Source: Pseudacidovorax sp. RU35E
GTDB lineage: Bacteria; Pseudomonadota; Gammaproteobacteria; Burkholderiales; Burkholderiaceae_C
DNA length: 64,000 bases
Direction of reading: 5' to 3'
Assembly (NCBI RefSeq): GCF_900156165.1
Contig: NZ_FTMY01000002.1
Location: 186,001-250,000, forward strand
A model generated the notes under the pieces. That model had not been told where the DNA came from. It ran no database searches and saw only the letters and a program-made list of their open reading frames with translations. The position numbers were made by a program, and so were the translations under genes. Below, in pieces: positions 1 through 64,000 of the stretch (its first letter is position 1; each line of letters starts with the position of its first letter).

Positions 1-2
1 TG

Positions 3-1925
3 CCCGCCATCCTGAGCATCGACGAGGCCCTGGACGAGGAGGCGCCGCCCCTGCATCCCGGCCGCGCCGACAACATCGGCCACGAGATCCGCTTCGAGCG
101 CGGCGACGTGGACGCCGGCTTCGCCGCGGCCCATCTGGTGCACGAGGCCACCTACACCACGCATTCGCAGTACCCCGGCTACATGGAGCCGATGGCCACG
201 GTGGCCGCGCTCGACCCGGACGGCCGGCTGGTGCTGTGGACCTCGACCCAGGCGGTGAACCTGGTGCGCCTGCAGGTGGCGGCGACGCTGGGCTTGCCGG
301 TGTCGCGGGTGCGGGTGGTGCAGGCGACGACAGGGGGCGGCTTCGGCGGCAAGATCGTCGAGGACGACAACCAGCTCGTCGCCGGCCTGCTGGCGCTCAA
401 GACCGGCAGCCCGGTGCGCCTGGTCAACAACCGGCTGGAGGACTTCCAGGCCTGCTGTGCCAGCGTGCCCGAGCGCATCACGCTGCGCCTTGGCATGGAC
501 CGCGAGGGCCTGATCGTGGCCAAGGAGGTGCGCATCCTGGCCGAATGCGGCGCCTATGCCGGCCTGGCCGGCGACGTGATGCACGTCAGCGCCATGCGCA
601 GCGACAACATGCACCGCAACGGCAACGTGCGCTCGCATGCAACGCTGGTCTACACCAACAACCCGCCGCGGGGTGCCTTCCGCGGCTTCGGCGGGACGCA
701 GATGCAGTTCGCCCTCAACAGCCACATCCACAACATGGCCGGGCAATTGGGGCTGGACCCGGTCGAGGTGCATGTGCGCAATGCGCTGAAGGCCGGCGAC
801 GTGTCGGTGCACGGCTGGCAGATCGGCAGCACCGGCCTCGTCGAGTGCCTGCAGCAGGCCACCGAAGCCATTGGCTGGACCCGGAAGCGCCAGCGGCCGA
901 AGGACCGGGGCGTGAAGCGACGCGGCGTGGGCGTGGCCGGGGCCATGCACGTCAGCGGCAACCGCACCATCGGCAACTGGGACGGCGCCACCGTGGTCGT
1001 CAGGCTCAACGAGGACGGCCGCGTGTTCGTCATCAGCGGCGAGTGCGACATGGGCCAGGGCGCCAACACCATGATGAGCCAGATCGTGGCGCATGAGCTC
1101 GGGCTGCCGCTGTCGCATGTGCATGTGCTCGCGCCCGACACCGACGTGGCGCCGTTCGCGGTCGGCACGCTGGCCTCGCGGGTGACCATGTCGGCCGGCA
1201 ATGCCGCGATCCAGGCGGGGCGCAAGGTGCGCGACGCCCTGTTCGCGCTGGCTGCGCCGCGCTGGGGCGTGGCACCCGAGGCGCTGTCGATCGCCGGCGG
1301 TGCGGTCCATGTGACGGCGGACCCCGCGCAGCGCGCCACGCTGGCCGAACTGGCCCGGCAGGCGGTCTGGCGCCATGGCGGCGGCGGCATCCAGGTCGAA
1401 GGCCGCTGGGACCCCAAGACCGTCATGCACGACGCCGACCTGTTCGGCAACGTGGCCGCCGCCTATTCCTATGCGGCGCAGGCGGTGGAGGTGGAGGTGG
1501 ACACCGAGACCGGCCGCGTGACGGTGCTGGACAGCTATGTCGCCGACGACTGCGGCAAGGCGCTCAACCCCATCGCCATCCATGGCCAGACCAACGGCGC
1601 CACGGTACAGGCCTTCGGCTGGGCGCTGTACGAGCAGCTGCATTACGAGAACGGGCGGCTGGCCAACGGCAACTTCGCCGACTACAGCATGGCCACGGCC
1701 GATGCCGTGCCGATGCTGCGCGGCGGCTTCGTCGAGAGCAACGACCCCAACGGGCCCTACGGCGCCAAGGGCGCGAGCGAGACGGCGATCCTGCCCGGCG
1801 CGCCCGCCATCGCCAATGCGGTGGAGGACGCCGTGGGCATCCGCATCCGCGACCTGCCCATCACGCCCGAAAAGGTGCTCGCCGCCCTGCGGGCCCGACA
1901 GCAGGAGGAGCCGCGCCATGCGTGA
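3..1925 (+). CDS. Molybdopterin-dependent hydroxylase large subunit (xanthine dehydrogenase family), 5' end outside window
   Basis: This is the Mo-cofactor subunit of a three-subunit molybdenum hydroxylase. The frame is open from base 3, so the N-terminus lies upstream of the window. Visible family motifs are GGGFGGK (about bases 334-354), AFRGFGG and the C-terminal GAKGASE, whose Glu is the expected catalytic base. AFRGFG is the xanthine-dehydrogenase-type loop; the selenocysteine/cysteine AYxCSFR loop of true form I CO dehydrogenase is absent. The stop overlaps the FAD-subunit start by 8 nt, so the subunits are co-translated in the order L-M-S. The substrate cannot be told from sequence; purine, aldehyde, N-heterocycle and aromatic acyl-CoA oxidoreductases all share this architecture. 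Confidence 0.9.
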   Translation, partial: PAILSIDEALDEEAPPLHPGRADNIGHEIRFERGDVDAGFAAAHLVHEATYTTHSQYPGYMEPMATVAALDPDGRLVLWTSTQAVNLVRLQVAATLGLPVSRVRVVQATTGGGFGGKIVEDDNQLVAGLLALKTGSPVRLVNNRLEDFQACCASVPERITLRLGMDREGLIVAKEVRILAECGAYAGLAGDVMHVSAMRSDNMHRNGNVRSHATLVYTNNPPRGAFRGFGGTQMQFALNSHIHNMAGQLGLDPVEVHVRNALKAGDVSVHGWQIGSTGLVECLQQATEAIGWTRKRQRPKDRGVKRRGVGVAGAMHVSGNRTIGNWDGATVVVRLNEDGRVFVISGECDMGQGANTMMSQIVAHELGLPLSHVHVLAPDTDVAPFAVGTLASRVTMSAGNAAIQAGRKVRDALFALAAPRWGVAPEALSIAGGAVHVTADPAQRATLAELARQAVWRHGGGGIQVEGRWDPKTVMHDADLFGNVAAAYSYAAQAVEVEVDTETGRVTVLDSYVADDCGKALNPIAIHGQTNGATVQAFGWALYEQLHYENGRLANGNFADYSMATADAVPMLRGGFVESNDPNGPYGAKGASETAILPGAPAIANAVEDAVGIRIRDLPITPEKVLAALRARQQEEPRHA

Positions 1926-2799
1926 GTTCGACTACCTCGAGCCGGCCTCGGTCGAGGAGGCCAGCCGCATGCTGGCCGACGTGGGCGAGGACGCGCGCGT
2001 CATCGCGGGCGGCACGGCGCTCATGCTGGCCATGCGCCAGCGCATGCTCGCGCCGACCCACCTGATCTCGGTGGCCCGCATCGAGCGGCTGCGCGGCATC
2101 GGATTCGAAACAGGCCATGGCCTGCGCATCGGCGCGCTGGCCCGGCACAGCGACATCGCCCGATCGCCGCTGGTGCAGGCCCATGCGCCCGTGCTGGCCA
2201 GCATGGCCGCGCGCGTGGCCAACCCGCAGGTGCGCAACCAGGGCACGCTGGGCGGCAACCTCTGCTATGCCGACCCGTCCACCGACCCGCCGGGCTGTCT
2301 TATGGCGCTCGATGCCCGGGTGGTGCTGGGCAGTGCCCGCGGCGAGCGGGTGCTGATCATGGAGGAATTCCTGGTCGACTACTACGTCACCGCGCTGGAG
2401 CCCGATGAGCTGGTGCTGGAGATCCGCGTCCCGTTGCAGCTGCCCGGCAGCGAAGGGGTCTACACCCGCTTCCTGCGCACCGCGGCCGAGCACCGGCCGC
2501 TGGCCAGCGTGGCGCTGGTGGTGCGGCGCGACGGTGCGCTGTGCCACGAGGCGCGCCTGGCCATCGGCGCCTCGGTGCCCATTCCGGCGCGCATGCGGCG
2601 GGCCGAGGCCTTCCTGGCCGGCCGCCGCATCACCGCGGCCGTGGCCGCGGAGGCGGCCGACATCGTGGCGCAGGACATCGCGCCCGTGTCCGACCTGCGT
2701 GGCAGCGCCGAGCACCGCCGCGAGATGGTGCGGGCCATGACACGCCGCACCGTGGCCGAACAGTTCGGCCTTTCGATCGACGAAGGAATGAGCGCATGA
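1918..2799 (+). CDS. Molybdenum hydroxylase FAD-binding medium subunit
   Basis: This 293-residue CoxM-like subunit carries FAD and passes electrons between the 2Fe-2S subunit and the acceptor. The two FAD-contact segments are visible: VIAGGTALM near residues 32-40 and NQGTLGGNLCYADPSTDPP near residues 107-125. The start ATG at 1918 lies inside the end of the large subunit. The open frame extends upstream to 1537, but that part is antisense-like shadow of the large subunit. The cysteine-rich 4Fe-4S loop of 4-hydroxybenzoyl-CoA reductase beta subunits is not present, which argues against that specific enzyme. The stop overlaps the next start as ATGA. Confidence 0.92.
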   Translation: MREFDYLEPASVEEASRMLADVGEDARVIAGGTALMLAMRQRMLAPTHLISVARIERLRGIGFETGHGLRIGALARHSDIARSPLVQAHAPVLASMAARVANPQVRNQGTLGGNLCYADPSTDPPGCLMALDARVVLGSARGERVLIMEEFLVDYYVTALEPDELVLEIRVPLQLPGSEGVYTRFLRTAAEHRPLASVALVVRRDGALCHEARLAIGASVPIPARMRRAEAFLAGRRITAAVAAEAADIVAQDIAPVSDLRGSAEHRREMVRAMTRRTVAEQFGLSIDEGMSA

Positions 2800-3275
2800 G
2801 CACCCACCGCATCCATTGCACCGTCAACGGCGAGGCCCATGCCGTCGACGTGCCCGCACGCCGGCTGCTGGCCGACTTCCTGCGCGAGGACCTGAACCTC
2901 ACCGGCACCAAGCGCGGCTGCGAGACCGGCATCTGCGGTGCCTGCTCCGTGCTGCTGGACGGCGAGGTGGTCAAGTCCTGCCTCCTGCTGGCCGTGCAGG
3001 TCGATGGCCGCAGCCTCACCACCATCGAGGGCCTGGCCGACGGCGACCGCCTGCATCCGCTGCAGGAGGCCTTCATGCGCTGCGGCGGCCTGCAATGCGG
3101 CTATTGCACGCCGGGGTTCGTGATGGCCTCGTGCGACCTGCTCGCCCACAACCCGCAGCCCAGCGTCGACGAGGTCCGTCACGGCCTAGGCGGCAACCTC
3201 TGCCGCTGCACCGGCTACACGCAGATCGTCGAATCGGTGCTGCACGCCGCCCAGGAGATGAACCATGGACATTGA
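2796..3275 (+). CDS. Molybdenum hydroxylase 2Fe-2S small subunit
   Basis: A 159-residue CoxS-like ferredoxin subunit. The N-terminal plant-type 2Fe-2S domain shows CETGICGAC and a later SCL cysteine. The C-terminal helical 2Fe-2S domain shows CGYCTPG and NLCRCTGY. These eight cysteines hold the two clusters that relay electrons from the Mo centre to FAD. The start at 2796 is set by an ATGA overlap with the medium subunit. The stop overlaps the CoxG-like gene by 11 nt, so all four genes form one translationally coupled operon. Confidence 0.95.
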   Translation: MSTHRIHCTVNGEAHAVDVPARRLLADFLREDLNLTGTKRGCETGICGACSVLLDGEVVKSCLLLAVQVDGRSLTTIEGLADGDRLHPLQEAFMRCGGLQCGYCTPGFVMASCDLLAHNPQPSVDEVRHGLGGNLCRCTGYTQIVESVLHAAQEMNHGH

Positions 3276-4119
3276 GAAGACGCTCACGGTGGCCGCGCCC
3301 CGCGAGCAGGTGTGGGCGCTGCTGCTGGACCCGCAGGTCATGGCCGGCGCCGTGCCGGGGATGCAGTCCATCGACGTGGTCAGCCCGACCGAGTACGCGG
3401 CGGTGATGCACCAGAAGATCGCCTTCATCAGTGCCCGCTTCCGGCTGCGCACGCGCATCGTCGAGCAGCGCGCACCCGAATACCTGTGCGCCGAAGGCAC
3501 CGGAGAAGATGCCTCCGTCGCCAGCTCGCTCAAGCAGCGCACCGAGGTCTTCCTGACGCCGGCGGCGGAAGGCGGCACCGAGCTGCGCATCCGCGTGTCC
3601 GTCGACCTGCTGGGTCGGCTGGGCACCTTCGGCCTGTCGGTGATGAAGACCAAGGCCGACCGGCTGTGGGACGAATTCGGTGCCAACCTCAAGGCACGGG
3701 TGGAGGCCGGCGCTGCGCTGCCGACCGCTGCCGAGCCGCAGGGCACAACCCTTCCAGATCGACAGGCCGCCTCGGCCTTGCCGCAGGCGCAGCCGCTGCC
3801 ACGGCCGCCCCAGCCGCCGGAGAAGTCACCGCAGCTCGCGCAGGCGAAACCTCCGTCAGCATCCACGCCGCCGACCGAGGCGCCTGTCGCCGCGATCGAT
3901 TCGCACGCAGGCCTGCAATCCGGCGGGACGGTCGCGCGGCCCGGTGGCTGGTGGTCGCGCTTCTGGCACCGCACCTCGGGCGCTGCGGGCAGCCGCAGCA
4001 TCCGTGTGGAGGTGCGTCAGCGCGATCGCACCGTCAGCGTGGAATGGCCCGTGGAAGCCGCCGACCAGTGCCGCGAATGGCTGCGCGAGCTGACGGCATC
4101 CGGCACGCCCCTGCGCTGA
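3265..4119 (+). CDS. CoxG-like SRPBCC protein with long C-terminal extension
   Basis: The first 150 or so residues look like the CoxG/carbon monoxide dehydrogenase subunit G family (SRPBCC fold), which in CO oxidisers helps anchor or mature the Mo enzyme at the membrane. The start ATG at 3265 follows an AGGAG about 8 nt upstream. The 284-residue protein is longer than a minimal CoxG. Residues about 155-215 are a Pro/Ala-rich linker, then a Trp-rich stretch (WWSRFWHR), then a short charged domain. Unlike CoxG proteins ending in a clear transmembrane helix, I see only this amphipathic Trp-rich segment. Its position as last gene of the hydroxylase operon supports a role in assembly or membrane association. 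Confidence 0.8.
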   Translation: MDIEKTLTVAAPREQVWALLLDPQVMAGAVPGMQSIDVVSPTEYAAVMHQKIAFISARFRLRTRIVEQRAPEYLCAEGTGEDASVASSLKQRTEVFLTPAAEGGTELRIRVSVDLLGRLGTFGLSVMKTKADRLWDEFGANLKARVEAGAALPTAAEPQGTTLPDRQAASALPQAQPLPRPPQPPEKSPQLAQAKPPSASTPPTEAPVAAIDSHAGLQSGGTVARPGGWWSRFWHRTSGAAGSRSIRVEVRQRDRTVSVEWPVEAADQCREWLRELTASGTPLR

Positions 4120-4156
4120 GCGCGGCGGACCGGCACGGACGCAAGGGACCCGGCGC

Positions 4157-4801
4157 TCAGCCCGCCATGGCCCGCCAGGCGCCGACGAAAGCCTTCGCCG
4201 TCTCGGCCACGGCCGCCGCCGCTTTGCCCGGCTTGTAGAGCGACGAGCCGATGCCGAAGCCATCGGCGCCGGCCGCGCGCCAGGCCCCCATGCCCTCGGG
4301 CGTGATGCCGCCCACCGGCAGCAGCGGCGTGTCGCGTGGCAGCACCGCCTTCAGCGCCTTCACAGCGGCGGGCGAGGCCATCTCGGCCGGAAAGAGCTTG
4401 AGCGCGTGGGCGCCCGCAGCCAGTGCGCCGAAGGCCTCGGTCGGCGTGAGCACGCCGGGCAGGGCGACCATGCCGAGCGCCACGGTCTCGCGCACCACCG
4501 CGGCATCGAAGCAGGGCGACACGATCAACTGGCCGCCCGCTGCATGCACCTCGCGCACCTGCTGCGTCGTCAGCACGGTGCCCGCGCCCACCAGCGCAGC
4601 GGGGCACTGTTCGCGCAGCAGGCGGATGCTCTGCAGCGGCTCGGGCGAATTCAGCGGCACCTCCAGCAGGTCGAAGCCTGCCGCGACGAGCGCCTGGCCC
4701 ACGGCCGGCGCCTCGGCCGGCGTGAGGCCGCGCAGAATGGCGACGAGGGGCAGTTGCGCCATTGCGCGCTGGAAGGCGGGGAGCAGGTCGTTCATGTGCA
4801 T
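4157..4801 (-). CDS. dgoA: 2-dehydro-3-deoxy-6-phosphogalactonate aldolase (KDPG/KDPGal aldolase family)
   Basis: This 214-residue class I aldolase cleaves a 2-keto-3-deoxy-6-phospho-sugar acid to pyruvate and glyceraldehyde 3-phosphate. Family signatures are VAILRGLTP, the Glu of LLEVPLNSP, VGAGTVLT, and the Schiff-base lysine in ALKLFPAE. GFGIGSSLYKPG near the C-terminus is typical of the DgoA branch rather than Eda. The start may be 4801 or the Met two codons inside (4795). It is the last gene of the leftward ridA-dgoK-dgoA operon. The true epimer used (galacto or gluco) is not certain from sequence; the context suggests it finishes degradation of an amino-sugar acid. Confidence 0.85.
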   Translation of the reverse strand: MHMNDLLPAFQRAMAQLPLVAILRGLTPAEAPAVGQALVAAGFDLLEVPLNSPEPLQSIRLLREQCPAALVGAGTVLTTQQVREVHAAGGQLIVSPCFDAAVVRETVALGMVALPGVLTPTEAFGALAAGAHALKLFPAEMASPAAVKALKAVLPRDTPLLPVGGITPEGMGAWRAAGADGFGIGSSLYKPGKAAAAVAETAKAFVGAWRAMAG

Positions 4802-4831
4802 GGATGTCGGAAGGGGGGAAGTGCCGGGCGC

Positions 4832-5731
4832 TCAGCCGGCGGCCAGCCGCGCGCGCCACAGGGCATGCGCGCCGGCCCAGGTGGCCTGGGCGTCGAGCTG
4901 CCGCGCCGGCACGCCCACGCTGTCCAGCGCCAGGGCATAGCGTTCGGTCAGCGTCGGGCTGCCCACCAGCACCACCGACACGCCGGGCTGCAGCGGCTGG
5001 GCGCGCAGTTCGTCGCCGATGAGCAGGCCCGACAGGTAGCTGCTGGCCGCCGTGGGACTCAGCCGCTCGAAGAGTGAGAGCGCGCGCATGCCGAAGGCCA
5101 GGTTGAGCAACCCCGGCGAGTCGGGCCGTCGTGCCCGGCCCACGCCATCGAGGAAGGCGCCTTCGTGCAGTGGCGCGTCGGCCTGCAGCGTGCGCGAGAG
5201 GATCGAATGCTGCGACAGCAGCGCATAGAACTCGCCCGTCATGAAGGTGCGAAAGCCCGTCACCCGGCCCTCGGCTACCCGCGCCCACTTGTTGTGCGTG
5301 CCGGGCAGCACGAACAGGCCGTCCTGCAGGCCGGTGAGCCGCATGGCGCCCAGGATCTGGGTCTCCTCGCCGCGCATCACGTCCGGCACGCCGGACTGGT
5401 GATCCACCAGGCCCGGCACCATGTCGATGCGGCCGGGTTCCACCGGCATGACCTGCTGCGCGATCTCCTCCGCCCCGCAGGGGCAGGCGCAGTAGGGCGC
5501 CTCCACCCAGCCCTGGCGGCTGCCGGCCATGCCGGCGATCAGGCAGCGGCGGCCGGGCACGGCCATCCAGTCGAGGGTGAAGGCCTCGAACACCTCCGCA
5601 AAGCCGGCGCCGTCCAGGTGCAGGATGCCGCGCGGGGCGCTGCGCTCTTCCAGCACCCGGCCGTCTTCGGCAATGAGCGCGCCGCGCAGAGAGGTGGTGC
5701 CCCAATCGAGGGCGACGAGGGTGTTGGGCAT
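4832..5731 (-). CDS. dgoK: 2-dehydro-3-deoxygalactonokinase
   Basis: A 299-residue DgoK-family sugar-acid kinase (ASKHA fold) that phosphorylates 2-keto-3-deoxygalactonate, or its gluco epimer, with ATP. The N-terminal phosphate loop VALDWGTTSLRGALI is clear, as is PGTHNKWA in the middle, a family hallmark. Start ATG at 5731 was chosen because the alignment-like N-terminus MPNTLVALDWG begins there; the frame remains open upstream only by running antisense through ridA. It sits 11 nt after the ridA stop and 30 nt before the aldolase gene, so kinase and aldolase act in sequence. Confidence 0.88.
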   Translation of the reverse strand: MPNTLVALDWGTTSLRGALIAEDGRVLEERSAPRGILHLDGAGFAEVFEAFTLDWMAVPGRRCLIAGMAGSRQGWVEAPYCACPCGAEEIAQQVMPVEPGRIDMVPGLVDHQSGVPDVMRGEETQILGAMRLTGLQDGLFVLPGTHNKWARVAEGRVTGFRTFMTGEFYALLSQHSILSRTLQADAPLHEGAFLDGVGRARRPDSPGLLNLAFGMRALSLFERLSPTAASSYLSGLLIGDELRAQPLQPGVSVVLVGSPTLTERYALALDSVGVPARQLDAQATWAGAHALWRARLAAG

Positions 5732-5742
5732 CAGGCGTTGGA

Positions 5743-6132
5743 TCAGGCTTTGGGCTTGTAGGCGATGACGTCGATCTCGACCTTGGCGTCGATCATCAGG
5801 CGCGCCTCGGTGGTCGAGCGGGCGGGCTTGCCGTCCGGGAAGTAGCCCATGTAGATGCGGTTGAAGGCACCGAAGTCGCGCGCGTCCTGCAGCCACACGG
5901 TGCACTTGCACACGTCCTCGAAGCCGGCGCCGGCCAGCGCCAGCGCGGCGCGGATGTTGTCCATCACCTGGCGGGTCTGGGCCTCGATGCCGCCCACGAC
6001 CAGTTCGCCGTCGGCACCGACGGGCACCTGGCCCGACACATAGACGAAATCGCCCGCGCGGACGGCGGGGGAGAGCGGACGGGCCTGGCGGTCGGAGGCG
6101 ACGGGCGGCAGGCCCAGGTATTCGAGCGGCAT
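5743..6132 (-). CDS. RidA/YjgF family enamine/imine deaminase
   Basis: A 129-residue RidA-family protein. The family hydrolyses reactive enamine/imine intermediates released by PLP-dependent ammonia-lyases. Family features visible are YVSGQVP, VMDNIRAAL and the C-terminal RLMIDAKVEIDVIA; the usual RidA arginine is present in the TTEARLMI segment. It is the first gene of the leftward operon, transcribed divergently from the operon that encodes a D-serine-dehydratase-like enzyme. That fits a role in clearing the imine or enamine product of that enzyme. Assignment to the family is firm; the specific substrate is inferred. Confidence 0.9.
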   Translation of the reverse strand: MPLEYLGLPPVASDRQARPLSPAVRAGDFVYVSGQVPVGADGELVVGGIEAQTRQVMDNIRAALALAGAGFEDVCKCTVWLQDARDFGAFNRIYMGYFPDGKPARSTTEARLMIDAKVEIDVIAYKPKA

Positions 6133-6178
6133 GGAAAAACCTTCTTTCAGAACAACGAGCGCCCAGTTTAGGTTGGAA

Positions 6179-6193
6179 TGAAATTGAATTTCA
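6179..6193. promoter_or_regulatory. Putative RpiR operator 1 (perfect inverted repeat)
   Basis: TGAAATT-G-AATTTCA is a perfect 7-1-7 inverted repeat in the 172-bp divergent region between ridA and the ABC transporter operon. TGAAA/TTTCA half-sites are typical of RpiR-family operators, and an RpiR regulator is encoded in the rightward operon. A second site of the same length lies at 6254-6268. Function is inferred. Confidence 0.6.
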
Positions 6194-6253
6194 GCAAACT
6201 AGGGTTAACACGGGCATGATTGCTGCTTGCGGCTGGCTAACCTGCGCTCTTCC

Positions 6254-6268
6254 TGAAAAAAACTTTCA
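6254..6268. promoter_or_regulatory. Putative RpiR operator 2 (imperfect inverted repeat)
   Basis: TGAAAAAAACTTTCA has the same 15-bp frame and the same outer TGAAA...TTTCA half-sites as the perfect repeat at 6179-6193, 75 bp away. It lies about 37 nt upstream of the substrate-binding protein start, where it could block transcription of the rightward operon. Confidence 0.5.
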
Positions 6269-6304
6269 CCAACTTGGCGCATGGCCACTGACCGAGGAAC
6301 CCCA

Positions 6305-7879
6305 ATGCCCCACTTTGCCGCCGATGTCCTGACCGCTGCCCGCGGCCTGCGCCTTGCCCGCCGCAGCCTGCTGGTCTCTGCCTGCCTGCTGCCCTGGGCG
6401 GGGCTGGCCTACGCCCAGCCAGCCGTGCGCGACCACGCCACGCTCGCCATGGTGGCGGAGCCCCAGACGCTGGACCCGATGGCCTCCACCGCCGACCTGG
6501 TGGGCACCATCATGCAGCACGTCTACGAGACGCTCTACACCTTCGACGGCAAGTGGAACGTGGTGCCCATGCTGGCCGAGGGCCAGCCCAGGATCTCGGC
6601 CGACGGCAAGGTCTACACCATCGCCCTGCGCAAGGGCGTGATGCTGCACAACGGGCGCGAGCTCAACGCTGACGACGTGGTGGCCAGCCTGCAGCGCTGG
6701 ATCGAGCAGTCGCCGCGCGGCAAGGCCGTGGGCAAGCAGCTGGCGCATGTCCAGGCCAAGGGCCCGCTGACGGTGGAGATCGCGCTCACCGCGCCCTATG
6801 CGCCGCTGCTGGCCCAGCTGGCGCTGCCCAGCGGCATGGCGGCCATCATGGCCAAGGACTCCATCGCCACGCCGCTCAAGGACTTCGTGGGCACCGGCCC
6901 CTACCAGTTCAAGGAGCGCCGGCCCGACCAGTACCTGCTGCTGGAGCGCTTCGACAAGTACAGCGCCCGCAAGGAGCCGGCCAACGGCTACGGCGGCAAG
7001 CGCGAGGCGCTGATCCGCGAGCTGCGCTTCGTGCCCGTGCCCAATGCCAACACCCGCGTCGAAGGCGCACTGGCCGGCCAGTACGACTTTGCCGACCTGC
7101 TGCCGACCGAGGCCCTGCCGCGCCTGGAGAAGGCCGCCGGCAAGACGGTGCCGGTCATGACGCCGGCCTTCGGCTTCCCGTACCTCGTGTTCAACACCAA
7201 GGAAGGCGTGATGGCCAACCAGCCCCTGCGCCAGGCGCTGCAGACCGCGCTGGGCGAGGGCGAGATGCTGGCCGCCGGCTTCGGCGACACCCGCTTCTTC
7301 ACCGCCGAGGGCAACCACTTCCCCAAGGGCTCGCCCTTCTACTCGACGGCCGGCACCGAGCTTTACAACCAGCGCAATGCGCCCAAGTCCAAGGAACAGG
7401 CGGCCAAGGCCGGCTACAAGGGCGAGCCGGTGCGCGTGCTCACCAGCCGCCAGTACGACTTCCACTACAACATGGCGCTGCTGATGGCCGAGCAGCTCAA
7501 GCGCGCCGGCTTCAAGGTGGAGCTGAACGTGGTCGACTGGGCCACGCTGGTGCAGCGCCGCAACGACGCCAAGCTGTGGGATGTCTACGTGACCCACTCC
7601 GGCCAGTTCCCCGAGCCCATGCTCTCGCCGCCGCAACTGGGCGACGGCGCGCCGGGCTGGTGGGACACGCCCGCCAAGAAGGCGGTGCTGAGCGCGTTCA
7701 ATGCCGAGTCCGACCCCGTCAAGCGTGGCGCGTTGTGGGGCAAGGTGCAGCAGACGGTCTACGACGAGGTGCCGTATGTGAACGTGGGCAAGTTCAGCGG
7801 CCTGTCGGCGAAGAGCCCGGCGCTGGATGGCTACACGCCCGCCACCTGGCCCTTCTTCTGGAACGTGAAGGTCAAGTAA
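6305..7879 (+). CDS. ABC transporter substrate-binding protein (SBP_bac_5, peptide/oligosaccharide type)
   Basis: A 524-residue periplasmic binding protein of the DppA/OppA family. Residues about 17-40 form an export signal with a twin arginine (LARRSLLVSACLLPWAG) and a likely cut after AYAQ. The family block TLDPMASTADLVGTIMQHVY and the domain end PATWPFFWNVKVK are visible. Start ATG at 6305 follows GAGGAAC. Members of this family carry oligopeptides, but relatives also carry chito-oligosaccharides, so the ligand must be inferred from neighbours, which are enzymes for an N-acyl D-amino or amino-sugar acid. It is the first gene of a seven-gene operon. Confidence 0.9.
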   Translation: MPHFAADVLTAARGLRLARRSLLVSACLLPWAGLAYAQPAVRDHATLAMVAEPQTLDPMASTADLVGTIMQHVYETLYTFDGKWNVVPMLAEGQPRISADGKVYTIALRKGVMLHNGRELNADDVVASLQRWIEQSPRGKAVGKQLAHVQAKGPLTVEIALTAPYAPLLAQLALPSGMAAIMAKDSIATPLKDFVGTGPYQFKERRPDQYLLLERFDKYSARKEPANGYGGKREALIRELRFVPVPNANTRVEGALAGQYDFADLLPTEALPRLEKAAGKTVPVMTPAFGFPYLVFNTKEGVMANQPLRQALQTALGEGEMLAAGFGDTRFFTAEGNHFPKGSPFYSTAGTELYNQRNAPKSKEQAAKAGYKGEPVRVLTSRQYDFHYNMALLMAEQLKRAGFKVELNVVDWATLVQRRNDAKLWDVYVTHSGQFPEPMLSPPQLGDGAPGWWDTPAKKAVLSAFNAESDPVKRGALWGKVQQTVYDEVPYVNVGKFSGLSAKSPALDGYTPATWPFFWNVKVK

Positions 7880-7900
7880 GCCCCACAGGGAGCCGCGCGC

Positions 7901-8842
7901 GTGCACCGTTTCATCCTCTCCAAGGCCCTGGGCATGCTCGCCGTGCTGGCCATCGTGGCCGTGCTGGTCTTCGTGCTCACCCGCGCCGCCTCGGGCGACC
8001 CGGTGGCGGTGCTGCTGGGCGACCAGGCCACGGCGGCCGACATCGCCCGGGTGCAGCAGCAGTACGGCCTGGACAAGCCGCTGCCGGTGCAGTTCGGCTA
8101 CTGGCTGCGCGAGGTGCTGCACGGCAACCTGGGCGATTCCATCTTCCTGCAGCGGCCGGTCACCCAGGCGCTGGCCGAGCGGGCCGAACCCACGACCCTG
8201 CTCACGCTGATGGCCGTGGGGCTGGCGGCGCTCATCGGCATTCCCTGCGGCATCGTCTCGGCGGTGTTCCGCGGCAAGGCGGTGGACCAGGCCTTCACCG
8301 GTGTCGCCATGCTGGGCGCCAGCGTGCCCAGCTTCTGGCTGGGCATCGTGCTGATCCAGCTCTTCGCGGTGAAGCTGGGCTGGTTCCCCGTCTCCGGCTA
8401 CGGCGACCCTGGCGCGCCGCTGGCCGAGCGGCTGCATGCGCTGGTATTGCCGGCCGTGGTGCTGGGCCTGCTCAACTCGGCGCTCATCACCCGCTTCACC
8501 CGCGCCAGCATGCTCGACGTGCTGGGCGAGGACTATGTGCGCACCGCCCGGGCCAAGGGCCTGCGCGAAGTGGTCGTGGTGCTCAAGCATGCGCTGCGCA
8601 ATGCGTTGGTGCCCATCGTCACCGTGGTGGGCCTGACGGCCGCGCTCATGATCGGCGGCGCCGTCGTCACCGAGACGGTGTTCGGCCTGCCGGGCGTGGG
8701 CAACCTGGTGGTCAATGCCGTGCTGCGGCGCGACTACCCGGTCATCCAGGGCGCGCTGCTGGTCATCGCCGCCATCTATGTGTTCATCAATTTCGCGATC
8801 GACCTGCTGTATGCGGTGGTCGATCCGCGCGTGAAGGTCTGA
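7901..8842 (+). CDS. ABC transporter permease, DppB type
   Basis: A 313-residue inner-membrane permease with the N-terminal DppB helix (residues 9-30), about six transmembrane segments, and the EAA coupling loop around RTARAKGLREVVVVLKHALRNAL. The start is GTG at 7901, preceded by CAGGGAG. It pairs with the following DppC-type permease to form the pore. It lies 21 nt after the binding-protein gene in the same operon. Confidence 0.93.
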   Translation: MHRFILSKALGMLAVLAIVAVLVFVLTRAASGDPVAVLLGDQATAADIARVQQQYGLDKPLPVQFGYWLREVLHGNLGDSIFLQRPVTQALAERAEPTTLLTLMAVGLAALIGIPCGIVSAVFRGKAVDQAFTGVAMLGASVPSFWLGIVLIQLFAVKLGWFPVSGYGDPGAPLAERLHALVLPAVVLGLLNSALITRFTRASMLDVLGEDYVRTARAKGLREVVVVLKHALRNALVPIVTVVGLTAALMIGGAVVTETVFGLPGVGNLVVNAVLRRDYPVIQGALLVIAAIYVFINFAIDLLYAVVDPRVKV

Positions 8843-8846
8843 AGCC

Positions 8847-9680
8847 ATGGTTGCGCTTCTCTCCCGGCTCTTCCGCCGCCGCATCGTGCTGCTGGCCGCC
8901 CTGGTGCTGCTGGCCACGGTGGTGCTGGCGCTGGGCGCCTCGGTCTTCGCCAGTGCAGACCCGAACGACACGGCGGTGCTCGACCGCCTCAAGCCGCCCA
9001 GCGGCGCCCATCTGATGGGCACCGACGAACTCGGCCGCGACCTGTATTCGCGCGTCATCCACGGCGCGCGCTATTCGCTGGCCATCGCGGCGCTCACGGC
9101 CGTGGGTGCCATCGTGCTGGGCACGCTGGTGGGGCTGCTGGCGGGCTTCTTCCGCAAGCTCGATGCGCCGCTCAGTCGCGTGGTGGACGCCATGATGTCC
9201 TTCCCCGACATCCTGCTGGCCATCGCCCTGGTGGCGATCCTCGGGCCGTCGCTCGCCAACGTGGTGCTGGCGCTGGTGCTGGTCTACACGCCGCGCGTGG
9301 CGCGGGTGGTGCGCGCCTCCACACTGGTGGTGCGCGAGCTGCTGTTCGTGGAGGCCGCGCGCGCCATCGGGGCGCGCACGCCGCATGTGCTGTGGCACCA
9401 CGTGCTGCCCAACCTGCTCTCGCCGATCCTGGTGCAGGGCTCCTTCATCTTCGCCTACGCCATCCTGGCCGAGGCCGGCCTGTCCTTCCTGGGCGTGGGC
9501 GTGCCGCCGGAGATTCCCACCTGGGGCACCATGGTCGCCGGCAGCCAGCAGTACGCCGACCGGGCCTTCTGGGTGGTGCTGTTCCCAGGCCTGGCCATCA
9601 TCTTCACGGCGCTGTCGCTGCAACTGCTGGGCGATGGCGTGCGCGATCTGCTCGACCCCAAATTGAAGAAGGCCGCCTGA
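8847..9680 (+). CDS. ABC transporter permease, DppC type
   Basis: A 277-residue permease with an N-terminal helix (residues 13-33), the DppC-type segment [20 protein letters not shown], and the EAA loop [20 protein letters not shown]. It begins 4 nt after the DppB-type gene stop and ends 2 nt before the ATPase gene, so the transporter genes are tightly coupled. It is the second half of the membrane channel. Confidence 0.93.
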
Positions 9681-9682
9681 GC

Positions 9683-11578
<1,896 letters not shown>

Positions 11579-11624
11579 GCGGCCATCGCTTTCCACTCCT
11601 CATTCGTTCCGCATTCCGTTCGCC

Positions 11625-12914
11625 ATGACGACCGACCTGACCGACCCCCTTCTCGACGGCACCTACAAGGGCTATCCCCGCACCCAGGCGCCGCGCCCGC
11701 GCAGCCGCGTGGGCAGCGCCGGCTGGAACGTGCTGGCCGGTGACCTGCCGCTGCCGCTGGCGCTGATCAAGCGCGAGCAGCTCGCCCACAACCTGGCCTG
11801 GATGCAGCGTTATGCGCAGGGCCAGGGCATCGACATGGCGCCGCATGGCAAGACCACCATGTCGCCGCAGCTCTTCGCCCGCCAGCTCGATGCCGGCGCC
11901 TGGGGCATCACCTTCGCCAACGTGGCGCAGCTGGCCATCGGCGCGGCGGCGGGCGTGCGCAACGCGCTCATCGCCAACCAGGTGGTGCAGGACGAGGACC
12001 TGGCCGGCATCCAGCAGCTGCAGGTGGCGTATGCGGGCCTGCGCGTGGTGTTCCTGGTCGACTCGCAGGCGCAGCTGGCGCTCATCGCCGGCTGGGCCGC
12101 CCGCCATGCCGGCGCACGGCCCTTCGAGGTGATGCTGGAGATCGGCGTCGATGGCGGCCGCACAGGCTGCCGCACGCACGAGGACGCGCTGGCCCTGGCC
12201 CGTGCCGTGTACGCAAGTCCGGCCGTGCGGCTGGTCGGCATCGAGTGCTACGAAGGCCAGGGCGCCACCGGCCAGGACGGCCCCGACACCGCCTACGCCA
12301 CCGCGCTGATGGACCGCGTGCAGGCCGTGGCCGAGGCCTGCGTGGCCGAGGGGCTGTTCGAGGCCGACGAGCTGCTGTTCTCGGCCGGCGGCTCCGCCAT
12401 CTTCGACCTGGTGGCCGGCCGCCTGCGCCCGGCCCTGGGCCGGCCGGTGCGCGGCCTGCTGCGCTCGGGCTGCTATGTGACGCACGACCACGGCTTCTAC
12501 ACCCGCATGGTCGGCGCGGTGAACCGCCGCCTGGGCTGCGACTGCGGCGAAGGCCTGCAGCCGGCCATGGAGGTCTGGGCCGCGGTGCAGTCGCGGCCCG
12601 AGCCGCGGCTGGCCATCCTGACGGTGGGCCGGCGCGACATCTCCTTCGACCTCTCGCTGCCCGTGCCCATCGCGCGGGCCGTGCGCGGCGCCGCGGCCCC
12701 GCAGGCGGTGCCTGCGAGCTGGCAGATCACGGCCCTCAACGACCAGCATGCCTACCTGCGCTGGGAAGAGGCGGACGACGCCGCTGCGCCGGTGGTGGGC
12801 GAGCGCGTGGGCCTGGGCATCTCGCATCCCTGCACCACCTTCGACAAGTGGCGCTGGATGCCCGTGGTGGACGCTAACTACACCGTGGTGGACGCGATCA
12901 CCACGCACTTTTGA
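11625..12914 (+). CDS. Zinc/PLP D-serine-dehydratase-like amino acid deaminase (DSD1/alanine racemase fold)
   Basis: A 429-residue fold type III PLP enzyme. PHGKTT holds the PLP lysine (Lys76) and the C-terminal block SHPCTTFDKWR holds His401 and Cys403, matching the HxC zinc pair of eukaryotic-type D-serine dehydratase. Enzymes of this family eliminate water from 3-hydroxy D-amino acids and release ammonia as the enamine collapses. Bacterial relatives include D-threo-3-hydroxyaspartate dehydratase and a Pseudomonas D-glucosaminate dehydratase. The context (D-aminoacylase, RidA, KDG-type kinase and aldolase) favours a 2-amino-2-deoxy aldonic acid, but D-serine or another hydroxy D-amino acid remains possible. 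Confidence 0.85.
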   Translation: MTTDLTDPLLDGTYKGYPRTQAPRPRSRVGSAGWNVLAGDLPLPLALIKREQLAHNLAWMQRYAQGQGIDMAPHGKTTMSPQLFARQLDAGAWGITFANVAQLAIGAAAGVRNALIANQVVQDEDLAGIQQLQVAYAGLRVVFLVDSQAQLALIAGWAARHAGARPFEVMLEIGVDGGRTGCRTHEDALALARAVYASPAVRLVGIECYEGQGATGQDGPDTAYATALMDRVQAVAEACVAEGLFEADELLFSAGGSAIFDLVAGRLRPALGRPVRGLLRSGCYVTHDHGFYTRMVGAVNRRLGCDCGEGLQPAMEVWAAVQSRPEPRLAILTVGRRDISFDLSLPVPIARAVRGAAAPQAVPASWQITALNDQHAYLRWEEADDAAAPVVGERVGLGISHPCTTFDKWRWMPVVDANYTVVDAITTHF

Positions 12915-13888
12915 TGGCCGACCTGCCGCTGCTGCAGCGCATGGCCCGGGCGCGCGAACACGCGCCCGCCACCCGCCGCGCCATCCTCGACCTGATGCTC
13001 GCGGACCCCCAGCGCACGCTGGAGGAAAGCTTCGAGCAACTGGCCGAGCGCTCCGCCAGCTCGGTGCCGACCATCATGCGCACCTGCCGCGACCTGGGCT
13101 TTGCCGGCCTGCGCGAGTTCAAGCTGGCGCTGGCACAGGAACTGGCCGTGGGCGCCTCGCCCCTGCACCGCAGCGTGAGCCTGGGCGACAGCGCGCAGGA
13201 CGTGGTGGCCAAGATCGTGGGCAGTGCCGCGTCCACGGTGCAGGGCGTGCGCGCCCAGCTCGACATGGCCGTGGTCGAGGCCACGGCCGCCGCCATCGCC
13301 GCAGCGCCGCACATCGACATCTTCGGCGCCGGGGCCACGTCGTGGTTCATGGCCAACGACCTGCAGGCACGGCTCTTTCGCCTGGGTCTGTCGGCCAATG
13401 CCTGGGCCGACTACCACCTGCAGCAGGTGGCGGCGGGCGCGCATGGGCCCGGCAGCGTGGTGGTGGTCTTCTCGCATGTGGGTGGCATGCCCTCGCTGCT
13501 GGACAGCGTGGACGTGGCCCGCGCCCAGGGCGCGCGTACCGTCGCCATCACCCGGCCCGGCTCGCCGCTGGCGGCGCGCGCCGATCTGCTGCTGGCCGTG
13601 GACGTGCCGGAGGACGCAGTGATGCGCGTGGGCATCGACGCCTACCTGGCGCATCTGCTCATCATCGAGATCCTGTCGGTGCTGGTGGCCCAGCAGCTGG
13701 GCGACCCGGCCGTGCGGCGCCTGCGCGACGTGCGCGCCGCCCTTCAGCGCCAGGGCATCGACGTGCAGGGCTACCCGCTGCCGGTATGGGGCGCCGCCCC
13801 GGCTGCGCCGCCTGCCGCCAACGACGCCGCCGCACCGAAGCGCATCGGCGGCGACGACCCAGACGACAACGACAAGAACCGTTCATGA
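12914..13888 (+). CDS. RpiR-family transcriptional regulator (HTH plus SIS domain)
   Basis: A 324-residue regulator. Residues about 20-85 form the RpiR helix-turn-helix (SFEQLAERSASSVPTIMRTC) and residues about 110-260 the SIS sugar-phosphate-binding domain (IDIFGAGATS, VVFSHVG, VAITRPGSPLA). RpiR proteins sense phosphorylated sugars or sugar acids. The likely effector is 2-keto-3-deoxy-6-phosphogluconate/galactonate or a related intermediate. The start overlaps the upstream stop (TGATG), and the stop overlaps the D-aminoacylase start (ATGA). Paired TGAAA/TTTCA palindromes in the divergent promoter region are its probable targets. The last 40 residues are a charged, disordered-looking tail. 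Confidence 0.88.
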   Translation: MADLPLLQRMARAREHAPATRRAILDLMLADPQRTLEESFEQLAERSASSVPTIMRTCRDLGFAGLREFKLALAQELAVGASPLHRSVSLGDSAQDVVAKIVGSAASTVQGVRAQLDMAVVEATAAAIAAAPHIDIFGAGATSWFMANDLQARLFRLGLSANAWADYHLQQVAAGAHGPGSVVVVFSHVGGMPSLLDSVDVARAQGARTVAITRPGSPLAARADLLLAVDVPEDAVMRVGIDAYLAHLLIIEILSVLVAQQLGDPAVRRLRDVRAALQRQGIDVQGYPLPVWGAAPAAPPAANDAAAPKRIGGDDPDDNDKNRS

Positions 13889-15354
13889 CTCTTCCTCACA
13901 CCCTGCTCGAAGGCGGCCTGCTGGTCGACGGCTCGGGCCAGCCCGGCTGGCAGGGCGACCTGCTGATGGCAGGCGACCGCATCGTCTGCCTGGGCGAGCG
14001 CCTGCGCGCCCATCCGCCGCAGGGCATCGACCTGGCCGCCGCCGAGGTGGTGGACTGCCGCGGCAAGGTGGTGGCGCCGGGCTTCATCGACGCCCACACG
14101 CACGACGACGCCGCCGTGCTGCGCATGCCCGAGTACCTGCCCAAGCTCTCGCAGGGCATCACCACCGTGGTCACGGGCAACTGCGGCATCTCGCTCGCGC
14201 CCTACCGCGTGGCGCAGGCGAAGTCGCCGCTCACGCTGCTGGGTGCCGACTCCTTCCGCTACGCGGACATGGCCGCCTACCGCGACGCGGTAGTGGCGGC
14301 GCGGCCCTCGCTCAACGTGGCGCCGCTGATCGGCCACACCACGCTGCGCTTCGCCGCCATGGAGGACCTCGACCGTCCCGCGAGCGAACAGGAACAGGCG
14401 CGCATGGCGGCGCTGCTCGACGGCTGCATGGCCGAGGGCGCCTTCGGCCTTTCTTCGGGCCTGTTCTATGAAGAGGCCTACGCCGCCCCGGCCGATGAGG
14501 TGACGGCCCTGGCCCGCGTGGTGGCCCGGCATGGCGGCGTCTATGCCACGCACCTGCGAAGCGAGATGGCGACCATCCTCGAAGCCATGGTCGAGGCGGG
14601 CGACTGCGCCTTCGAGGCCGGCGTGCCGCTGGTGATCTCGCACCACAAGTGCGCGGGGCCGGCCAACTGGGGCCGCACCGAAGAGACGTTGCCGCTGGTC
14701 GACCGGCTGGGCGAGCGCCAACCCATCGCGATGGACGTCTACCCCTACGTGGCCGGCTCCACCGTGCTGCGCGAGGACCTGGTGGACGGCGTCATCGACG
14801 TGCTGATCACCTGGAGCGAGCCGCACCCGGAAGCGGGCGGCCGCATGCTGGCGGACATCGCGGCCGAGTGGGGCGTGGACCAGCAGAGCGCCGCGCGCCG
14901 GCTCAAGCCCGGCGGCGCCTGCTACTTCCAGATGCACGAGGACGATGTGGAACGGGTGATGGCCCATCCGCGCACCATGATCGGCTCGGACGGCCTGCCG
15001 CACGACCGCCATCCGCATCCGCGGCTGTGGGGCGCCTTTCCCCGCGTGCTGGCCCGCTACTGGCGGGGTCGTGGCCTGTTCACGCTCGAGCAGGCCATCC
15101 ACAAGATGACCGGGCTCACGGCCCGCAACTTCCGCATTCCCGATCGCGGGATGCTGCGTGCCGGCCACCATGCGGACGTGGTCGTCTTCGATGCCGAGCG
15201 CATCCGCGACCTGGCCACCTATGCGCAGCCCGAACAGCTGAGCGAGGGCATCGAAGCGGTGTACGTGAACGGCCAGTGCACCTACCGCGAAGGCGGAGCG
15301 GCCCTCACCGCACGGGCGGGCCGCCTGCTCAGCCGCAAGGACTTCAGCGCGTGA
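13885..15354 (+). CDS. N-acyl-D-amino-acid deacylase (D-aminoacylase)
   Basis: A 489-residue amidohydrolase that removes the acyl group from N-acyl-D-amino acids. Metal-site features are HTHDD (His71, His73), Cys100 in VTGNCGIS, the later histidines in THLRSE and ISHHKC, and the catalytic Asp in MIGSDGLPHD. This set, with Cys as a zinc ligand, is typical of D-aminoacylases rather than dihydroorotases. N-acetyl-D-glucosaminate is formally an N-acetyl-D-amino acid, so the enzyme could supply the free amino acid to the dehydratase two genes upstream. It is the last gene of the operon and its end overlaps the convergent sodC end by 11 bp. Confidence 0.9.
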   Translation: MTLPHTLLEGGLLVDGSGQPGWQGDLLMAGDRIVCLGERLRAHPPQGIDLAAAEVVDCRGKVVAPGFIDAHTHDDAAVLRMPEYLPKLSQGITTVVTGNCGISLAPYRVAQAKSPLTLLGADSFRYADMAAYRDAVVAARPSLNVAPLIGHTTLRFAAMEDLDRPASEQEQARMAALLDGCMAEGAFGLSSGLFYEEAYAAPADEVTALARVVARHGGVYATHLRSEMATILEAMVEAGDCAFEAGVPLVISHHKCAGPANWGRTEETLPLVDRLGERQPIAMDVYPYVAGSTVLREDLVDGVIDVLITWSEPHPEAGGRMLADIAAEWGVDQQSAARRLKPGGACYFQMHEDDVERVMAHPRTMIGSDGLPHDRHPHPRLWGAFPRVLARYWRGRGLFTLEQAIHKMTGLTARNFRIPDRGMLRAGHHADVVVFDAERIRDLATYAQPEQLSEGIEAVYVNGQCTYREGGAALTARAGRLLSRKDFSA

Positions 15355-15901
15355 TCACGCCGCAGGCGATGCGCGGGCCGGAATTGCCCGCCGGCTGCGA
15401 GGTGTAGTCGTCGCGGTCCTTGTGGACCACGATGGCGCGGCCGACCACGTTGCTGGCGGCACCGTCGGTCAGCGAGATGGAATGGATGTCCACGCTGAAG
15501 CGGGCTACGCCATTGGCGTCGGCCACCAGGCTGGGCAGCTCGCCGGCATGGCTGCCGGGCGCGCCGAACTTGCCGTGCGTGCCGCCTGCGGGATTGAAGT
15601 GACCGCCCGAGGCATTGCCGTTGTCGGCGCAGGAGCCCTTCTCGTGGATGTGGAAGCCGTGCTCCGAGCCGGGCGCCAGGCCACGCACCTCGCCGGCCAC
15701 GCGCACGCCGTGGTCCAGCGCCGTCAGCGTGACCTGACCCATCGTGGGGTTGGGCGACATGGCGCCGGTGGGCGCGAGATTGGCCGTGGCGCGCGAGGCG
15801 CCCATGCCCATGCCTGCGCAGGCGGCGAGCAGCAGGCTGGAGCCGGCCAGGGTGCACGCGGCCAGCACGCGGGCAGAGGGCAGGGCGGAGCGGAGGTTCA
15901 T
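15344..15901 (-). CDS. sodC: Cu/Zn superoxide dismutase, lipoprotein-type
   Basis: A 185-residue periplasmic Cu/Zn superoxide dismutase. Copper ligands appear in HGFHIHEKGSC, the shared and zinc histidines in GGHFNPAGGTHG, a further copper histidine in VDIHSISL, and the disulfide cysteine in RIACGV. The N-terminus is a lipoprotein signal with a lipobox-like SLLLAAC, so it is probably anchored in the envelope. The start overlaps the upstream chaC stop by 4 nt (ATGA), so the two genes are co-translated. It detoxifies periplasmic superoxide. Confidence 0.93.
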   Translation of the reverse strand: MNLRSALPSARVLAACTLAGSSLLLAACAGMGMGASRATANLAPTGAMSPNPTMGQVTLTALDHGVRVAGEVRGLAPGSEHGFHIHEKGSCADNGNASGGHFNPAGGTHGKFGAPGSHAGELPSLVADANGVARFSVDIHSISLTDGAASNVVGRAIVVHKDRDDYTSQPAGNSGPRIACGVITR

Positions 15902-16680
15902 GGCGTTGTTCCTTTGGAGGAGGATGAAAGAGGATCGGACGGGCTCAGGTGTAGCGATGCGGCGAGGGCCTGGCTGTCGGCGGAGGTCGCCAGTTGCCCG
16001 GGCGCGTGGGAGGCCAGACGCAACAGCCGGGCCAGGGCGGAGTCGCGGATGCCATGGCGCTGCAGGGCTTCGAGCGTCTGCCGCGCATAGTCGAGCGAGC
16101 TGCCATAGCGGCCCACGGCGGTGGCGAAGATCTCGCGGTAGCGCTCTTCGCTGAGCGTGCCCGTGAAGTTGGGCGACTTGCGCGAGAGCGTGAACGCGAG
16201 CGCCCGCACCGGCCCTTGTGGGGTGCGGCAATGCAGCCAGCGTGGGTCGTACACCCCGGTGGGCATCTCGCGCAGCCACAGCCGGCCCAGCGTCTCCAGC
16301 GCGATGGCCTGGGGGATGCGGAACACCATGCCGCGACAACTGCCGCCGCTGAGCAGGCCGAAGACCAGGCCGGGCTTGTCGATGCTGCCGCGGTTGACGC
16401 GGCTCCACATCTTCAGCGCACGGTGCCAGCCGCGCACATGGGCGGGCCGGGCCTCGTCGTGGTCGAAGCCGGGGTTCCAGATGAGTGATCCATAGCCGAA
16501 CAGCCACAGGTCTTCATGGCCGCCCCATTCGGCAATCGTGCGTTCCAGCAACGGGCCAGGGTCGCGCACGAGCGGAGGATGCGCGCCGACAAGAGGCGGC
16601 ACGGAGGTGGCACCTAAAATTTCGGCTTCTGAAACGGGCTTCACGCGGCCCATTATTGCCAAGGCATCTTCCATGGCCAC
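15898..16680 (-). CDS. chaC: Gamma-glutamylcyclotransferase, ChaC-like
   Basis: A protein of up to 260 residues of the ChaC/GCG family, which degrades glutathione to 5-oxoproline and Cys-Gly. The family fingerprint FGYGSLIWNPGF is followed by R-G-W-H, VFGLLSGGSCRGMVFRI and the catalytic-Glu region near YREIF. The start is uncertain: Met codons at 16680, 16674 and 16650 are possible, and the conserved fold starts only near residue 58. It overlaps sodC, linking glutathione turnover and superoxide defence in one transcript. Confidence 0.87.
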   Translation of the reverse strand: MAMEDALAIMGRVKPVSEAEILGATSVPPLVGAHPPLVRDPGPLLERTIAEWGGHEDLWLFGYGSLIWNPGFDHDEARPAHVRGWHRALKMWSRVNRGSIDKPGLVFGLLSGGSCRGMVFRIPQAIALETLGRLWLREMPTGVYDPRWLHCRTPQGPVRALAFTLSRKSPNFTGTLSEERYREIFATAVGRYGSSLDYARQTLEALQRHGIRDSALARLLRLASHAPGQLATSADSQALAASLHLSPSDPLSSSSKGTTP

Positions 16681-16708
16681 CCTTCAACATCCCGAGAGAC
16701 GCAGCCTC

Positions 16709-17263
16709 ATGTCCACCCCCGACGACGACTCCCAGCAACGCTTTGCCCTTGGCCTCGTGTTCGTGATCATTGCCCTGATCGTCGCCACGACGATCGGCGC
16801 CGCGGTCTACCACTACGGCATGCCCGGCCGCGGCGACGCCGATGCCCCCGGCACCGCCAGCACCGCACCGGCGGCCCCTGCCACGGGTGTCGCCGTCATC
16901 ACCGAGACGGTGGTGGCCGTGGTGCCCGAAGGTGCCAGCGTGCGCGTGGAAGGCGGCGTGGTGAAGTTCTACTTCGCCACCGGCAGTGCCGACATCGCCC
17001 CGGGCGCCGCCGAGGCGCTGGCCCTGGTGCTGCAGGGTGTGCAGAACGGCCGCAAGGCGGTCATCTCGGGCTACCACGACACGACGGGCGACGCGGCCAA
17101 GAACGACGAACTGGCCAAGCAGCGTGCCATCACCGTGCGCGACGTGCTGGTGGGCCTGGGCGTGCCGCAGGACAAGGTCACGCTGGAGAAGCCGGCCGTC
17201 GCCGCCGCTGGCCAGGGCGACGACGCGGCAGCGCGTCGCGTCGAGGTCAAGCTGGTCGACTGA
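16709..17263 (+). CDS. OmpA-family C-terminal domain protein with N-terminal membrane anchor
   Basis: A 184-residue protein with a cytoplasmic start, one transmembrane segment (FALGLVFVIIALIVATTIGA), an Ala/Pro-rich linker and a periplasmic OmpA-like peptidoglycan-binding domain (VKFYFATGSADIAPGAAEAL, ISGYHDTTGDAAKN, RVEVKLV). In the first motif it has FATGSADI, and Tyr-His-Asp stands where most family members have Gly-His-Thr-Asp. The domain is therefore somewhat divergent. Start ATG at 16709 is preceded by GAGAG; a Met at 16674 is an alternative. It may link inner membrane and cell wall. A strong terminator follows. Confidence 0.8.
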   Translation: MSTPDDDSQQRFALGLVFVIIALIVATTIGAAVYHYGMPGRGDADAPGTASTAPAAPATGVAVITETVVAVVPEGASVRVEGGVVKFYFATGSADIAPGAAEALALVLQGVQNGRKAVISGYHDTTGDAAKNDELAKQRAITVRDVLVGLGVPQDKVTLEKPAVAAAGQGDDAAARRVEVKLVD

Positions 17264-17289
17264 CGCAGCGCCTGCCCTATGCCCGACCG

Positions 17290-17313
17290 AGCCCGGCGAT
17301 GCCGGGCTTTTTT
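17290..17313 (+). terminator. Rho-independent terminator after the OmpA-like gene
   Basis: AGCCCGGC-GAT-GCCGGGCT forms a perfect 8-bp stem with a 3-nt loop, followed by a run of six T. It lies 26 nt after the stop at 17263. Confidence 0.9.
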
Positions 17314-17346
17314 GTGCGCGCCCGCAGCCCGGGCCGCTGACCGCGA

Positions 17347-17754
17347 TCAGCGTGCGATCAGATGGACGACGGTCGCCGCCAGTCCTGCGGCCAGGCCCAC
17401 CGTGAGCCACTTCAAGCGCTGCAGCCGCACGCGGTTCATCTCGATGCGGGCGATGAGCTGGGTGTTCTGCTCGGCCAGGGATTTGATGAGTTCGGTCGAG
17501 GCCTGCATCTGCGCCTCGATGTCCCGGACGGCGCCTTCCAGACGCTGGACCTGCTGGCGAAGCTGTTCCGCCTCGGTGAGCGGCCGGGCGGGTGGCGTCT
17601 CGGCCTCGGTGGCCGCCGCCTGCTCCGCGCTCTGGCGCCGCCGGGTGACGGAGCCCCACAGCTTCGCCGCGCCCTCCGCGACCTTGGGCGCGTTCTCGAC
17701 GACCTGGCCCCAGGGGATGTTGGCAAGAACGGTGAAGAGGGTGCCGGCGGCCAT
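17347..17754 (-). CDS. Hypothetical coiled-coil protein with C-terminal membrane segment
   Basis: A 135-residue protein I do not recognise by name. Residues about 55-100 are a heptad-rich, Gln/Glu-rich coiled coil (LTEAEQLRQQVQRLEGAV). Residues about 112-133 form a hydrophobic helix (WLTVGLAAGLAATVVHLIA), so it is probably tail-anchored. The N-terminal segment (LFTVLANIPWGQVVENAPKV) is amphipathic. Start ATG at 17754 was chosen because the upstream frame overlaps the LacI gene in antisense-like composition. The convergent OmpA-like gene and its terminator lie on the other side. Confidence 0.65.
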   Translation of the reverse strand: MAAGTLFTVLANIPWGQVVENAPKVAEGAAKLWGSVTRRRQSAEQAAATEAETPPARPLTEAEQLRQQVQRLEGAVRDIEAQMQASTELIKSLAEQNTQLIARIEMNRVRLQRLKWLTVGLAAGLAATVVHLIAR

Positions 17755-17876
17755 GGGTAGGGTGCTTTTCGAAGGGAACACAAAATAGGTGAGGTGCGCG
17801 GCGCGTTGGAATGTTCCCGCCTTCGGGTTGTCGGGCACAGGGAGGGCGGTGGCCGGGCTGGATCGGCGCTTCGCCC

Positions 17877-18902
17877 TCAGGCGCTTTCCCGGCCCACCAC
17901 CTCCCAGGCCAGCTCGATGCAGCTCTGCTCGACCGGCGTCCCGCGCATCAGCTGCAGGAGCATGCCGGCCGCCGCTTGGCCGATTTCGCGCCGCGGTGTG
18001 CGCACGCTGGTCAGGCTGGGCAGCAGCTGGTCGCTGCCGGGCAGGTCGTTGAAGCCGGCCACGGCCACGTCGCGAGGCACCGAGATGCCCAGCCGCGGCG
18101 CGGCCATCAGGGCGCCCTGGGCCAGGTCGTCGTTGCAGAAGAAGATGGCGTCGGGCTTCGCCTCGGCCACGATGCGGCCGAACATCTGCGCGCCCAGGGC
18201 GAAGGACGAGGGCTCGGGCCGCAGGAACTCGAGCGCCGGGTCGTAGCAGCCGGCGGCCTGCAGGGCGCGACGGTAGCCCTCGGCGCGCTGCATCACGCGC
18301 GCATCGAGCTGGGCGGCGGCGTAGGCAATGCGGCGCGCGCCGCGCGCGAGCAGATGGGCGGTGAGCGCCTGACCGGCGTCCTGCTGCGAGAACCCCACGC
18401 AATGCACGCCTGGGGCACGGCTGGTCTCCATGACGTGCACGCAGGGCACGCGGCTGGCCTGGATGAGCGCGCGGGTCTCCTCGCTGCGCTCGAAGCCGGT
18501 GACGATGAGGCCGGCCGGGCGGTGCATCAGCTGCTCGCGCAGCAGCTGCTCTTCCTCGCGCGGGTCGTAGTGGGTCACGCCGATCAGCGTCTGGAAACCG
18601 TTGGCGCGCAGGGTGCGCTGCACGGCTTCGAGCAGGTCGACGAAGAGGGTGTTGGTGAGCAGCGGAATCAGCACCGCGACATGGCTGCTGCGTTGCGAGG
18701 CGAGGGCGCGGGCGGCAGGGTCGGGCACGTAGCCCAGGCGCGCAGCAGCCTCCCGCACACGTTCGACCAGCACCGGGTCCACGCTGCGCTCGCCCCGCAG
18801 CGCACGCGAGACGGTGATGGGGCTCACGCCGGCGGCGCGCGCCACGTCTTCCAGGGTGAGGCGGCCGCTGGAGCGGCGGGGGCGGCGGGTGGCGTCGGTC
18901 AA
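17877..18902 (-). CDS. gntR: LacI-family regulator, GntR type (gluconate repressor)
   Basis: A 341-residue LacI-family repressor. The helix-turn-helix LTLEDVARAAGVSPITVSRA is at residues 15-34, followed by a sugar-binding-protein-like effector domain (HVAVLIPLLTNTLF, IFFCNDDLAQGALM, VAGFNDLPGS). It is divergent from gntK, with two identical operators GATAGCGCTATC at 18942 and 19090. The GntR name follows from this context and from the resemblance of the operator core TAGCGCT to pseudomonad GntR sites. Gluconate or 6-phosphogluconate is the likely effector. Confidence 0.85.
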   Translation of the reverse strand: MTDATRRPRRSSGRLTLEDVARAAGVSPITVSRALRGERSVDPVLVERVREAAARLGYVPDPAARALASQRSSHVAVLIPLLTNTLFVDLLEAVQRTLRANGFQTLIGVTHYDPREEEQLLREQLMHRPAGLIVTGFERSEETRALIQASRVPCVHVMETSRAPGVHCVGFSQQDAGQALTAHLLARGARRIAYAAAQLDARVMQRAEGYRRALQAAGCYDPALEFLRPEPSSFALGAQMFGRIVAEAKPDAIFFCNDDLAQGALMAAPRLGISVPRDVAVAGFNDLPGSDQLLPSLTSVRTPRREIGQAAAGMLLQLMRGTPVEQSCIELAWEVVGRESA

Positions 18903-18941
18903 GGGTTTGTCCTAGGCGGGCGAGAAATCATTGTTCAATAA

Positions 18942-18953
18942 GATAGCGCTATC
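18942..18953. promoter_or_regulatory. GntR-type operator O1
   Basis: GATAGCGCTATC is a perfect 12-bp palindrome with the central CG step typical of LacI-family operators. It lies 40 bp upstream of the gntR start and 134 bp upstream of the gntK ATG. An identical copy occurs at 19090-19101. It could serve both autoregulation and control of gntK. Confidence 0.75.
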
Positions 18954-19018
18954 CAGTCGGTTCGACCAGCAGGGTTTGTGCGGTGCATCAACCCGACCTG
19001 AACGACCGGCACTTCATG

Positions 19019-19078
19019 TCGAGGGAGGTTCTCCTCTCTCCCCTCGGCTGCGCAGGCTGAAACCGCGCAGCTTTTTTT
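19019..19078 (+). promoter_or_regulatory. Tandem hairpins in the gntK leader ending in a terminator-like structure
   Basis: Two hairpins lie between operator O1 and gntK. The first (19019-19046) pairs CGAGG with CCTCG plus an inner GAGG/CCTC. The second (19047-19078) pairs GCTGCGC with GCGCAGC over an 11-nt loop and is followed by seven T. It ends 8 nt before the gntK ATG. As gntR is transcribed away from here, a terminator at this point would stop gntK transcription itself. That suggests attenuation or a ligand-sensing leader; I cannot match it to a named riboswitch. Confidence 0.55.
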
Positions 19079-19086
19079 GGATTCGA

Positions 19087-19650
19087 ATGGATAGCGCTAT
19101 CTCATCGTTCCAGCCGTCGGCCATCGTGGTGATGGGCGTGTCCGGCTGCGGCAAATCGAGCGTGGGCCAGGGCTGCGCCGACGCGCTGGGCTGGCCGCTG
19201 TGCGAGGGCGACACCTACCACGCGCCCGAGAGCATCGCCAAGATGAGCGCGGGCATCCCGCTGGACGACGCCGACCGCGCCGGCTGGCTGGACCGGCTGG
19301 CCGCGCTGCTGACACCGCAGGCCGCACCTGGCGGCGTGGTGCTCACCTGCTCGGCCCTGCGCCGCAAGTACCGCGACCGGCTGCGTGCCGCCAATCCGCG
19401 CCTGGGTTTCGCCTTCCTGTCGCTGGACTTCGAACAGGCCCTGGACCGCGTGAAGTCGCGGCCCGGCCATTTCTTCTCGCCCGACCTGGTGGCCAACCAG
19501 TTCGCCACGCTGGAGTCGCCCACGGGCGAAGCCGGCGTGCTCACGCTCGACGCCACGCGGCCACTGGTCGACCTGGTGGCCGAGATCGCCGCCTGGGCCC
19601 GGCCTGCCGCGCCGCGGGCCGCCGACCGACACGCCGGAGACATCGCATGA
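19087..19650 (+). CDS. gntK: Gluconokinase
   Basis: A 187-residue GntK that phosphorylates D-gluconate to 6-phosphogluconate. The P-loop MGVSGCGKSSVG is at residues 16-27, GDTYHAPESIAKM binds substrate, and LTCSALRRKYRDRLR and the lid RPGHFFSPDLVANQF complete the family pattern. The ATG at 19087 gives an N-terminal extension like that of known GntK proteins; the Shine-Dalgarno is weak (GGAT). Operator O2 occupies codons 2-5 and a terminator-like hairpin lies just upstream. The stop overlaps the TRAP small-permease start. The product feeds Edd and Eda encoded downstream. Confidence 0.92.
   Translation: MDSAISSFQPSAIVVMGVSGCGKSSVGQGCADALGWPLCEGDTYHAPESIAKMSAGIPLDDADRAGWLDRLAALLTPQAAPGGVVLTCSALRRKYRDRLRAANPRLGFAFLSLDFEQALDRVKSRPGHFFSPDLVANQFATLESPTGEAGVLTLDATRPLVDLVAEIAAWARPAAPRAADRHAGDIA
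19090..19101. promoter_or_regulatory. GntR-type operator O2, inside the gntK coding start
   Basis: A second GATAGCGCTATC, identical to O1, directly follows the gntK ATG so that it forms codons 2-5 (Asp-Ser-Ala-Ile). The centre-to-centre spacing to O1 is 148 bp, which would allow looping by a tetrameric or paired dimeric LacI-family protein, or a roadblock to elongating polymerase. Confidence 0.7.
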
Positions 19651-20177
19651 CGACCTCTTCCCCATCTTCTTCATCCACCCCTTCGGGCCCCGTTCGCGGG
19701 CCGCTGCTCAAGCGCCTGGCCGAGCACTTCATGGTGCTGGCCCTGGCCGGCATGGTTGTGGCGGTGTTCGTCAACGTGGTGCTGCGCTACGTCTTCTCGA
19801 CCAGCATCGTGTCGTACGAGGAGATCTCGCGCCTGCTCTTCGTGTGGCTGGTGGCGGTGGGCGCCATCGTGGCGGCCTTCGAGGCCAAGCACCTGGGCTT
19901 CGACATGCTCACGTCGCGGCTCTCGGGCACGCCGGCGCGGCTGCTGTTTTGGGTGAGCCGCCTGCTCATCGGGCTGTGCCTCGTGTTGCTCGTCATCGGC
20001 TCCTGGGAGCAGGTCAAGGCCGGCATGAACAGCTTCAGCACCGTGCTGGGCTATCCGCTGGCGCTGGGCGCGGCGGCCACCCTGGTGCTCGGCCTCGGCC
20101 TGCTGGCGGCCCTGGCCATCGAACTGCGCCGCGGCAAGCCGCTTGAAGGCGCGGACGACGAAGCCATCCTCGAATGA
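19647..20177 (+). CDS. TRAP transporter small permease (DctQ type)
   Basis: A 176-residue DctQ-like membrane subunit with four predicted transmembrane segments and the family motif NVVLRYVFSTSIVSYEEISR near residues 39-58. A Ser/Thr-rich N-terminal tail precedes the first helix. Start ATG at 19647 overlaps the gntK stop. With DctM and DctP encoded next, it forms a sodium- or proton-driven sugar-acid importer; the operon with gntK suggests gluconate. Confidence 0.9.
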   Translation: MTTSSPSSSSTPSGPVRGPLLKRLAEHFMVLALAGMVVAVFVNVVLRYVFSTSIVSYEEISRLLFVWLVAVGAIVAAFEAKHLGFDMLTSRLSGTPARLLFWVSRLLIGLCLVLLVIGSWEQVKAGMNSFSTVLGYPLALGAAATLVLGLGLLAALAIELRRGKPLEGADDEAILE

Positions 20178-20205
20178 CGACCCGGTCCCACCTTCCGAGC
20201 AGAAC

Positions 20206-21486
20206 ATGATCGTCACCTTCATCTTCCTGGCCGTGCTCATCGGCGGCATGGCCATCGGCATGCCCATTGCGCAGGCGCTGGTGCTCACCGGCGTGGCGCT
20301 GATGTGGCACCTGGACTTCTTCGACTCGCAGCTGCTGGCGCAGAACCTGCAGGCGGGCTTCGACAACTTCCCGCTGCTGGCCGTGCCCTTCTTCATCCTG
20401 GCGGGCGAGCTGATGAACGCGGGTGGCCTGTCGCGCCGCATCATCGACCTGGCCCGCGCCTTCGTGGGTCACATCCGCGGCGGCCTGGGCTTCGTGGCCA
20501 TCGGCGCGGCCGTGCTGCTGGCCTCGATGAGCGGCTCGGCCATCGCCGACACCGCGGCGCTGGCGACCATCCTGCTGCCGATGATGCGCGAGCAGAAGTA
20601 CCCGCCCGGCTACAGCGCGGGGCTGCTGGCCTCGGGCGGCATCATTGCGCCCATCATCCCGCCGTCGATGCCCTTCGTGATCTACGGGGTGACGACCAAC
20701 ACCTCGATCAGCAAGCTCTTCCTGTCGGGCGTGGTGCCCGGCCTGCTGATGGGCATCTTCCTGATCGCGGCCTGGGCCTTCATCGCGCGAAAGCACCAGC
20801 TGGCGGCCCTGCCGCGCGTGCAGTGGGGTGCGCGCGTCAAGGCGCTGGGCCACAGCTTCTGGGCCATGATGATGCCGGTCATCATCCTGGGCGGCCTCAA
20901 GGGTGGCATCTTCACGCCCACCGAGGCGGCCGTCGTGGCGGCGGTCTACGCGCTGCTCGTGTCGACCTTCATCTACCGCGAGCTGACGCTGGCGCGCCTG
21001 TACGACGTGTTCCTGGCGGCCGGCAAGACCACCGCCGTGGTCATGTTCCTGTGCGGCGCGGCCACCGTCACGGCCTACATGATCACGCTGGCCGACCTGC
21101 CCAACCTGCTGGCCGACAGCTTCGCCGGCGTCATGGGCAACCCCGTGGTGTTCATGGCCCTGATGATGGTCTTCCTGCTGGCGGTGGGCACGGCCATGGA
21201 CCTCACGCCCACCATCCTGATCTTCGGCCCGGTGTGCGCGCCGCTGGCCGTCAAGGCCGGCATCGACCCGGTGTACTTCGGCTTCATGTTCATCTACGTG
21301 GGCTGCATCGGGCTGATCACCCCGCCCGTGGGCACGGTGCAGAACGTGGTGGCCGGCGTGGGCCGGCTGCGGATGGAGACCGTCATCCGCGGCACCACGC
21401 CCTTCCTGCTGATGTACGTGCTGCTGCTGGTGCTGATGGTGATCTTTCCGCAGCTCATCACGGCGCCGCTGGCGTGGATGCACTGA
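20206..21486 (+). CDS. TRAP transporter large permease (DctM type)
   Basis: A 426-residue DctM-like transport subunit with about 12 hydrophobic helices. Family features include VPFFILAGELMNAGG, SGSAIADTAAL, IIAPIIPPSMPFVIYG and CIGLITPPVGT, the two hairpin loops that bind substrate and sodium in this family. ATG at 20206 was chosen over an upstream Met that overlaps the small-permease gene. Confidence 0.94.
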   Translation: MIVTFIFLAVLIGGMAIGMPIAQALVLTGVALMWHLDFFDSQLLAQNLQAGFDNFPLLAVPFFILAGELMNAGGLSRRIIDLARAFVGHIRGGLGFVAIGAAVLLASMSGSAIADTAALATILLPMMREQKYPPGYSAGLLASGGIIAPIIPPSMPFVIYGVTTNTSISKLFLSGVVPGLLMGIFLIAAWAFIARKHQLAALPRVQWGARVKALGHSFWAMMMPVIILGGLKGGIFTPTEAAVVAAVYALLVSTFIYRELTLARLYDVFLAAGKTTAVVMFLCGAATVTAYMITLADLPNLLADSFAGVMGNPVVFMALMMVFLLAVGTAMDLTPTILIFGPVCAPLAVKAGIDPVYFGFMFIYVGCIGLITPPVGTVQNVVAGVGRLRMETVIRGTTPFLLMYVLLLVLMVIFPQLITAPLAWMH

Positions 21487-21559
21487 TCCGCCGCCACGCC
21501 CCCGCTTTCTCGTCCCGTTTCCGTTCCCGACCCTCGTCTCGATCCAAAGGAAGACAACC

Positions 21560-22570
21560 ATGCGCATGCGTTTCGCTCTCGCCGGCCTCGTCGCCGCTCT
21601 CGTGGCCACCGGTGCCGCCCACGCCCAGGACTTCAAGCCGCGCATCGTGCGCTTCGGCTATGGCCTGGTCGACAACTCCAACCAGGGCCGCGCGGTGCGC
21701 TTCTTCGCGCAGGAGGTCGAGAAGGCCACCGGCGGCAAGATGAAGATCCGCGGCATCGGCAATGCGTCCCTGGGCTCGGACACCCAGATGCAGCAGGCCC
21801 TGATCGGCGGTGCGCAGGAGATGATGGTCGGCTCGACCGCCACCCTGGTGGGCCTGGTGCCCGAGATGGCCGTGTGGGACACGCCCTTCCTGTTCTCCAC
21901 CGCCAAGGAGGCCGACACGGTACTCGACGGCCCCACCGGCGAGGCCGTCAAGGCCAAGCTGGAGCCCAAGGGCATGGTGGGGCTGGTGTACTGGGAGAAC
22001 GGCTTCCGCAACCTCACCAACAGCAAGCGGCCCGTCACCAAGCTGGAGGACCTGAACGACGTCAAGCTGCGCGTGATGCAGAACAACGTGTTCCTCGACA
22101 GCTTCAAGACGCTGGGCGCCAACGCGGTGCCGCTGCCCTTCTCGGAGCTGTTCACCGCGCTGGAGACGCGCGCCGTGGACGGCCAGGAGAACCCATACAA
22201 CACGGTGCTCTCCAGCAAGTTCTACGAAGTGCAGAAGTACCTCACGGTCACCAACCACGTCTACAGCCCCTGGATCGTCACGGTGAGCAAGAAGTGGTGG
22301 GACACGCTCAGCCCGGCCGAGAAGAAGGTGCTGCAGGACGCCGCCGTCAAGAGCCGCGACTTCGAGCGCAAGGACACCCGCGAGGAAGCCGCCCAGGCCC
22401 TGGCCGAGCTCAAGACCAAGGGCATGCAGGTCAACGAGCTGCCGCCTGCCGAGGCCAACCGCATGCGCGAGAAGCTCACGTCGGTGCACGCCGGCATCGC
22501 CAAGTCCGTGGGCCAGGAGACCTGGGACTCGGTCAACGCGGCGGTCGCCAAGGCCCGCGGCGGCAAGTAA
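21560..22570 (+). CDS. TRAP transporter substrate-binding protein (DctP type)
   Basis: A 336-residue periplasmic protein with a signal peptide (residues 1-23, cut after AHA) and the DctP fold. The family regions PFLFSTAKEADTVLDGP, KLRVMQNNVFLDSFKTLGAN and RAVDGQENPYNTV are visible; the Arg of KLRVM normally binds the ligand carboxylate. The Shine-Dalgarno AAAGGAAG is strong. It delivers a carboxylated sugar, most likely gluconate in this context, to the DctQM permease. Confidence 0.93.
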   Translation: MRMRFALAGLVAALVATGAAHAQDFKPRIVRFGYGLVDNSNQGRAVRFFAQEVEKATGGKMKIRGIGNASLGSDTQMQQALIGGAQEMMVGSTATLVGLVPEMAVWDTPFLFSTAKEADTVLDGPTGEAVKAKLEPKGMVGLVYWENGFRNLTNSKRPVTKLEDLNDVKLRVMQNNVFLDSFKTLGANAVPLPFSELFTALETRAVDGQENPYNTVLSSKFYEVQKYLTVTNHVYSPWIVTVSKKWWDTLSPAEKKVLQDAAVKSRDFERKDTREEAAQALAELKTKGMQVNELPPAEANRMREKLTSVHAGIAKSVGQETWDSVNAAVAKARGGK

Positions 22571-22582
22571 GGCGCGCCGCAA

Positions 22583-22632
22583 CGGCCCGGCGCGCGGGGC
22601 GGGCGTTGCAATCCGACGCGCGTGCCGGGCCG
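22583..22632. other. Long hairpin between dctP and edd
   Basis: CGGCCCGGC (22583-22591) pairs perfectly with GCCGGGCCG (22624-22632), extended by about five further pairs inward. There is no T-run, so it is not a canonical terminator. It could adjust transcript ratio between transporter and enzyme genes or protect the dctP mRNA 3' end. Confidence 0.55.
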
Positions 22633-22682
22633 GTTGCGACGTACGATTGACTCCGTAGTTTCCCCAGCCCCACGCGCCCGCC

Positions 22683-24518
<1,836 letters not shown>

Positions 24519-24543
24519 GCACCGTCCTGTCCAGTCGATTGAC

Positions 24544-24616
24544 CCGTTCGCCCTGAGCTCGTCGAAGGGCTTTTGACACCCCGGTGCCCCGGCTTCGACA
24601 AGCTCAGCCTGAACGG
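24544..24616. repeat. Inverted intergenic repeat pair (GAGCTxGTCGAAG type)
   Basis: Two 27-28-nt arms in inverted orientation (24544-24570 and 24589-24616), with the cores GAGCTCGTCGAAGG and CTTCGACAAGCTCAG, flank a short spacer. Repeats with this core are widespread between genes in Burkholderiales and some other proteobacteria. The pair can fold into one long hairpin followed by TTTT and may end the edd transcript. I see only this one pair in the window. Confidence 0.7.
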
Positions 24617-24693
24617 TTTTGGATCGACTGTCTCGCGATGCCCTCGTTCTTCTTTCCTCTGAAACCTCTTTCCGCCTTGCCAAGGCCAATGCC

Positions 24694-25329
24694 ATGAACC
24701 CCACCCTCACCGCCCTCGACGTGATGCAAGACGCACCCGTCATTCCGGTCATCGTGCTGCAGGACCCGCAGGACGCCGTGCCCCTGGCCCGTGCCCTGGC
24801 GGCCGGCGGCATCCGCATGCTGGAGGTGACGCTGCGCACGCCGGTGGCGCTGGAGTGCATCGAGCGCATCGCCAAGGAAGTGCCCGAGGCCGTGGCCGGC
24901 GCCGGCACCATCCGCAGCGCCGCCGATGCCCAGGCGGCTGCCCTGGCCGGTGCCCGCTTCGGCGTGAGCCCGGGCTACACCCGCGCCGTGGGCAAGGCCT
25001 GCCACGACCTGGGCATGCCGCTGCTGCCGGGCGTGGCCACGGGCAGCGAGATCATGATGGCGCAGGAAGACGGCTTCCAGCAGCTCAAGTTCTTCCCGGC
25101 GCTGCAGGCGGGCGGTGCGCCCATGCTCAAGGCCTGGCAAGGGCCCTTCGGCGAGGTGAAGTTCTGTCCCACGGGCGGCATCCATGCGGGCAATGCGGCG
25201 GAGTTCCTGGCGCTGGCGAACGTGGCCTGCGTGGGCGGCTCGTGGATCGTGCCCGCCGATGCCATCGCGCAGAAGGACTGGGCCCGCATCGAGACCCTGG
25301 CGCGCGAGGCCAAGGCGCTGTCGCGCTGA
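24694..25329 (+). CDS. eda: KDPG aldolase / 4-hydroxy-2-oxoglutarate aldolase
   Basis: A 211-residue Eda that cleaves 2-keto-3-deoxy-6-phosphogluconate to pyruvate and glyceraldehyde 3-phosphate. Key regions are [28 protein letters not shown] with the catalytic Glu, GAGTIRS and QLKFFPA with the Schiff-base lysine. Start ATG at 24694 was chosen over an upstream Met at 24619 that overlaps the repeat region. This is the second KDPG-aldolase-family gene in the window; the other, at 4157, belongs to the DgoA branch. Confidence 0.95.
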
Positions 25330-25369
25330 TGCAGGACGCCGGCGCCCCCTGGCGCTAGAGTGCCAAGCC

Positions 25370-26107
25370 ATGACTGCACCCAACGATTTCGATCCCGCCT
25401 CCATCGAGGTCATCGCCTTCGACGTCTTCGGCACCGTCGTGGACTGGCACAGCGGCATCGCCGCCGAGGTCGAGCGGCTGCTGCCCGGCACCGATGGCAG
25501 CGCCTTCGCCCTGGCCTGGCGCGCCGGCTACCAGCCGGCGATGAAGGCCGTGATGGAGCGGATCTCGGCAGGCGAAGGCGGCTTCACACTGCTCGACGAG
25601 CTGCACCTGAGCATCCTGGAGACCGTGCTGGCCGACTTCTCCATCGGCTCGGATCGGCTGGACCGCGCCGCCAAGCGCGAGCTCAACCGCGCCTGGCACC
25701 GGCTGCCCGCCTGGCCCGATGCGGTGGCGGGGCTCACCCGGCTCAAGCGCCGCTACACCATCTGCCCGCTGTCCAACGGCAACATCGGCCTGCTGACCAA
25801 CATGGCCAAGCGCGCTGGCCTGCCCTGGGACTGCGTGCTCTCGGCCGAAGTCTTCAAGGCCTACAAGCCCGACCCGCGCACCTACCTCGGCGTGGCCGGC
25901 GTGTTCGACCTGCCGCCCAACCGCGTGATGCTGGCCGCGGCCCACCACAACGACCTGGCCGCCGCACGCCACTGTGGCCTGGCCACGGCCTACATCGAGC
26001 GGCCCGCGGAGTTCGGCCCGTCGCGCCCCAAGGACGTGTCGCCACAGCAGGGCAACGATCTTCATGTGAGGGACATCGGGCAACTGGCCGACCTGCTGGG
26101 TTGCTGA
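25370..26107 (+). CDS. Haloacid dehalogenase type II-like hydrolase
   Basis: A 245-residue HAD-superfamily protein of the L-2-haloacid dehalogenase group. FDVFGTVVDW carries the nucleophilic Asp, PLSNGN is motif II, KAYKPDPRTY holds the lysine, and the last motif reads AAHHNDLAAARHCGL, close to the family pattern AxHxxDLxAAxxxG. The product is called dehalogenase by homology; natural substrates of such genes are often unknown. It begins 40 nt after eda and ends one nucleotide before the next gene. Confidence 0.85.
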   Translation: MTAPNDFDPASIEVIAFDVFGTVVDWHSGIAAEVERLLPGTDGSAFALAWRAGYQPAMKAVMERISAGEGGFTLLDELHLSILETVLADFSIGSDRLDRAAKRELNRAWHRLPAWPDAVAGLTRLKRRYTICPLSNGNIGLLTNMAKRAGLPWDCVLSAEVFKAYKPDPRTYLGVAGVFDLPPNRVMLAAAHHNDLAAARHCGLATAYIERPAEFGPSRPKDVSPQQGNDLHVRDIGQLADLLGC

Positions 26108-26108
26108 G

Positions 26109-26732
26109 GTGAGCCGCTTCACGGGCACGGTCCGCGAATGGAACGATGAGCGGGGCTTCGGCTTCATCGATGCCGACGTGGGCGGCGAGCCGATCTTCTT
26201 CCACATCAAGGCGCTGCCGCCGGGCGCCGGCCGGCCGCAGCGGGGCCAGCGCCTGAGCTTCGAGGTGGGGCAGGGACCCAACCAGCGCAAGCGTGCCCTG
26301 CACGTCCGGCCGGAGCGCGGCGTCGCCGTCGCGGCAGCGGGCCGTCGGCGTGCAGCGCCCATTCGCGCCCGGCGCGGGGGCGTGACCTTGTTCGTGCTGC
26401 CGGCCTTCGGCCTCGTCTGGCTGACTGCGGTGATGACGGGGAATGCGCCCCGCTGGACTGGCTGGCTCTACGTGGGCGCCAGCGCAGTCTGCTTCGCCGC
26501 CTATGCGCTCGACAAGTCTGCAGCGCGGGCAGGGCGCTGGCGCACGCCGGAGAGCACCTTGCTGATGCTCGGTCTGCTTGGGGGGTGGCCGGGGGCGATC
26601 CTGGCGCAGCAGTACCTGCGGCACAAGTCGAGCAAGGCCTCGTTCCGAAAGGCGCTCTGGGGCACGGTGGTGGCGAACGTGGTCGGCTTCCTGGCCTTGG
26701 CTGCGGGCGGCCACCTCGGCTGGTCGCCCTGA
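26109..26732 (+). CDS. Cold-shock domain plus DUF1294 membrane protein
   Basis: A 207-residue protein. Residues 1-68 form a cold-shock nucleic-acid-binding domain (GTVREWNDERGFGFID, IFFHIKAL). Residues about 92-200 form DUF1294 with several hydrophobic helices and the signature AYALDKSAARAGRWRTPE. The start is GTG at 26109, one base after the upstream stop. The combination is known in proteobacteria; its function is not established. Confidence 0.88.
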   Translation: MSRFTGTVREWNDERGFGFIDADVGGEPIFFHIKALPPGAGRPQRGQRLSFEVGQGPNQRKRALHVRPERGVAVAAAGRRRAAPIRARRGGVTLFVLPAFGLVWLTAVMTGNAPRWTGWLYVGASAVCFAAYALDKSAARAGRWRTPESTLLMLGLLGGWPGAILAQQYLRHKSSKASFRKALWGTVVANVVGFLALAAGGHLGWSP

Positions 26733-26936
26733 GGCCCTGATGCGCGTGTGAGTGAGGATTCCCGGCCTGCCTCCACGTGTCCTGGCCAAAGTCAGCGCGC
26801 TGTCCGGTCCGAAGTTTTTGCGGTGGCGGTGTCTCTGCTGTGCGCGCCCGCGCCGCACGCCATGGCCCCACGGCGGCGGCCGGCGCAGCGCTCCGCTAGG
26901 CTCCGATGCTTTGTTGCGCACCGAGGAGCCTTCCGG

Positions 26937-28052
26937 ATGAGTCCCCTGTTCGAACCCCTGCGCCTGGGCGCACTGACGCTGCCCAACCGCATCGCCATCG
27001 CGCCCATGTGCCAGTACTCCGCCGACGAGGGTCGGGCGGGCGACTGGCACCGCATCCACTACGGGCACCTGGCCCTGTCCGGCGCCGGATTGCTGATCCT
27101 GGAGGCGACGGCCGTCTCGCCCGAGGGCCGCATCAGCCCCGCCGACCTGGGCCTCTACGGCGAGGCGACCGAAACAGCGATGGCCGACATGCTCCGCACG
27201 GTACGCGGGCATTCGGCCATGCCGATCGCCGTGCAGTTGGCCCATGCCGGACGCAAGGCCTCCAGCCGCGCGCCCTGGGACGGCGGCAGCCAACTGCGCC
27301 CCGACGAGCCCGGCGGCTGGCTGGCCGTGGCGCCCAGCGCCCTGCCGCACAGCGAGGGCGAGGTGCCGCCTGCGGCGCTCGACGAGGCCGGCCTGGCCCA
27401 GGTCCGCGACGACTTCGTGGCCGCTGCGCGGCGCGCCGTGCGCGTGGGCCTGCAGGGCATCGAGCTGCATGCGGCCCATGGCTATCTGCTGCACCAGTTC
27501 CTGTCGCCGCTGGCCAATGCGCGCAGCGACGCCTACGGCGGCAGCCTGGAGAACCGCATGCGCTTTCCGCTGGAAGTGTTCGAGGCGGTGCGCGCGGCCG
27601 TCCCGGCCGAGGTGCCGGTGTGGGTGCGCGTCTCGGCCACCGACTGGGTCGACGGCGGATGGGATCTGCCCAGCACGGTGGCCTTCGCCGAGGCACTCAA
27701 GGCGCGCGGCTGCAGCGCGATCCATGTCTCCAGTGGTGGCGTGTCACCCCAGCAGAAGATTCCGGTGGGTCCCGGCTATCAGCTGGGCTTTGCCCGCGAG
27801 GTGAAGGCGCGCGTGGGCCTGCCGACCCTGGGCGTGGGCCTGATCACCGAACCTCGCCAGGCCGAGGCCGCCATTGCCGAGGGCCAGGCCGATGCGGTGG
27901 CGCTGGCGCGCGCCATGCTGTACGACCCGCGCTGGCCCTGGCATGCCGCGGCCGAACTCGGCGCCCAGGTGAGCGCGCCGCGGCAGTACTGGCGTTCGCA
28001 GCCGCGTGAGTTCAAGGACCTGTTCGCCGACCTGCGCATCGGCCAGCGCTGA
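26937..28052 (+). CDS. Old-yellow-enzyme-type NADH:flavin oxidoreductase (YqjM/XenA group)
   Basis: A 371-residue FMN-dependent ene-reductase. APMCQYSA includes the Cys that tunes FMN in the YqjM class, HAGRKAS and the ELHAAHGYLLHQFLSP His pair bind substrate, and NARSDAYGGSLENRMRF is the family signature. Start ATG at 26937 follows GAGGAG at about 12 nt. It reduces activated alkenes such as unsaturated carbonyls. The 204 bp upstream (26733-26936) contains no gene that I can support. Confidence 0.93.
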   Translation: MSPLFEPLRLGALTLPNRIAIAPMCQYSADEGRAGDWHRIHYGHLALSGAGLLILEATAVSPEGRISPADLGLYGEATETAMADMLRTVRGHSAMPIAVQLAHAGRKASSRAPWDGGSQLRPDEPGGWLAVAPSALPHSEGEVPPAALDEAGLAQVRDDFVAAARRAVRVGLQGIELHAAHGYLLHQFLSPLANARSDAYGGSLENRMRFPLEVFEAVRAAVPAEVPVWVRVSATDWVDGGWDLPSTVAFAEALKARGCSAIHVSSGGVSPQQKIPVGPGYQLGFAREVKARVGLPTLGVGLITEPRQAEAAIAEGQADAVALARAMLYDPRWPWHAAAELGAQVSAPRQYWRSQPREFKDLFADLRIGQR

Positions 28053-28071
28053 GGCGCAGGGCGGCCGCCGC

Positions 28072-29238
28072 TCAGCGCGCCAGCGCGTGCATCTCCGCGA
28101 TCAGATCGGCCTTGCCCTCGAAGCCGATGCCTGGCAGCGCCGGCAGGTGCACGTAGCCGTTGTCCACCTTCACCCCGTCGGGGAAGCCGCCGTAGGGCTG
28201 GAACAGGTCGGGATAGCTCTCGTTGCCGCCCAGGCCCAGACCGGCGGCGATGGCCAGCGACATCTGGTGGCCACCATGCGGGATGCAGCGGCTGGGTGAC
28301 CAGCCATGCGCCTTGAGCATGTCGAGCGTGCGCAGGTACTCCACCAGGCCATAGCTCAGCGCGCAGTCGAACTGCAGCCAGTCGCGGTCGGGCCGCATGC
28401 CGCCGTGGCGGATCAGGTTGCGGGCGTCCTGCATGGAGAACAGGTTCTCGCCCGTGGCCAGCGGTCCCGCATAGGCCTCGCCCAGGCGGGCCTGCAGCTC
28501 GTAGTCCAGTGGGTCGCCGGCCTCCTCGTACCAGAAGAGCGGGTACTGCGACAGGGCGCGGCCATAGTCGAGCGCCGTGGGCAGATCGAAGCGGCCGTTG
28601 GCGTCCACGGCCAGTTGCTGGCCGGGCGCGAGCATCCTGAGCACGGCCTCGATGCGCTCGCAGTCCTCGGCCAGCGGCGCGCCGCCGATCTTCATCTTGA
28701 CCACCGAGTAGCCACGGGCCAGGTAGCCCTCCATCTCCTGGCGCAGGCCATCCAGGCCCTTGCCCGGGTGGTAGTAGCCGCCGGCCGCGTAGACAAACAC
28801 GCGCGGGTTGGCCTGGCCGTTGCCGTAGCGTTCGGCCAGCAGCTGGAAGAGCGGCTTGCCCTCGATCTTGGCCACGGCGTCCCACACCGCCATGTCGATG
28901 GTGCCGACCGCCACCGAGCGCTCGCCGTGGCCGCCCGGCTTCTCGTTGCTCATCATGCAGGCCCAGATGCGGTGCGGGTCCAGGTTGTCGCCCGTCTCAT
29001 CGCGCAGGCTGGCCGGGTCGGCCTCCAGCACGCGCGGGATGAAGCGCTCGCGCATCAGCGCGCCCTGGCCATAGCGGCCGTTGGAGTTGAAGCCGTAGCC
29101 GATCACCGGCCGCCCGTCGCGGATCACGTCGGTGACCACGGCCACCAGGCTCAGGGTCATCTTCGAGAAGTCGATATAGGCGTTGCGGATGTTGGATTGG
29201 ATGGGCCGCGTGGATTCGAGGATGTTGACGATCTTCAT
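28072..29238 (-). CDS. tarD: D(-)-tartrate dehydratase (enolase superfamily)
   Basis: A 388-residue mandelate-racemase-subgroup enzyme that closely resembles the Bradyrhizobium D-tartrate dehydratase as I remember it. Matching blocks include RNAYIDFSKMTLSLVAVVTD, GYGFNSNGRYGQG and GGHQMSLAIAAGLGLGGNES. VVKMKIGG holds the base lysine, VDANGRFD, WYEEAGDP and ATGENLF the metal ligands, and CIPHGGHQ the partner histidine. The product of D-tartrate would be oxaloacetate. It is the last gene of a four-gene operon with an SDR, a Bug protein and a DapA-like lyase, so a related hydroxy acid may be the natural substrate. Confidence 0.9.
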   Translation of the reverse strand: MKIVNILESTRPIQSNIRNAYIDFSKMTLSLVAVVTDVIRDGRPVIGYGFNSNGRYGQGALMRERFIPRVLEADPASLRDETGDNLDPHRIWACMMSNEKPGGHGERSVAVGTIDMAVWDAVAKIEGKPLFQLLAERYGNGQANPRVFVYAAGGYYHPGKGLDGLRQEMEGYLARGYSVVKMKIGGAPLAEDCERIEAVLRMLAPGQQLAVDANGRFDLPTALDYGRALSQYPLFWYEEAGDPLDYELQARLGEAYAGPLATGENLFSMQDARNLIRHGGMRPDRDWLQFDCALSYGLVEYLRTLDMLKAHGWSPSRCIPHGGHQMSLAIAAGLGLGGNESYPDLFQPYGGFPDGVKVDNGYVHLPALPGIGFEGKADLIAEMHALAR

Positions 29239-29281
29239 GGCGAGCGCGTGAGTGAAAGGTCGAAAAAAGAGAAAAGCAGGC

Positions 29282-29992
29282 TCAGCGCGGCAGCGACGAG
29301 CCGCCGCAGATGGCGATGTCCTGCCCGGTGATGGCCCCCGCCTGAGGCGAGAGCAGGAAGGTGGCGAGGGCGGCGATTTCTGCCGGCTCGATCAGCCGGC
29401 CGATGGGCGGCAGCCGCGGTGCGCTGCCGGCGCGGGCCGGGTCCTGCAGCATGCCGGTGGCCGTGGCGGCGGGCGAGATGACATTGACCGTCACGCCCTG
29501 GGCCGCCACCTCGGCGCCCCAGCTGCGGGCCAGCGCGACCAGCGCCGCCTTGGTGGCCGCGTACTGGCTCCGGCCGGGCATGCCCTGCGCCACGCGGCTG
29601 CCGATGAAGACGACCCGCCCGAGTCCGCGCGCGGCCATGCCGGGCACCAGCGCATCGGCCAGGCGGCTGGCGGCGTCCACATGCAGGCGCCACATCAGCT
29701 CGCCAGCCTCGGCATCGAGCTGGCCCAGCGGGCCGACGCGCAGCACGCCGGCCGCATGCACCAGGGCCTGGGCGGGCGGCAGCGTGGCGCACAGGCGGGC
29801 GATGGCGGCGCCGTCGCGCAGGTCGATGGCATGGCCCGCGAAGGCCGCGTGCGTGATCGAAGCGGGTGCGGCGTCGAGGCCGCTGACCTGCCAGCCGGCA
29901 TCGAGCAGCGCCAGGGCGATGGCGCGCCCGATGCCGCTGCTGCTGCCACTGAGCACGGCATGCGGCTGCCCGGTGTGGCCCTCAATCGACAC
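29282..29992 (-). CDS. SDR-family oxidoreductase
   Basis: A 236-residue short-chain dehydrogenase. Cofactor loop SGSSSGIGRA is at residues 15-24, catalytic Ser in FIGSRVAQG, and Tyr/Lys in QYAATKAALVALARSW. The C-terminal GQDIAICGGSS is typical of classical SDRs. The start overlaps the end of the Bug-protein gene by 11 nt. In this operon it probably oxidises or reduces a hydroxy acid related to tartrate; the substrate is not determinable. Confidence 0.9.
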   Translation of the reverse strand: MSIEGHTGQPHAVLSGSSSGIGRAIALALLDAGWQVSGLDAAPASITHAAFAGHAIDLRDGAAIARLCATLPPAQALVHAAGVLRVGPLGQLDAEAGELMWRLHVDAASRLADALVPGMAARGLGRVVFIGSRVAQGMPGRSQYAATKAALVALARSWGAEVAAQGVTVNVISPAATATGMLQDPARAGSAPRLPPIGRLIEPAEIAALATFLLSPQAGAITGQDIAICGGSSLPR

Positions 29993-30950
29993 GGATGTTG
30001 CCCTCCGTGATGATCTTGCGCGCGCGCTCCATGTCGGCCTGCTGGAAGGTGGCGAATTCCTCCGCCGTTCCGGGCGTGAGCAGCAGGCCCTGCGACCCCA
30101 GCAGCGTCTTCATCTCGCCGACGAGGGCCTTGTTGGTCTCGGCATTGAGGCGCCGCGTGATCTCGGCCGGCGTGCCTGCGGGTGCCCACAGGCCGTACCA
30201 GCTGTAGAACTCGTAGCCCGGCAGCGTCTCGGCCACCGTGGGCACGTCGGGCAGGCTGGCCGCGCGCTGGGCCGAGGTGACGGCCACCACGCGCAGCATG
30301 CCGCTCTTGTGGTACTGCAGCGAGCCGAGGATCGGGTCGATGAAGCCGTCGATCTGCCCGCCGATCAGGTCCTGGAACGCGGGCGCCGTGCCCTTGTAGG
30401 GCACGATCAGGTAGTCCAGATTGCCGGCGCGGCGCAGCAGCTCCGTGGCCAGGTGGCCGGCCGAGCCGATGGAACCCACGGCGAAGGTCATCTTGCCGGG
30501 GTTGGACTTGGCGTAGGCCATCAGCGAGCGCACGTCGGTGATCGGCAGGTTCTTGTTGACCGCCACCGACAGCGGCGCCTTGGCCACCAGCGCCACGGGC
30601 GCGAAGTCGCGCACCACGTCGTAGCGCACCGACTTCATGGTCATCGGCGCGGTGGTGAAGGTCGAGGCATTGAACAGCAGCGTGTAGCCGTCGTTGCCCG
30701 CCTTGGCCACCACCTCGGCGCCGATGGCGCCATTGCCGCCCGGACGGTTCTCGACCAGGAAGGTCTGGCCCATCTGCTCGCCCAGCTTCTGGGCCAGCAT
30801 GCGGCCGACCGTGTCGAGCGTGCCGCCGGGCGGGAAGGGAATGATCACGCGCACCACCCGGTTGGGCCAGCCCTGCGCCATCACGGGCGCGGCGGCGGCC
30901 AGCGTGGCGGCGCCCAGGGCGCCGTGCAGAAAGCGTCTGCGTTGCAGCAT
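29982..30950 (-). CDS. Bug/TctC-family tripartite tricarboxylate substrate-binding protein
   Basis: A 322-residue periplasmic binding protein with a signal peptide (RRRFLHGALGAATLAAAAPV, cut after AQG). It has the Bug motifs VIIPFPPGGTLDTVGR and GSIGSAGHLATELL. These proteins bind carboxylic acids and normally work with TctAB permeases, but no tctAB genes are in this window, so it is an orphan that must use permeases encoded elsewhere. It lies between the DapA-like and SDR genes in the LysR-controlled operon. Confidence 0.92.
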   Translation of the reverse strand: MLQRRRFLHGALGAATLAAAAPVMAQGWPNRVVRVIIPFPPGGTLDTVGRMLAQKLGEQMGQTFLVENRPGGNGAIGAEVVAKAGNDGYTLLFNASTFTTAPMTMKSVRYDVVRDFAPVALVAKAPLSVAVNKNLPITDVRSLMAYAKSNPGKMTFAVGSIGSAGHLATELLRRAGNLDYLIVPYKGTAPAFQDLIGGQIDGFIDPILGSLQYHKSGMLRVVAVTSAQRAASLPDVPTVAETLPGYEFYSWYGLWAPAGTPAEITRRLNAETNKALVGEMKTLLGSQGLLLTPGTAEEFATFQQADMERARKIITEGNIRVD

Positions 30951-30996
30951 GGTGTTGTCTCCGGTGTCGTTGTTCTGATCGAGCCGCGCGGACGGC

Positions 30997-31935
30997 TCAG
31001 CGGCGCAGCAGGCCGGCCTGGCGGCAGGCGGCGCGCAGGGCGTCCATCTCTTGCGGGTTCGGCGCCTCCGTGGGCGGGCGCACGGTGGCGCGCTCCAGCA
31101 CGCCGGCCAGGTACATGCCGGCCTTCATGCGCGCATGGGCCTCGCCCGTGGGCTCGCCGCCGCCGTAGACGGCGTCCTTCAGCGGCGTGATCACCGCCTG
31201 GATGGCCATCGCCTTCTTCAGGTCGCCGGCCTTCACGGCGGCCCACAGGTCGATGATGAGCTGCGGGATGAAGGTGGCGAAGCCCACCAGCGCGCCGTCC
31301 ACGCCCTGCACCATCGAGGCCAGCAGGTATTCGTCGTGGCAGGTCAGGATGGCCTTGGCCGGGTCGGCCTCGCGGATGGCCTGGATGTCGCGGGCGTACT
31401 TGTTCATGTCCCGCTGGCCGACCTTGAAGGCCTGCAGGTAGGGCAGGCGGGCCAGCTCGGCCAGCAACTGCGAGCTGTACGAGGCGCGCGTCCAGGCGGG
31501 GTAGACGTGGCAGACCAGGTCCAGCTCGGGCGCGGCGCGGTGGATGGCCTCGAAGTACTGCAGCGCATGGCCGGGCGTGAAGCCGAAGCGCAGCCAGTGG
31601 TGGGGCGGCATCACGTCCAGCGCGGCGGCGCCGGCGGCCTGGGCGGCGCGCGCATGTTCCGCTGCCTCGGCCAGGCCTTCGCAGACGATGGACGAGATCA
31701 CCGGCAGCCGGCCCCGCAGCTCGTCGGCCACGATGCGCGTGACCTCGGCCCGCTCGGCGGGGGTGAGAGAGAACACCTCGCCCGTGTGGCCATTGGTCAT
31801 CACGGCCACCACGCCCTCATGGCCGGCCAGCCAACTGGCGAGCTGGCGCAGGGCCGGCTCGTCGATGCGGTGGTCGGGGGTGAAGGGGCAGGCGATGGCG
31901 GGGATGATCCCCCGATAATTTTCGATGGACGGCAT
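30997..31935 (-). CDS. Dihydrodipicolinate-synthase-family lyase/aldolase
   Basis: A 312-residue class I aldolase of the DapA/NAL superfamily. NGHTGE (48-53) replaces the usual GTTGE loop, Tyr145 lies in HVYPAW, and Lys171 in LQAFKVGQ is the Schiff-base lysine. True DapA would have GTTGE, so this is a catabolic relative acting on a keto acid, not a lysine biosynthesis enzyme. It is the first gene of the operon, transcribed away from a LysR regulator. Oxo-acid dehydration or retro-aldol cleavage is expected; the substrate is unknown. Confidence 0.85.
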   Translation of the reverse strand: MPSIENYRGIIPAIACPFTPDHRIDEPALRQLASWLAGHEGVVAVMTNGHTGEVFSLTPAERAEVTRIVADELRGRLPVISSIVCEGLAEAAEHARAAQAAGAAALDVMPPHHWLRFGFTPGHALQYFEAIHRAAPELDLVCHVYPAWTRASYSSQLLAELARLPYLQAFKVGQRDMNKYARDIQAIREADPAKAILTCHDEYLLASMVQGVDGALVGFATFIPQLIIDLWAAVKAGDLKKAMAIQAVITPLKDAVYGGGEPTGEAHARMKAGMYLAGVLERATVRPPTEAPNPQEMDALRAACRQAGLLRR

Positions 31936-32062
31936 TGCAGGTCTCCGTGCGGTGCGATGGGTGAAGGAAGCGGAGCGGATGATTCCGCGCCGGCCCCCGG
32001 ACCGTCCAATACTCGAATCGCATACAACTATCGCGGGCCGTGCGGCCCCGCAGGAGACGCGC
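31936..32062. promoter_or_regulatory. Divergent promoter region between the DapA-like operon and its LysR regulator
   Basis: This 127-bp gap separates two divergent starts, the usual place for LysR control. It contains the AT-richer stretch AATACTCGAATCGCATACAA (32008-32027), the only such stretch there, with a loose T-N11-A pattern. I cannot define exact -35/-10 boxes. Confidence 0.4.
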
Positions 32063-33013
32063 ATGGGCCCGGGCAACCGCCCCCTCGACCTCGACTGGCT
32101 GGAAGACTTCGTCGCGCTGGCCGACACCGGCAGCTTCTCGCGCGCGGCGGAGGTGCGGCACATTGCGCAGCCGGCCTTCAGCCGGCACATCCGCTCGCTG
32201 GAGGAGTGGGTGGGCGTGGAGCTGTGCGACCGCAGCGCCCACCCGGTGGCGCTCACGGCGGCGGGGCAGCGCTTTCTACCGTTGCTGCGCGGCGTGCTGG
32301 CGGGGCTGGAGGCGGCGCGTCAGAAGGCCCGGGCAGCGCACGAGTCGGCCGCGGCCAGCCTGCGCTTCGCGGCCACGCATGTGCTGTCGTTGACCTGGTT
32401 CCCGACCTGGCTGGCCGGGCTGGAGGGGCGGTTGCGCATCGGCCCGGTGCAGACGCTGTCGGACAGCTCCCTGGCCTGCGAAGACCTGGCCCTTCAGCGG
32501 CGCGTGCAGTTCGTGCTGTGCCACGGGCATGTCGAGGTGGCGGGCCGGCTGGACGAGGCGCAACACCCATGGCTGCGGCTGGATGACGACGTGCTGCTGC
32601 CGCTGTCTGCCCCGGGTGCCGGCGGCCAGCCCCTGCATGACATGGCTGCGGGCGGCCCGTTGCCCGTGCTGGCCTACAGCGAGGCTTCGGGCCTCGGGCG
32701 CATCCTGCGAGCGCAGCTGCGTGAGTGGTTCGGCGACGAGGCGCAGGCCGCCGTTGAACCCCGCGCCTCCATCGTCTTCACGGCACACCATGCCATCCTG
32801 CTCAAGGCCATGGTGCGCGAAGGCAAGGGCGTGGCCTGGTTGCCGGCCAGCCTGGTGCAGGACGAGTTGCGCAGCGGCGCGCTGGTGGATGCGGGAAGCG
32901 GGGAATGGCGGGTGCCGGTGGAGATCCGCCTGTACCGCCAGCCCGCGACGATGTCGGACCTGGCGGAGTCGCTGTGGCGGCTGGTGAGCATGCCGGCAGC
33001 GCCGGCGATCTGA
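32063..33013 (+). CDS. LysR-family transcriptional regulator
   Basis: A 316-residue LysR protein. The winged HTH covers residues 8-65 (FVALADTGSFSRAAEVRHIA, QPAFSRHIRSLEEWVG), followed by a substrate-binding domain. ATG at 32063 with CAGGAGA upstream fits the family N-terminus DLDWLEDFVAL; the longer frame from 31925 would overlap the divergent gene. It is divergent from the DapA-like/TctC/SDR/TarD operon and probably its activator. Confidence 0.9.
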   Translation: MGPGNRPLDLDWLEDFVALADTGSFSRAAEVRHIAQPAFSRHIRSLEEWVGVELCDRSAHPVALTAAGQRFLPLLRGVLAGLEAARQKARAAHESAAASLRFAATHVLSLTWFPTWLAGLEGRLRIGPVQTLSDSSLACEDLALQRRVQFVLCHGHVEVAGRLDEAQHPWLRLDDDVLLPLSAPGAGGQPLHDMAAGGPLPVLAYSEASGLGRILRAQLREWFGDEAQAAVEPRASIVFTAHHAILLKAMVREGKGVAWLPASLVQDELRSGALVDAGSGEWRVPVEIRLYRQPATMSDLAESLWRLVSMPAAPAI

Positions 33014-33044
33014 TGCGCGGGACCCGGCGCCGCGCCGCGAGGGG

Positions 33045-33164
33045 TCAGCCGAAGGAGCTGACGAGGTAGGTCAGCAGGAGCCCCATGCCGGTCAGTCCGG
33101 AGAGGAGGAGAACGATCTTGAGGGCGGCTGCGAGGGCTTCGGTTCGGGTTTCTTTGGCGGGCAT
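33045..33164 (-). CDS. Small single-pass membrane protein (39 residues)
   Basis: A 39-codon frame encodes a short charged N-terminus (MPAKETRTEA), then an uninterrupted hydrophobic helix of about 22 residues (LKIVLLLSGLTGMGLLLTYL) and SSFG. The Shine-Dalgarno is weak (CCTGCCGATCC before ATG). No family is recognised. It lies alone between the LysR gene and gloA, so it may be a small membrane protein of its own transcript. The 237 bp between 33165 and 33401 hold only its likely promoter and nothing else I can support. Confidence 0.5.
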   Translation of the reverse strand: MPAKETRTEALAAALKIVLLLSGLTGMGLLLTYLVSSFG

Positions 33165-33401
33165 GGATCGGCAGGCAAGGGATGCAAAGCCTTCGAAGAT
33201 AGGGCGCACCCCGGCCTCGGCCCTAGGTCATCTGTCACAACATTAAGTCAGAAGCGCAGGGGGATTGCCGCCTTGCCACGGAATGTGAAGCGCGACTGTG
33301 ACCGAGGGCCTGCAACCGACAGGCGGCCGGCGCTGGCGCGACACGCCGTGGGCCGCCGAACCCCAACGCGGTCGTCGCCGTTCCTGCCTGCCGCTGTCGA
33401 C

Positions 33402-33818
33402 TCAGCGCAGGCCCTGGCCGATGCCGGCGTCGTCTTTGCGCTGGATCAGTTCGATCTTGTACCCATCCGGATCCGTCACGAAGGCAATGACCGTCGTGCC
33501 ACCCTTCACCGGGCCCGGCTCGCGCGTGACGTTGCCGCCCGCTGCCTTGATCTTGTCGCAGGCCGCGTAGGCGTCGGGGACGCCCAGGGCGATGTGGCCG
33601 TAGGCGGTGCCCATCTCGTAGCTTTCGGTGCCCCAGTTGTAGGTCAGCTCGATTTCGGCCTGCTCGGGGTTGCCGTTGCCGAAGCCGAGGAAGGCCAGGC
33701 TGTACTTGTATTCGGGGTTCTCGCTGGTGCGCAGCAGGTTCATGCCGAGCACCTGGGTGTAGAAGTCGATGGAGCGCTGGAGGTTGCCAACGCGCAGCAT
33801 GGTGTGCAGCAGTCGCAT
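33402..33818 (-). CDS. gloA: Lactoylglutathione lyase (glyoxalase I)
   Basis: A 138-residue GloA converting the methylglyoxal-glutathione hemithioacetal to S-lactoylglutathione. Metal ligands are His5, Glu57, His75 and Glu123, shifted by one from the E. coli enzyme owing to a one-residue insertion before EIELTYNW. The start at 33818 gives [10 protein letters not shown], which is nearly identical to the known N-terminus. The pattern is that of a short, nickel-type bacterial GloA. Confidence 0.96.
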
Positions 33819-33913
33819 GGTGTCGTGGGGTGAGGGAACGAAACCGCGGATTTTCCCGTGTGGGCGATTCCTCGTCGCGGCTCGCGGCAAAAGCCCGCTG
33901 TCGCCGCCGGCGC

Positions 33914-34609
33914 TCAGGCGGGCCGCGCCATCTCCCGCCACTGCGCCAACCGGCCGTTGTGCATCACGCCGATGCGGTCGGCCATGGTGTGGGCCTCGGC
34001 CTCGTGGTGCGTGACCAGGATGGCCGTCTGCCCCGCGGCGCGCAGGATGTCGCGCACCTGCACCGTCAGGTGCTGGCGGGTGGCGCCGTCGAGGTTGGAG
34101 AAGGGCTCGTCCATGAGCAATAGCGCGGGCGCGGGCGCCAGTGCGCGTGCCAGGGCGATGCGCTGCTGCTGGCCGCCCGACAGTTCGTGCGGATAGCGGC
34201 CGGCCGCCTCGGCCAGGCCCACCACGCCCAGCAGTTCGCGCACGCGCGCATCCTGCGCAGGCCGCCGCTGCTTCCGCAGGCCGAAGGCTACGTTCTGCGC
34301 CGCCGTGAGGTGCGGAAAGAGCGCATATTCCTGGAACACCATGCCCACCTGCCGCCGCTCGGGCGCCAGGTGCACGCCGGGTGCCGATAGCAGCTGGTCA
34401 CCCAGGCGGATGTGCCCGCCGCGAACCGGCTCGAAGCCGGCCACGGCGCGCAGCACGGTGGTCTTGCCGCAGCCCGAGGGACCGAGCAGGCAACCGATGT
34501 GGCCGCCTTCCAGCGTGAGCGAGAAGCCGTCCACCACGGTGTGCAGGCCCCGTGGCGTGTCGTAGCCGAGGCGAAGGTGGTCGATGTGCAGGGCGGCAGC
34601 GGTCGTCAT
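33914..34609 (-). CDS. fbpC: Iron(III) ABC transporter ATP-binding protein (FbpC-like)
   Basis: A 231-residue ABC ATPase with Walker A GPSGCGKT, signature LSGGQQQR, Walker B LLLMDEP and H-loop LVTHHEAEA. It is shorter than full FbpC because it lacks the C-terminal regulatory domain (about 230 instead of about 350 residues). The start overlaps the permease stop as ATGA. It energises the FbpB permease for ferric iron import. Confidence 0.88.
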
Positions 34610-36279
34610 GGATGGGGCGTGATGTCGTCGGCTTGCACCGCGCCGCCGCTGACGGGCGTGCGGGCCAGCAGCGCCACGGGCAGCAGGCCGGCCAGCACGA
34701 TCAGAAGGGCGGCGATGGCGCCTTCCTCGTAGGTGCCGCGGGCGGCCTCGGCATAAAGCCAGGTGGCCAGGGTGTCGAAGTCGGCGGGGCGAAGCAGCAG
34801 CGTGGCGGGCAGCTCCTTCATGGCGTCCACGAAGACCAGCAGCGCGCCGGCCGACAGGGCAGGGCGCAGCAGGGGCAGGTGCACGCGGCGTAGCGTGCCC
34901 AGCGCGCTTTCGCCCAGCAGGCGCGAGGCCTGTTCGAGCGAGGCGGGAATGCGCGACAGCCCGGCCTCGATGCCGCCCACCGGCATGGCCAGGAAGCGAA
35001 TCGTGCAGGCCACCACCAGCACCACGCCCAGGCTCATCAGTGGCAGGCCAGGCAGGCCGAGCAGGGTGGCGATGCCGGCATCGGCCGCGAGCGCCGGCGT
35101 CAGCAGGCCGATGGCCAGCACCGTCCCGGGCAGCGCATAGCCGAGGCTTGCGGCGCGGGCCGGCCAGCGGCGCGGCGTCAGTGCGCCGGGCGGCTGGCGC
35201 GTGGCCCAGGCCACCACCAGACCGGCAGCCACGGCCAGCACCGTCACGCCCAGCGCCACCGCCAGCGTGTTGCCCAGGCTGCCGATCAGCGCAGACGAGA
35301 CGCCGCCGCCCAGCCGCAGGCGCTTGATGGTTTCCCACACCAGGTAGGCGGCCGGTGCCGCGAAGCCGATCAGCACCGGCAGCAGCGCGGCCAGCGTGGC
35401 GCCCAGGGCGGCCGGCCCCTGCAGGCGCCGGGGCGTCACCGCGCGCATGCGCTGCGCCGAGCCGAAGCGCTGGTGCCGGCGGCCGTGGCGCTCCAGCAGC
35501 ACCAGCGCGACCACCATCGCCAGCATGGCGCAGGCGATCTGCGCGGCGCCGGCCAGGTCGGAGCGGGTGATCCAGGTGGTGTAGACCGCCACGGTGAGCG
35601 TATTGACGCCCAGGAATTCCGAGGCGCCGATGTCGTTGAGCGTCTCCAGCAAGGCCAGGCTCAGGCCCACCGCTAGGGCCGGCCGGGCCAGCGGCAGCGC
35701 AACGCGCCGGAAGGCGCCCCAGCGGCCTTCGCCGAGCAGGCGCGCGGCCTCCATCAGGTGCGCGGGCTGGGTCACGAACATGGCCCGCGCCGTCATGTAG
35801 ACATAGGGATACAGCACCATGCCCAGCACGAAGACGGCACCACCCAGGGAGCGCAGGTCGGGCAGGCGGAACTGCCGCGGGCTGTCGTAGCCCAGCATCC
35901 AACGGATGGCGCCCTGCACTGGCCCGAGCGGATGCAGCAGGTCGAGATAGGCGAAGGCCACGATGTAGGTCGGCATGGCCAGCGGCAGCAGCAGTGCCCA
36001 CTGCAGCCAGCGTCGACCCGGGAAATCCGTGGTGGCCACCAGCCAGGCGCAGCCGGTGCCCACGATCAGCGTGAGGGCACCCACGCCCGCCAGCAGCAGG
36101 GCCGTGTTGAGCGCGGCCTCGGGCAGGACATGGGTGGCCAGGTGCGTCCAGTGCGTCAGGTCGGCGCCCAGGGCCAGCCAGGCGAGGCTGAGCACCGGCG
36201 CCAGCACACCCAGCGCGATGGCGACCGTGGCCGCATGCCAAAGCCGCCCGACGGGACGCAGGCCCGCGGGGCGGCTCAT
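34606..36279 (-). CDS. fbpB: Iron(III) ABC transporter permease (FbpB-like)
   Basis: A 557-residue two-lobed permease with about 12 transmembrane helices. Each half has an EAA coupling loop (MEAARLLGEGRWGAFRRVAL and SLEQASRLLGESALGTLRRV). Start ATG at 36279; a TTG at 36318 is possible but would overlap the end of fbpA. It forms the channel for periplasmic ferric iron delivered by FbpA. Confidence 0.9.
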   Translation of the reverse strand: MSRPAGLRPVGRLWHAATVAIALGVLAPVLSLAWLALGADLTHWTHLATHVLPEAALNTALLLAGVGALTLIVGTGCAWLVATTDFPGRRWLQWALLLPLAMPTYIVAFAYLDLLHPLGPVQGAIRWMLGYDSPRQFRLPDLRSLGGAVFVLGMVLYPYVYMTARAMFVTQPAHLMEAARLLGEGRWGAFRRVALPLARPALAVGLSLALLETLNDIGASEFLGVNTLTVAVYTTWITRSDLAGAAQIACAMLAMVVALVLLERHGRRHQRFGSAQRMRAVTPRRLQGPAALGATLAALLPVLIGFAAPAAYLVWETIKRLRLGGGVSSALIGSLGNTLAVALGVTVLAVAAGLVVAWATRQPPGALTPRRWPARAASLGYALPGTVLAIGLLTPALAADAGIATLLGLPGLPLMSLGVVLVVACTIRFLAMPVGGIEAGLSRIPASLEQASRLLGESALGTLRRVHLPLLRPALSAGALLVFVDAMKELPATLLLRPADFDTLATWLYAEAARGTYEEGAIAALLIVLAGLLPVALLARTPVSGGAVQADDITPHP

Positions 36280-36301
36280 GAACGGCACGAAGCGCAGCGG
36301 C

Positions 36302-37354
36302 TTACTTGTCGAAGCCAACCTTGTCCACCAGCAGGCTGGCCTGCTTGCGGTGCTTGGCGATCTCGGTCAGCGGCAGCGGGTCGACCTTCACCTCGCCGAT
36401 GGTCTGGCCGATCAGCGGGTCGAGCGCCACGCCCTTGCGGACCGGGTACTCGTAGTTGGCCTGGGCGTACATGACCTGGGCCGGCTCCGAGACCAGGAAC
36501 TCCAGCAGCTTGACCGCGTTGGCCTTCTGCGGCGCATGCTTGGCGACGGCTGCGCCGCTGATGTTGACGTGCGTGCCGCCCGGCTGCGCGCCGCCGAAGA
36601 CGGGCCTGACCACCTGGATGCCGTCGCCCCACTTGCGGGCGTCGCTGCCTTCCTTCGAGGCCTTCATGTGGCCGACGTAATAGGAATTGGCCAGGCCCAC
36701 GTCGCAGATGCCGCCCAGGATGTCGCGCGCCACGTCGCGGTCGCCGCCGGTGGGCTTGCGCGCGAGGTTGGCCTTGACGCCGCTGAGCCACTGCTCGGTC
36801 TTGGCCTCGCCATGGTGGGCGATCATGGCCGCCACCAGGGCCGTGTTGTAGGGATGCTGGCCGGCGCGGATGCAGACCTTGCCCTTCCACTTGGCGTCGG
36901 CCAGGTCCTCGTAGCGGAAGGTGGGCAGCTTCAGGCCCTTGTCCGCATACAGCACGCGGGCACGCATCGACAGGGCGTACCACTGGCCGTCGCTGCCGCG
37001 CAGGTTGGCCGGAATGGCGGCATTCAGCGCGGCCGATTGCACCGGCTGGGTGGTGCCGGCTTCCACCAGGTCCAGCAGGTTGCCCACGTCCACCGTCATC
37101 AGCACATCGGCGGGCGAGCGCTGGCCTTCGGCCTTGACCCGCTCGACCAGGCCGTCCTTGACGAACACGGTCTTCACCTGGATCTGCGTCTGCTGGGTGA
37201 AGGCGGCCAGCAGCGGCTGGATCAGCCCGGGCTCGCGGGTGGTGTAGACGGTGACTTCGCCCTGGGCCTGCGCAGCGACGGCTGCGGTGCCGATGAGGCT
37301 GGCGAGCACGGCTCGGCGCGCCCAGGCGCCACGGGGCGCGGTAGATGCTTTCAT
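36302..37354 (-). CDS. fbpA: Iron(III) ABC transporter substrate-binding protein (FbpA-like)
   Basis: A 350-residue periplasmic ferric-iron-binding protein. Signal peptide RRAVLASLIGTAAVAAQAQG is followed by EVTVYTTREPGLIQPLLAAF. NSYYVG carries the paired tyrosines that bind Fe(III) in FbpA, and GDRDVARDILGG is conserved. It is the first gene of fbpABC, and a Fur-box-like sequence lies 88 bp upstream. Confidence 0.92.
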   Translation of the reverse strand: MKASTAPRGAWARRAVLASLIGTAAVAAQAQGEVTVYTTREPGLIQPLLAAFTQQTQIQVKTVFVKDGLVERVKAEGQRSPADVLMTVDVGNLLDLVEAGTTQPVQSAALNAAIPANLRGSDGQWYALSMRARVLYADKGLKLPTFRYEDLADAKWKGKVCIRAGQHPYNTALVAAMIAHHGEAKTEQWLSGVKANLARKPTGGDRDVARDILGGICDVGLANSYYVGHMKASKEGSDARKWGDGIQVVRPVFGGAQPGGTHVNISGAAVAKHAPQKANAVKLLEFLVSEPAQVMYAQANYEYPVRKGVALDPLIGQTIGEVKVDPLPLTEIAKHRKQASLLVDKVGFDK

Positions 37355-37441
37355 TGGGATTCCGACTCCAGATTCTTCGAACAGGTCAGGCCGGGCTGGC
37401 CGGCGGGCGCCGCGCTTCTCGTCGTTGTTGTGCTTGCGGGC

Positions 37442-37456
37442 TGAGAAGCATTATCA
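37442..37456. promoter_or_regulatory. Fur-box-like site upstream of fbpA
   Basis: On the minus strand the site reads TGATAATGCTTCTCA, matching the 7-1-7 Fur pattern TGATAAT-N-ATTATCA at 12 of 14 positions. It lies 88 bp upstream of fbpA, where iron-replete Fur would repress the importer. Confidence 0.55.
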
Positions 37457-37518
37457 ACGCCGGCCTGCGGCATCGTCATCAAACCTGGATGGAACGTCGG
37501 GTTGCTCCGGCGTGAGGC

Positions 37519-38064
37519 TCAGCGCGGACGCAGGTCGAACACCAGACAGGTGGTCGTGGCGTGCGCGTAGAGCGTGCCGTCGGGCCCCACCAGCCGCGCC
37601 TCGGCCGTGGCCAGCTGCCGGCCGCAGTGGATCACCTGGCCGATGGCGCGCACGCGCGAGACCTGCGGCGTGATGGCGCGGACCATGTTGATGCCCAGTT
37701 CCGCCGTCGTGTAGCTGCGGCTGGCCGGCAGGCTGGTGTGCACGGCGCAGCCCAGGGCCGAGTCGAGCAAGGTGGCGAACCAGCCGCCGTGCACGGTTCC
37801 CAGCGGGTTCAGGTGCCGCACCTGGGGCTGGCCCTGGAAGACGGCCCGGCCGGCCTCGGCCTCGATCAGCACGAAGTCCAGCGTGCGGGCGATCTCGGCA
37901 TAGGGCAGCTCGCCTGCCAGCATGGCCTGCATCACTTCCAGGCCGCTGCGGCCCATCACCTGTTCGGGCCTTGCCACGCCGGGACCGGCACCGGCATCCA
38001 TGCGGGCGCGGACCGTGGCCTCGTCGTCCAGCCAGCGCTGCAGTTCGTGGGTGCTGTCGCTCAT
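37519..38064 (-). CDS. PaaI-type hotdog thioesterase
   Basis: A 181-residue protein whose C-terminal 130 residues are a hotdog-fold thioesterase (HLNPLGTVHGGWFATLLDSA is the family signature). The N-terminal part, residues 1-55, is helical and not part of the fold. It probably hydrolyses an acyl-CoA. It is divergent from a MarR gene across a 50-bp region with a 14-bp palindrome, so that regulator may control it. Confidence 0.87.
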   Translation of the reverse strand: MSDSTHELQRWLDDEATVRARMDAGAGPGVARPEQVMGRSGLEVMQAMLAGELPYAEIARTLDFVLIEAEAGRAVFQGQPQVRHLNPLGTVHGGWFATLLDSALGCAVHTSLPASRSYTTAELGINMVRAITPQVSRVRAIGQVIHCGRQLATAEARLVGPDGTLYAHATTTCLVFDLRPR

Positions 38065-38077
38065 CGCATCTCCTTTG

Positions 38078-38091
38078 ATTGCATATGCAAT
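38078..38091. promoter_or_regulatory. MarR-type operator palindrome
   Basis: ATTGCATATGCAAT is a perfect 14-bp palindrome, followed by a related imperfect copy (GTTGCAGCTACAAT, 38093-38106) that overlaps a -10-like TACAAT. Both lie in the 50-bp divergent region between the thioesterase and marR genes. The TTGCA half-sites suit a MarR dimer that regulates both sides. Confidence 0.65.
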
Positions 38092-38114
38092 AGTTGCAGC
38101 TACAATCATAGACC

Positions 38115-38585
38115 ATGAGCACCACCGTCAAACCGCAGGGCTGCACCAACTTCAAGCTGCGCCAGTTGGGGCGGCGCGTTTCGCGCCTGTACGACGCCGA
38201 GCTGGCGCAGGTCGGTCTCAAGACCACGCAGTACTCGCTGCTGTCGCATGTGCTCAAGCTGGGGCCGCTGCGGCCGGTCGACCTGGCGCGTGCGATGGGC
38301 CTCACGGCCTCGACGCTCACGCGCAACCTGCAGCCCCTGCTGGCAGCCGGCTGGGTCGAGCAGGCCGAGGGCCCCGACGCACGCAGCCGGCTGCTGCACA
38401 TCACCGATGCCGGCCGCGACAAGCGGGCCGAGGCGCAGCGCCGCTGGCGCGCCGCGCAGGAACGGTTGAACGATCTGCTGGGCCTGGACCGGGTGCTGGC
38501 ACTGCATGCGCTGCTCGACGAGGCCATCGACCTGCTGCGCGCCAACGAGGACAGCGATGCCGATGAAGGAGAAGAGCATGAGTGA
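38115..38585 (+). CDS. MarR-family transcriptional regulator
   Basis: A 156-residue winged-helix regulator. The recognition region is PVDLARAMGLTASTLTRNLQPL and the wing is AEGPDARSRLLHITDAGRDK. It is divergent from the thioesterase and overlaps the next MFS gene by 8 nt. A ligand of the MFS or MATE pumps, or an aromatic or acyl-CoA compound, is the likely effector. Confidence 0.9.
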   Translation: MSTTVKPQGCTNFKLRQLGRRVSRLYDAELAQVGLKTTQYSLLSHVLKLGPLRPVDLARAMGLTASTLTRNLQPLLAAGWVEQAEGPDARSRLLHITDAGRDKRAEAQRRWRAAQERLNDLLGLDRVLALHALLDEAIDLLRANEDSDADEGEEHE

Positions 38586-39825
38586 TTCCACCCGGGCCGC
38601 TGGCGCGGTGCGAGTGCCCGCCCTGTGGCTGGTGTTGCTGGCTGCGGCCGGCACCTTCGCGCTGACGATGGGTGTGCGCCAGACCATGGGCCTGTACCTG
38701 CCCTCGCTCAACACCGCCACGCACCTGGGGCTGGGCAGCATCAGCCTGGCCTTCGCCTTCGGCCAGCTGTGGTGGGGCCTGACGCAGCCATTCGCCGGCG
38801 CGCTGGCCGACCGCGTGGGCACGGCGCGCACGGTGCTGCTGGGTGTGGTGCTGGTGGCCATCGGCACCTTCATCACGCCGTACATGACGAGCACGCTGGG
38901 GCTGATCCTGGCCGTGGGCGTGTTGGCCGCGGGTGGGGCAGGCATGGCGGGGCCCTCGGTCATGATGGGCGCGACCATGCGGCTGGTGCCGCCGGCTCGG
39001 CGCGGGCTGGCCACGGGGGTGGTCAATGCCGGCGGCTCCTTCGGCCAGTTCGCGCTGGCGCCGGTGGCCATCGGTCTGACGGCGGCGTTGGGCTGGGCCG
39101 CGTCGATGCAGTGGCTGGGCGTGCTGGTGCTGCTGGCCCTGCCGGCGGCCTGGGTGCTGCGCGGCAATTCACGCGCGCTGGTGGCGCAGCAGGCGGCGGC
39201 CGGCGGGCCCCGCGCCCTGACGGTGCGCGAGGCCATCGGCCAGGCGCTGGCCACCCCCAGCTACCGCTACCTGGCCGCGGGCTTCCTCGTCTGCGGCTTC
39301 CACGTGGCCTTCCTGGCCACCCACCTGCCCAGCGTGGTGGCGGCGTGCGGACTGCCGCCGGCGGTGGGCGGCTGGTCGCTGGCGGTGATCGGCCTCTTCA
39401 ACATCGTCGGCAGCCTGGCCATGGGCTGGGCCGTGGGGCGCTGGCGCATGAAGTCGCTGCTGTCGCTGGTGTATGCGACGCGGGCAGTGGCGGTGCTGGT
39501 CTTCCTGCTGGCGCCCAAGACGGTGGCTGTGATGCTGATCTTCGCGGCGGTGATGGGCGTGAGCTTTCTCTCCACCGTGCCGCCGACGGCGGGGCTGGTC
39601 GCCAAGATGTTCGGGCCCGCCAACATGGCCATGCTCTTCGGCCTGGTGATGCTGTCGCACCAGATCGGCGGCTTCCTGGGTGCGTGGATGGGCGGCTGGG
39701 TGTTCGAGCGCACCGGCAGCTACGACCTCATGTGGTGGATCGACATCGTGCTCGCCGTCGGCGCCGCGCTGGTCAATCTGCCGATCCGCGAGTCGCCACC
39801 CGCGCGCGCCATGGCGCCGGCCTGA
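38578..39825 (+). CDS. MFS transporter
   Basis: A 415-residue major facilitator protein with about 12 transmembrane segments. The loop GALADRVGTARTVLLG matches the MFS GxLaDrxGrkxxl motif between helices 2 and 3. SGxGxRQTMGLYLP-like helix 1 resembles YbfB/oxalate:formate-type carriers. The gene starts within marR, with AAGGAGAAG upstream, so the two are co-translated and the pump is the probable MarR target. Confidence 0.85.
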   Translation: MSDSTRAAGAVRVPALWLVLLAAAGTFALTMGVRQTMGLYLPSLNTATHLGLGSISLAFAFGQLWWGLTQPFAGALADRVGTARTVLLGVVLVAIGTFITPYMTSTLGLILAVGVLAAGGAGMAGPSVMMGATMRLVPPARRGLATGVVNAGGSFGQFALAPVAIGLTAALGWAASMQWLGVLVLLALPAAWVLRGNSRALVAQQAAAGGPRALTVREAIGQALATPSYRYLAAGFLVCGFHVAFLATHLPSVVAACGLPPAVGGWSLAVIGLFNIVGSLAMGWAVGRWRMKSLLSLVYATRAVAVLVFLLAPKTVAVMLIFAAVMGVSFLSTVPPTAGLVAKMFGPANMAMLFGLVMLSHQIGGFLGAWMGGWVFERTGSYDLMWWIDIVLAVGAALVNLPIRESPPARAMAPA

Positions 39826-39911
39826 GCCCCCACTTTCTTCGCATTCCTCCACCCCGCGGCGGCCGCAGCGATGCGGTGCCGCCGCCGCATGCCCGCTTCC
39901 AGGACCTCGCC

Positions 39912-41345
39912 ATGACCTCATCGACTCCCCGGCTCGACCCGCGCACCCGCATGCTGCTGGAGGCGCCCATTACGCCCACGCTGCTGCGCCTGGCCGTGCC
40001 CAACATCGCCGTGATGTTCGCGCAGGCGGCCATCGGCCTGGTCGAGACCTACTTCGTCGGCAGGCTCGGCACCGATGCGCTGGCCGGCATGGCGCTGGTC
40101 TTTCCGCTGGTGATGCTGATGCAGATGAGCTCGGCCGGCGCGATGGGCGGCGGCATCGCGTCGGCCATCGCTCGGGCCCTGGGCGCAGGGCGGCGCGACG
40201 ACGCACACCGGCTGGTGTGGCAGGCGGTGGCCATCGCCCTGGGCTTCGGCGTCGCCTGCACAGTGGTCATGTGGCTCGCGGGTGGCTGGCTGTATGCGCG
40301 CATGGGGGGGGAGGGCCCGGTGCTGGCCGCGGCGCTGACCTACTCGCACTGGGTCTTCGGCGGTGCGGTCCTGGTGTGGCTCTTCAATTCACTGGCCGCC
40401 GTGGTGCGCGGCACGGGCAACATGGCGCTGCCGGCGATGGTGACCATCGTGGGCGTGGTGGTGGCCGTGCCGCTGTCGCCGATGCTCATTTCCGGCTGGG
40501 GCCCCATTCCGCCGCTGGGCATCGCGGGTGGGGCCATCGCGCTGCTGCTGTACTACCTGGGCGGCACGGTGGCGCTGGCGCTGTACCTGCGTTCCCGCCG
40601 CAGTCTGCTGCAACCGGCATGGTCGCAGGCGCAATTGAGCTGGCCGCTCATGCGCGGCGTGCTGCGCGTGGGCCTGCTGGGCGCGGTGTCGACTGCAGCG
40701 ACCAACCTCAGCATCGGCATCGCCACCGGACTGGCGGGCCACTGGGGCGCAGGCGCCATCGCCGGCTATGGCACCGGTGCCCGACTAGAGTACCTGCTGG
40801 TGCCGCTGGTCTTCGGCCTGGGCGCGCCGCTGGTAGCGATGGTGGGCACAAGCATGGGCGCCGGTCGCCCGGAGCGCGCACTGCGCGCGGCGGCCATCGG
40901 CGCGGCCCTGGCCTTTGGCATGACGACGGTGATCGGCGTGGCCGCCGCCCTCTGGCCGCTGGCCTGGCTGCGGCTGTTCGGCCACGACCCGGCGATGCTG
41001 GAGGCCGGCACGTCGTATCTGCGCGCCGTAGGTCCCTTCTATGGCTTCTTCGGCGTGGGCCTCGTGCTGTATTTCGCCTCGCAGGGGGCAGGGCGGCTGA
41101 TGTGGCCAGTGTTGGGCAACCTGCTTCGCCTGCTGGTGGCGGGCGTCGGCGGGCTGGTCGTGGTCGCATCGGGCGGCACGCTGGCCCAGGTGTTCGCGGC
41201 CCAGGCGGCGGCGCTGGTGGTTTATGGGCTGGTCATCGCGTGGAGCATTGCGGGCGGGGCCTGGTTCGGCCGCGTGGGTTGGCCGCGCTGGCCCGCACGC
41301 GAAAACGCCACCCTGGCTGGGGTGGCGCTTCGGTCGGATCGCTGA
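39912..41345 (+). CDS. MATE-family multidrug efflux transporter
   Basis: A 477-residue MATE protein with about 12 transmembrane helices. PNIAVMFAQAAIGLVETYFV (helix 1), VRGTGNMALPAMVTI and GLAGHWGAGAIAGYGTGARL are typical. Start ATG at 39912, 86 bp after the MFS gene. It exports cationic or other toxic compounds in exchange for Na+ or H+, and may be in the same transcript as the MarR and MFS genes. Confidence 0.92.
   Translation: MTSSTPRLDPRTRMLLEAPITPTLLRLAVPNIAVMFAQAAIGLVETYFVGRLGTDALAGMALVFPLVMLMQMSSAGAMGGGIASAIARALGAGRRDDAHRLVWQAVAIALGFGVACTVVMWLAGGWLYARMGGEGPVLAAALTYSHWVFGGAVLVWLFNSLAAVVRGTGNMALPAMVTIVGVVVAVPLSPMLISGWGPIPPLGIAGGAIALLLYYLGGTVALALYLRSRRSLLQPAWSQAQLSWPLMRGVLRVGLLGAVSTAATNLSIGIATGLAGHWGAGAIAGYGTGARLEYLLVPLVFGLGAPLVAMVGTSMGAGRPERALRAAAIGAALAFGMTTVIGVAAALWPLAWLRLFGHDPAMLEAGTSYLRAVGPFYGFFGVGLVLYFASQGAGRLMWPVLGNLLRLLVAGVGGLVVVASGGTLAQVFAAQAAALVVYGLVIAWSIAGGAWFGRVGWPRWPARENATLAGVALRSDR
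41302..41327 (-). terminator. Terminator for the secreted His/Pro-rich protein gene
   Basis: On the minus strand CGCCACCC pairs with GGGTGGCG and is followed by TTTTC. It lies 22 nt beyond the stop of the 41350-41679 gene, inside the 3' end of the MATE gene. Confidence 0.65.
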
Positions 41346-41349
41346 GCGA

Positions 41350-41679
41350 TCAGTAGCGGTAAGGGTTGTGGGGACGGCGGTCGTAGCGGTTGGGTACGCC
41401 GTCCCGATCGCTGTCACGCCAGCCACCCCGGTGGTGCGGCGGCCGGTGGAAGTGATGCGGCGGCGGCCCGTAGTAACGGGGCGGCGGGCCGTGATAGCGC
41501 GGGGGCGGCGGCGGGTAGTACACCGGCGCGGGCACCGCCACGTACGCTGGGGGTGGCGGCGGCGCACCCAGATACACCTGGGCCTGGATCGTCGGGCCAC
41601 CGGCTTGGGCGAGGGCCGGGACGGCGAGTCCGGCCAGTGCCAGCGCCCCTGCCGAGAAGGCCATGGTCAACTTGTTCAT
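41350..41679 (-). CDS. Secreted Pro/His/Tyr-rich small protein
   Basis: A 109-residue exported protein. A signal peptide (MNKLTMAFSAGALALAGLAV, cut after AQA) is followed by a Pro/Tyr/His-rich low-complexity body (PPPPPRYHGPPPRYYGPPP) and a DSDRDGVPNRYD segment that resembles a thrombospondin type-3 calcium loop. A strong AAGGAG precedes the ATG at 41679. Similar small exported proteins are common in Burkholderiales; the function is unknown. Metal binding is plausible. Confidence 0.8.
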   Translation of the reverse strand: MNKLTMAFSAGALALAGLAVPALAQAGGPTIQAQVYLGAPPPPPAYVAVPAPVYYPPPPPRYHGPPPRYYGPPPHHFHRPPHHRGGWRDSDRDGVPNRYDRRPHNPYRY

Positions 41680-41829
41680 CACGACTCCTTGCTTCCTGTC
41701 GGTTGTTGGATGAGGCAATGGTGGCAGCCCCCTGTCAACGCCATGTAAGCGCGGCAAAAAGGACGGAAAGAAGTTGTGAGCAATTGGGTGCCGCGTTGAA
41801 ACGAAGCAGGGCCGATTGCGACAAGCGTT

Positions 41830-42591
41830 TCAGGCTGTGACGGCTTGCGGCGCTGGCAGCAGCCGACGCAGCGCCTCAAAGAACAGGTCCGACTGCTCTC
41901 GCTCACCCTGTACCTGGGCCGCCACGCGCGCGGCGATCTCCGGTGCGACCGGCGCCAGCGGCCGGCCGGTGCTCTGGGCCAGGACCTGATGCAGGCATGC
42001 ACGCTCCAGGTAGTAGAGGTCGTCGTAGGCATGGGCCACCGTGGCGCCCGCCACGATCACGCCATGGTTGGCCAGGAAGGCGACGTCCTTGCCCTGGTCG
42101 GCGGCCATGGTGCGGGCGATACGCTCGCCTTCGGCGTCGTCCAGGGCGAGCCCGTTGTAGTGCGGATCGATGGCGATGCGGTCCATGTAGCGCATCGCGT
42201 TCTGGCTCAGCGTCGGGTCGAGCGCGCGGTCGGCGGTGAGCGTGAGGGCGGTGGCATAGGGTGCGTGCACATGCATGACCACTGCATGGCCGGTCAGCCG
42301 ATGGATGGCGCCGTGGATGAACAGGGCCGTGGGCTCCACGCGATGGCGGCCCGCCAGCACCTGGCCCTGCACGTCGATCATCACGATGTCGTCCGGGCCG
42401 ACTTCGCTCCAGTGCAGGCCGCGGGGGTTGATGAGGTAGCGCGCCGGCTCGCCGGGCAGCATCACGCTGAAGTGGTTGCAGACACCTTCGCCGAGGCCGT
42501 GATGCGCGGCGGCGCGCAGCGCCAGGGCGAGGTCGTCGCGCAACTGGCGAACGGCGGGGCTTTGGAAGTCGGTGAGGGCGTCGTGGGTCAT
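41830..42591 (-). CDS. Class II aldolase/adducin-family protein
   Basis: A 253-residue protein of the class II aldolase/adducin family. NHFSVMLPG, the zinc-binding HVHAPYATAL (two His) and FLANHGVIVAG with the third His are visible. Members of this subgroup of unknown specificity occur beside transporters. It lies on the same strand downstream of an MFS transporter, with a strong hairpin between them, so it may act on a compound imported by that carrier. Confidence 0.85.
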   Translation of the reverse strand: MTHDALTDFQSPAVRQLRDDLALALRAAAHHGLGEGVCNHFSVMLPGEPARYLINPRGLHWSEVGPDDIVMIDVQGQVLAGRHRVEPTALFIHGAIHRLTGHAVVMHVHAPYATALTLTADRALDPTLSQNAMRYMDRIAIDPHYNGLALDDAEGERIARTMAADQGKDVAFLANHGVIVAGATVAHAYDDLYYLERACLHQVLAQSTGRPLAPVAPEIAARVAAQVQGEREQSDLFFEALRRLLPAPQAVTA

Positions 42592-42632
42592 GGGTCAGCG
42601 GTGACGAAGGACGGGCAGCGCCCTTCCTGAAG

Positions 42633-42662
42633 GAAGCAGGCGCCGATTGTGGCGCCTGCTTC
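42633..42662. terminator. Strong hairpin between the MFS transporter and the class II aldolase gene
   Basis: GAAGCAGGCGCC-GATTGT-GGCGCCTGCTTC is a perfect 12-bp stem with a 6-nt loop. There is no T-run on either strand, so termination would be incomplete or factor-dependent. It would separate or balance transcription of the two genes. Confidence 0.55.
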
Positions 42663-42768
42663 GCGCGGGCCGCGGGGGATCGCTGCGGCCTGCGTTGCCG
42701 ACTCGAGACCTGGCGCCGTTCCTCATCCCGGCCGTCCGCGGGAGTGGCGCGACGGGCGCCAAGTCAGC

Positions 42769-44013
42769 TCAGCGGTGCGCGAACGCCGGCTGGCCGCCGC
42801 CCTTCGGGACGCGCGGCGGCTGCGCGCCCATGTCCACGCCGCGTTGCTCGCGGCTGAACAGGATCAGTCCGGCGATGGCGACCGCCACCGTGCCGGCCAC
42901 CACGGCCATGGCGAAGGCATAGTCGTTGCCGCGGGATGTGGCGAGCGAGGCCTGCATCGTGGCGTTGACCGAGGCCAGCAGGTTGCCCAACTGGTAGACC
43001 AGACCCGGGAAGGTCGCGCGCAGTGCGGGCGGCGAGATCTCGTTGAGGTGCACCGGGATCACGCCCCAGGCGCCCTGCACGCTCAACTGCATCAGGAAGG
43101 CGCCCGCGGCCAGGGCTACGGCCGAGTGCGAATAGGCCCATAGCGGCAGCACGGGCAGCGCGAAGAGGGCGGCGCCGAAGATGGTCCAGCGCCGGCCGAT
43201 GCGCTCCGACAGCGTGCCGCAGGCCAGGCCGCCCACGATGGCGCCGATGTTCAGCACGATGGTCACCATCGACACGGTGTGCGCATCGAAGCCGTGCTGC
43301 ACGCGCAGGAATGTGGGGTAGAGGTCCTGCGTGCCGTGCGAGAAGAAGTTGAAGGCGGTCATCAGCACCACCGCATACAGCGCAAGCTTCCACTGCTGGC
43401 GCAGGCCGGCCAGCAGGCTGGGCCGCGGCTGGCTGGCCATCTGCTTCCATGCGGGCGATTCCGGGACGTGCGAACGCATGTAGATCACCAGCAGCGCCGG
43501 CAGGATGCCGACGAAGAACATGCCGCGCCAGCCGATGTGCGAATAGAACAGGCCGAACACCAGCGAGGCCAGCAGGAAGCCCGTGGGATAGCCGGCCTGC
43601 AGCAGCCCCGACACGAAACCGCGCGAGCGCGCGGGCACCGTCTCCATGGTCAGGGCCGAGCCCACGCCCCATTCGCCGCCCATGGCGATGCCGAAGAGCG
43701 CCCGCAGCACGATCAGCGTCGCCAGGTTGGGCGAGAAGCCCGACAGCAACTCCAGCACGGCATAGCAAAGGATGTTGGCCATCATGGTCGGCCGGCGGCC
43801 GAAGCGGTCGGCGAGCCGCCCGAAGATCAGTGCACCCACCGGCCGCATCGCGAGCGTGAGCGTGATGGCCAGCGCCACCGAAGGCAGCGGCGCATGGAAC
43901 TCGGCAGCGATGTCCTTCAGGATGAAGACCATCAGGAAGAAGTCGAAGGCGTCCAGCGTCCAGCCGAGGTAGCTGGCGGCGGTCACATGGATCTGCTCGC
44001 GGGTCCAGGTCAT
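42769..44013 (-). CDS. MFS transporter, aromatic/sugar acid-type proton symporter
   Basis: A 414-residue MFS protein with about 12 helices. The Motif A loop reads GRLADRFGRRPTMM and the second half repeats it as GTLSERIGRRWTIFG. The N-terminal MTWTREQIHVTAASYLGWTLDAFDFFLM, with Asp in helix 1, is typical of the aromatic acid/sialate-type H+ symporters (PcaK, NanT). Substrate is unknown. It is followed on the same strand by the class II aldolase. Confidence 0.88.
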   Translation of the reverse strand: MTWTREQIHVTAASYLGWTLDAFDFFLMVFILKDIAAEFHAPLPSVALAITLTLAMRPVGALIFGRLADRFGRRPTMMANILCYAVLELLSGFSPNLATLIVLRALFGIAMGGEWGVGSALTMETVPARSRGFVSGLLQAGYPTGFLLASLVFGLFYSHIGWRGMFFVGILPALLVIYMRSHVPESPAWKQMASQPRPSLLAGLRQQWKLALYAVVLMTAFNFFSHGTQDLYPTFLRVQHGFDAHTVSMVTIVLNIGAIVGGLACGTLSERIGRRWTIFGAALFALPVLPLWAYSHSAVALAAGAFLMQLSVQGAWGVIPVHLNEISPPALRATFPGLVYQLGNLLASVNATMQASLATSRGNDYAFAMAVVAGTVAVAIAGLILFSREQRGVDMGAQPPRVPKGGGQPAFAHR

Positions 44014-44121
44014 GGTGGGTTCTCCTTGGGTTGTGCAAGCGTTGCGCCTGGCACGGAGGAGGAACGACCGCCGGTGTCGGTGTGCAGCGTGAAGCCACTC
44101 TAGGCCGATGACACGGGCGAT

Positions 44122-44163
44122 GCCAGTCGGACGCGGCCTTCTGCCGGGCCGCTTAAGACTGGC
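44122..44163. other. GC-rich stem-loop in the gap after the GNAT gene
   Basis: GCCAGT pairs with ACTGGC, with an inner GCGGCC/GGCCGC stem. It lies in the 208-bp gap 44014-44221, between the end of the GNAT gene and the start of the MFS gene, and has no T-run. I see nothing else in this gap. Confidence 0.4.
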
Positions 44164-44221
44164 CTAAGGATGCGCACCGGACGTGGACGGATGCCCTTGG
44201 GCTGCGGAGCCGCGCAGGTCC

Positions 44222-44896
44222 TCAGCAGGCCTTGCGCCGAAGCACCGCGACATGGACCCGCGTGCGCACGACGAAGCCGAGGGCTTCGTAGAGCGAGATG
44301 GCGGCGGTGTTCGCCGTCCACGCATGCAGGAAGGGCGTGTCGCCGCGCTGCTGGATGTCGGCCGCCACGGCCGCCGACAGGCGCCACGCCAGACCCTGGC
44401 CGCGAAAGTCCGGATGCGTGCAGACCCCACTGACCTCCACATGTCCCGGAAAACGCATGCGCTCGCCTGCCATCGCCGCCAGCCGGCCATCGATGCGCAC
44501 GCCGATGAAGCGGCCCATCGTGTGCGTGCGGGCGAAGAAGGGGCCGGGCTCGGTCAGCGTGGCCAACGCGAGCATCTCGTTGGCATCGCCATCGCCGAGC
44601 ACCACCACGTCGTCGTCGGGTTGCAGGCGGCGCGTGGCCACCATCTGGACGCCGTCGGCTGCCTTGACCACCTCAAGTTCCTCAGGAACGGCAATGGGCG
44701 GCACCTGCAGCAGATACACGCTGTCGCCCGCAGCGCCGACGAGGCCGGCCAGCGCGGCCAAGCTGTCCGAGGCTTCATCGGCCGTGGCGGCAAAGCCGTG
44801 GATGTCGGGCCGAAAGCGCCGCGCTTGCGCATCGCCGATGCACCAATGCGGTTGATGGTGCAGGCTGGCCCATACCGGGCGGTCGAGCATGGACAT
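44222..44896 (-). CDS. GNAT-family N-acetyltransferase
   Basis: A 224-residue acetyltransferase of the FR47-like group. The acetyl-CoA-binding segment is CTHPDFRGQGLAWRLSAAVA and the end of the fold is TAAISLYEALGFVVRTRVHV. The substrate is not known. It begins 2 nt after the MarR gene (a nested ATG at 44890 is an alternative start), so the pair is one transcript. A role in resistance or metabolite inactivation is plausible. Confidence 0.87.
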   Translation of the reverse strand: MSMLDRPVWASLHHQPHWCIGDAQARRFRPDIHGFAATADEASDSLAALAGLVGAAGDSVYLLQVPPIAVPEELEVVKAADGVQMVATRRLQPDDDVVVLGDGDANEMLALATLTEPGPFFARTHTMGRFIGVRIDGRLAAMAGERMRFPGHVEVSGVCTHPDFRGQGLAWRLSAAVAADIQQRGDTPFLHAWTANTAAISLYEALGFVVRTRVHVAVLRRKAC

Positions 44897-44898
44897 GG

Positions 44899-45378
44899 TC
44901 AGGGCGCCTGAATGCGATGCAGCAGGGGTTGGTGGGCCAGTGCGTCTTCGAGCGCAGCGAGTTGCGCGAGCAGGTCGCCCCGGGCGCGGGCGCAGGCCTG
45001 CGCGACAGCGGCCTCGATGGCTGGCCAGGCCTCCCGCCGGGCGCGCCGCACGAGGCCCTTGCCCTTGCGGCTCAGCGCCACGCGCCGCACGCGGCGATCC
45101 TCATCGCCGGTGGCCGACTGCACCAGGCCATCGTCCTCCAGCCCCTTGAGCGAGCGGGTGACCACCGGCTGGCTCACGCCCACGGCCTGGCTCAAGTCGC
45201 CCACGCTCAAGGGGCCAAGCCGGTCCAAGGCCGCGAGCAGCGGGAAGTGCGCAGCCGGCTGGTCGAAGCCATGGCTCTCGAGCACGGCCTGCGTCTGGGC
45301 CTGCAGGAGCTCGCCGGTACGCCTCAGGCGTGTGCCGAGCGTGAGGTGGCCCAGCTCCTTCACGACATCCTCGATCAT
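44899..45378 (-). CDS. MarR-family transcriptional regulator
   Basis: A 159-residue MarR protein. HTH SVGDLSQAVGVSQPVVTRSL is followed by the wing ATGDEDRRVRRVALSRKG. It forms an operon with the GNAT gene. A 26-bp imperfect palindrome lies 18 bp upstream of the start and is the probable autoregulatory operator. Confidence 0.9.
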   Translation of the reverse strand: MIEDVVKELGHLTLGTRLRRTGELLQAQTQAVLESHGFDQPAAHFPLLAALDRLGPLSVGDLSQAVGVSQPVVTRSLKGLEDDGLVQSATGDEDRRVRRVALSRKGKGLVRRARREAWPAIEAAVAQACARARGDLLAQLAALEDALAHQPLLHRIQAP

Positions 45379-45395
45379 GGGTCTCCACGGTGAAC

Positions 45396-45421
45396 CATTT
45401 GCATATCATGCTATGTAAATG
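45396..45421. promoter_or_regulatory. Putative MarR operator, 26-bp imperfect palindrome
   Basis: The outer arms CATTT/AAATG and inner CATA/TATG are symmetric about the centre, with a few mismatches. It is the only AT-rich stretch upstream of the marR-GNAT pair, so it probably overlaps the promoter. It differs from the 38078 palindrome, consistent with a different MarR protein. Confidence 0.55.
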
Positions 45422-45450
45422 GCGATGCGACGTCAATCGAATGGACAAAG

Positions 45451-45473
45451 AAAAAGCGGCCCGGTGGGCCGCT
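45451..45473 (-). terminator. Rho-independent terminator of rhlE
   Basis: On the minus strand AGCGGCCC-ACC-GGGCCGCT forms a perfect 8-bp stem with a 3-nt loop, followed by five T. It is 51 nt beyond the rhlE stop. Confidence 0.85.
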
Positions 45474-45524
45474 GGGTTCGTCAGGGGCCGGAGCGATCCG
45501 GCACACCTGCGCAGGCAGGTTCGA

Positions 45525-47321
45525 TCAGTAGCGCTTGCCGCCACCGGAGTAGCCGCCACCGCCGCCACCCGAGTAGCCGCCGCCACCACCACGACGGCGA
45601 TTGCCCCCGCCACCACCCCCGGCGTTGCCGCCACCACCACCGCCACCGCCGTTGCGGCGCCCGCGGCCAAAAGTGGCCTCGACGCTGGTGCGCAGCGGGT
45701 CGGGCTGGCCCGACGGGCCGCCGTAGGCCTCGGCGCGGCGATGCGCCACCACGTCGGCATGCGACGGGCTGGTCGTGTTGCCGTAGTGCTTGGGCTGCCG
45801 TTCAGGGCGGTCCTCGTACAGCGCATGCGCCGGCGCGTTGCCACCGCCGTGGCCGCCCGCGCCGCCATGGTGGCGCTTCGGACCGTTGTTCTGCCGCGGC
45901 GGGCGCGGGCCGCCATTGCCGCCACCCGAGGGCTGGCCGCCGGCGCGCTGCTGCTGCGGCTGCTGGCCACGGCCGCCCTGGCCCTGACCTTGGCCGCCGC
46001 CGGCCTTCTTCTGGCCGCCACGTTCGCCCTGGCCCGCCTTGTTCTCGCGGATGCGGGTCATCATCTCCTGGCGCGCGGCGCGGGCCGCGGCGGCCATCAC
46101 GTCGCGGCTCGGGGGCTTGCCGGCACCGCCCCACAGGGTCTGGCGACCCATGGCGATGGGCTCTGCGATCTCGCCTTCATCGGGGCCGAAGCCTTCGAGC
46201 GTCTCCGACGGGATCTGCTGCTTGGTGAAGCGCTCGATCTCCTGCATGAAGCCTTCCTCGTCCAGGCAGACCAGGCTCACGGCCTGGCCTTCCTTGCCCG
46301 CGCGGCCGGTGCGGCCGATGCGGTGGACGTAGTCCTCGGGCACGTTGGGGATCTCGTAGTTCACCACGTGCGGCAGGTCGTCGATGTCGATGCCGCGGGC
46401 CGCGATGTCGGTGGCGACCAGCGCGCGGATCTCGCCGCTCTTGAAGCCGGCCAGCGCCTGCGTGCGGGCGCTCTGGCTCTTGTTGCCATGCAGCGCCATG
46501 GCCGTGATGCCGTTCTTCTCGAGGAACTCGGCCACATGGTTGGCGCCGAACTTGGTGCGCGTGAACACCAGCACCTGGCTCCAGTCGTGCTGCTGGATGA
46601 TGTGGGCCAGCAGTTGCTTCTTCTTGCCGCGGCCCACGGGGTGAACCACCTGGGTGATGCGCTGCACCGTGGTGTTGCGCGGCGTGACCTGGATGCTCTG
46701 CGGATTGCGCAGCAGGCTGTTGGCCAGCTCGCGGATGTCGTCGCTGAAGGTGGCCGAGAACAGCAGGCTCTGCTTGTCCTTGGGCACCAGGGCCAGCACC
46801 TTCTTCACATCGTGGATGAAGCCCATGTCGAGCATGCGGTCGGCTTCGTCCAGCACCAGGATCTCGACCGTGGACAGGTCGAGGTGGCCCTGCTGCTGCA
46901 GGTCGAGCAGACGGCCCGGCGTGGCCACCAGGATGTCCACGCCGCGCTTGATGCGGTCGATCTGCGGGTTCATGCCCACGCCGCCGAAGATGACGGTGGA
47001 ACTCAGCGGCAGGTACTTGCCGTAGGTGCGCACGGATTCCTCGACCTGGGCGGCGAGTTCACGCGTGGGCGTCAGCACCAGAGCGGCGATGCCGTCCTTG
47101 CCGAACTTGTTGGTCTTGCCTTCGCCCTTGGAGAGCCGGTGCAGCAGGGGCAGGGTGAAGGCGGCGGTCTTGCCGGTGCCGGTCTGCGCGCCGGCGAGGA
47201 GGTCATGGCCTTCGAGGACGGCCGGAATGGCCTGGGCCTGGATGGGGGTGGGGGTTTCGTAGCCCTGCTCGCGCACGGCCTTGAGGATGGCCGGGGCCAG
47301 CTTCAGTTCGTCGAAGTTCAT
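45525..47321 (-). CDS. rhlE: DEAD-box RNA helicase, RhlE type
   Basis: A 598-residue ATP-dependent RNA helicase. All motifs are visible: TPIQAQAIP (Q), AQTGTGKT (I), PTRELAAQ (Ia), TPGR (Ib), DEAD (II), SAT (III), [10 protein letters not shown] (V) and HRIGRTGR (VI). Residues about 425-598 are a low-complexity, Gly/Gln/Arg-rich tail (GGGGGGGGNAGG and similar), a likely RNA-binding and phase-separating region that is longer than in E. coli RhlE. Start ATG at 47321 gives [13 protein letters not shown]. RhlE helps remodel RNA and ribosome precursors. Confidence 0.94.
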
Positions 47322-47647
47322 TCGGTAGTTACTTACGGGCGCCATGCACGGCGCGGTGTTCGTCTTGCGTCCACCCGCCACGATGGCGCTGCTTGGGCGC
47401 GAACCGGGCCAGTCGAGGTGGAAAGGGAGTAAAGGCGGGAGCCTGGAAGGATGTGGATCCGTCGTCCCCGGCGAAGAGCCGTGTTGCGGGTGACTGTGCC
47501 CGGCAACGTCCCGATTGTGGCACGAGTTCCGGGCCTGCGTGCCCGTCGGCCGCGTCGAGGAGGGATAATCGATGGTTTTCGCGCTCGCCCGGCACCGGGC
47601 CCCTCCTCATCCGAGCGCGTTCCCCCACCCCGCACCGACAAGAAGCC
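47322..47647. promoter_or_regulatory. Divergent intergenic region rhlE/ettA (326 bp)
   Basis: No credible gene lies here; the overlapping open frames have shadow composition. A GATAAT at 47564-47569 is a candidate -10 for ettA, but I find no matching -35. The leader of ettA would be about 70 nt. The rhlE promoter should lie on the left half; I cannot locate it. Confidence 0.4.
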
Positions 47648-49309
47648 ATGGCCCAGTACGTCTACACCATGAATCGCGTCTCCAAGACCGTGCCGCCCAA
47701 GCGGCAGATCTTGAAGGACATCTCCCTCTCGTTCTTTCCCGGCGCCAAGATCGGCGTGCTCGGCCTCAACGGCTCAGGCAAGTCCTCACTGCTGAAGATC
47801 ATGGCCGGCGTGGACAAGGAGTTCGAAGGCGAGGCCCTGCCGATGGCCGGCCTGTCGATCGGCTACCTCGAGCAGGAGCCCAAGCTCGATCCCGAGCACA
47901 CCGTGCGCGAGGCGATCGAGGAAGCCATGGGCGAAGTGAACAACGCCAAGAAGCGCCTCGAGGAAATCTATGCGGCCTATGCCGAAGAGGACGCGGATTT
48001 CGACGCGCTGGCCGCTGAGCAGGGCCAGCTCGAGGCCGTGATCGCCGCTGCCGGCACCGATTCGGAACACCAGATCGAAATCGCCGCCGACGCGCTGCGG
48101 CTGCCGCCCTGGGACGCCAAGATCGGCCTGCTGTCCGGCGGCGAGAAGCGCCGCGTCGCGCTGTGCCAGCTGCTGCTGTCCAAGCCGGACATGCTGCTGC
48201 TCGACGAACCCACCAACCACCTGGACGCCGAGTCGGTCGAGTGGCTGGAGATCTTCCTGCAGCGGTTCAGCGGCACCGTGGTGGCCATCACCCACGACCG
48301 CTACTTCCTCGACAACGCCGCCGAATGGATCCTGGAACTGGACCGCGGTCGCGGCATTCCGTACAAGGGCAACTACAGCACCTGGCTCGAACAGAAGGGC
48401 GAGCGCCTGGCGCAGGAGCAGAAGAGCGAGGAAGCCCACGCCAAGGCGCTGAAGAAGGAACTCGAGTGGTCGCGCCAGAACCCCAAGGCTCGGCAGGCCA
48501 AGAGCAAGGCGCGTCTGGCCCGCTTCGAGGAACTGTCCGACGTCGACTACCAAAAGCGCAACGAGACCAACGAGATCTTCATTCCCGTCGCTGACCGGCT
48601 GGGCCAGCAGGTCTTCGAATTCAAGGACGTCAGCAAGAGCTTCGGCGACCGCCTGCTGATCGACAAGCTGAGCTTCAGCATCCCGCCGGGCGCGATCGTC
48701 GGCATCATCGGCCCCAATGGCGCAGGCAAGTCCACGCTGTTCAAGCTGATCGCCGGCCGCGAGCAGCCCGACAGCGGCGAAGTCATCGTCGGCCAGACCG
48801 TGAAGATGGCCTTCGTCGACCAGCATCGCGACGAACTGGCCAACGAGAAGACCGTCTGGGAAGACATCTCGGGCGGCCTCGACATCATCAACGTCGGCAA
48901 GTTCCAGATGGCCAGCCGGGCCTATGCGGGCCGCTTCAACTTCAACGGCCAGGATCAGCAGAAGAAGGTCGGCAACCTATCGGGCGGTGAACGTGGCCGT
49001 CTGCACCTGGCCAAGACGCTGATCCAGGGCGGCAACGTCCTCATGCTCGACGAACCGTCGAACGACCTGGACGTGGAAACGCTGCGCGCTCTGGAAGACG
49101 CGCTGCTGGAATACGCCGGCACTGTGCTCGTCATCAGCCACGACCGCTGGTTCCTGGACCGCATCGCCACCCACATCCTGGCGGCGGAAGGCGATTCGCA
49201 ATGGGTGTTCTACAACGGCAACTACCAGGAGTACGAGGCCGACAAGAAGAAGCGCCTGGGCGAAGAGGGCGCCAAGCCCAAGCGCGTGCGCTTCAAGGCG
49301 CTCAAGTAA
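47648..49309 (+). CDS. ettA: Energy-dependent translational throttle EttA (ABC-F ATPase)
   Basis: A 553-residue ABC-F protein with two ABC domains (Walker A GLNGSGKS and GPNGAGKS, signatures LSGGEKRR and LSGGERGR) and the arm and linker regions of EttA. MAQYVYTMNRVSKTVPPKRQ is the characteristic N-terminus, with ATG at 47648. EttA binds the ribosomal E site and gates elongation according to the ATP/ADP ratio. Full length; no anomalies. Confidence 0.97.
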   Translation: MAQYVYTMNRVSKTVPPKRQILKDISLSFFPGAKIGVLGLNGSGKSSLLKIMAGVDKEFEGEALPMAGLSIGYLEQEPKLDPEHTVREAIEEAMGEVNNAKKRLEEIYAAYAEEDADFDALAAEQGQLEAVIAAAGTDSEHQIEIAADALRLPPWDAKIGLLSGGEKRRVALCQLLLSKPDMLLLDEPTNHLDAESVEWLEIFLQRFSGTVVAITHDRYFLDNAAEWILELDRGRGIPYKGNYSTWLEQKGERLAQEQKSEEAHAKALKKELEWSRQNPKARQAKSKARLARFEELSDVDYQKRNETNEIFIPVADRLGQQVFEFKDVSKSFGDRLLIDKLSFSIPPGAIVGIIGPNGAGKSTLFKLIAGREQPDSGEVIVGQTVKMAFVDQHRDELANEKTVWEDISGGLDIINVGKFQMASRAYAGRFNFNGQDQQKKVGNLSGGERGRLHLAKTLIQGGNVLMLDEPSNDLDVETLRALEDALLEYAGTVLVISHDRWFLDRIATHILAAEGDSQWVFYNGNYQEYEADKKKRLGEEGAKPKRVRFKALK

Positions 49310-49315
49310 GGCGAT

Positions 49316-49341
49316 GCGAGGGCGGCAGGCGTGGCCCTCGC
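49316..49341 (+). terminator. Hairpin downstream of ettA
   Basis: GCGAGGGC pairs with GCCCTCGC over a 10-nt loop, 6 nt after the ettA stop. No T-run follows, so termination strength is uncertain. The rest of the 251-bp gap up to 49560 has no recognisable gene or clear sigma-28 or sigma-54 promoter. Confidence 0.5.
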
Positions 49342-49560
49342 GCCGGCCGCTTCATCGTTTGCTCCAGGCGCCGACCCTGCGGGCGGGGGGTGGCGGCTGC
49401 GTCGCGAAAGCGATGAACAGGCGGGTGAAAGACGGCGAACTCGGCGCTATGACGGCGAACCCCGGGTGCCATACTGCCGCAGACCCCACATCGGCACTGG
49501 GCAGTGTCGGCGTGAACCCCGCCCCCGCGTGCCGAGGGCGTCCGGGGCCTGCGATCCGCC

Positions 49561-50583
49561 ATGAGAGACCCCCTTGCGCCGGCCATCGGCGGTTACTTCG
49601 AACTTGAGCTCGGTCCCGGCCGGGGCGTGCCGCATGCCCGCGCGCTGCAGTACCGCTGCGCCCGCGCGGCCTTCCTCGATCTGCTCGTCCGGGGTCGGCC
49701 CACCAACGTGTGGCTGCCCTGGTACCTGTGCGACAGCATGGTCCGAGCCGCGCGGCGCGCGGGCGTCGGCATCCGCCGCTATCGCCTGGACGAGCGGCTG
49801 CATGTGCTGGATGCGGCGCCCGAGGCCGGCGACTGGCTGCTGTGCGTCAACTACTTCGGCCTGTGCGAGCGGGCCGTGACCGATGCGGTGGCGCGCTTCG
49901 GTGCGCACCGGGTGGTCGTCGACAACAGCCAGGCGCTGTTCAGTCCGGCGGGGCCCGCCCTGGCCACGATCTACTCGCCGCGCAAGTTCGTCGGCATTCC
50001 CGATGGCGGCCAGATGGTGACGACGCTTTTCGCGGAGGAGCCCGCCGTGCGGGATACCGGCTCGGTGGAGCATTGCCGCCACCTGCTCGAACGCCTGGCG
50101 GGCGACGTCGAGCGGGGCCACGCGGACTTCACGCGCGCCGAGGAGCGCCTCGACGACGACGGGCCGCCGCTGGCCATGTCCACGCTCACCCGCCGCCTCA
50201 TGGCCGCAATCGACTTCGACCGCGTCCGTCAGGCGCGGACCCGGCATTTCACCCTGCTGCAAAAGGCGCTCGGTCCGAGCAACGGCTTCGACTGGACGCC
50301 TGCGGACGACGCGGCGCCGCTGTGCTACCCCTATGGCCCCGTGGCGCCCGGCATGCGCGAGGCCCTGCGCGAGCAGCGCATCTACACGCCCTGCTATTGG
50401 CCGGAGGTGGCCGCGGATGCAGCGGTCCCTGCCTTCGAGGCCTCGCTGGCCCGCGACACCCTGTTCCTGCCCTGCGACCAGCGCCTCACGGCGGATCAGC
50501 TTTCTCGCCTGATCGACGCCGTCCAGGCGGCCAGCAGGGGCGAGCCCGCACAGCAACGTCCTTCGGCGACCGCCACCCCATGA
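49561..50583 (+). CDS. Compact PLP aminotransferase-like protein (DegT-related)
   Basis: A 340-residue protein that looks like a shortened fold type I aminotransferase. VVVDNSQALFSPAGP carries an Asp (121) where PLP's pyridine nitrogen is bound, and YSPRKFVGIPDGGQMV carries Lys142 as candidate Schiff-base lysine, only 21 residues later (about 30 in typical DegT enzymes). CVNYFG and LPCDQRLT are further family-like blocks. It is the first gene of the rightward island arm and overlaps the ATP-grasp gene by 4 nt. The domain fused to the GT2 protein at 51938 is a degenerate relative. Amination of a sugar or a structural role are both possible. Confidence 0.65.
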   Translation: MRDPLAPAIGGYFELELGPGRGVPHARALQYRCARAAFLDLLVRGRPTNVWLPWYLCDSMVRAARRAGVGIRRYRLDERLHVLDAAPEAGDWLLCVNYFGLCERAVTDAVARFGAHRVVVDNSQALFSPAGPALATIYSPRKFVGIPDGGQMVTTLFAEEPAVRDTGSVEHCRHLLERLAGDVERGHADFTRAEERLDDDGPPLAMSTLTRRLMAAIDFDRVRQARTRHFTLLQKALGPSNGFDWTPADDAAPLCYPYGPVAPGMREALREQRIYTPCYWPEVAADAAVPAFEASLARDTLFLPCDQRLTADQLSRLIDAVQAASRGEPAQQRPSATATP

Positions 50584-51908
50584 GCGCCCCCGAGTCCACC
50601 GTCGCCGCCGGCGGCGCCGTCGCTGACATCGCCAAGGTGGGCGTGCTCGTGTTTCCCGCCGAAGCCGAGAACGCCTTCGAACTGTTCGACGCCCTGCGCT
50701 ATGCCACCCGCCTGCGCGTGTGGGGCGCGTCCAGCCGCCCGGGCTATGCCAACCTGCTGTTTCCGCGACTCAAGGACGACCTGCCCCCGATCTCGGATCC
50801 AGGCTTCCTGGATGCCCTGAACGCCTTCGTGGCCCAGGCCGGCATTTCGCTGATCTTCCCGACGCATGACGACGTTGCCCTGTACCTGGCGGCCCATGCG
50901 GCGCAGATCCGCGCCACCGTGGTGGGATCGGACCTGGCCTGCGCCGAGGTGTGCCGCGAGAAGCGGCGGCTCTACCAAGCCCTCGCCGGCGAAGCCTTCT
51001 GCCCCCGCGTCTTCGGCGAGACCGACCCGGTCGATGAGTGGCCCGTCTTCGCCAAGCCCAACCGCGGCCAGGGCGGCGTGGGCGCCGCGAGGGTCGGGAC
51101 GCCCGCGGAACTGGACCGGCTGCGCAGCGCGGGCGCAGACCTCGTCGTGTCCGAATTCCTCCCGGGAGAGGAGTTCACCGTCGACTGCTTCTCGGACCGG
51201 CACGGCCAGCTTCGCTTTGCGGGACCGCGTTCGCGCGACGTGGTCCGCATGGGCATCGCCTTCGTCTCGCGGGTCGTGCCGCTCGATGCGCAGACCCAGC
51301 AGATCGCCCAGGCGCTGAATGAGCGCTTCCGGCCACGGGGCCTCTGGTTCTTCCAGGTCAAAAGGGACGCGGGAGGCCGGCTCAAGCTGCTGGAGATGTC
51401 CTGCCGCGTCGCCGGCACGATGAGCGTGTACCGGCAGCTCGGTGTCAATCTCCCGTTGCTGGCGGTCTTCGATGCCCTGGGCATGGACGTGCAGGTGCTG
51501 AGGAACGACCTGCCGCTCACCCTGCGCCGGCGCCTGCAGAGCAGCTATGCGACCGACCTGACATTCGACACGGTCTACGTCGACTACGACGACACCGTCA
51601 TCGTCGACGGCCAGGTCAATGCGGTGCTGATGCAGTTCCTCTACGAATGCCGCAACCGGGGTCGCCGGCTCGTGCTCCTGACCAAGCATGCCGGGGACCT
51701 GGCCGCTCACATGCGGGCCTTTCATATCCCCGAGTCCTTGTTCGACCGCATCGATCATCTCGACGCGGCGCAGCGCAAGGTGGACTTCATCACCGACCGC
51801 AACGCCATCCTGATCGACAACCTGTTCGCCGAGCGCCGCGATGCCGCGCGCCATGCCGGCATCGCCGTGTTCGACGTCGATGCCGTACCGGGCCTGCTGG
51901 GCCTTTGA
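50580..51908 (+). CDS. ATP-grasp ligase fused to HAD-type phosphatase domain
   Basis: A 442-residue two-domain protein. Residues about 95-320 resemble CarB-like ATP-grasp ligases (IFPTHDDVALYLA, VFAKPNRGQGGVGAARVG with the ATP-binding lysine, LVVSEFLPGEEFTVDCF, LKLLEMSCRVAGTM with the metal Glu). Residues about 330-440 form a HAD domain with the phosphatase motifs intact: D335-Y-D337-D-T, LLTKH, a lysine in RKVDF, and ILIDNLFAERRDA. Such ATP-grasp domains join a carboxylate to an amine or nucleophile through an acyl-phosphate. The fusion suggests coupled ligation and dephosphorylation of a sugar-acid or amino-sugar intermediate. The substrate is unknown. Confidence 0.75.
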   Translation: MSAPESTVAAGGAVADIAKVGVLVFPAEAENAFELFDALRYATRLRVWGASSRPGYANLLFPRLKDDLPPISDPGFLDALNAFVAQAGISLIFPTHDDVALYLAAHAAQIRATVVGSDLACAEVCREKRRLYQALAGEAFCPRVFGETDPVDEWPVFAKPNRGQGGVGAARVGTPAELDRLRSAGADLVVSEFLPGEEFTVDCFSDRHGQLRFAGPRSRDVVRMGIAFVSRVVPLDAQTQQIAQALNERFRPRGLWFFQVKRDAGGRLKLLEMSCRVAGTMSVYRQLGVNLPLLAVFDALGMDVQVLRNDLPLTLRRRLQSSYATDLTFDTVYVDYDDTVIVDGQVNAVLMQFLYECRNRGRRLVLLTKHAGDLAAHMRAFHIPESLFDRIDHLDAAQRKVDFITDRNAILIDNLFAERRDAARHAGIAVFDVDAVPGLLGL

Positions 51909-51937
51909 GTCGACTCTCGCCAACCTGCCACGCCATC

Positions 51938-54022
51938 ATGAATGAAGAGCTTCCGCTGGTCAGCATCCTCATGGTGACCTACAACCACGCGCCGTACATC
52001 GCGCAGGCCATCCGCAGTTGCCTGTCGCAGCAGACCAGCTTTCCCTTCGAACTGGTGATCTGCGACGACGCCTCGACCGACGGCACCGATCAGATCGTGC
52101 GCGACTTCGCCGCGCAGGATCCCCGGGTGCACTACCTGCAGCAGCCGGTCAACGGACGCGGAGCGAACAACTATCTCGATGGTCTGGGGCACGTGCGCAG
52201 CCGGTACATCGCCTTTTGCGAAGGCGACGACTACTGGAGCACACCGCACAAGCTGGAGAAGCAGGTGCGCTTCCTGGAGGCGAATCCGGACTTCTCCGTC
52301 GCCTGCCACAAGGTCGAGATGCGCTTCGAGCATCGCAGCGACGACGCGCCGAAGCAGTACGTCTACAAGGACTGCAGCGTGGGCGACGAGCGCATGCGCC
52401 AGGGCATCTTCCATGCCGACGAGGCCATCGCCAACTACTACTTCCAGACCAGTTCCTTCGTCTTGCGCTGGCGCTTCCGGGAGGGTCTGCCGGCCTGGTT
52501 CCGCAAGTGGATGATGTTCGACCACGCCCTCATGATGCTGCACGCGGCCGAGGGCAAGATCAAATACTTCGACGAGGCCATGAGCGTCTGGCGGCGCAAC
52601 GACACCGGCTACTCGTGGCTGCAGAACGTCGACAAGGGCGTGTTCTTCCAGAAGGAAGGCTACGGCTGGATCCTGCACTACGAGGAGATGGACAAGTTCT
52701 TCGCCGGCCGATTCCATCTGCAGATCCGGGAGCGGGTGCTGCTGGCCGTGCGGGGCATGATCGCCAACTTCATGGAGACCGGCGACCTGGCCGGCCTGCG
52801 CCGCGTACTGGACGACCACCGGCCCTGGTGGGAGAAGGTGGTGAAGGACAACGCCGCGCTTGCCGAGGCGGTGCGCATGGCGCTGCCTGAGGAGGTGGAA
52901 CGCGTGCCGCCCTGGAGCGCCAGGGCGCCGAAGGCCGAGGCGCCTGCGCTGCCGCATCTGGGCGGCGCCATGGAACTGGGCATCACCAGCATTCCCGAAT
53001 GCGCCGACAGCGTGTGGGCCCACTGGACGCAGGGGCAGGAGCATGCCGGCTTCGCAACGCCGCTGGCGGCGCTGGCCGCTTGGTTGCATGACCGCCGTGT
53101 GCGCCGGCTGTGGTTGCCGTCCATCACCCCGAAGCAGGTCGAGATCGAGCTGCAGCAACTCTGGCTGGGCTACCAGTTCTATCCCGTCGGCGGCGACTTC
53201 GCGCCGGACCCGGGCTTTCTGGCGCACGTGCAGCCGGGCGACGCCGTGCTGACGCAGTCCTGGCTCGGCCGCGCGCCGGGTGGGCCGCTTCGCGAGGCGC
53301 TGGTGGCGCGCCAGGGCTTTCTCTGGATCGACGACCGCTCGCAGGCCCTGTGGCCCGGGCAGCCCAGCGAGGCCGACGTGGCCATCTACAGCGCGCACGA
53401 CGTGCTCGGCGTGCCGGATGGCGGCCTGCTGGTCGGGCCGGGCGTCGCCGCCCTGCAGCCACCGCCTGCCGACGCGGCCGGGCTGGCCGCGCAGCGCCGG
53501 GCGCTGATGCTCGAGCGGCTGGAAGCGCCCGCTAGCGGCGCCACACTCACCGCCCAGGACCGCGCACTTGCCCTTGCGCACCCGCTGCCCGCGGGCGCGA
53601 TGAGCCGGCTGAGCCGGGAGATGCTCGCGCGCATGCCGCTTCCGGCGCTCGTGCAGCGCAGCCAGGACAACTGGCGCCTGCTCACGCATTGGCTGCAGGA
53701 CTGGGCGCTGTGGCCACGCCAGGAGGGCGTGGACTTCGCGCCCGCCTTCTTCCCGATGCTCGTGCCCAGGGGAATGCCGGCGGTCTTCGTCATCACGGCC
53801 CTCAACCGTGACGGCATCGTGTGCCAGACATTTCCATTGGCCCTCAACGAGCGCTACGCCGGCTGCCTGGGCGCCGAGAAGGAAACGCTCGACCGCCTGC
53901 TGTGCCTGCCCTGCGACCATCGCTACGGCGAAGACGACATGCGCCGCATCGCCGGCCAGGTGCGCCGCATCCTGGTGGGCGATTCGGCACTCGGCAGTGC
54001 CGGCGCGCGCTTCATTCCCTAG
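51938..54022 (+). CDS. GT2 glycosyltransferase fused to a degenerate aminotransferase-like domain
   Basis: A 694-residue protein. Residues 6-240 are a GT-A family 2 glycosyltransferase (VSILMVTYNHAPYIAQAI, CDDASTDGTD, AFCEGDDYW with the metal DxD). Residues about 350-690 resemble the protein encoded at 49561: DRSQALW aligns with DNSQALF, YSAHDVLGVPDGGLLV with YSPRKFVGIPDGGQMV, and LPCDHRYGEDD with LPCDQRLTADQ. The candidate PLP lysine is replaced by Asp488, so this half cannot be an active aminotransferase; it may bind substrate or partner with the 49561 protein. It starts 29 nt after the ATP-grasp gene. Confidence 0.8.
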   Translation: MNEELPLVSILMVTYNHAPYIAQAIRSCLSQQTSFPFELVICDDASTDGTDQIVRDFAAQDPRVHYLQQPVNGRGANNYLDGLGHVRSRYIAFCEGDDYWSTPHKLEKQVRFLEANPDFSVACHKVEMRFEHRSDDAPKQYVYKDCSVGDERMRQGIFHADEAIANYYFQTSSFVLRWRFREGLPAWFRKWMMFDHALMMLHAAEGKIKYFDEAMSVWRRNDTGYSWLQNVDKGVFFQKEGYGWILHYEEMDKFFAGRFHLQIRERVLLAVRGMIANFMETGDLAGLRRVLDDHRPWWEKVVKDNAALAEAVRMALPEEVERVPPWSARAPKAEAPALPHLGGAMELGITSIPECADSVWAHWTQGQEHAGFATPLAALAAWLHDRRVRRLWLPSITPKQVEIELQQLWLGYQFYPVGGDFAPDPGFLAHVQPGDAVLTQSWLGRAPGGPLREALVARQGFLWIDDRSQALWPGQPSEADVAIYSAHDVLGVPDGGLLVGPGVAALQPPPADAAGLAAQRRALMLERLEAPASGATLTAQDRALALAHPLPAGAMSRLSREMLARMPLPALVQRSQDNWRLLTHWLQDWALWPRQEGVDFAPAFFPMLVPRGMPAVFVITALNRDGIVCQTFPLALNERYAGCLGAEKETLDRLLCLPCDHRYGEDDMRRIAGQVRRILVGDSALGSAGARFIP

Positions 54023-54093
54023 GGCCATCGCTCGCCCCGATCCCGCCGGCCCCCCTCAATCACCCCATCACCGCCTCGTCCGAAGGAACAACC

Positions 54094-55089
54094 ATGCGTT
54101 TCTGCAACCGGCCCTACGACCACTTCCACATCACCCACAACGGCAAGACCTATTCCTGCGGCTGGGCGTCCAAGCGCATGATCGGGATCTTGTCCGAGCA
54201 GACGGTCGACGAGATCCAGAACGGCCCCGACGTGCAGGCCCTGCGCGACTCCATCGAGGACCAGAGCTTCCGCTACTGCCGCGACACCTCCTGTCCCTAC
54301 ATCAGCAACGACAGCCTGCCCGACCTGTCGCCCGAGGACTTCCGCAAGGAGGTCGACGCGCGGCTGGGCAAGCCGCCGACCAACTTCAACATCGCCTACG
54401 ACTACACCTGCAACCATGCGTGCCCGAGTTGCAGGGACGGACTGTTCAAGACCGATCCGGGCTACCGCGACATGATGGCCCGCATGGAAGAGCAACTGCT
54501 GCCCTACCTGGGCAACGCCAAGTTCCTCGAAGCCAGCGGCAACGGCGACGTGTTCTCCAGCACGTACATGATGAACATGCTGTCCAAGGTCAAACCCGCG
54601 GACAAGAACTGCCTGATCACCCTCGAGACCAATGGCGTGCTCGTCAAACGCAACTGGGAGAAGGTCAGCCATCTGGAGGACTACCAGCTGACGGTGATCG
54701 TGACGCCCAACAGCTACGAGCGGGCCACCTACCAGGAGCTGGCGGGCGGCTTCGACAACCTCGACTTCACGATGGACAGCCTGGACTTCCTGTGCGAGCT
54801 GCGACAGGCCGGGCGCATCAAGAACTTCATCATCACGATGGTGATCCAGCAGGCCAACTTCCGCGAGGTGCCCGCCTTCGTCGAGACGTCGCTGACGCGC
54901 TTCAAGGCCGACCGCGTGCAGCTGCGTCCCATGCTGCCCTGGTTCAAGCTCTTCCACGACAAGAACTTCGCGCTGCGGGACCTGACCAATCCAAAGCATC
55001 CGGACCACGCCGAGTTCGTCCAGGTCATGAACCATCCGATCTGCCAGGACCCGCGCGTCTTCCACTGGTCCGGCAAGATCAGCGCCTGA
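54094..55089 (+). CDS. Radical SAM protein with N-terminal auxiliary cysteine cluster
   Basis: A 331-residue radical SAM enzyme. The SAM cluster motif CNHACPSC (Cys106, Cys110, Cys113) has the canonical CX3CX2C spacing. Upstream, Cys4, Cys22 (SCGW), Cys62 and Cys67 (YCRDTSCPY) look like a SPASM-type auxiliary cluster placed before rather than after the barrel. SASGNGDVFSS-type glycine-rich and TLETNGVL segments fit the partial TIM barrel. The ATG at 54094 has GAAGGAAC upstream. Reaction unknown: it could rearrange, oxidise or crosslink a sugar, lipid carrier or peptide. No short precursor-peptide gene was found nearby. Confidence 0.8.
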   Translation: MRFCNRPYDHFHITHNGKTYSCGWASKRMIGILSEQTVDEIQNGPDVQALRDSIEDQSFRYCRDTSCPYISNDSLPDLSPEDFRKEVDARLGKPPTNFNIAYDYTCNHACPSCRDGLFKTDPGYRDMMARMEEQLLPYLGNAKFLEASGNGDVFSSTYMMNMLSKVKPADKNCLITLETNGVLVKRNWEKVSHLEDYQLTVIVTPNSYERATYQELAGGFDNLDFTMDSLDFLCELRQAGRIKNFIITMVIQQANFREVPAFVETSLTRFKADRVQLRPMLPWFKLFHDKNFALRDLTNPKHPDHAEFVQVMNHPICQDPRVFHWSGKISA

Positions 55090-55102
55090 GAGGGGAGTGC
55101 CG

Positions 55103-56062
55103 ATGCCGCAGTACATCCTGATGGCACCGCTCTCGCGCCTGGGCGTGAAGTTCGGGCGTGAGCTGGCGGGCATGCTGCCGGACGTGGTGGCCGCGGTCGA
55201 CGACCAGCAGGCCGAGGCCACGGTGCACGGCCTTCCGCGCTGGACCAGCGCCCAGTTCGTTGCCCGCGCCCGGAGCCTGGAGGCGCCGGTGGCGCTCGAC
55301 CTGTCGGTGAGCGATCAGGGCCGCGCCTGGGTGGCGGGTCTGGCCCAGGCGGCTGGCGTGCCGGTGGCCACGCTGGATTCCGGCGTGCTCGAACTGGCCC
55401 GTGCCCACAGTGCGGTGCGCCCCGGCGAGACCTTCTCGCCGTGGCTGGCGGATGCGGCCTTCATGGAGACGGTCGCCGCGATCCACGGCGCCACGCTGGT
55501 GGACCCCTACCGGCTGTGGGAGCTCTGGAGCCTGGTGGCCGAGACCGGGACGTTGCCCGGCAGCGTGCTCGAGGTGGGCGTCTGGCGCGGCGGCACGGGC
55601 GCGCTGATGGCACGGCGGATGCAGCTGCTGGGCCAGCACGATCCGATCTACCTGTGCGACACCTTCTACGGTGTGGTCAAGGCGGGCGAGCACGACAACC
55701 ACTACGCCGGCGGCGAGCATGCCGACACCACCCGCTCGCATGTGGAGACGCTGCTGGCCCAACTCGCGCCCGCGGCCAAGCCGCGCCTGCTGGAGGGGAT
55801 CTTTCCGGAACAGACCGGGGCCGAGGTGGCGGACCAGATCTTCCGCCTGGTCCACATCGACGTGGACACCTACCTGTCCGCCCGGGACGTGCTGGACTTC
55901 GTCTGGCCGCGCATGCCCGTGGGCGGCGTGGTCGTGTACGACGACTATGGCTGCGAGGCCTGCGGCGGCATCGTCCGCCATGTGGACGAGCAGCGCGGGC
56001 GGCCGGACCGGTTGGTCGTCCACAACCTCAATGGTCACGCGCTGCTGATCAAGCGCTGCTGA
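55103..56062 (+). CDS. TylF/macrocin-type O-methyltransferase with N-terminal domain
   Basis: A 319-residue methyltransferase. The SAM-binding motif is VLEVGVWRGGTGALMARR (about residues 154-171), followed by IYLCDTFYGVVKAG, and the metal/catalytic block HIDVDTYLSARDVLDFVW, where the acidic cluster matches macrocin O-methyltransferases. The first 110 residues form an extra domain I cannot assign. Start ATG at 55103 follows GAGGGGA. It ends 37 nt before the convergent WbqC-like gene, last of the rightward arm. Confidence 0.85.
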   Translation: MPQYILMAPLSRLGVKFGRELAGMLPDVVAAVDDQQAEATVHGLPRWTSAQFVARARSLEAPVALDLSVSDQGRAWVAGLAQAAGVPVATLDSGVLELARAHSAVRPGETFSPWLADAAFMETVAAIHGATLVDPYRLWELWSLVAETGTLPGSVLEVGVWRGGTGALMARRMQLLGQHDPIYLCDTFYGVVKAGEHDNHYAGGEHADTTRSHVETLLAQLAPAAKPRLLEGIFPEQTGAEVADQIFRLVHIDVDTYLSARDVLDFVWPRMPVGGVVVYDDYGCEACGGIVRHVDEQRGRPDRLVVHNLNGHALLIKRC

Positions 56063-56099
56063 GGGGGCCGCCGGCGGGCGGCTTGCGGCGCGTCGCCGG

Positions 56100-56843
56100 T
56101 TACAGCAGGGTGTAGTCCTGCAGTAATCCGCGCACCGCCTCGGGCCGGTTGAACATCAGCACGTCGATGATGGACAGCCCGCCCACGAAGGCCGTGCCGA
56201 ACTGGCGGTAGCGGCATTCGCCGGACTTGAGGAAGTGCAGGGCGATCCCGCGCGCCTCGAAGGCCTCCCGCGCATAGAGCCCCTGGCCGCCGATGGCGTT
56301 GATGTAGGTGCCCGCGTGCAGGTGCTCGCACATGCGCAGCACCTTGTCCTGCGCACTGGCCGCGCCGTCCTTGGGGATGTCGGAAGACAGCCACAGGCGC
56401 GTGCCGAGGCCCAGGTATTCGGCGATGCAGACCAGGCTGTGGACGATGAAGCGCGCAAGGTTGCGGTCCTCGAAGCTGCAGATGCGTCGCACCAGCGCGA
56501 GGGCCGCATCCCGCATCGGTGCGCGGCTGTACGCGTGCTCCAGGGTGCGCAGAAAGCGCGAGAAGTCGTCCGCCACCGCGATCTCGTCGATGCGCCGGTT
56601 GGGACTGGCCTGCGAGAGCGCGATGCTGAAGCGGTGGGACGCGCCATCGAGCAGGATGTGGTTGCGGTTGATCCAGCCGCCCTTGATGAACTGCGCGTCG
56701 TCGTAGACGACATAGTCGTCCACGGCCGCCAGCAGCTGGAAGTAGCCGAGATAGGGAAAGAGGTAGGGCTGCATGATGCCGACCCGTCCCCCCTGGCGCT
56801 GCGGGGCGGACACGCCGGCCGCGGCGCCCGTCGTACTGCTCAC
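56100..56843 (-). CDS. WbqC-like family protein
   Basis: A 247-residue WbqC-type protein, recognised by IMQPYLFPYLGYFQLL, VVYDDAQFIKGGWINRN and GGLSIIDVLMFNRPE. The family occurs in polysaccharide and surface-glycan clusters; its reaction is not securely known to me. Start GTG at 56843 overlaps the DegT stop as GTGA, so they are translationally coupled. An internal Met at 56774 would remove the first 23 residues, which lack conservation. It is last in the leftward arm. Confidence 0.85.
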   Translation of the reverse strand: MSSTTGAAAGVSAPQRQGGRVGIMQPYLFPYLGYFQLLAAVDDYVVYDDAQFIKGGWINRNHILLDGASHRFSIALSQASPNRRIDEIAVADDFSRFLRTLEHAYSRAPMRDAALALVRRICSFEDRNLARFIVHSLVCIAEYLGLGTRLWLSSDIPKDGAASAQDKVLRMCEHLHAGTYINAIGGQGLYAREAFEARGIALHFLKSGECRYRQFGTAFVGGLSIIDVLMFNRPEAVRGLLQDYTLL

Positions 56844-58003
56844 CTCGCCAGCGAGTCGGCCACCACGCGCACGACACGTGCGCACTGCGTGTCGCTCATG
56901 CCCCAGAAGAAGGGCAGCCCGAGCAGATCCTGCGAAAGGGCCTGGGACACCGGCGCCTCGAGCGCGACGGCGCCGGCTTGCCGAAGGATGGCCATGTCGT
57001 TCATGACCGGCTGGTACCAGCGGCGCGTGCCGATGCCTGCGGCAGCACACGCGCGCTCCAGGGTCTGGCGCCTGTCGGCGTCGGGAAGCCGCATGCACAG
57101 CAGGGTGGGCACCTGCGTCGCGCCGTCCGGGCCGCCGCACTGCCAGCGCAACAGGCCCGGCGCCGCGGCATTCAGGGCCGCAAAGAGCCGCGCGTAGAGG
57201 GCGCGGCGCTGCAGCGCGTGCGCGTCCCAGCTCTCCATTGCGGCCAGGGCGACGGCGGCGTGGTATTCGCTCATCTTGGCATTGGTGCCCACCCCGGCCA
57301 GCGCGCCAAGTGGCAGGTCGCCGTCGGGATCGAGGTTGATGCCGAAGTTGGACAGCTGGCGCACGCGCTCCGCCAGCCCCGGGCGCGTCGAGACGACGAA
57401 GCCGCCTTCGCCGGCCGGAAGGCTCTTGGTCGTGTGCAGGCTGAACACCAGCGTGCCCGACGCGCCGCGCAGCCACTGCCGGCCGTAGGCGGCGGCGGCG
57501 TCCACGATCACGGGCAGCCCGGTCTCCTCCTCGAAGTGCTGCCAGGCCGCCATGTCATGGGGCATGCCGAGCGTGGCCACCGGCATGACGGCGTCGACCC
57601 GGCACCGGCTGCACGCGTCGCGCGCGATCTGGGGCGTGAGCAGCCAGCTGTGGGCATCCACGTCCGCCAGCACGGGCACCAGTCCGGCCCGCACCACGGC
57701 CGTGGCCGTCGCCACGAAGGTGAACGAGGGCACCAGCACATGCGCGCCCTTGGGCAGGGCCAGCGCCTGCAGGGCCAGTTCCAGGCCCAGCGTGGCGTTG
57801 CTCACCGTCGCGAGCTGCTCGCCGGGCACGTCGAACTGCCGGCAGAAGGCCGTCTCGAGCTCGCGCACCAGCGGCCCGAAATTCGAGTAGTGGCGCGCGG
57901 CATGCATGCGCTCCAGCCAGGGCCAGAGCGCGGCGGGCGTGGGCATGTCGGGCACAAGCAGCGGCACGGGGGCCACCGCATCCAGGGCTTGTTCGCGCAT
58001 CAT
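56840..58003 (-). CDS. DegT/DnrJ/EryC1/StrS-family PLP aminotransferase
   Basis: A 387-residue sugar aminotransferase-type protein. VPSFTFVATATAV and SLHTTKSLPAGEGG (PLP lysine) are standard, as is MSEYHAAVALAAM. The Asp of VIVDAAAAYG pairs with PLP. It usually aminates a nucleotide-linked keto sugar. Start ATG at 58003 overlaps the OGT stop (ATGA) and the gene overlaps the WbqC-like start, so the three are co-translated. Unlike the compact protein at 49561, it is of full length and has intact active-site features. Confidence 0.9.
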   Translation of the reverse strand: MMREQALDAVAPVPLLVPDMPTPAALWPWLERMHAARHYSNFGPLVRELETAFCRQFDVPGEQLATVSNATLGLELALQALALPKGAHVLVPSFTFVATATAVVRAGLVPVLADVDAHSWLLTPQIARDACSRCRVDAVMPVATLGMPHDMAAWQHFEEETGLPVIVDAAAAYGRQWLRGASGTLVFSLHTTKSLPAGEGGFVVSTRPGLAERVRQLSNFGINLDPDGDLPLGALAGVGTNAKMSEYHAAVALAAMESWDAHALQRRALYARLFAALNAAAPGLLRWQCGGPDGATQVPTLLCMRLPDADRRQTLERACAAAGIGTRRWYQPVMNDMAILRQAGAVALEAPVSQALSQDLLGLPFFWGMSDTQCARVVRVVADSLAR

Positions 58004-59649
58004 GCTGCCGTCCTTGTGGCCTGCAGCCACGGTTCGAGTTCGGTCGCGGTCGTGAGCGATCGGTGATCGCCTCTCAGCCAGTTGAGCCACATCAGGCGGA
58101 AGGCCTTCTCGAGGTCCCGCGTGTGCTGCCCGTAGTCCATGAGGAAGCTGCGCCGCATGCGCTCGCGCGCGCCCAGGCGCTGCACGAGCAGCCGCTCGGG
58201 GTCGTCCATGAGCCGCAGCGCGGCCTGCACGTAGCCGTCGACGTCTTGGGCCACTTCGCCGCCGAAGCCCAGGCCGCGCAGCGTGAGGGCGGTGGCGGCG
58301 TCGACGCCGCGCTCGGCGTCGAGGGTCACGATCGACAGGCCCATCCAGAGCGCGTGCAGCGTGGTGGTGCCGCCGCACACGGGCGAGGTGTCCAGCGCGA
58401 TGTCGGCGATGTGGCCGAGCTCCATGAAGTGGTCCAGCGGCTGCTGGTGCATGACGAACACCCGGTCCAGCGGCATGCCGGCGGCCTGCACGCGCGGCAG
58501 CATGTGGGCCTGGGCCAGCTCGGGCGTGCGTTCCTTGACCATGATGATCAGTTGCGCATCGGGCCGCAGCGCCAGGATGCGGGCCCAGACCGCCAGCATC
58601 TCGTTGGTGAGCTTGGTGGAGCTGTTGAGCGAGATGAGCGTCGGGTGGCCCTTGCGCTGCATCGGCAGGCTCTCGCACAGCGGCGAGTCCGGCGGCGCAT
58701 AGGTGGTCATGCAGTTGAGGTGGAACAGCCGCTCGCTGTAGAAGGCGTCATGTCCCGACGGCGCCAGGGCGCCATCGACGAAGCGGTAGTCCATGGCCTT
58801 CATGCCGAGCGGATGCATGAAGCCGAGCCAGGTCAGCTGGATGGGCGCGGCACGCTCGGCAAAGGTCAGCAGCCGGTTGCCCTCGGTGTGGCCGGACAGG
58901 TCGATCAGGATGTCGATGCCGTGCGACCGGATCAGGCGGCACAGCGCGTCTTCCGACAGCGGGGCGACGTCGTGCCAGTGCGGCACATGGGCCTGCATCC
59001 GGTCGGTGAACTCGTCGCGTGGGCCGACGCTGTACACATGCACCTCGACCTGCTGCGGATCGTGGTGCTCGAAGACCGGCGCGATGAAGAAGGCGATCGA
59101 GTGCCGGCGCAGGTCGGCCGAGACATAGCCGACCTTCAGGCGGCGCTGCGGATCCCGGCTGCGGGGCGGCAGCGGGCGGGCCTTGAGGGTGAGCGGATCG
59201 GCGAATCGCCGGCCCCAGTCCCGGTAGACCTCCAGCGTCCGGCGCGGATCGGGATTGGTCTGGCTGTGCATGTACGCCCGCAGCTGCCACATGGCCGAGT
59301 CCGGCGTGCGTGCGCAGACCTCGTCGATCAGCGCCAGGGCCTCCTCGCGCTGGCCGCTGTTGTAGCGGGCGAAGGCCAGGCCGTGCTGGGCCCAGGCATG
59401 GCCGGGCTGCAGCGCCAGGGCCGTCTCCATGCACATGGCCGCATTGGCCCAGTTCTCCAGCCGCAGGAAGCCGCGGCCCAGGTGCACCCAGGCGTCCACA
59501 TGCTGCGGATCGTGGGTGATGGCCTGCGAGAAGTGCTGCATGGCCGCCTCCAGCCGGTAGGCCTGGACTTCCTCCAGCCCGCGCAGGACGGCCGCATGGG
59601 CCAGCGCAGCGGCGGAGGCGGTGGGCGGAAGGTCGGTATGGACGGGCAT
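58000..59649 (-). CDS. TPR/SPINDLY-type protein glycosyltransferase (OGT family GT41)
   Basis: A 549-residue protein. Residues about 10-130 hold three or four TPR-like repeats (DAWVHLGRGFLRLENWANAA, AWAQHGLAFARYNSGQREEA). Residues about 165-545 are the O-linked GlcNAc transferase catalytic region (LKVGYVSADLRRHSIAFFIA, GIDILIDLSGHTEGNRLL, DIALDTSPVCGGTTTLHALW). Bacterial relatives glycosylate flagellins or adhesins on Ser/Thr. Its place directly beside flgK/flgL and the HDOD gene supports flagellin or hook modification. The donor sugar is unknown. Overlaps the DegT start. Confidence 0.9.
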   Translation of the reverse strand: MPVHTDLPPTASAAALAHAAVLRGLEEVQAYRLEAAMQHFSQAITHDPQHVDAWVHLGRGFLRLENWANAAMCMETALALQPGHAWAQHGLAFARYNSGQREEALALIDEVCARTPDSAMWQLRAYMHSQTNPDPRRTLEVYRDWGRRFADPLTLKARPLPPRSRDPQRRLKVGYVSADLRRHSIAFFIAPVFEHHDPQQVEVHVYSVGPRDEFTDRMQAHVPHWHDVAPLSEDALCRLIRSHGIDILIDLSGHTEGNRLLTFAERAAPIQLTWLGFMHPLGMKAMDYRFVDGALAPSGHDAFYSERLFHLNCMTTYAPPDSPLCESLPMQRKGHPTLISLNSSTKLTNEMLAVWARILALRPDAQLIIMVKERTPELAQAHMLPRVQAAGMPLDRVFVMHQQPLDHFMELGHIADIALDTSPVCGGTTTLHALWMGLSIVTLDAERGVDAATALTLRGLGFGGEVAQDVDGYVQAALRLMDDPERLLVQRLGARERMRRSFLMDYGQHTRDLEKAFRLMWLNWLRGDHRSLTTATELEPWLQATRTAA

Positions 59650-59697
59650 GGCGGTGGCGGGCAGGAGGGTGGGGCGGGCGGGAGGGCGCGCGGACGC

Positions 59698-60939
59698 TCA
59701 GGTGTGGGCGAAGGCCAGTGTGCGCAGCAGCGAGCGGTTGATCTCTTCGGCGCTCATGTCGAAGCGCGCGCGGGTGGCGCGCACCACGGCCGGGTTGTCC
59801 TGGCCCAGGGCCTGGGCCACCTGCAGCACGCTGGCATAGGGGCCGCTGCCGCGCAGCACCGCCTCGACCAGCGCCTCGGGCAGCGCAAGACGGCCCAGGG
59901 CGCTGCGCATGGGCTCGTCCATCACCAGGTCGAGCTGGGCGAACAGGCCGCAGAGGTAGACCTCGCGCCGCAGTTCCTCCTCGACGCCGGCCTCCATCAG
60001 CTCCGCGGCCAGCAGAGCACGCAGCACCATGGTGGCGTTGGCGGGTTGCAGGTTGCGGTCGTCGCTGGTGTGCGGCAGCTGCTCGGCGAGCCAGGCGTCG
60101 AGCGTGCGGTAGCCCAGCATCATCACGCCGTGGCGCAGCGAGGTGATGCGGCGGCGCAGGCCCAGGCTCGCGGAGTTGAGATGCAGCAGCAGGCGGTAGG
60201 CCAGCGCCGGCTCCTGGCCGAACTGCAGCTCCAGCTGGTCGAGCGATTGTTCCGACTCCAGTGCCTGCATGGTGCGGATCACCGCGCGCCGCGTCGGCGG
60301 CAGCGGCTGGCCCTTGTTGCGGTGGAGCACGTCCTCGATGGGCCAGCCGGCCACGGCCCAGGCGGCGCGCTGGTCCAGCGCATGCTCGACCAGGGCCATG
60401 CTGGCGGCGCCCACAACGATCTGTTCGGGCTCGATCGGGCTGGCCGCCAGTTGCGCCTGCGCGGCGGCCCGCTGGGCCGGATGGCGCGGATCGGCGTCGC
60501 GGGCACGCAGCACGGTCTGCAGTGCGGCGGCGGCGTGGCTCACCTCCAGCTGCATGAGCCGCGGCGAGGAGCGGCCGGGAAAGTCGGGCCGGCGCGGGCC
60601 GGGACCGCTGGCGGCGATCAGGATGGCGCCGCGGCCGCGGGCCGCGCGGGCGGCCTCGAACAGGGCCTCGTCGCCCAGCCAGTCGACGGGCACTTCGACC
60701 ATCGGCGAATCGCCATCGGCCTGTTCCAGCATGCCCATCAGCAGCCGCGGGCTGCGCGCGGCCACCAGCAGGGTGGGCGACTCGGCCGTCCACATCTCGG
60801 TGAGGCTGCGCAGCAGGTGGCCGCCATCGGCCTGACTGCCGTCCTCATAGGCCAGCAGGCGGATGCCGGCCAGCTCCCGCCGACGGTTCCACAGAAGCTG
60901 GTAGCACAGGGTCAGACTGCCGAGAACGGATTGGGCCAC
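59698..60939 (-). CDS. HDOD-domain signalling protein (YuxH-like, EAL-derived N-terminus)
   Basis: A 413-residue protein. The C-terminal half (about 205-400) is an HDOD domain (LQFGQEPALAYRLLLHLNSA, LRHGVMMLGYRTLDAWL, YLCGLFAQLDLVM). The N-terminal 200 residues look like a degraded EAL phosphodiesterase fold with no EAL or DDF metal motifs, so c-di-GMP hydrolysis is not expected. The start is GTG at 60939 with a weak Shine-Dalgarno; it is uncertain. Such YuxH-like proteins modulate motility or biofilm. It lies between flgL and the glycosyltransferase gene. Confidence 0.75.
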   Translation of the reverse strand: MAQSVLGSLTLCYQLLWNRRRELAGIRLLAYEDGSQADGGHLLRSLTEMWTAESPTLLVAARSPRLLMGMLEQADGDSPMVEVPVDWLGDEALFEAARAARGRGAILIAASGPGPRRPDFPGRSSPRLMQLEVSHAAAALQTVLRARDADPRHPAQRAAAQAQLAASPIEPEQIVVGAASMALVEHALDQRAAWAVAGWPIEDVLHRNKGQPLPPTRRAVIRTMQALESEQSLDQLELQFGQEPALAYRLLLHLNSASLGLRRRITSLRHGVMMLGYRTLDAWLAEQLPHTSDDRNLQPANATMVLRALLAAELMEAGVEEELRREVYLCGLFAQLDLVMDEPMRSALGRLALPEALVEAVLRGSGPYASVLQVAQALGQDNPAVVRATRARFDMSAEEINRSLLRTLAFAHT

Positions 60940-60978
60940 GATCGAAGGAGGAGGGCGGGAGGGCCGGACAGGCAGGCC

Positions 60979-62175
60979 TCAACCGAGGTAGTTGAAGAGG
61001 GAGAGTTTCTGGATCTGAGCATAGGTGCCCAGGGCGGCAGAGTACATCGTCTGCTGGCTCGTGATATCCGAAAGTACCTGCACGGTGTCGGCGTCCTCGG
61101 CGTCCGCGCGCACCTTCTCCAACTGGTCGCCCCGGGTGGTGAGGCGGTCGCCGATGGTGTCGGCGCGATTGAGCAGTTCGCCGGCCTGGCTGCGTGCGGC
61201 CGACAGCTTGGCAAGGCCGGCATCGACCTGCGCCAGTCCCCGGGACACGGCCTGCGTGGCCTTGCCGTCCGAGCCCGACACCACGCCGGCGATGGCCTGG
61301 TCCAGCACGGCGAAGACGCTCTGCGTGGTCGAGGGCCTGACCTCCAGCGCGTCGCCGTTGGCCGGCACGCCGCTGGCGGTGAAGGACATGCCGCCGAAGC
61401 TGATCGCCTGGCCGCTCTTGTAGGCGGCGCCGGCGACGACGGGCTGCTGGCTGGTGGTGTCGAGGACGTCGTAGGTGGTGCTGCCGTCGGCGGCGACCGA
61501 GAACGTCACCTGGTAGCCATGGCCGGTGAGGGCGCTCGGGTCCACCACCTGGCCGGTGTCGGTGTGCACCTGGCTGGTGTTGCCCGCCTGGTTGACCTCG
61601 AACACGCCGTTGCCGGTGGGCACGTCCATCCACGTCGCATAGCCGTCGAGCACGCCGGGCACGCTGGTTTCGGACGAGGCGACCTGGCCGGACACCCCCT
61701 GGTAGCTCACCGTGCCGCCTGCATCGCTGAACGGGCGGGCGGTGCTGCCCAGGCCGCCGAACAGCGGGAGCCCGTCGGCGTTGGTGGTGTTGGCATACGA
61801 CAGCAGCTGGTCGCGCAGGGCCGTCATCTGCTGGGCGATGGACTGGCGATCGGCGCTCGAGAGCGCGCCGCCGCCGGCCTGCACCAGCAGCGAGCGGAAG
61901 GTCTGCAGCGCCGTGACCGAGTCGCCCAGCGTCGATTCCACGCTGGTCATCGACGCGGTCTGCGCCTGCAGCGCGCGCTGCTGGGTCTGGACGCGTGCGG
62001 CGCGCGTGGTGGCCCGCTCCGCCTGGGCGGCGGCCAGCGGATCGTCGCTGAGCCGGTTGATCTTCTTGCCGGTATTGACCTGCTCCTGCAGGTCGGCCAT
62101 CTGGGCCTGTCGCTCCGACAGGCGCTGGATCGCCGTCTCGCGCAGGTTGGGGGTGGAGATGCGTTGGATGGTCAT
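60979..62175 (-). CDS. flgL: Flagellar hook-associated protein FlgL (HAP3)
   Basis: A 398-residue hook-filament junction protein. The N-terminal MTIQRISTPNLRETAIQRLS and C-terminal segment (LSDITSQQTMYSAALGTYAQ) are the coiled-coil ends shared with flagellin, and the middle region is variable. The ATG at 62175 lies 17 nt after the flgK stop. It joins FlgK to the filament outside the cell. Exported by the flagellar type III system, so it has no signal peptide. Confidence 0.95.
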   Translation of the reverse strand: MTIQRISTPNLRETAIQRLSERQAQMADLQEQVNTGKKINRLSDDPLAAAQAERATTRAARVQTQQRALQAQTASMTSVESTLGDSVTALQTFRSLLVQAGGGALSSADRQSIAQQMTALRDQLLSYANTTNADGLPLFGGLGSTARPFSDAGGTVSYQGVSGQVASSETSVPGVLDGYATWMDVPTGNGVFEVNQAGNTSQVHTDTGQVVDPSALTGHGYQVTFSVAADGSTTYDVLDTTSQQPVVAGAAYKSGQAISFGGMSFTASGVPANGDALEVRPSTTQSVFAVLDQAIAGVVSGSDGKATQAVSRGLAQVDAGLAKLSAARSQAGELLNRADTIGDRLTTRGDQLEKVRADAEDADTVQVLSDITSQQTMYSAALGTYAQIQKLSLFNYLG

Positions 62176-62192
62176 GCGGTGGCCCCTTGCCC

Positions 62193-64000
62193 TCAGCGCA
62201 CGCTGGACAGCAGCGAATCGAAGATGTTTTGCGCGATCTGGATCACGCGTGCCGAGGCCTGGTAGGCCTGCTGGTAGGCCAGCAGCTTGGTCGCCTCCTC
62301 GTCCAGGTTGACGCCCGTGCTGTTGGCCCGCGCGGTCTCGGTGCTGGTGGCGATGGCCGAGGACACCTGCGCCGCGTACTTGGCGCCCTGCGCCCGCACG
62401 CCCACGCGGGCGATGAGGCCGGCATAGCCATCCGACAGCGGCGAGCCGTCGATCAGCTTCTGGTCGGCCAGGGCCTGCAGGGCCGTGGCGTTGCCGCTGT
62501 TCTGCGCGGTCATGGCGGCCGTGGCGGCCTGGACGGTGACGGTGTCGCCGGCCTTGGGCACGCCCGTGAGCGTCAGCGACCAGCCGTTCACCTTGATCGC
62601 CTCGCCGGCCGTGTAGGTCTGGTTGCTCAGGTTGCCGGTGCCCGCGCCGCTGATGTTGTAGGTGCCGTCGGCATTGAAGCTCAGCGTGGCCGTGGCCGTG
62701 AGGTTGGCGTCCTGGGCTCTGGCATAGACGCCCGACACCGCCAGGCTGCCCTTGTTGCCGGTGCCGGTGCTGGCCTGCACCGGGCTGCCGGCGGCCACCG
62801 CACTGGCCGAGCCCAGGGCCACCGCCACCTTGCCGGCGGCCTGGGAGAAGGGCTCGATGCGGTAGACGTCGCCCGCCGCGCCCGCGCCTGACTGCAGGCC
62901 GATGGACAGGCCGTCGATCTGCGCCGGCAGGCTGGCGAAGCTGCTCACCGAGTTGTCGGAGAGGCGCCGCACCTGGTAGCTGCCATCGGCCTGCACGCTC
63001 AGGGTGTAGGAGGAAGGGACCAGCGCGGAGACATCGCTCACCGTGGTGGAGAAGGTGGCGTTGCCGGTGTTGGTCGCAGCCGGGATCGAGTCCGGCACGG
63101 CGATGCTGCCGAAGAGCGCATTGCCCGTCTCGCCGTTCAGACCCACGCCCAGCGAATGCTGGGCATTGACCGTGCTCGTCATCGTCAGTGCCAGCCGGCC
63201 CAGGAGGTTGCGGGTGTCGGGCAGGTCCTCGTTCAGGAAGCGCAGCTGGCCCGCGGCCGCGCCGCCACCGAGTGCGGCCGCGTCCAGGTGGGTCACCACG
63301 CTGCCGCGCGCGATGTCCAGCGTGCTGCTGCCGTCGGCGGCCGTGCCCACCGACACCTGGCTGCTGCTGCTGCCCAGCACCAGCGCCTGGTTGCCGACGA
63401 AGACCGACAGCGTGCCGTCGTCGGCCACCATGGTGCTGGTCTGGACCTGCCCATTGAGCTGGGTGAGGAGCGCATCGCGCTGGTCCAGCAGGTCGTTGGG
63501 CTCCTGGCCGCTGCCTCGGGCGCGCTGGATCTGGCCGTTGATCTTGGCAAGCGACGCGCCCAGGCGGTTGATGTTGTCGGCCGCCGTGCCCAGCTGCTCC
63601 AGCGTGGCCTTGCCCATCTCGTCGAGCTGGGTCTGGGCACTGGAGAAGCGCGAGGCCAGCGCGCCGGCCTGCGTCAGCACCACCGTGCGGGCCGACAGGT
63701 CGGTGGGGGCGCTGGCCACGCTGGTGAAGGCGTTGAGCAGGGTGTTCATCGACGCGCCCAGCCCGGCGCTGCCGGTCTGGAACACCGACTCCAGCGAGGA
63801 CAGCTGGTCCGAGCGCGCCGTGTCGGCTGCCGCCACGGCCGCCGTCTGGTTGGCCTGCTGCGTGAGGTAGCTGCTGTAGGCGCGCTCCACCGTCACCACG
63901 CGCACGCCGTTGCCCAGGTAGCCGCCGCCGCTGGGGGTGGTGATGGCCTGCTGCTGCACCACCGACTGGCGCGAGTAGCCCGCGCTGCCCGCGTTGGCCA
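62193..64000 (-). CDS. flgK: Flagellar hook-associated protein FlgK (HAP1), N-terminus outside window
   Basis: The frame runs off the window end at 64000, so the first few codons are missing; the visible part is over 600 residues. The visible N-terminus, GYSRQSVVQQQ, matches the usual FlgK N-terminal pattern NTxGYSRQ. The C-terminal NLDEEATKLLAYQQAYQ is the flagellin-like coiled coil. A large variable middle domain (about residues 330-520, with NxS/T-rich beta segments) is typical. It is first of a leftward flgKL transcript. It forms the first hook-filament junction ring. Confidence 0.95.
   Translation of the reverse strand, partial: ANAGSAGYSRQSVVQQQAITTPSGGGYLGNGVRVVTVERAYSSYLTQQANQTAAVAAADTARSDQLSSLESVFQTGSAGLGASMNTLLNAFTSVASAPTDLSARTVVLTQAGALASRFSSAQTQLDEMGKATLEQLGTAADNINRLGASLAKINGQIQRARGSGQEPNDLLDQRDALLTQLNGQVQTSTMVADDGTLSVFVGNQALVLGSSSSQVSVGTAADGSSTLDIARGSVVTHLDAAALGGGAAAGQLRFLNEDLPDTRNLLGRLALTMTSTVNAQHSLGVGLNGETGNALFGSIAVPDSIPAATNTGNATFSTTVSDVSALVPSSYTLSVQADGSYQVRRLSDNSVSSFASLPAQIDGLSIGLQSGAGAAGDVYRIEPFSQAAGKVAVALGSASAVAAGSPVQASTGTGNKGSLAVSGVYARAQDANLTATATLSFNADGTYNISGAGTGNLSNQTYTAGEAIKVNGWSLTLTGVPKAGDTVTVQAATAAMTAQNSGNATALQALADQKLIDGSPLSDGYAGLIARVGVRAQGAKYAAQVSSAIATSTETARANSTGVNLDEEATKLLAYQQAYQASARVIQIAQNIFDSLLSSVR

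Follow-up and report, generated by a model that had tools for sequence, protein, structure and literature searches.

Eight genes beside flgL and flgK in the 64,000-nucleotide stretch of Pseudacidovorax sp. RU35E DNA that we analysed (the window) are best explained, with a probability of about 0.6, as a horizontally exchanged flagellin glycosylation island, in which a resident OGT-DegT pair is combined with an exchangeable decoration cassette and an aminoacyl-sugar pathway. The most likely function of the block is to modify the flagellum with a sugar that bears an amino acid. The block lies at 49,561–59,649 in two convergent arms, within an insertion of ~10.4 kb between an ettA-like and an HDOD gene, and the region contains the following features.

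47393..49309, + strand: EttA-like ABC-F protein with two ABC domains; left boundary, outside the island
49314..59686: island, inserted relative to three congeners (inner limits; congener similarity stops at 49309–49313 and restarts at 59687–59714)
49561..50583, + strand: PLPX, a PLP fold-type-I protein outside all Pfam and NCBIfam families; invariant residues Lys142 and Asp121
50580..51908, + strand: ATP-grasp ligase (PF15632, 68.7 bits, over cut-off) whose C-terminal segment is HAD-like
51938..54022, + strand: GT2 glycosyltransferase (PF00535, 99.7 bits, over cut-off) carrying a fused PLPX-like domain
54094..55089, + strand: radical SAM protein with a CxxxCxxC motif and, at its N-terminus, a SPASM domain (SPASM over cut-off, PF04055 below cut-off)
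55103..56062, + strand: TylF-type O-methyltransferase (Pfam)
56100..56774, - strand: WbqC-family protein (207.5 bits), putative amino-acid:amino-sugar ligase
56840..58003, - strand: DegT-family sugar aminotransferase (215.6 bits); 62% identical copies in the G006 and G007 islands
58000..59649, - strand: TPR and GT41 (SPINDLY/OGT-type) glycosyltransferase (141.1 bits), probable flagellin glycosyltransferase
59698..60939, - strand: HDOD protein; right boundary, outside the island
60979..62175, - strand: flgL (Flagellin_N over cut-off, Pfam)
62193..63962, - strand: flgK (FlgK_D1, 211.7 bits, Pfam); gene start at or beyond the window end

Every gene named in the first-pass annotation is present, and the arms meet at 56063–56099, matching the convergence it had placed at about 56.08 kb. 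The rightward arm runs from PLPX through the ATP-grasp, GT2 fusion and radical SAM genes to the TylF methyltransferase gene, and the leftward arm holds, listed by coordinate, WbqC, DegT and the GT41/SPINDLY OGT. Overlapping frames, which had been described for the arms generally, are found at the PLPX/ATP-grasp and OGT/DegT junctions (4 bp each), the remaining junctions being gaps of 13–71 bp; the block does adjoin flgK-flgL as proposed, with the HDOD gene (59698–60939) intervening between the OGT gene and flgL. Other flagellar genes on the same contig were identified by Pfam (flagellin, flgE, motA, motB, fliS and fliF), the remaining flagellar names there being assigned by gene order and resemblance. 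Scans for terminators and promoters between the arms, and for RNA families at gathering scores across the whole window, returned none, and a sigma-28 promoter scan found nothing, its fliC positive control being likewise negative.

Comparison with 14 congeners shows that the site is variably occupied: three have an empty site (G001, G010 and G011), two carry another cassette, six have HDOD followed by unrelated genes and three lack a flgL match. The left-boundary gene, a megablast match to annotated ettA, directly adjoins the HDOD gene in three congeners, and because the same block is missing in three congeners, the island is more than a chance grouping. In G007 and G006, the OGT-DegT pair is kept between the HDOD and ABC-F genes (OGT 76% in G007 and 64% in G006, DegT 62% in each) together with another decoration cassette, in which a PglD-like gene (in G007 a hexapeptide acyltransferase by Pfam) and other genes follow DegT and replace WbqC and the right arm; a second G006 OGT copy (70%) sits between flgL and HDOD. 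Our simple gene caller missed some genes, including the DegT of G006 and G007, both of which were recovered by tblastn. Presence and content of the island vary among close relatives, a property by which flagellin glycosylation islands are recognised. The five FliC compared (G000, G006, G007, G001 and G010, leaving out G011, where the match falls in two pieces, and six more distant congeners) show no Ser/Thr signal: their Ser+Thr counts do not separate island species (66, 65, 59) from empty-site species (63, 63); we rejected FliC sequence as an island marker and count this null result against our explanation.

The proposed pathway would begin with DegT making an NDP-amino-deoxy sugar. The genome has RmlB over cut-off, so dTDP-4-keto-6-deoxyglucose should be available. 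A VioA-made sugar was rejected, as the VioA-containing clade of 29 rows (100/100) in our DegT tree excludes the window DegT, which pairs only with L030 among the 64 rows (the congener copies lie outside that tree); the sugar is therefore not fixed. We also rejected pseudaminic or legionaminic acid, since none of the eight island genes matched a NeuB-type synthase, in agreement with the first-pass annotation.

WbqC would then form an amide between an amino acid and the amino group of DegT's sugar. Its predicted model (pLDDT 95) matches BshC (4wbd) with Z 13.9 over 216 of 224 residues (rmsd 3.2), followed by class I aminoacyl-tRNA synthetases at Z of at most 7.4, and Foldseek gives E 0.094 and probability 0.94 for the BshC match. 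Gln2, Asp25, Asn38, Tyr157, Asn159, Ser201 and Asp204 are invariant in WbqC and are candidates for lining a BshC-like site. The model thus places WbqC in the BshC fold, a link at the fold level only: hhalign, with only four BshC sequences, gave a probability of 0.1. One 2017 paper (PMC5532660) called the WbqC family functionally uncharacterised, and the literature searched, which mostly excluded subscription papers, yielded no study on the function of either WbqC or PLPX.

PLPX is predicted to be a PLP fold-type-I enzyme with a Schiff-base lysine: its model (pLDDT 94) aligns to 8snj (ArnB) with Z 23.6 over 273 residues, and Lys142 and Asp121 are invariant across 61 rows. It has no match to the DegT family PF01041 at E 1, nor does the E. 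coli O123 PLPX match any Pfam family at E 0.01. The O123 copy finds DNA matches in 10 of 5426 E. coli genomes, all annotated as 'hypothetical protein'. By analogy with O123, PLPX may make or epimerise the amino acid, possibly D-alanine. The C-terminal half of the GT2 fusion is a PLPX paralogue (BLASTP E 5e-8), so that the two aminotransferase-like proteins counted previously, both of which are there, are joined by a third such domain, with Asp488 where PLPX has its invariant lysine. In 399 genomes of the order, this C-domain has 11 matches, its own included; the other ten lie in open frames of ≤407 aa, and therefore no second GT2 fusion was seen. The samples searched contained no counterpart of this fusion of GT2 with a lysine-less PLPX, and the grouping of its C-domain with L030/L031 in the PLPX tree is flagged as long branches meeting. 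Our guess is that the lysine-less domain binds a sugar nucleotide or pairs with PLPX.

For the later steps, the ATP-grasp protein (nearest solved structure by sequence, 2pn1) may add a further amide. The ATP-grasp/HAD fusion proposed earlier holds for its ATP-grasp half (PF15632), the HAD half being recognised by motifs read by eye, as Pfam gave no HAD match for the window protein; of two relatives compared, L020 likewise had none and L206 had one at E 0.075. TylF would O-methylate, and the radical SAM enzyme, at a guess, would carry out a late oxidation or epimerisation; its gene has the lowest G+C among the island genes (62.0%), and the protein matched only its own genome among the 399. Before flagellin is exported, OGT would place the sugar on its Ser/Thr residues in the cytoplasm. 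The GT2 fusion would extend this sugar.

The alternative that deserves the most weight, itself unlikely, involves no aminoacylation by WbqC and PLPX; in it, the aminotransferases build a diamino-dideoxy sugar and WbqC performs ordinary acyl transfer or another step. PLPX has the fold of a sugar aminotransferase (ArnB), the top scores of the window DegT are C4 sugar aminotransferase models, far below their cut-offs, and the PglD-like acyltransferase in the place of WbqC in congeners fits plain acylation equally well. E. coli O antigens point the other way. In O121, Qui4N bears N-acetylglycyl (PMC3210612), as tabulated likewise for S. dysenteriae D7 (PMC10609480), and a glycine-attaching enzyme is needed; the cluster order, rfbB-rfbA-DegT-WbqC-GNAT, has WbqC between DegT and GNAT. 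The O121 stretch, which ends inside a glycosyltransferase gene, also has asnB as another amide-forming candidate; the O121 O antigen also holds amidated GalNAcA, whose amidation asnB would suit. In O123, Qui4N bears N-[(S)-3-hydroxybutyryl]-D-alanyl (PMC10609480), and the order is rfbB-rfbA-wzx-DegT-WbqC-PLPX-GNAT-MaoC. The predicted BshC-like fold also favours aminoacylation, as does the exchange of WbqC with a second, amino-acid-ligase-like ATP-grasp family (domains of D-Ala-D-Ala ligases and amino-acid ligases are matched by one of its members): among the best 80 of 551 PLPX loci, 59 have WbqC only, 14 this ATP-grasp only, two both and five neither. Against the aminoacyl-sugar explanation we count the DegT position outside the VioA clade, the lack of a GNAT N-acyltransferase among the island genes (Pfam), the missing WbqC-BshC profile match, the O121 asnB, and BshC activity itself, which had not been shown in vitro as of a 2015 review.

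Next, the surroundings of related genes bear on the target. A cell-surface polysaccharide or another protein, with the flgL neighbourhood serving only as a convenient insertion site, is a distinctly unlikely target. At least 551 PLPX relatives were confirmed in our genome-contig collection, and the best 80 of these, which for that reason lean towards window-like proteins, divide into 29 flagellar and 51 other loci. The first-pass annotation had taken co-occurrence with polysaccharide loci as the observation that would speak against flagella, and the outcome is mixed: WbqC and PLPX recur with DegT genes in both kinds of locus, and E. coli O-antigen clusters use related genes, whereas OGT (in 20 of 29 flagellar and 3 of 51 other loci, p 3e-9), ATP-grasp-HAD (12 and 2, respectively, p 5e-5) and TylF (6 and 0, p 0.002) track flagella, with p-values that take no account of kinship. 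Island relatives lie beside fliC in many genera, and the window PLPX nests among flagellar PLPX, in a five-row clade (100/99) whose four other members all have fliC in their loci. Additionally, the island genes gave no Pfam match to a flippase, a polymerase or an initiating transferase. Cupriavidus metallidurans carries nearly the full set in a 28.9 kb chromid stretch with no flagellar gene, and of five full-length ATP-grasp-HAD relatives, collected whether or not PLPX was present, only two have flagellar genes nearby; both observations, like the 51 non-flagellar loci, count against our explanation. A decorated filament, as first proposed, is partly supported and remains the best reading, through flgKL synteny, the GT41 OGT, presence, absence and swapping among congeners, and the location of relatives next to fliC. 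A pathway to a RiPP-like peptide or a small molecule is very improbable: ATP-grasp ligases and SPASM radical SAM maturases are common in such pathways and the radical SAM protein has weak NCBIfam similarity to maturases, but the remaining island genes encode sugar enzymes, with no exporter in their Pfam scan, and the radical SAM gene is missing from all 80 related loci (best 80 of 551).

More tentatively, and with the odds somewhat against it, WbqC proteins may be tRNA-independent ligases of the BshC/class I aminoacyl-tRNA-synthetase fold that transfer an amino acid to a nucleotide amino sugar, with PLPX supplying the D-alanyl group; this module would serve flagellin and O antigens, and here the lysine-less PLPX-GT2, ATP-grasp and radical SAM proteins would extend it to a new flagellin sugar. 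This proposal gives a concrete, testable role to the large WbqC family and to the unnamed PLP-fold family PLPX, and links O-antigen and flagellin chemistry. Species of one genus that have the island, an empty site or a different filling also offer a natural experiment on the role of flagellin sugars.

The label 'undescribed modification system' in the first-pass annotation claims too much: islands of this kind are known, and it is two of the enzyme families here, WbqC and PLPX, that previously had no assigned role. In the available parts of De Maayer and Cowan 2016 (PMC4875605), highly variable flagellin glycosylation islands of Enterobacteriaceae, with GT41 or GT2, DegT and methyltransferases, resemble ours as exchanged blocks within flagellar clusters; their GT families are reported to be mutually exclusive within a strain, whereas the window island has GT41 and GT2 together, and a term count gives no 'ATP-grasp' in that paper. 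In Dickeya zeae WH1, an insertion between fliA and fliC that four other strains lack similarly places WbqC, DegT and methyltransferase-type genes, with two hypotheticals, in a flagellar cluster; its seven listed genes include no ATP-grasp or radical SAM gene, and the available part of the paper gives no proposed function (PMC9650423). The Shewanella oneidensis flagellin modification operon sfmABCDE shares an ATP-grasp protein and a methyltransferase and differs in its NeuB-domain synthase and other genes, as far as the available part describes it (PMC3765264). BshC, the putative bacillithiol cysteine ligase (cysteine to glucosamine), resembles WbqC in fold across 216 of 224 residues, but is a 540-residue chain for which we found no sequence-profile link using four BshC sequences. 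The E. coli O123 and O121 clusters for acylaminoacyl-Qui4N share the DegT-WbqC(-PLPX) core and the availability of an RmlB-derived dTDP sugar, whereas in the window DegT falls outside the VioA clade, GNAT is absent and a protein-directed OGT replaces wzx/wzy.

The eight genes that the first-pass annotation reported are present at its positions, in two convergent arms that do meet, at 56063–56099, and that are inserted between an ettA-like ABC-F gene and an HDOD gene. The overlapping frames it described are confined to two junctions of 4 bp (PLPX/ATP-grasp and OGT/DegT), the remaining junctions being spaced by 13–71 bp, and the island does share the neighbourhood of flgK-flgL, although the HDOD gene intervenes between the OGT gene and flgL.

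Gene content of the island (49561–59649).
49561–50583, rightward: PLPX (our label), unassigned by Pfam (best E 0.13) and without an NCBIfam match at E 0.1
Rest of the rightward arm: ATP-grasp protein with a putative HAD segment (ATP-grasp-HAD), GT2 fusion, radical SAM protein, TylF methyltransferase
Leftward arm: WbqC, DegT, GT41 OGT

The flagellin gene lies on the same contig, 18.7 kb past the window end and beyond other flagellar genes. Pfam confirms flgE, motA, motB, fliS, fliF, flagellin, flgK and flgL on this contig, and the remaining flagellar names were assigned from gene order and resemblance. The island and its flanks are alike in G+C content (69.3% against 68.8 and 71.3%); within the island, the radical SAM (62.0%) and WbqC (66.1%) genes are lower. 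The island very probably serves flagellar glycosylation, and we assign a probability of about 0.6 to the whole explanation, in which it is an exchanged flagellin glycosylation island with an inferred amino-acid-bearing sugar.

Exchange is evident at the site itself. A search of 60 relatives found PLPX in one, the genome of the window itself, the 14 congeners searched giving no match. Three congeners (G001, G010, G011) have an empty site, in which 84–85 bp separate HDOD (~90% identity) from the ettA-like ABC-F gene (~92%), similarity to the window stopping at 49309–49313 and restarting at 59687–59714; all three retain flgK, flgL and flagellin genes. Two further congeners fill the site differently. 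G007 (L145, L158) carries, from HDOD to ABC-F, an OGT (76%), a DegT (62% to the window DegT) and then a different cassette. The cassette's first gene, adjoining DegT, encodes a PglD-like hexapeptide acyltransferase (Pfam); Pfam also identifies Rieske oxygenases, an FkbM methyltransferase and an SDR in it, and BLAST to a cluster with an ACP_syn_III representative adds a ketoacyl-synthase-III-like gene. G006 (L146, L227) has the order ABC-F, cassette, DegT (62%), OGT (64%), HDOD, its cassette holding a Rieske oxygenase (Pfam) and, by resemblance, PglD-like and KAS-III-like genes; its second OGT (70%) is outside the insertion site, with HDOD on one side and flgL on the other. From these contents, all three species with an island share the OGT-DegT pair but differ in their decorating genes, and WbqC occupies the position of the PglD-like N-acyltransferase. 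Six more distant congeners have unrelated genes after HDOD; of 15 genomes from the genus, 12 gave an flgL match. Over its N-terminal ~100 residues (55115–55402), the window TylF shares 44% identity with the G007 FkbM N-terminus (L145 10210–10506), as if these two unlike methyltransferases had a common docking domain.

Across 399 genomes from the order, PLPX had 17 matches: its own genome, nine strong ones (E ≤3.3e-25) and seven weak ones. A genome_contigs scan confirmed at least 551 PLPX relatives, the best 80 of which were kept for locus analysis (tblastn). Co-occurrence with flagella, which the first-pass annotation had proposed as a check, was partial: 29 of these 80 loci contain flagellar genes, with OGT, ATP-grasp-HAD and TylF enriched there, and 51 do not.

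Genes in the loci of the best 80 of at least 551 PLPX relatives (flagellar vs other loci; p-values uncorrected for kinship).
DegT: 29/29 vs 45/51
WbqC: 28/29 vs 33/51
OGT: 20/29 vs 3/51, p 3e-9
ATP-grasp-HAD: 12/29 vs 2/51, p 5e-5
TylF: 6/29 vs 0/51, p 0.002
PhyH: 9/29 vs 2/51, p 0.001
GNAT: 9/29 vs 18/51, no difference
RmlA: 1/29 vs 11/51
RmlB: 3/29 vs 15/51
Sulfotransferase-like: 1/29 vs 8/51
Second ATP-grasp family: 1/29 vs 15/51
Radical SAM: 0/29 vs 0/51

Sets that are complete or nearly so lie by fliC in Burkholderia multivorans (L041), Achromobacter aloeverae (L051), Comamonas composti (L073), several Pseudomonas (L078, L084 and L089, where no OGT was seen) and Enterobacter (L090 and L100, where no TylF was seen). 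In a 67-row tree, the window PLPX falls in a clade of five rows (100/99) with L035, L040, L041 and L043, all four of which have fliC in the locus. Two observations count against the flagellar association: Cupriavidus metallidurans CH34 has a nearly full set with no flagellar gene within the 28.9 kb fetched, and the five full-length ATP-grasp-HAD relatives found independently of PLPX (L206–L210) have mixed surroundings, namely flagellar neighbours in two (L208, L209), two short contigs without flagellar genes and one polysaccharide-like locus. In genome G206 the set is split over two contigs: L027 has WbqC-PLPX near flgM, and L206 has ATP-grasp-HAD, TylF, methyltransferases and PhyH. On a contig labelled as a Lokiarchaeota MAG (L106; possibly a binning error), WbqC adjoins PLPX.

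Confident AlphaFold2 models were obtained for PLPX (pLDDT 94) and WbqC (pLDDT 95). PLPX is modelled with a sugar aminotransferase fold (ArnB, Z 23.6 across 273 residues); Lys142 and Asp121 are conserved in all 61 aligned rows. The WbqC model resembles Bacillus subtilis BshC (Z 13.9, 216/224 residues, rmsd 3.2), followed by class I aminoacyl-tRNA synthetases (Z ≤7.4); BshC was also the top Foldseek match (E 0.094, probability 0.94), and profile comparison found no sequence link between the two. BshC is described as a putative cysteine ligase acting on GlcN-malate, its activity not demonstrated in vitro as of a 2015 review (PMC4360819). Such modelled likeness is by itself no proof of function; a ligase role for WbqC is suggested by the fold jointly with its positional equivalence to PglD-like genes, its exchange with an ATP-grasp family and two E. 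coli O-antigen clusters.

As to exchange, the second ATP-grasp family stands in for WbqC by gene content: 59 of the best 80 of at least 551 loci have WbqC only, 14 this family only, two both and five neither (p 8e-10, a value that ignores kinship). The order DegT–ATP-grasp–PLPX recurs in 12 loci (L044, L048, L052, L083, L086, L088, L094, L096, L099, L101, L103, L114) from Pseudomonadota, Bacteroidota and Campylobacterota, and one member of the family matches D-Ala-D-Ala ligase and L-amino acid ligase domains. The small E. coli plasmid pLAU-OXA3 (L161 4525–13399) carries an O-antigen-like set of epimerase, rfbB, rfbA, DegT, GNAT, PALP-type PLP enzyme, ATP-grasp and glycosyltransferase genes, a PLP enzyme again standing beside a ligase.

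The E. coli O121 cluster reads rfbB-rfbA-DegT-WbqC-GNAT, with no PLPX beside DegT-WbqC in the 18.6 kb fetched, and its O-antigen bears N-acetylglycine on 4-amino-4,6-dideoxyglucose (Qui4N; PMC3210612 citing Parolis 1997), a substituent also tabulated for S. dysenteriae D7 (PMC10609480). The stretch includes a second amide-forming candidate, asnB, which would suit the amidated GalNAcA described in O121 (PMC7555982). O123/O186 reads rfbB-rfbA-wzx-DegT-WbqC-[hypothetical]-GNAT-MaoC; the hypothetical gene is PLPX (34% identity across 320 residues), and Qui4N of O123 is tabulated with N-[(S)-3-hydroxybutyryl]-D-alanyl (PMC10609480 citing Perepelov 2010). On the simplest fit to these two clusters, WbqC would attach the amino acid, PLPX would serve a D-alanine-specific step and GNAT would add the terminal acyl group. 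For the island, the chances are even that its sugar bears an amino acid placed by WbqC; PLPX as the D-alanine source is doubtful.

The window DegT is excluded from a 29-row clade (100/100) joining cassette DegTs, VioA and the O121/O123 enzymes, and therefore the sugar is not fixed. In the 64-row tree, which leaves out the congener copies (62%), its sole partner, on a long branch, is L030 (43% identity); its best NCBIfam scores (DesI, PseC, ArnB) are all far under cut-off. L030 (8841–12468), like L031, holds a DegT-PLPX pair, with no WbqC seen in L030. RmlB is encoded elsewhere in the window genome (508 bits against a cut-off of 365). This genome also has a second sugar locus (L211, G000:C23, 7246–16000), which contains RmlB, an RmlD-like gene and two further OGT-like proteins.

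Among the 399 genomes of the order, the radical SAM protein had no match outside its own genome, and among 239 genomes of the class it had one weak match besides itself; a 30.5% relative adjoins glycosyltransferase genes on a Paracoccus plasmid. In the C-terminal PLPX-like domain of the GT2 protein, the lysine is replaced by Asp488 and the arginine by His487, with Asp466 retained. GT41 and GT2 are reported as mutually exclusive in Enterobacteriaceae islands (PMC4875605), whereas the window island carries both together.
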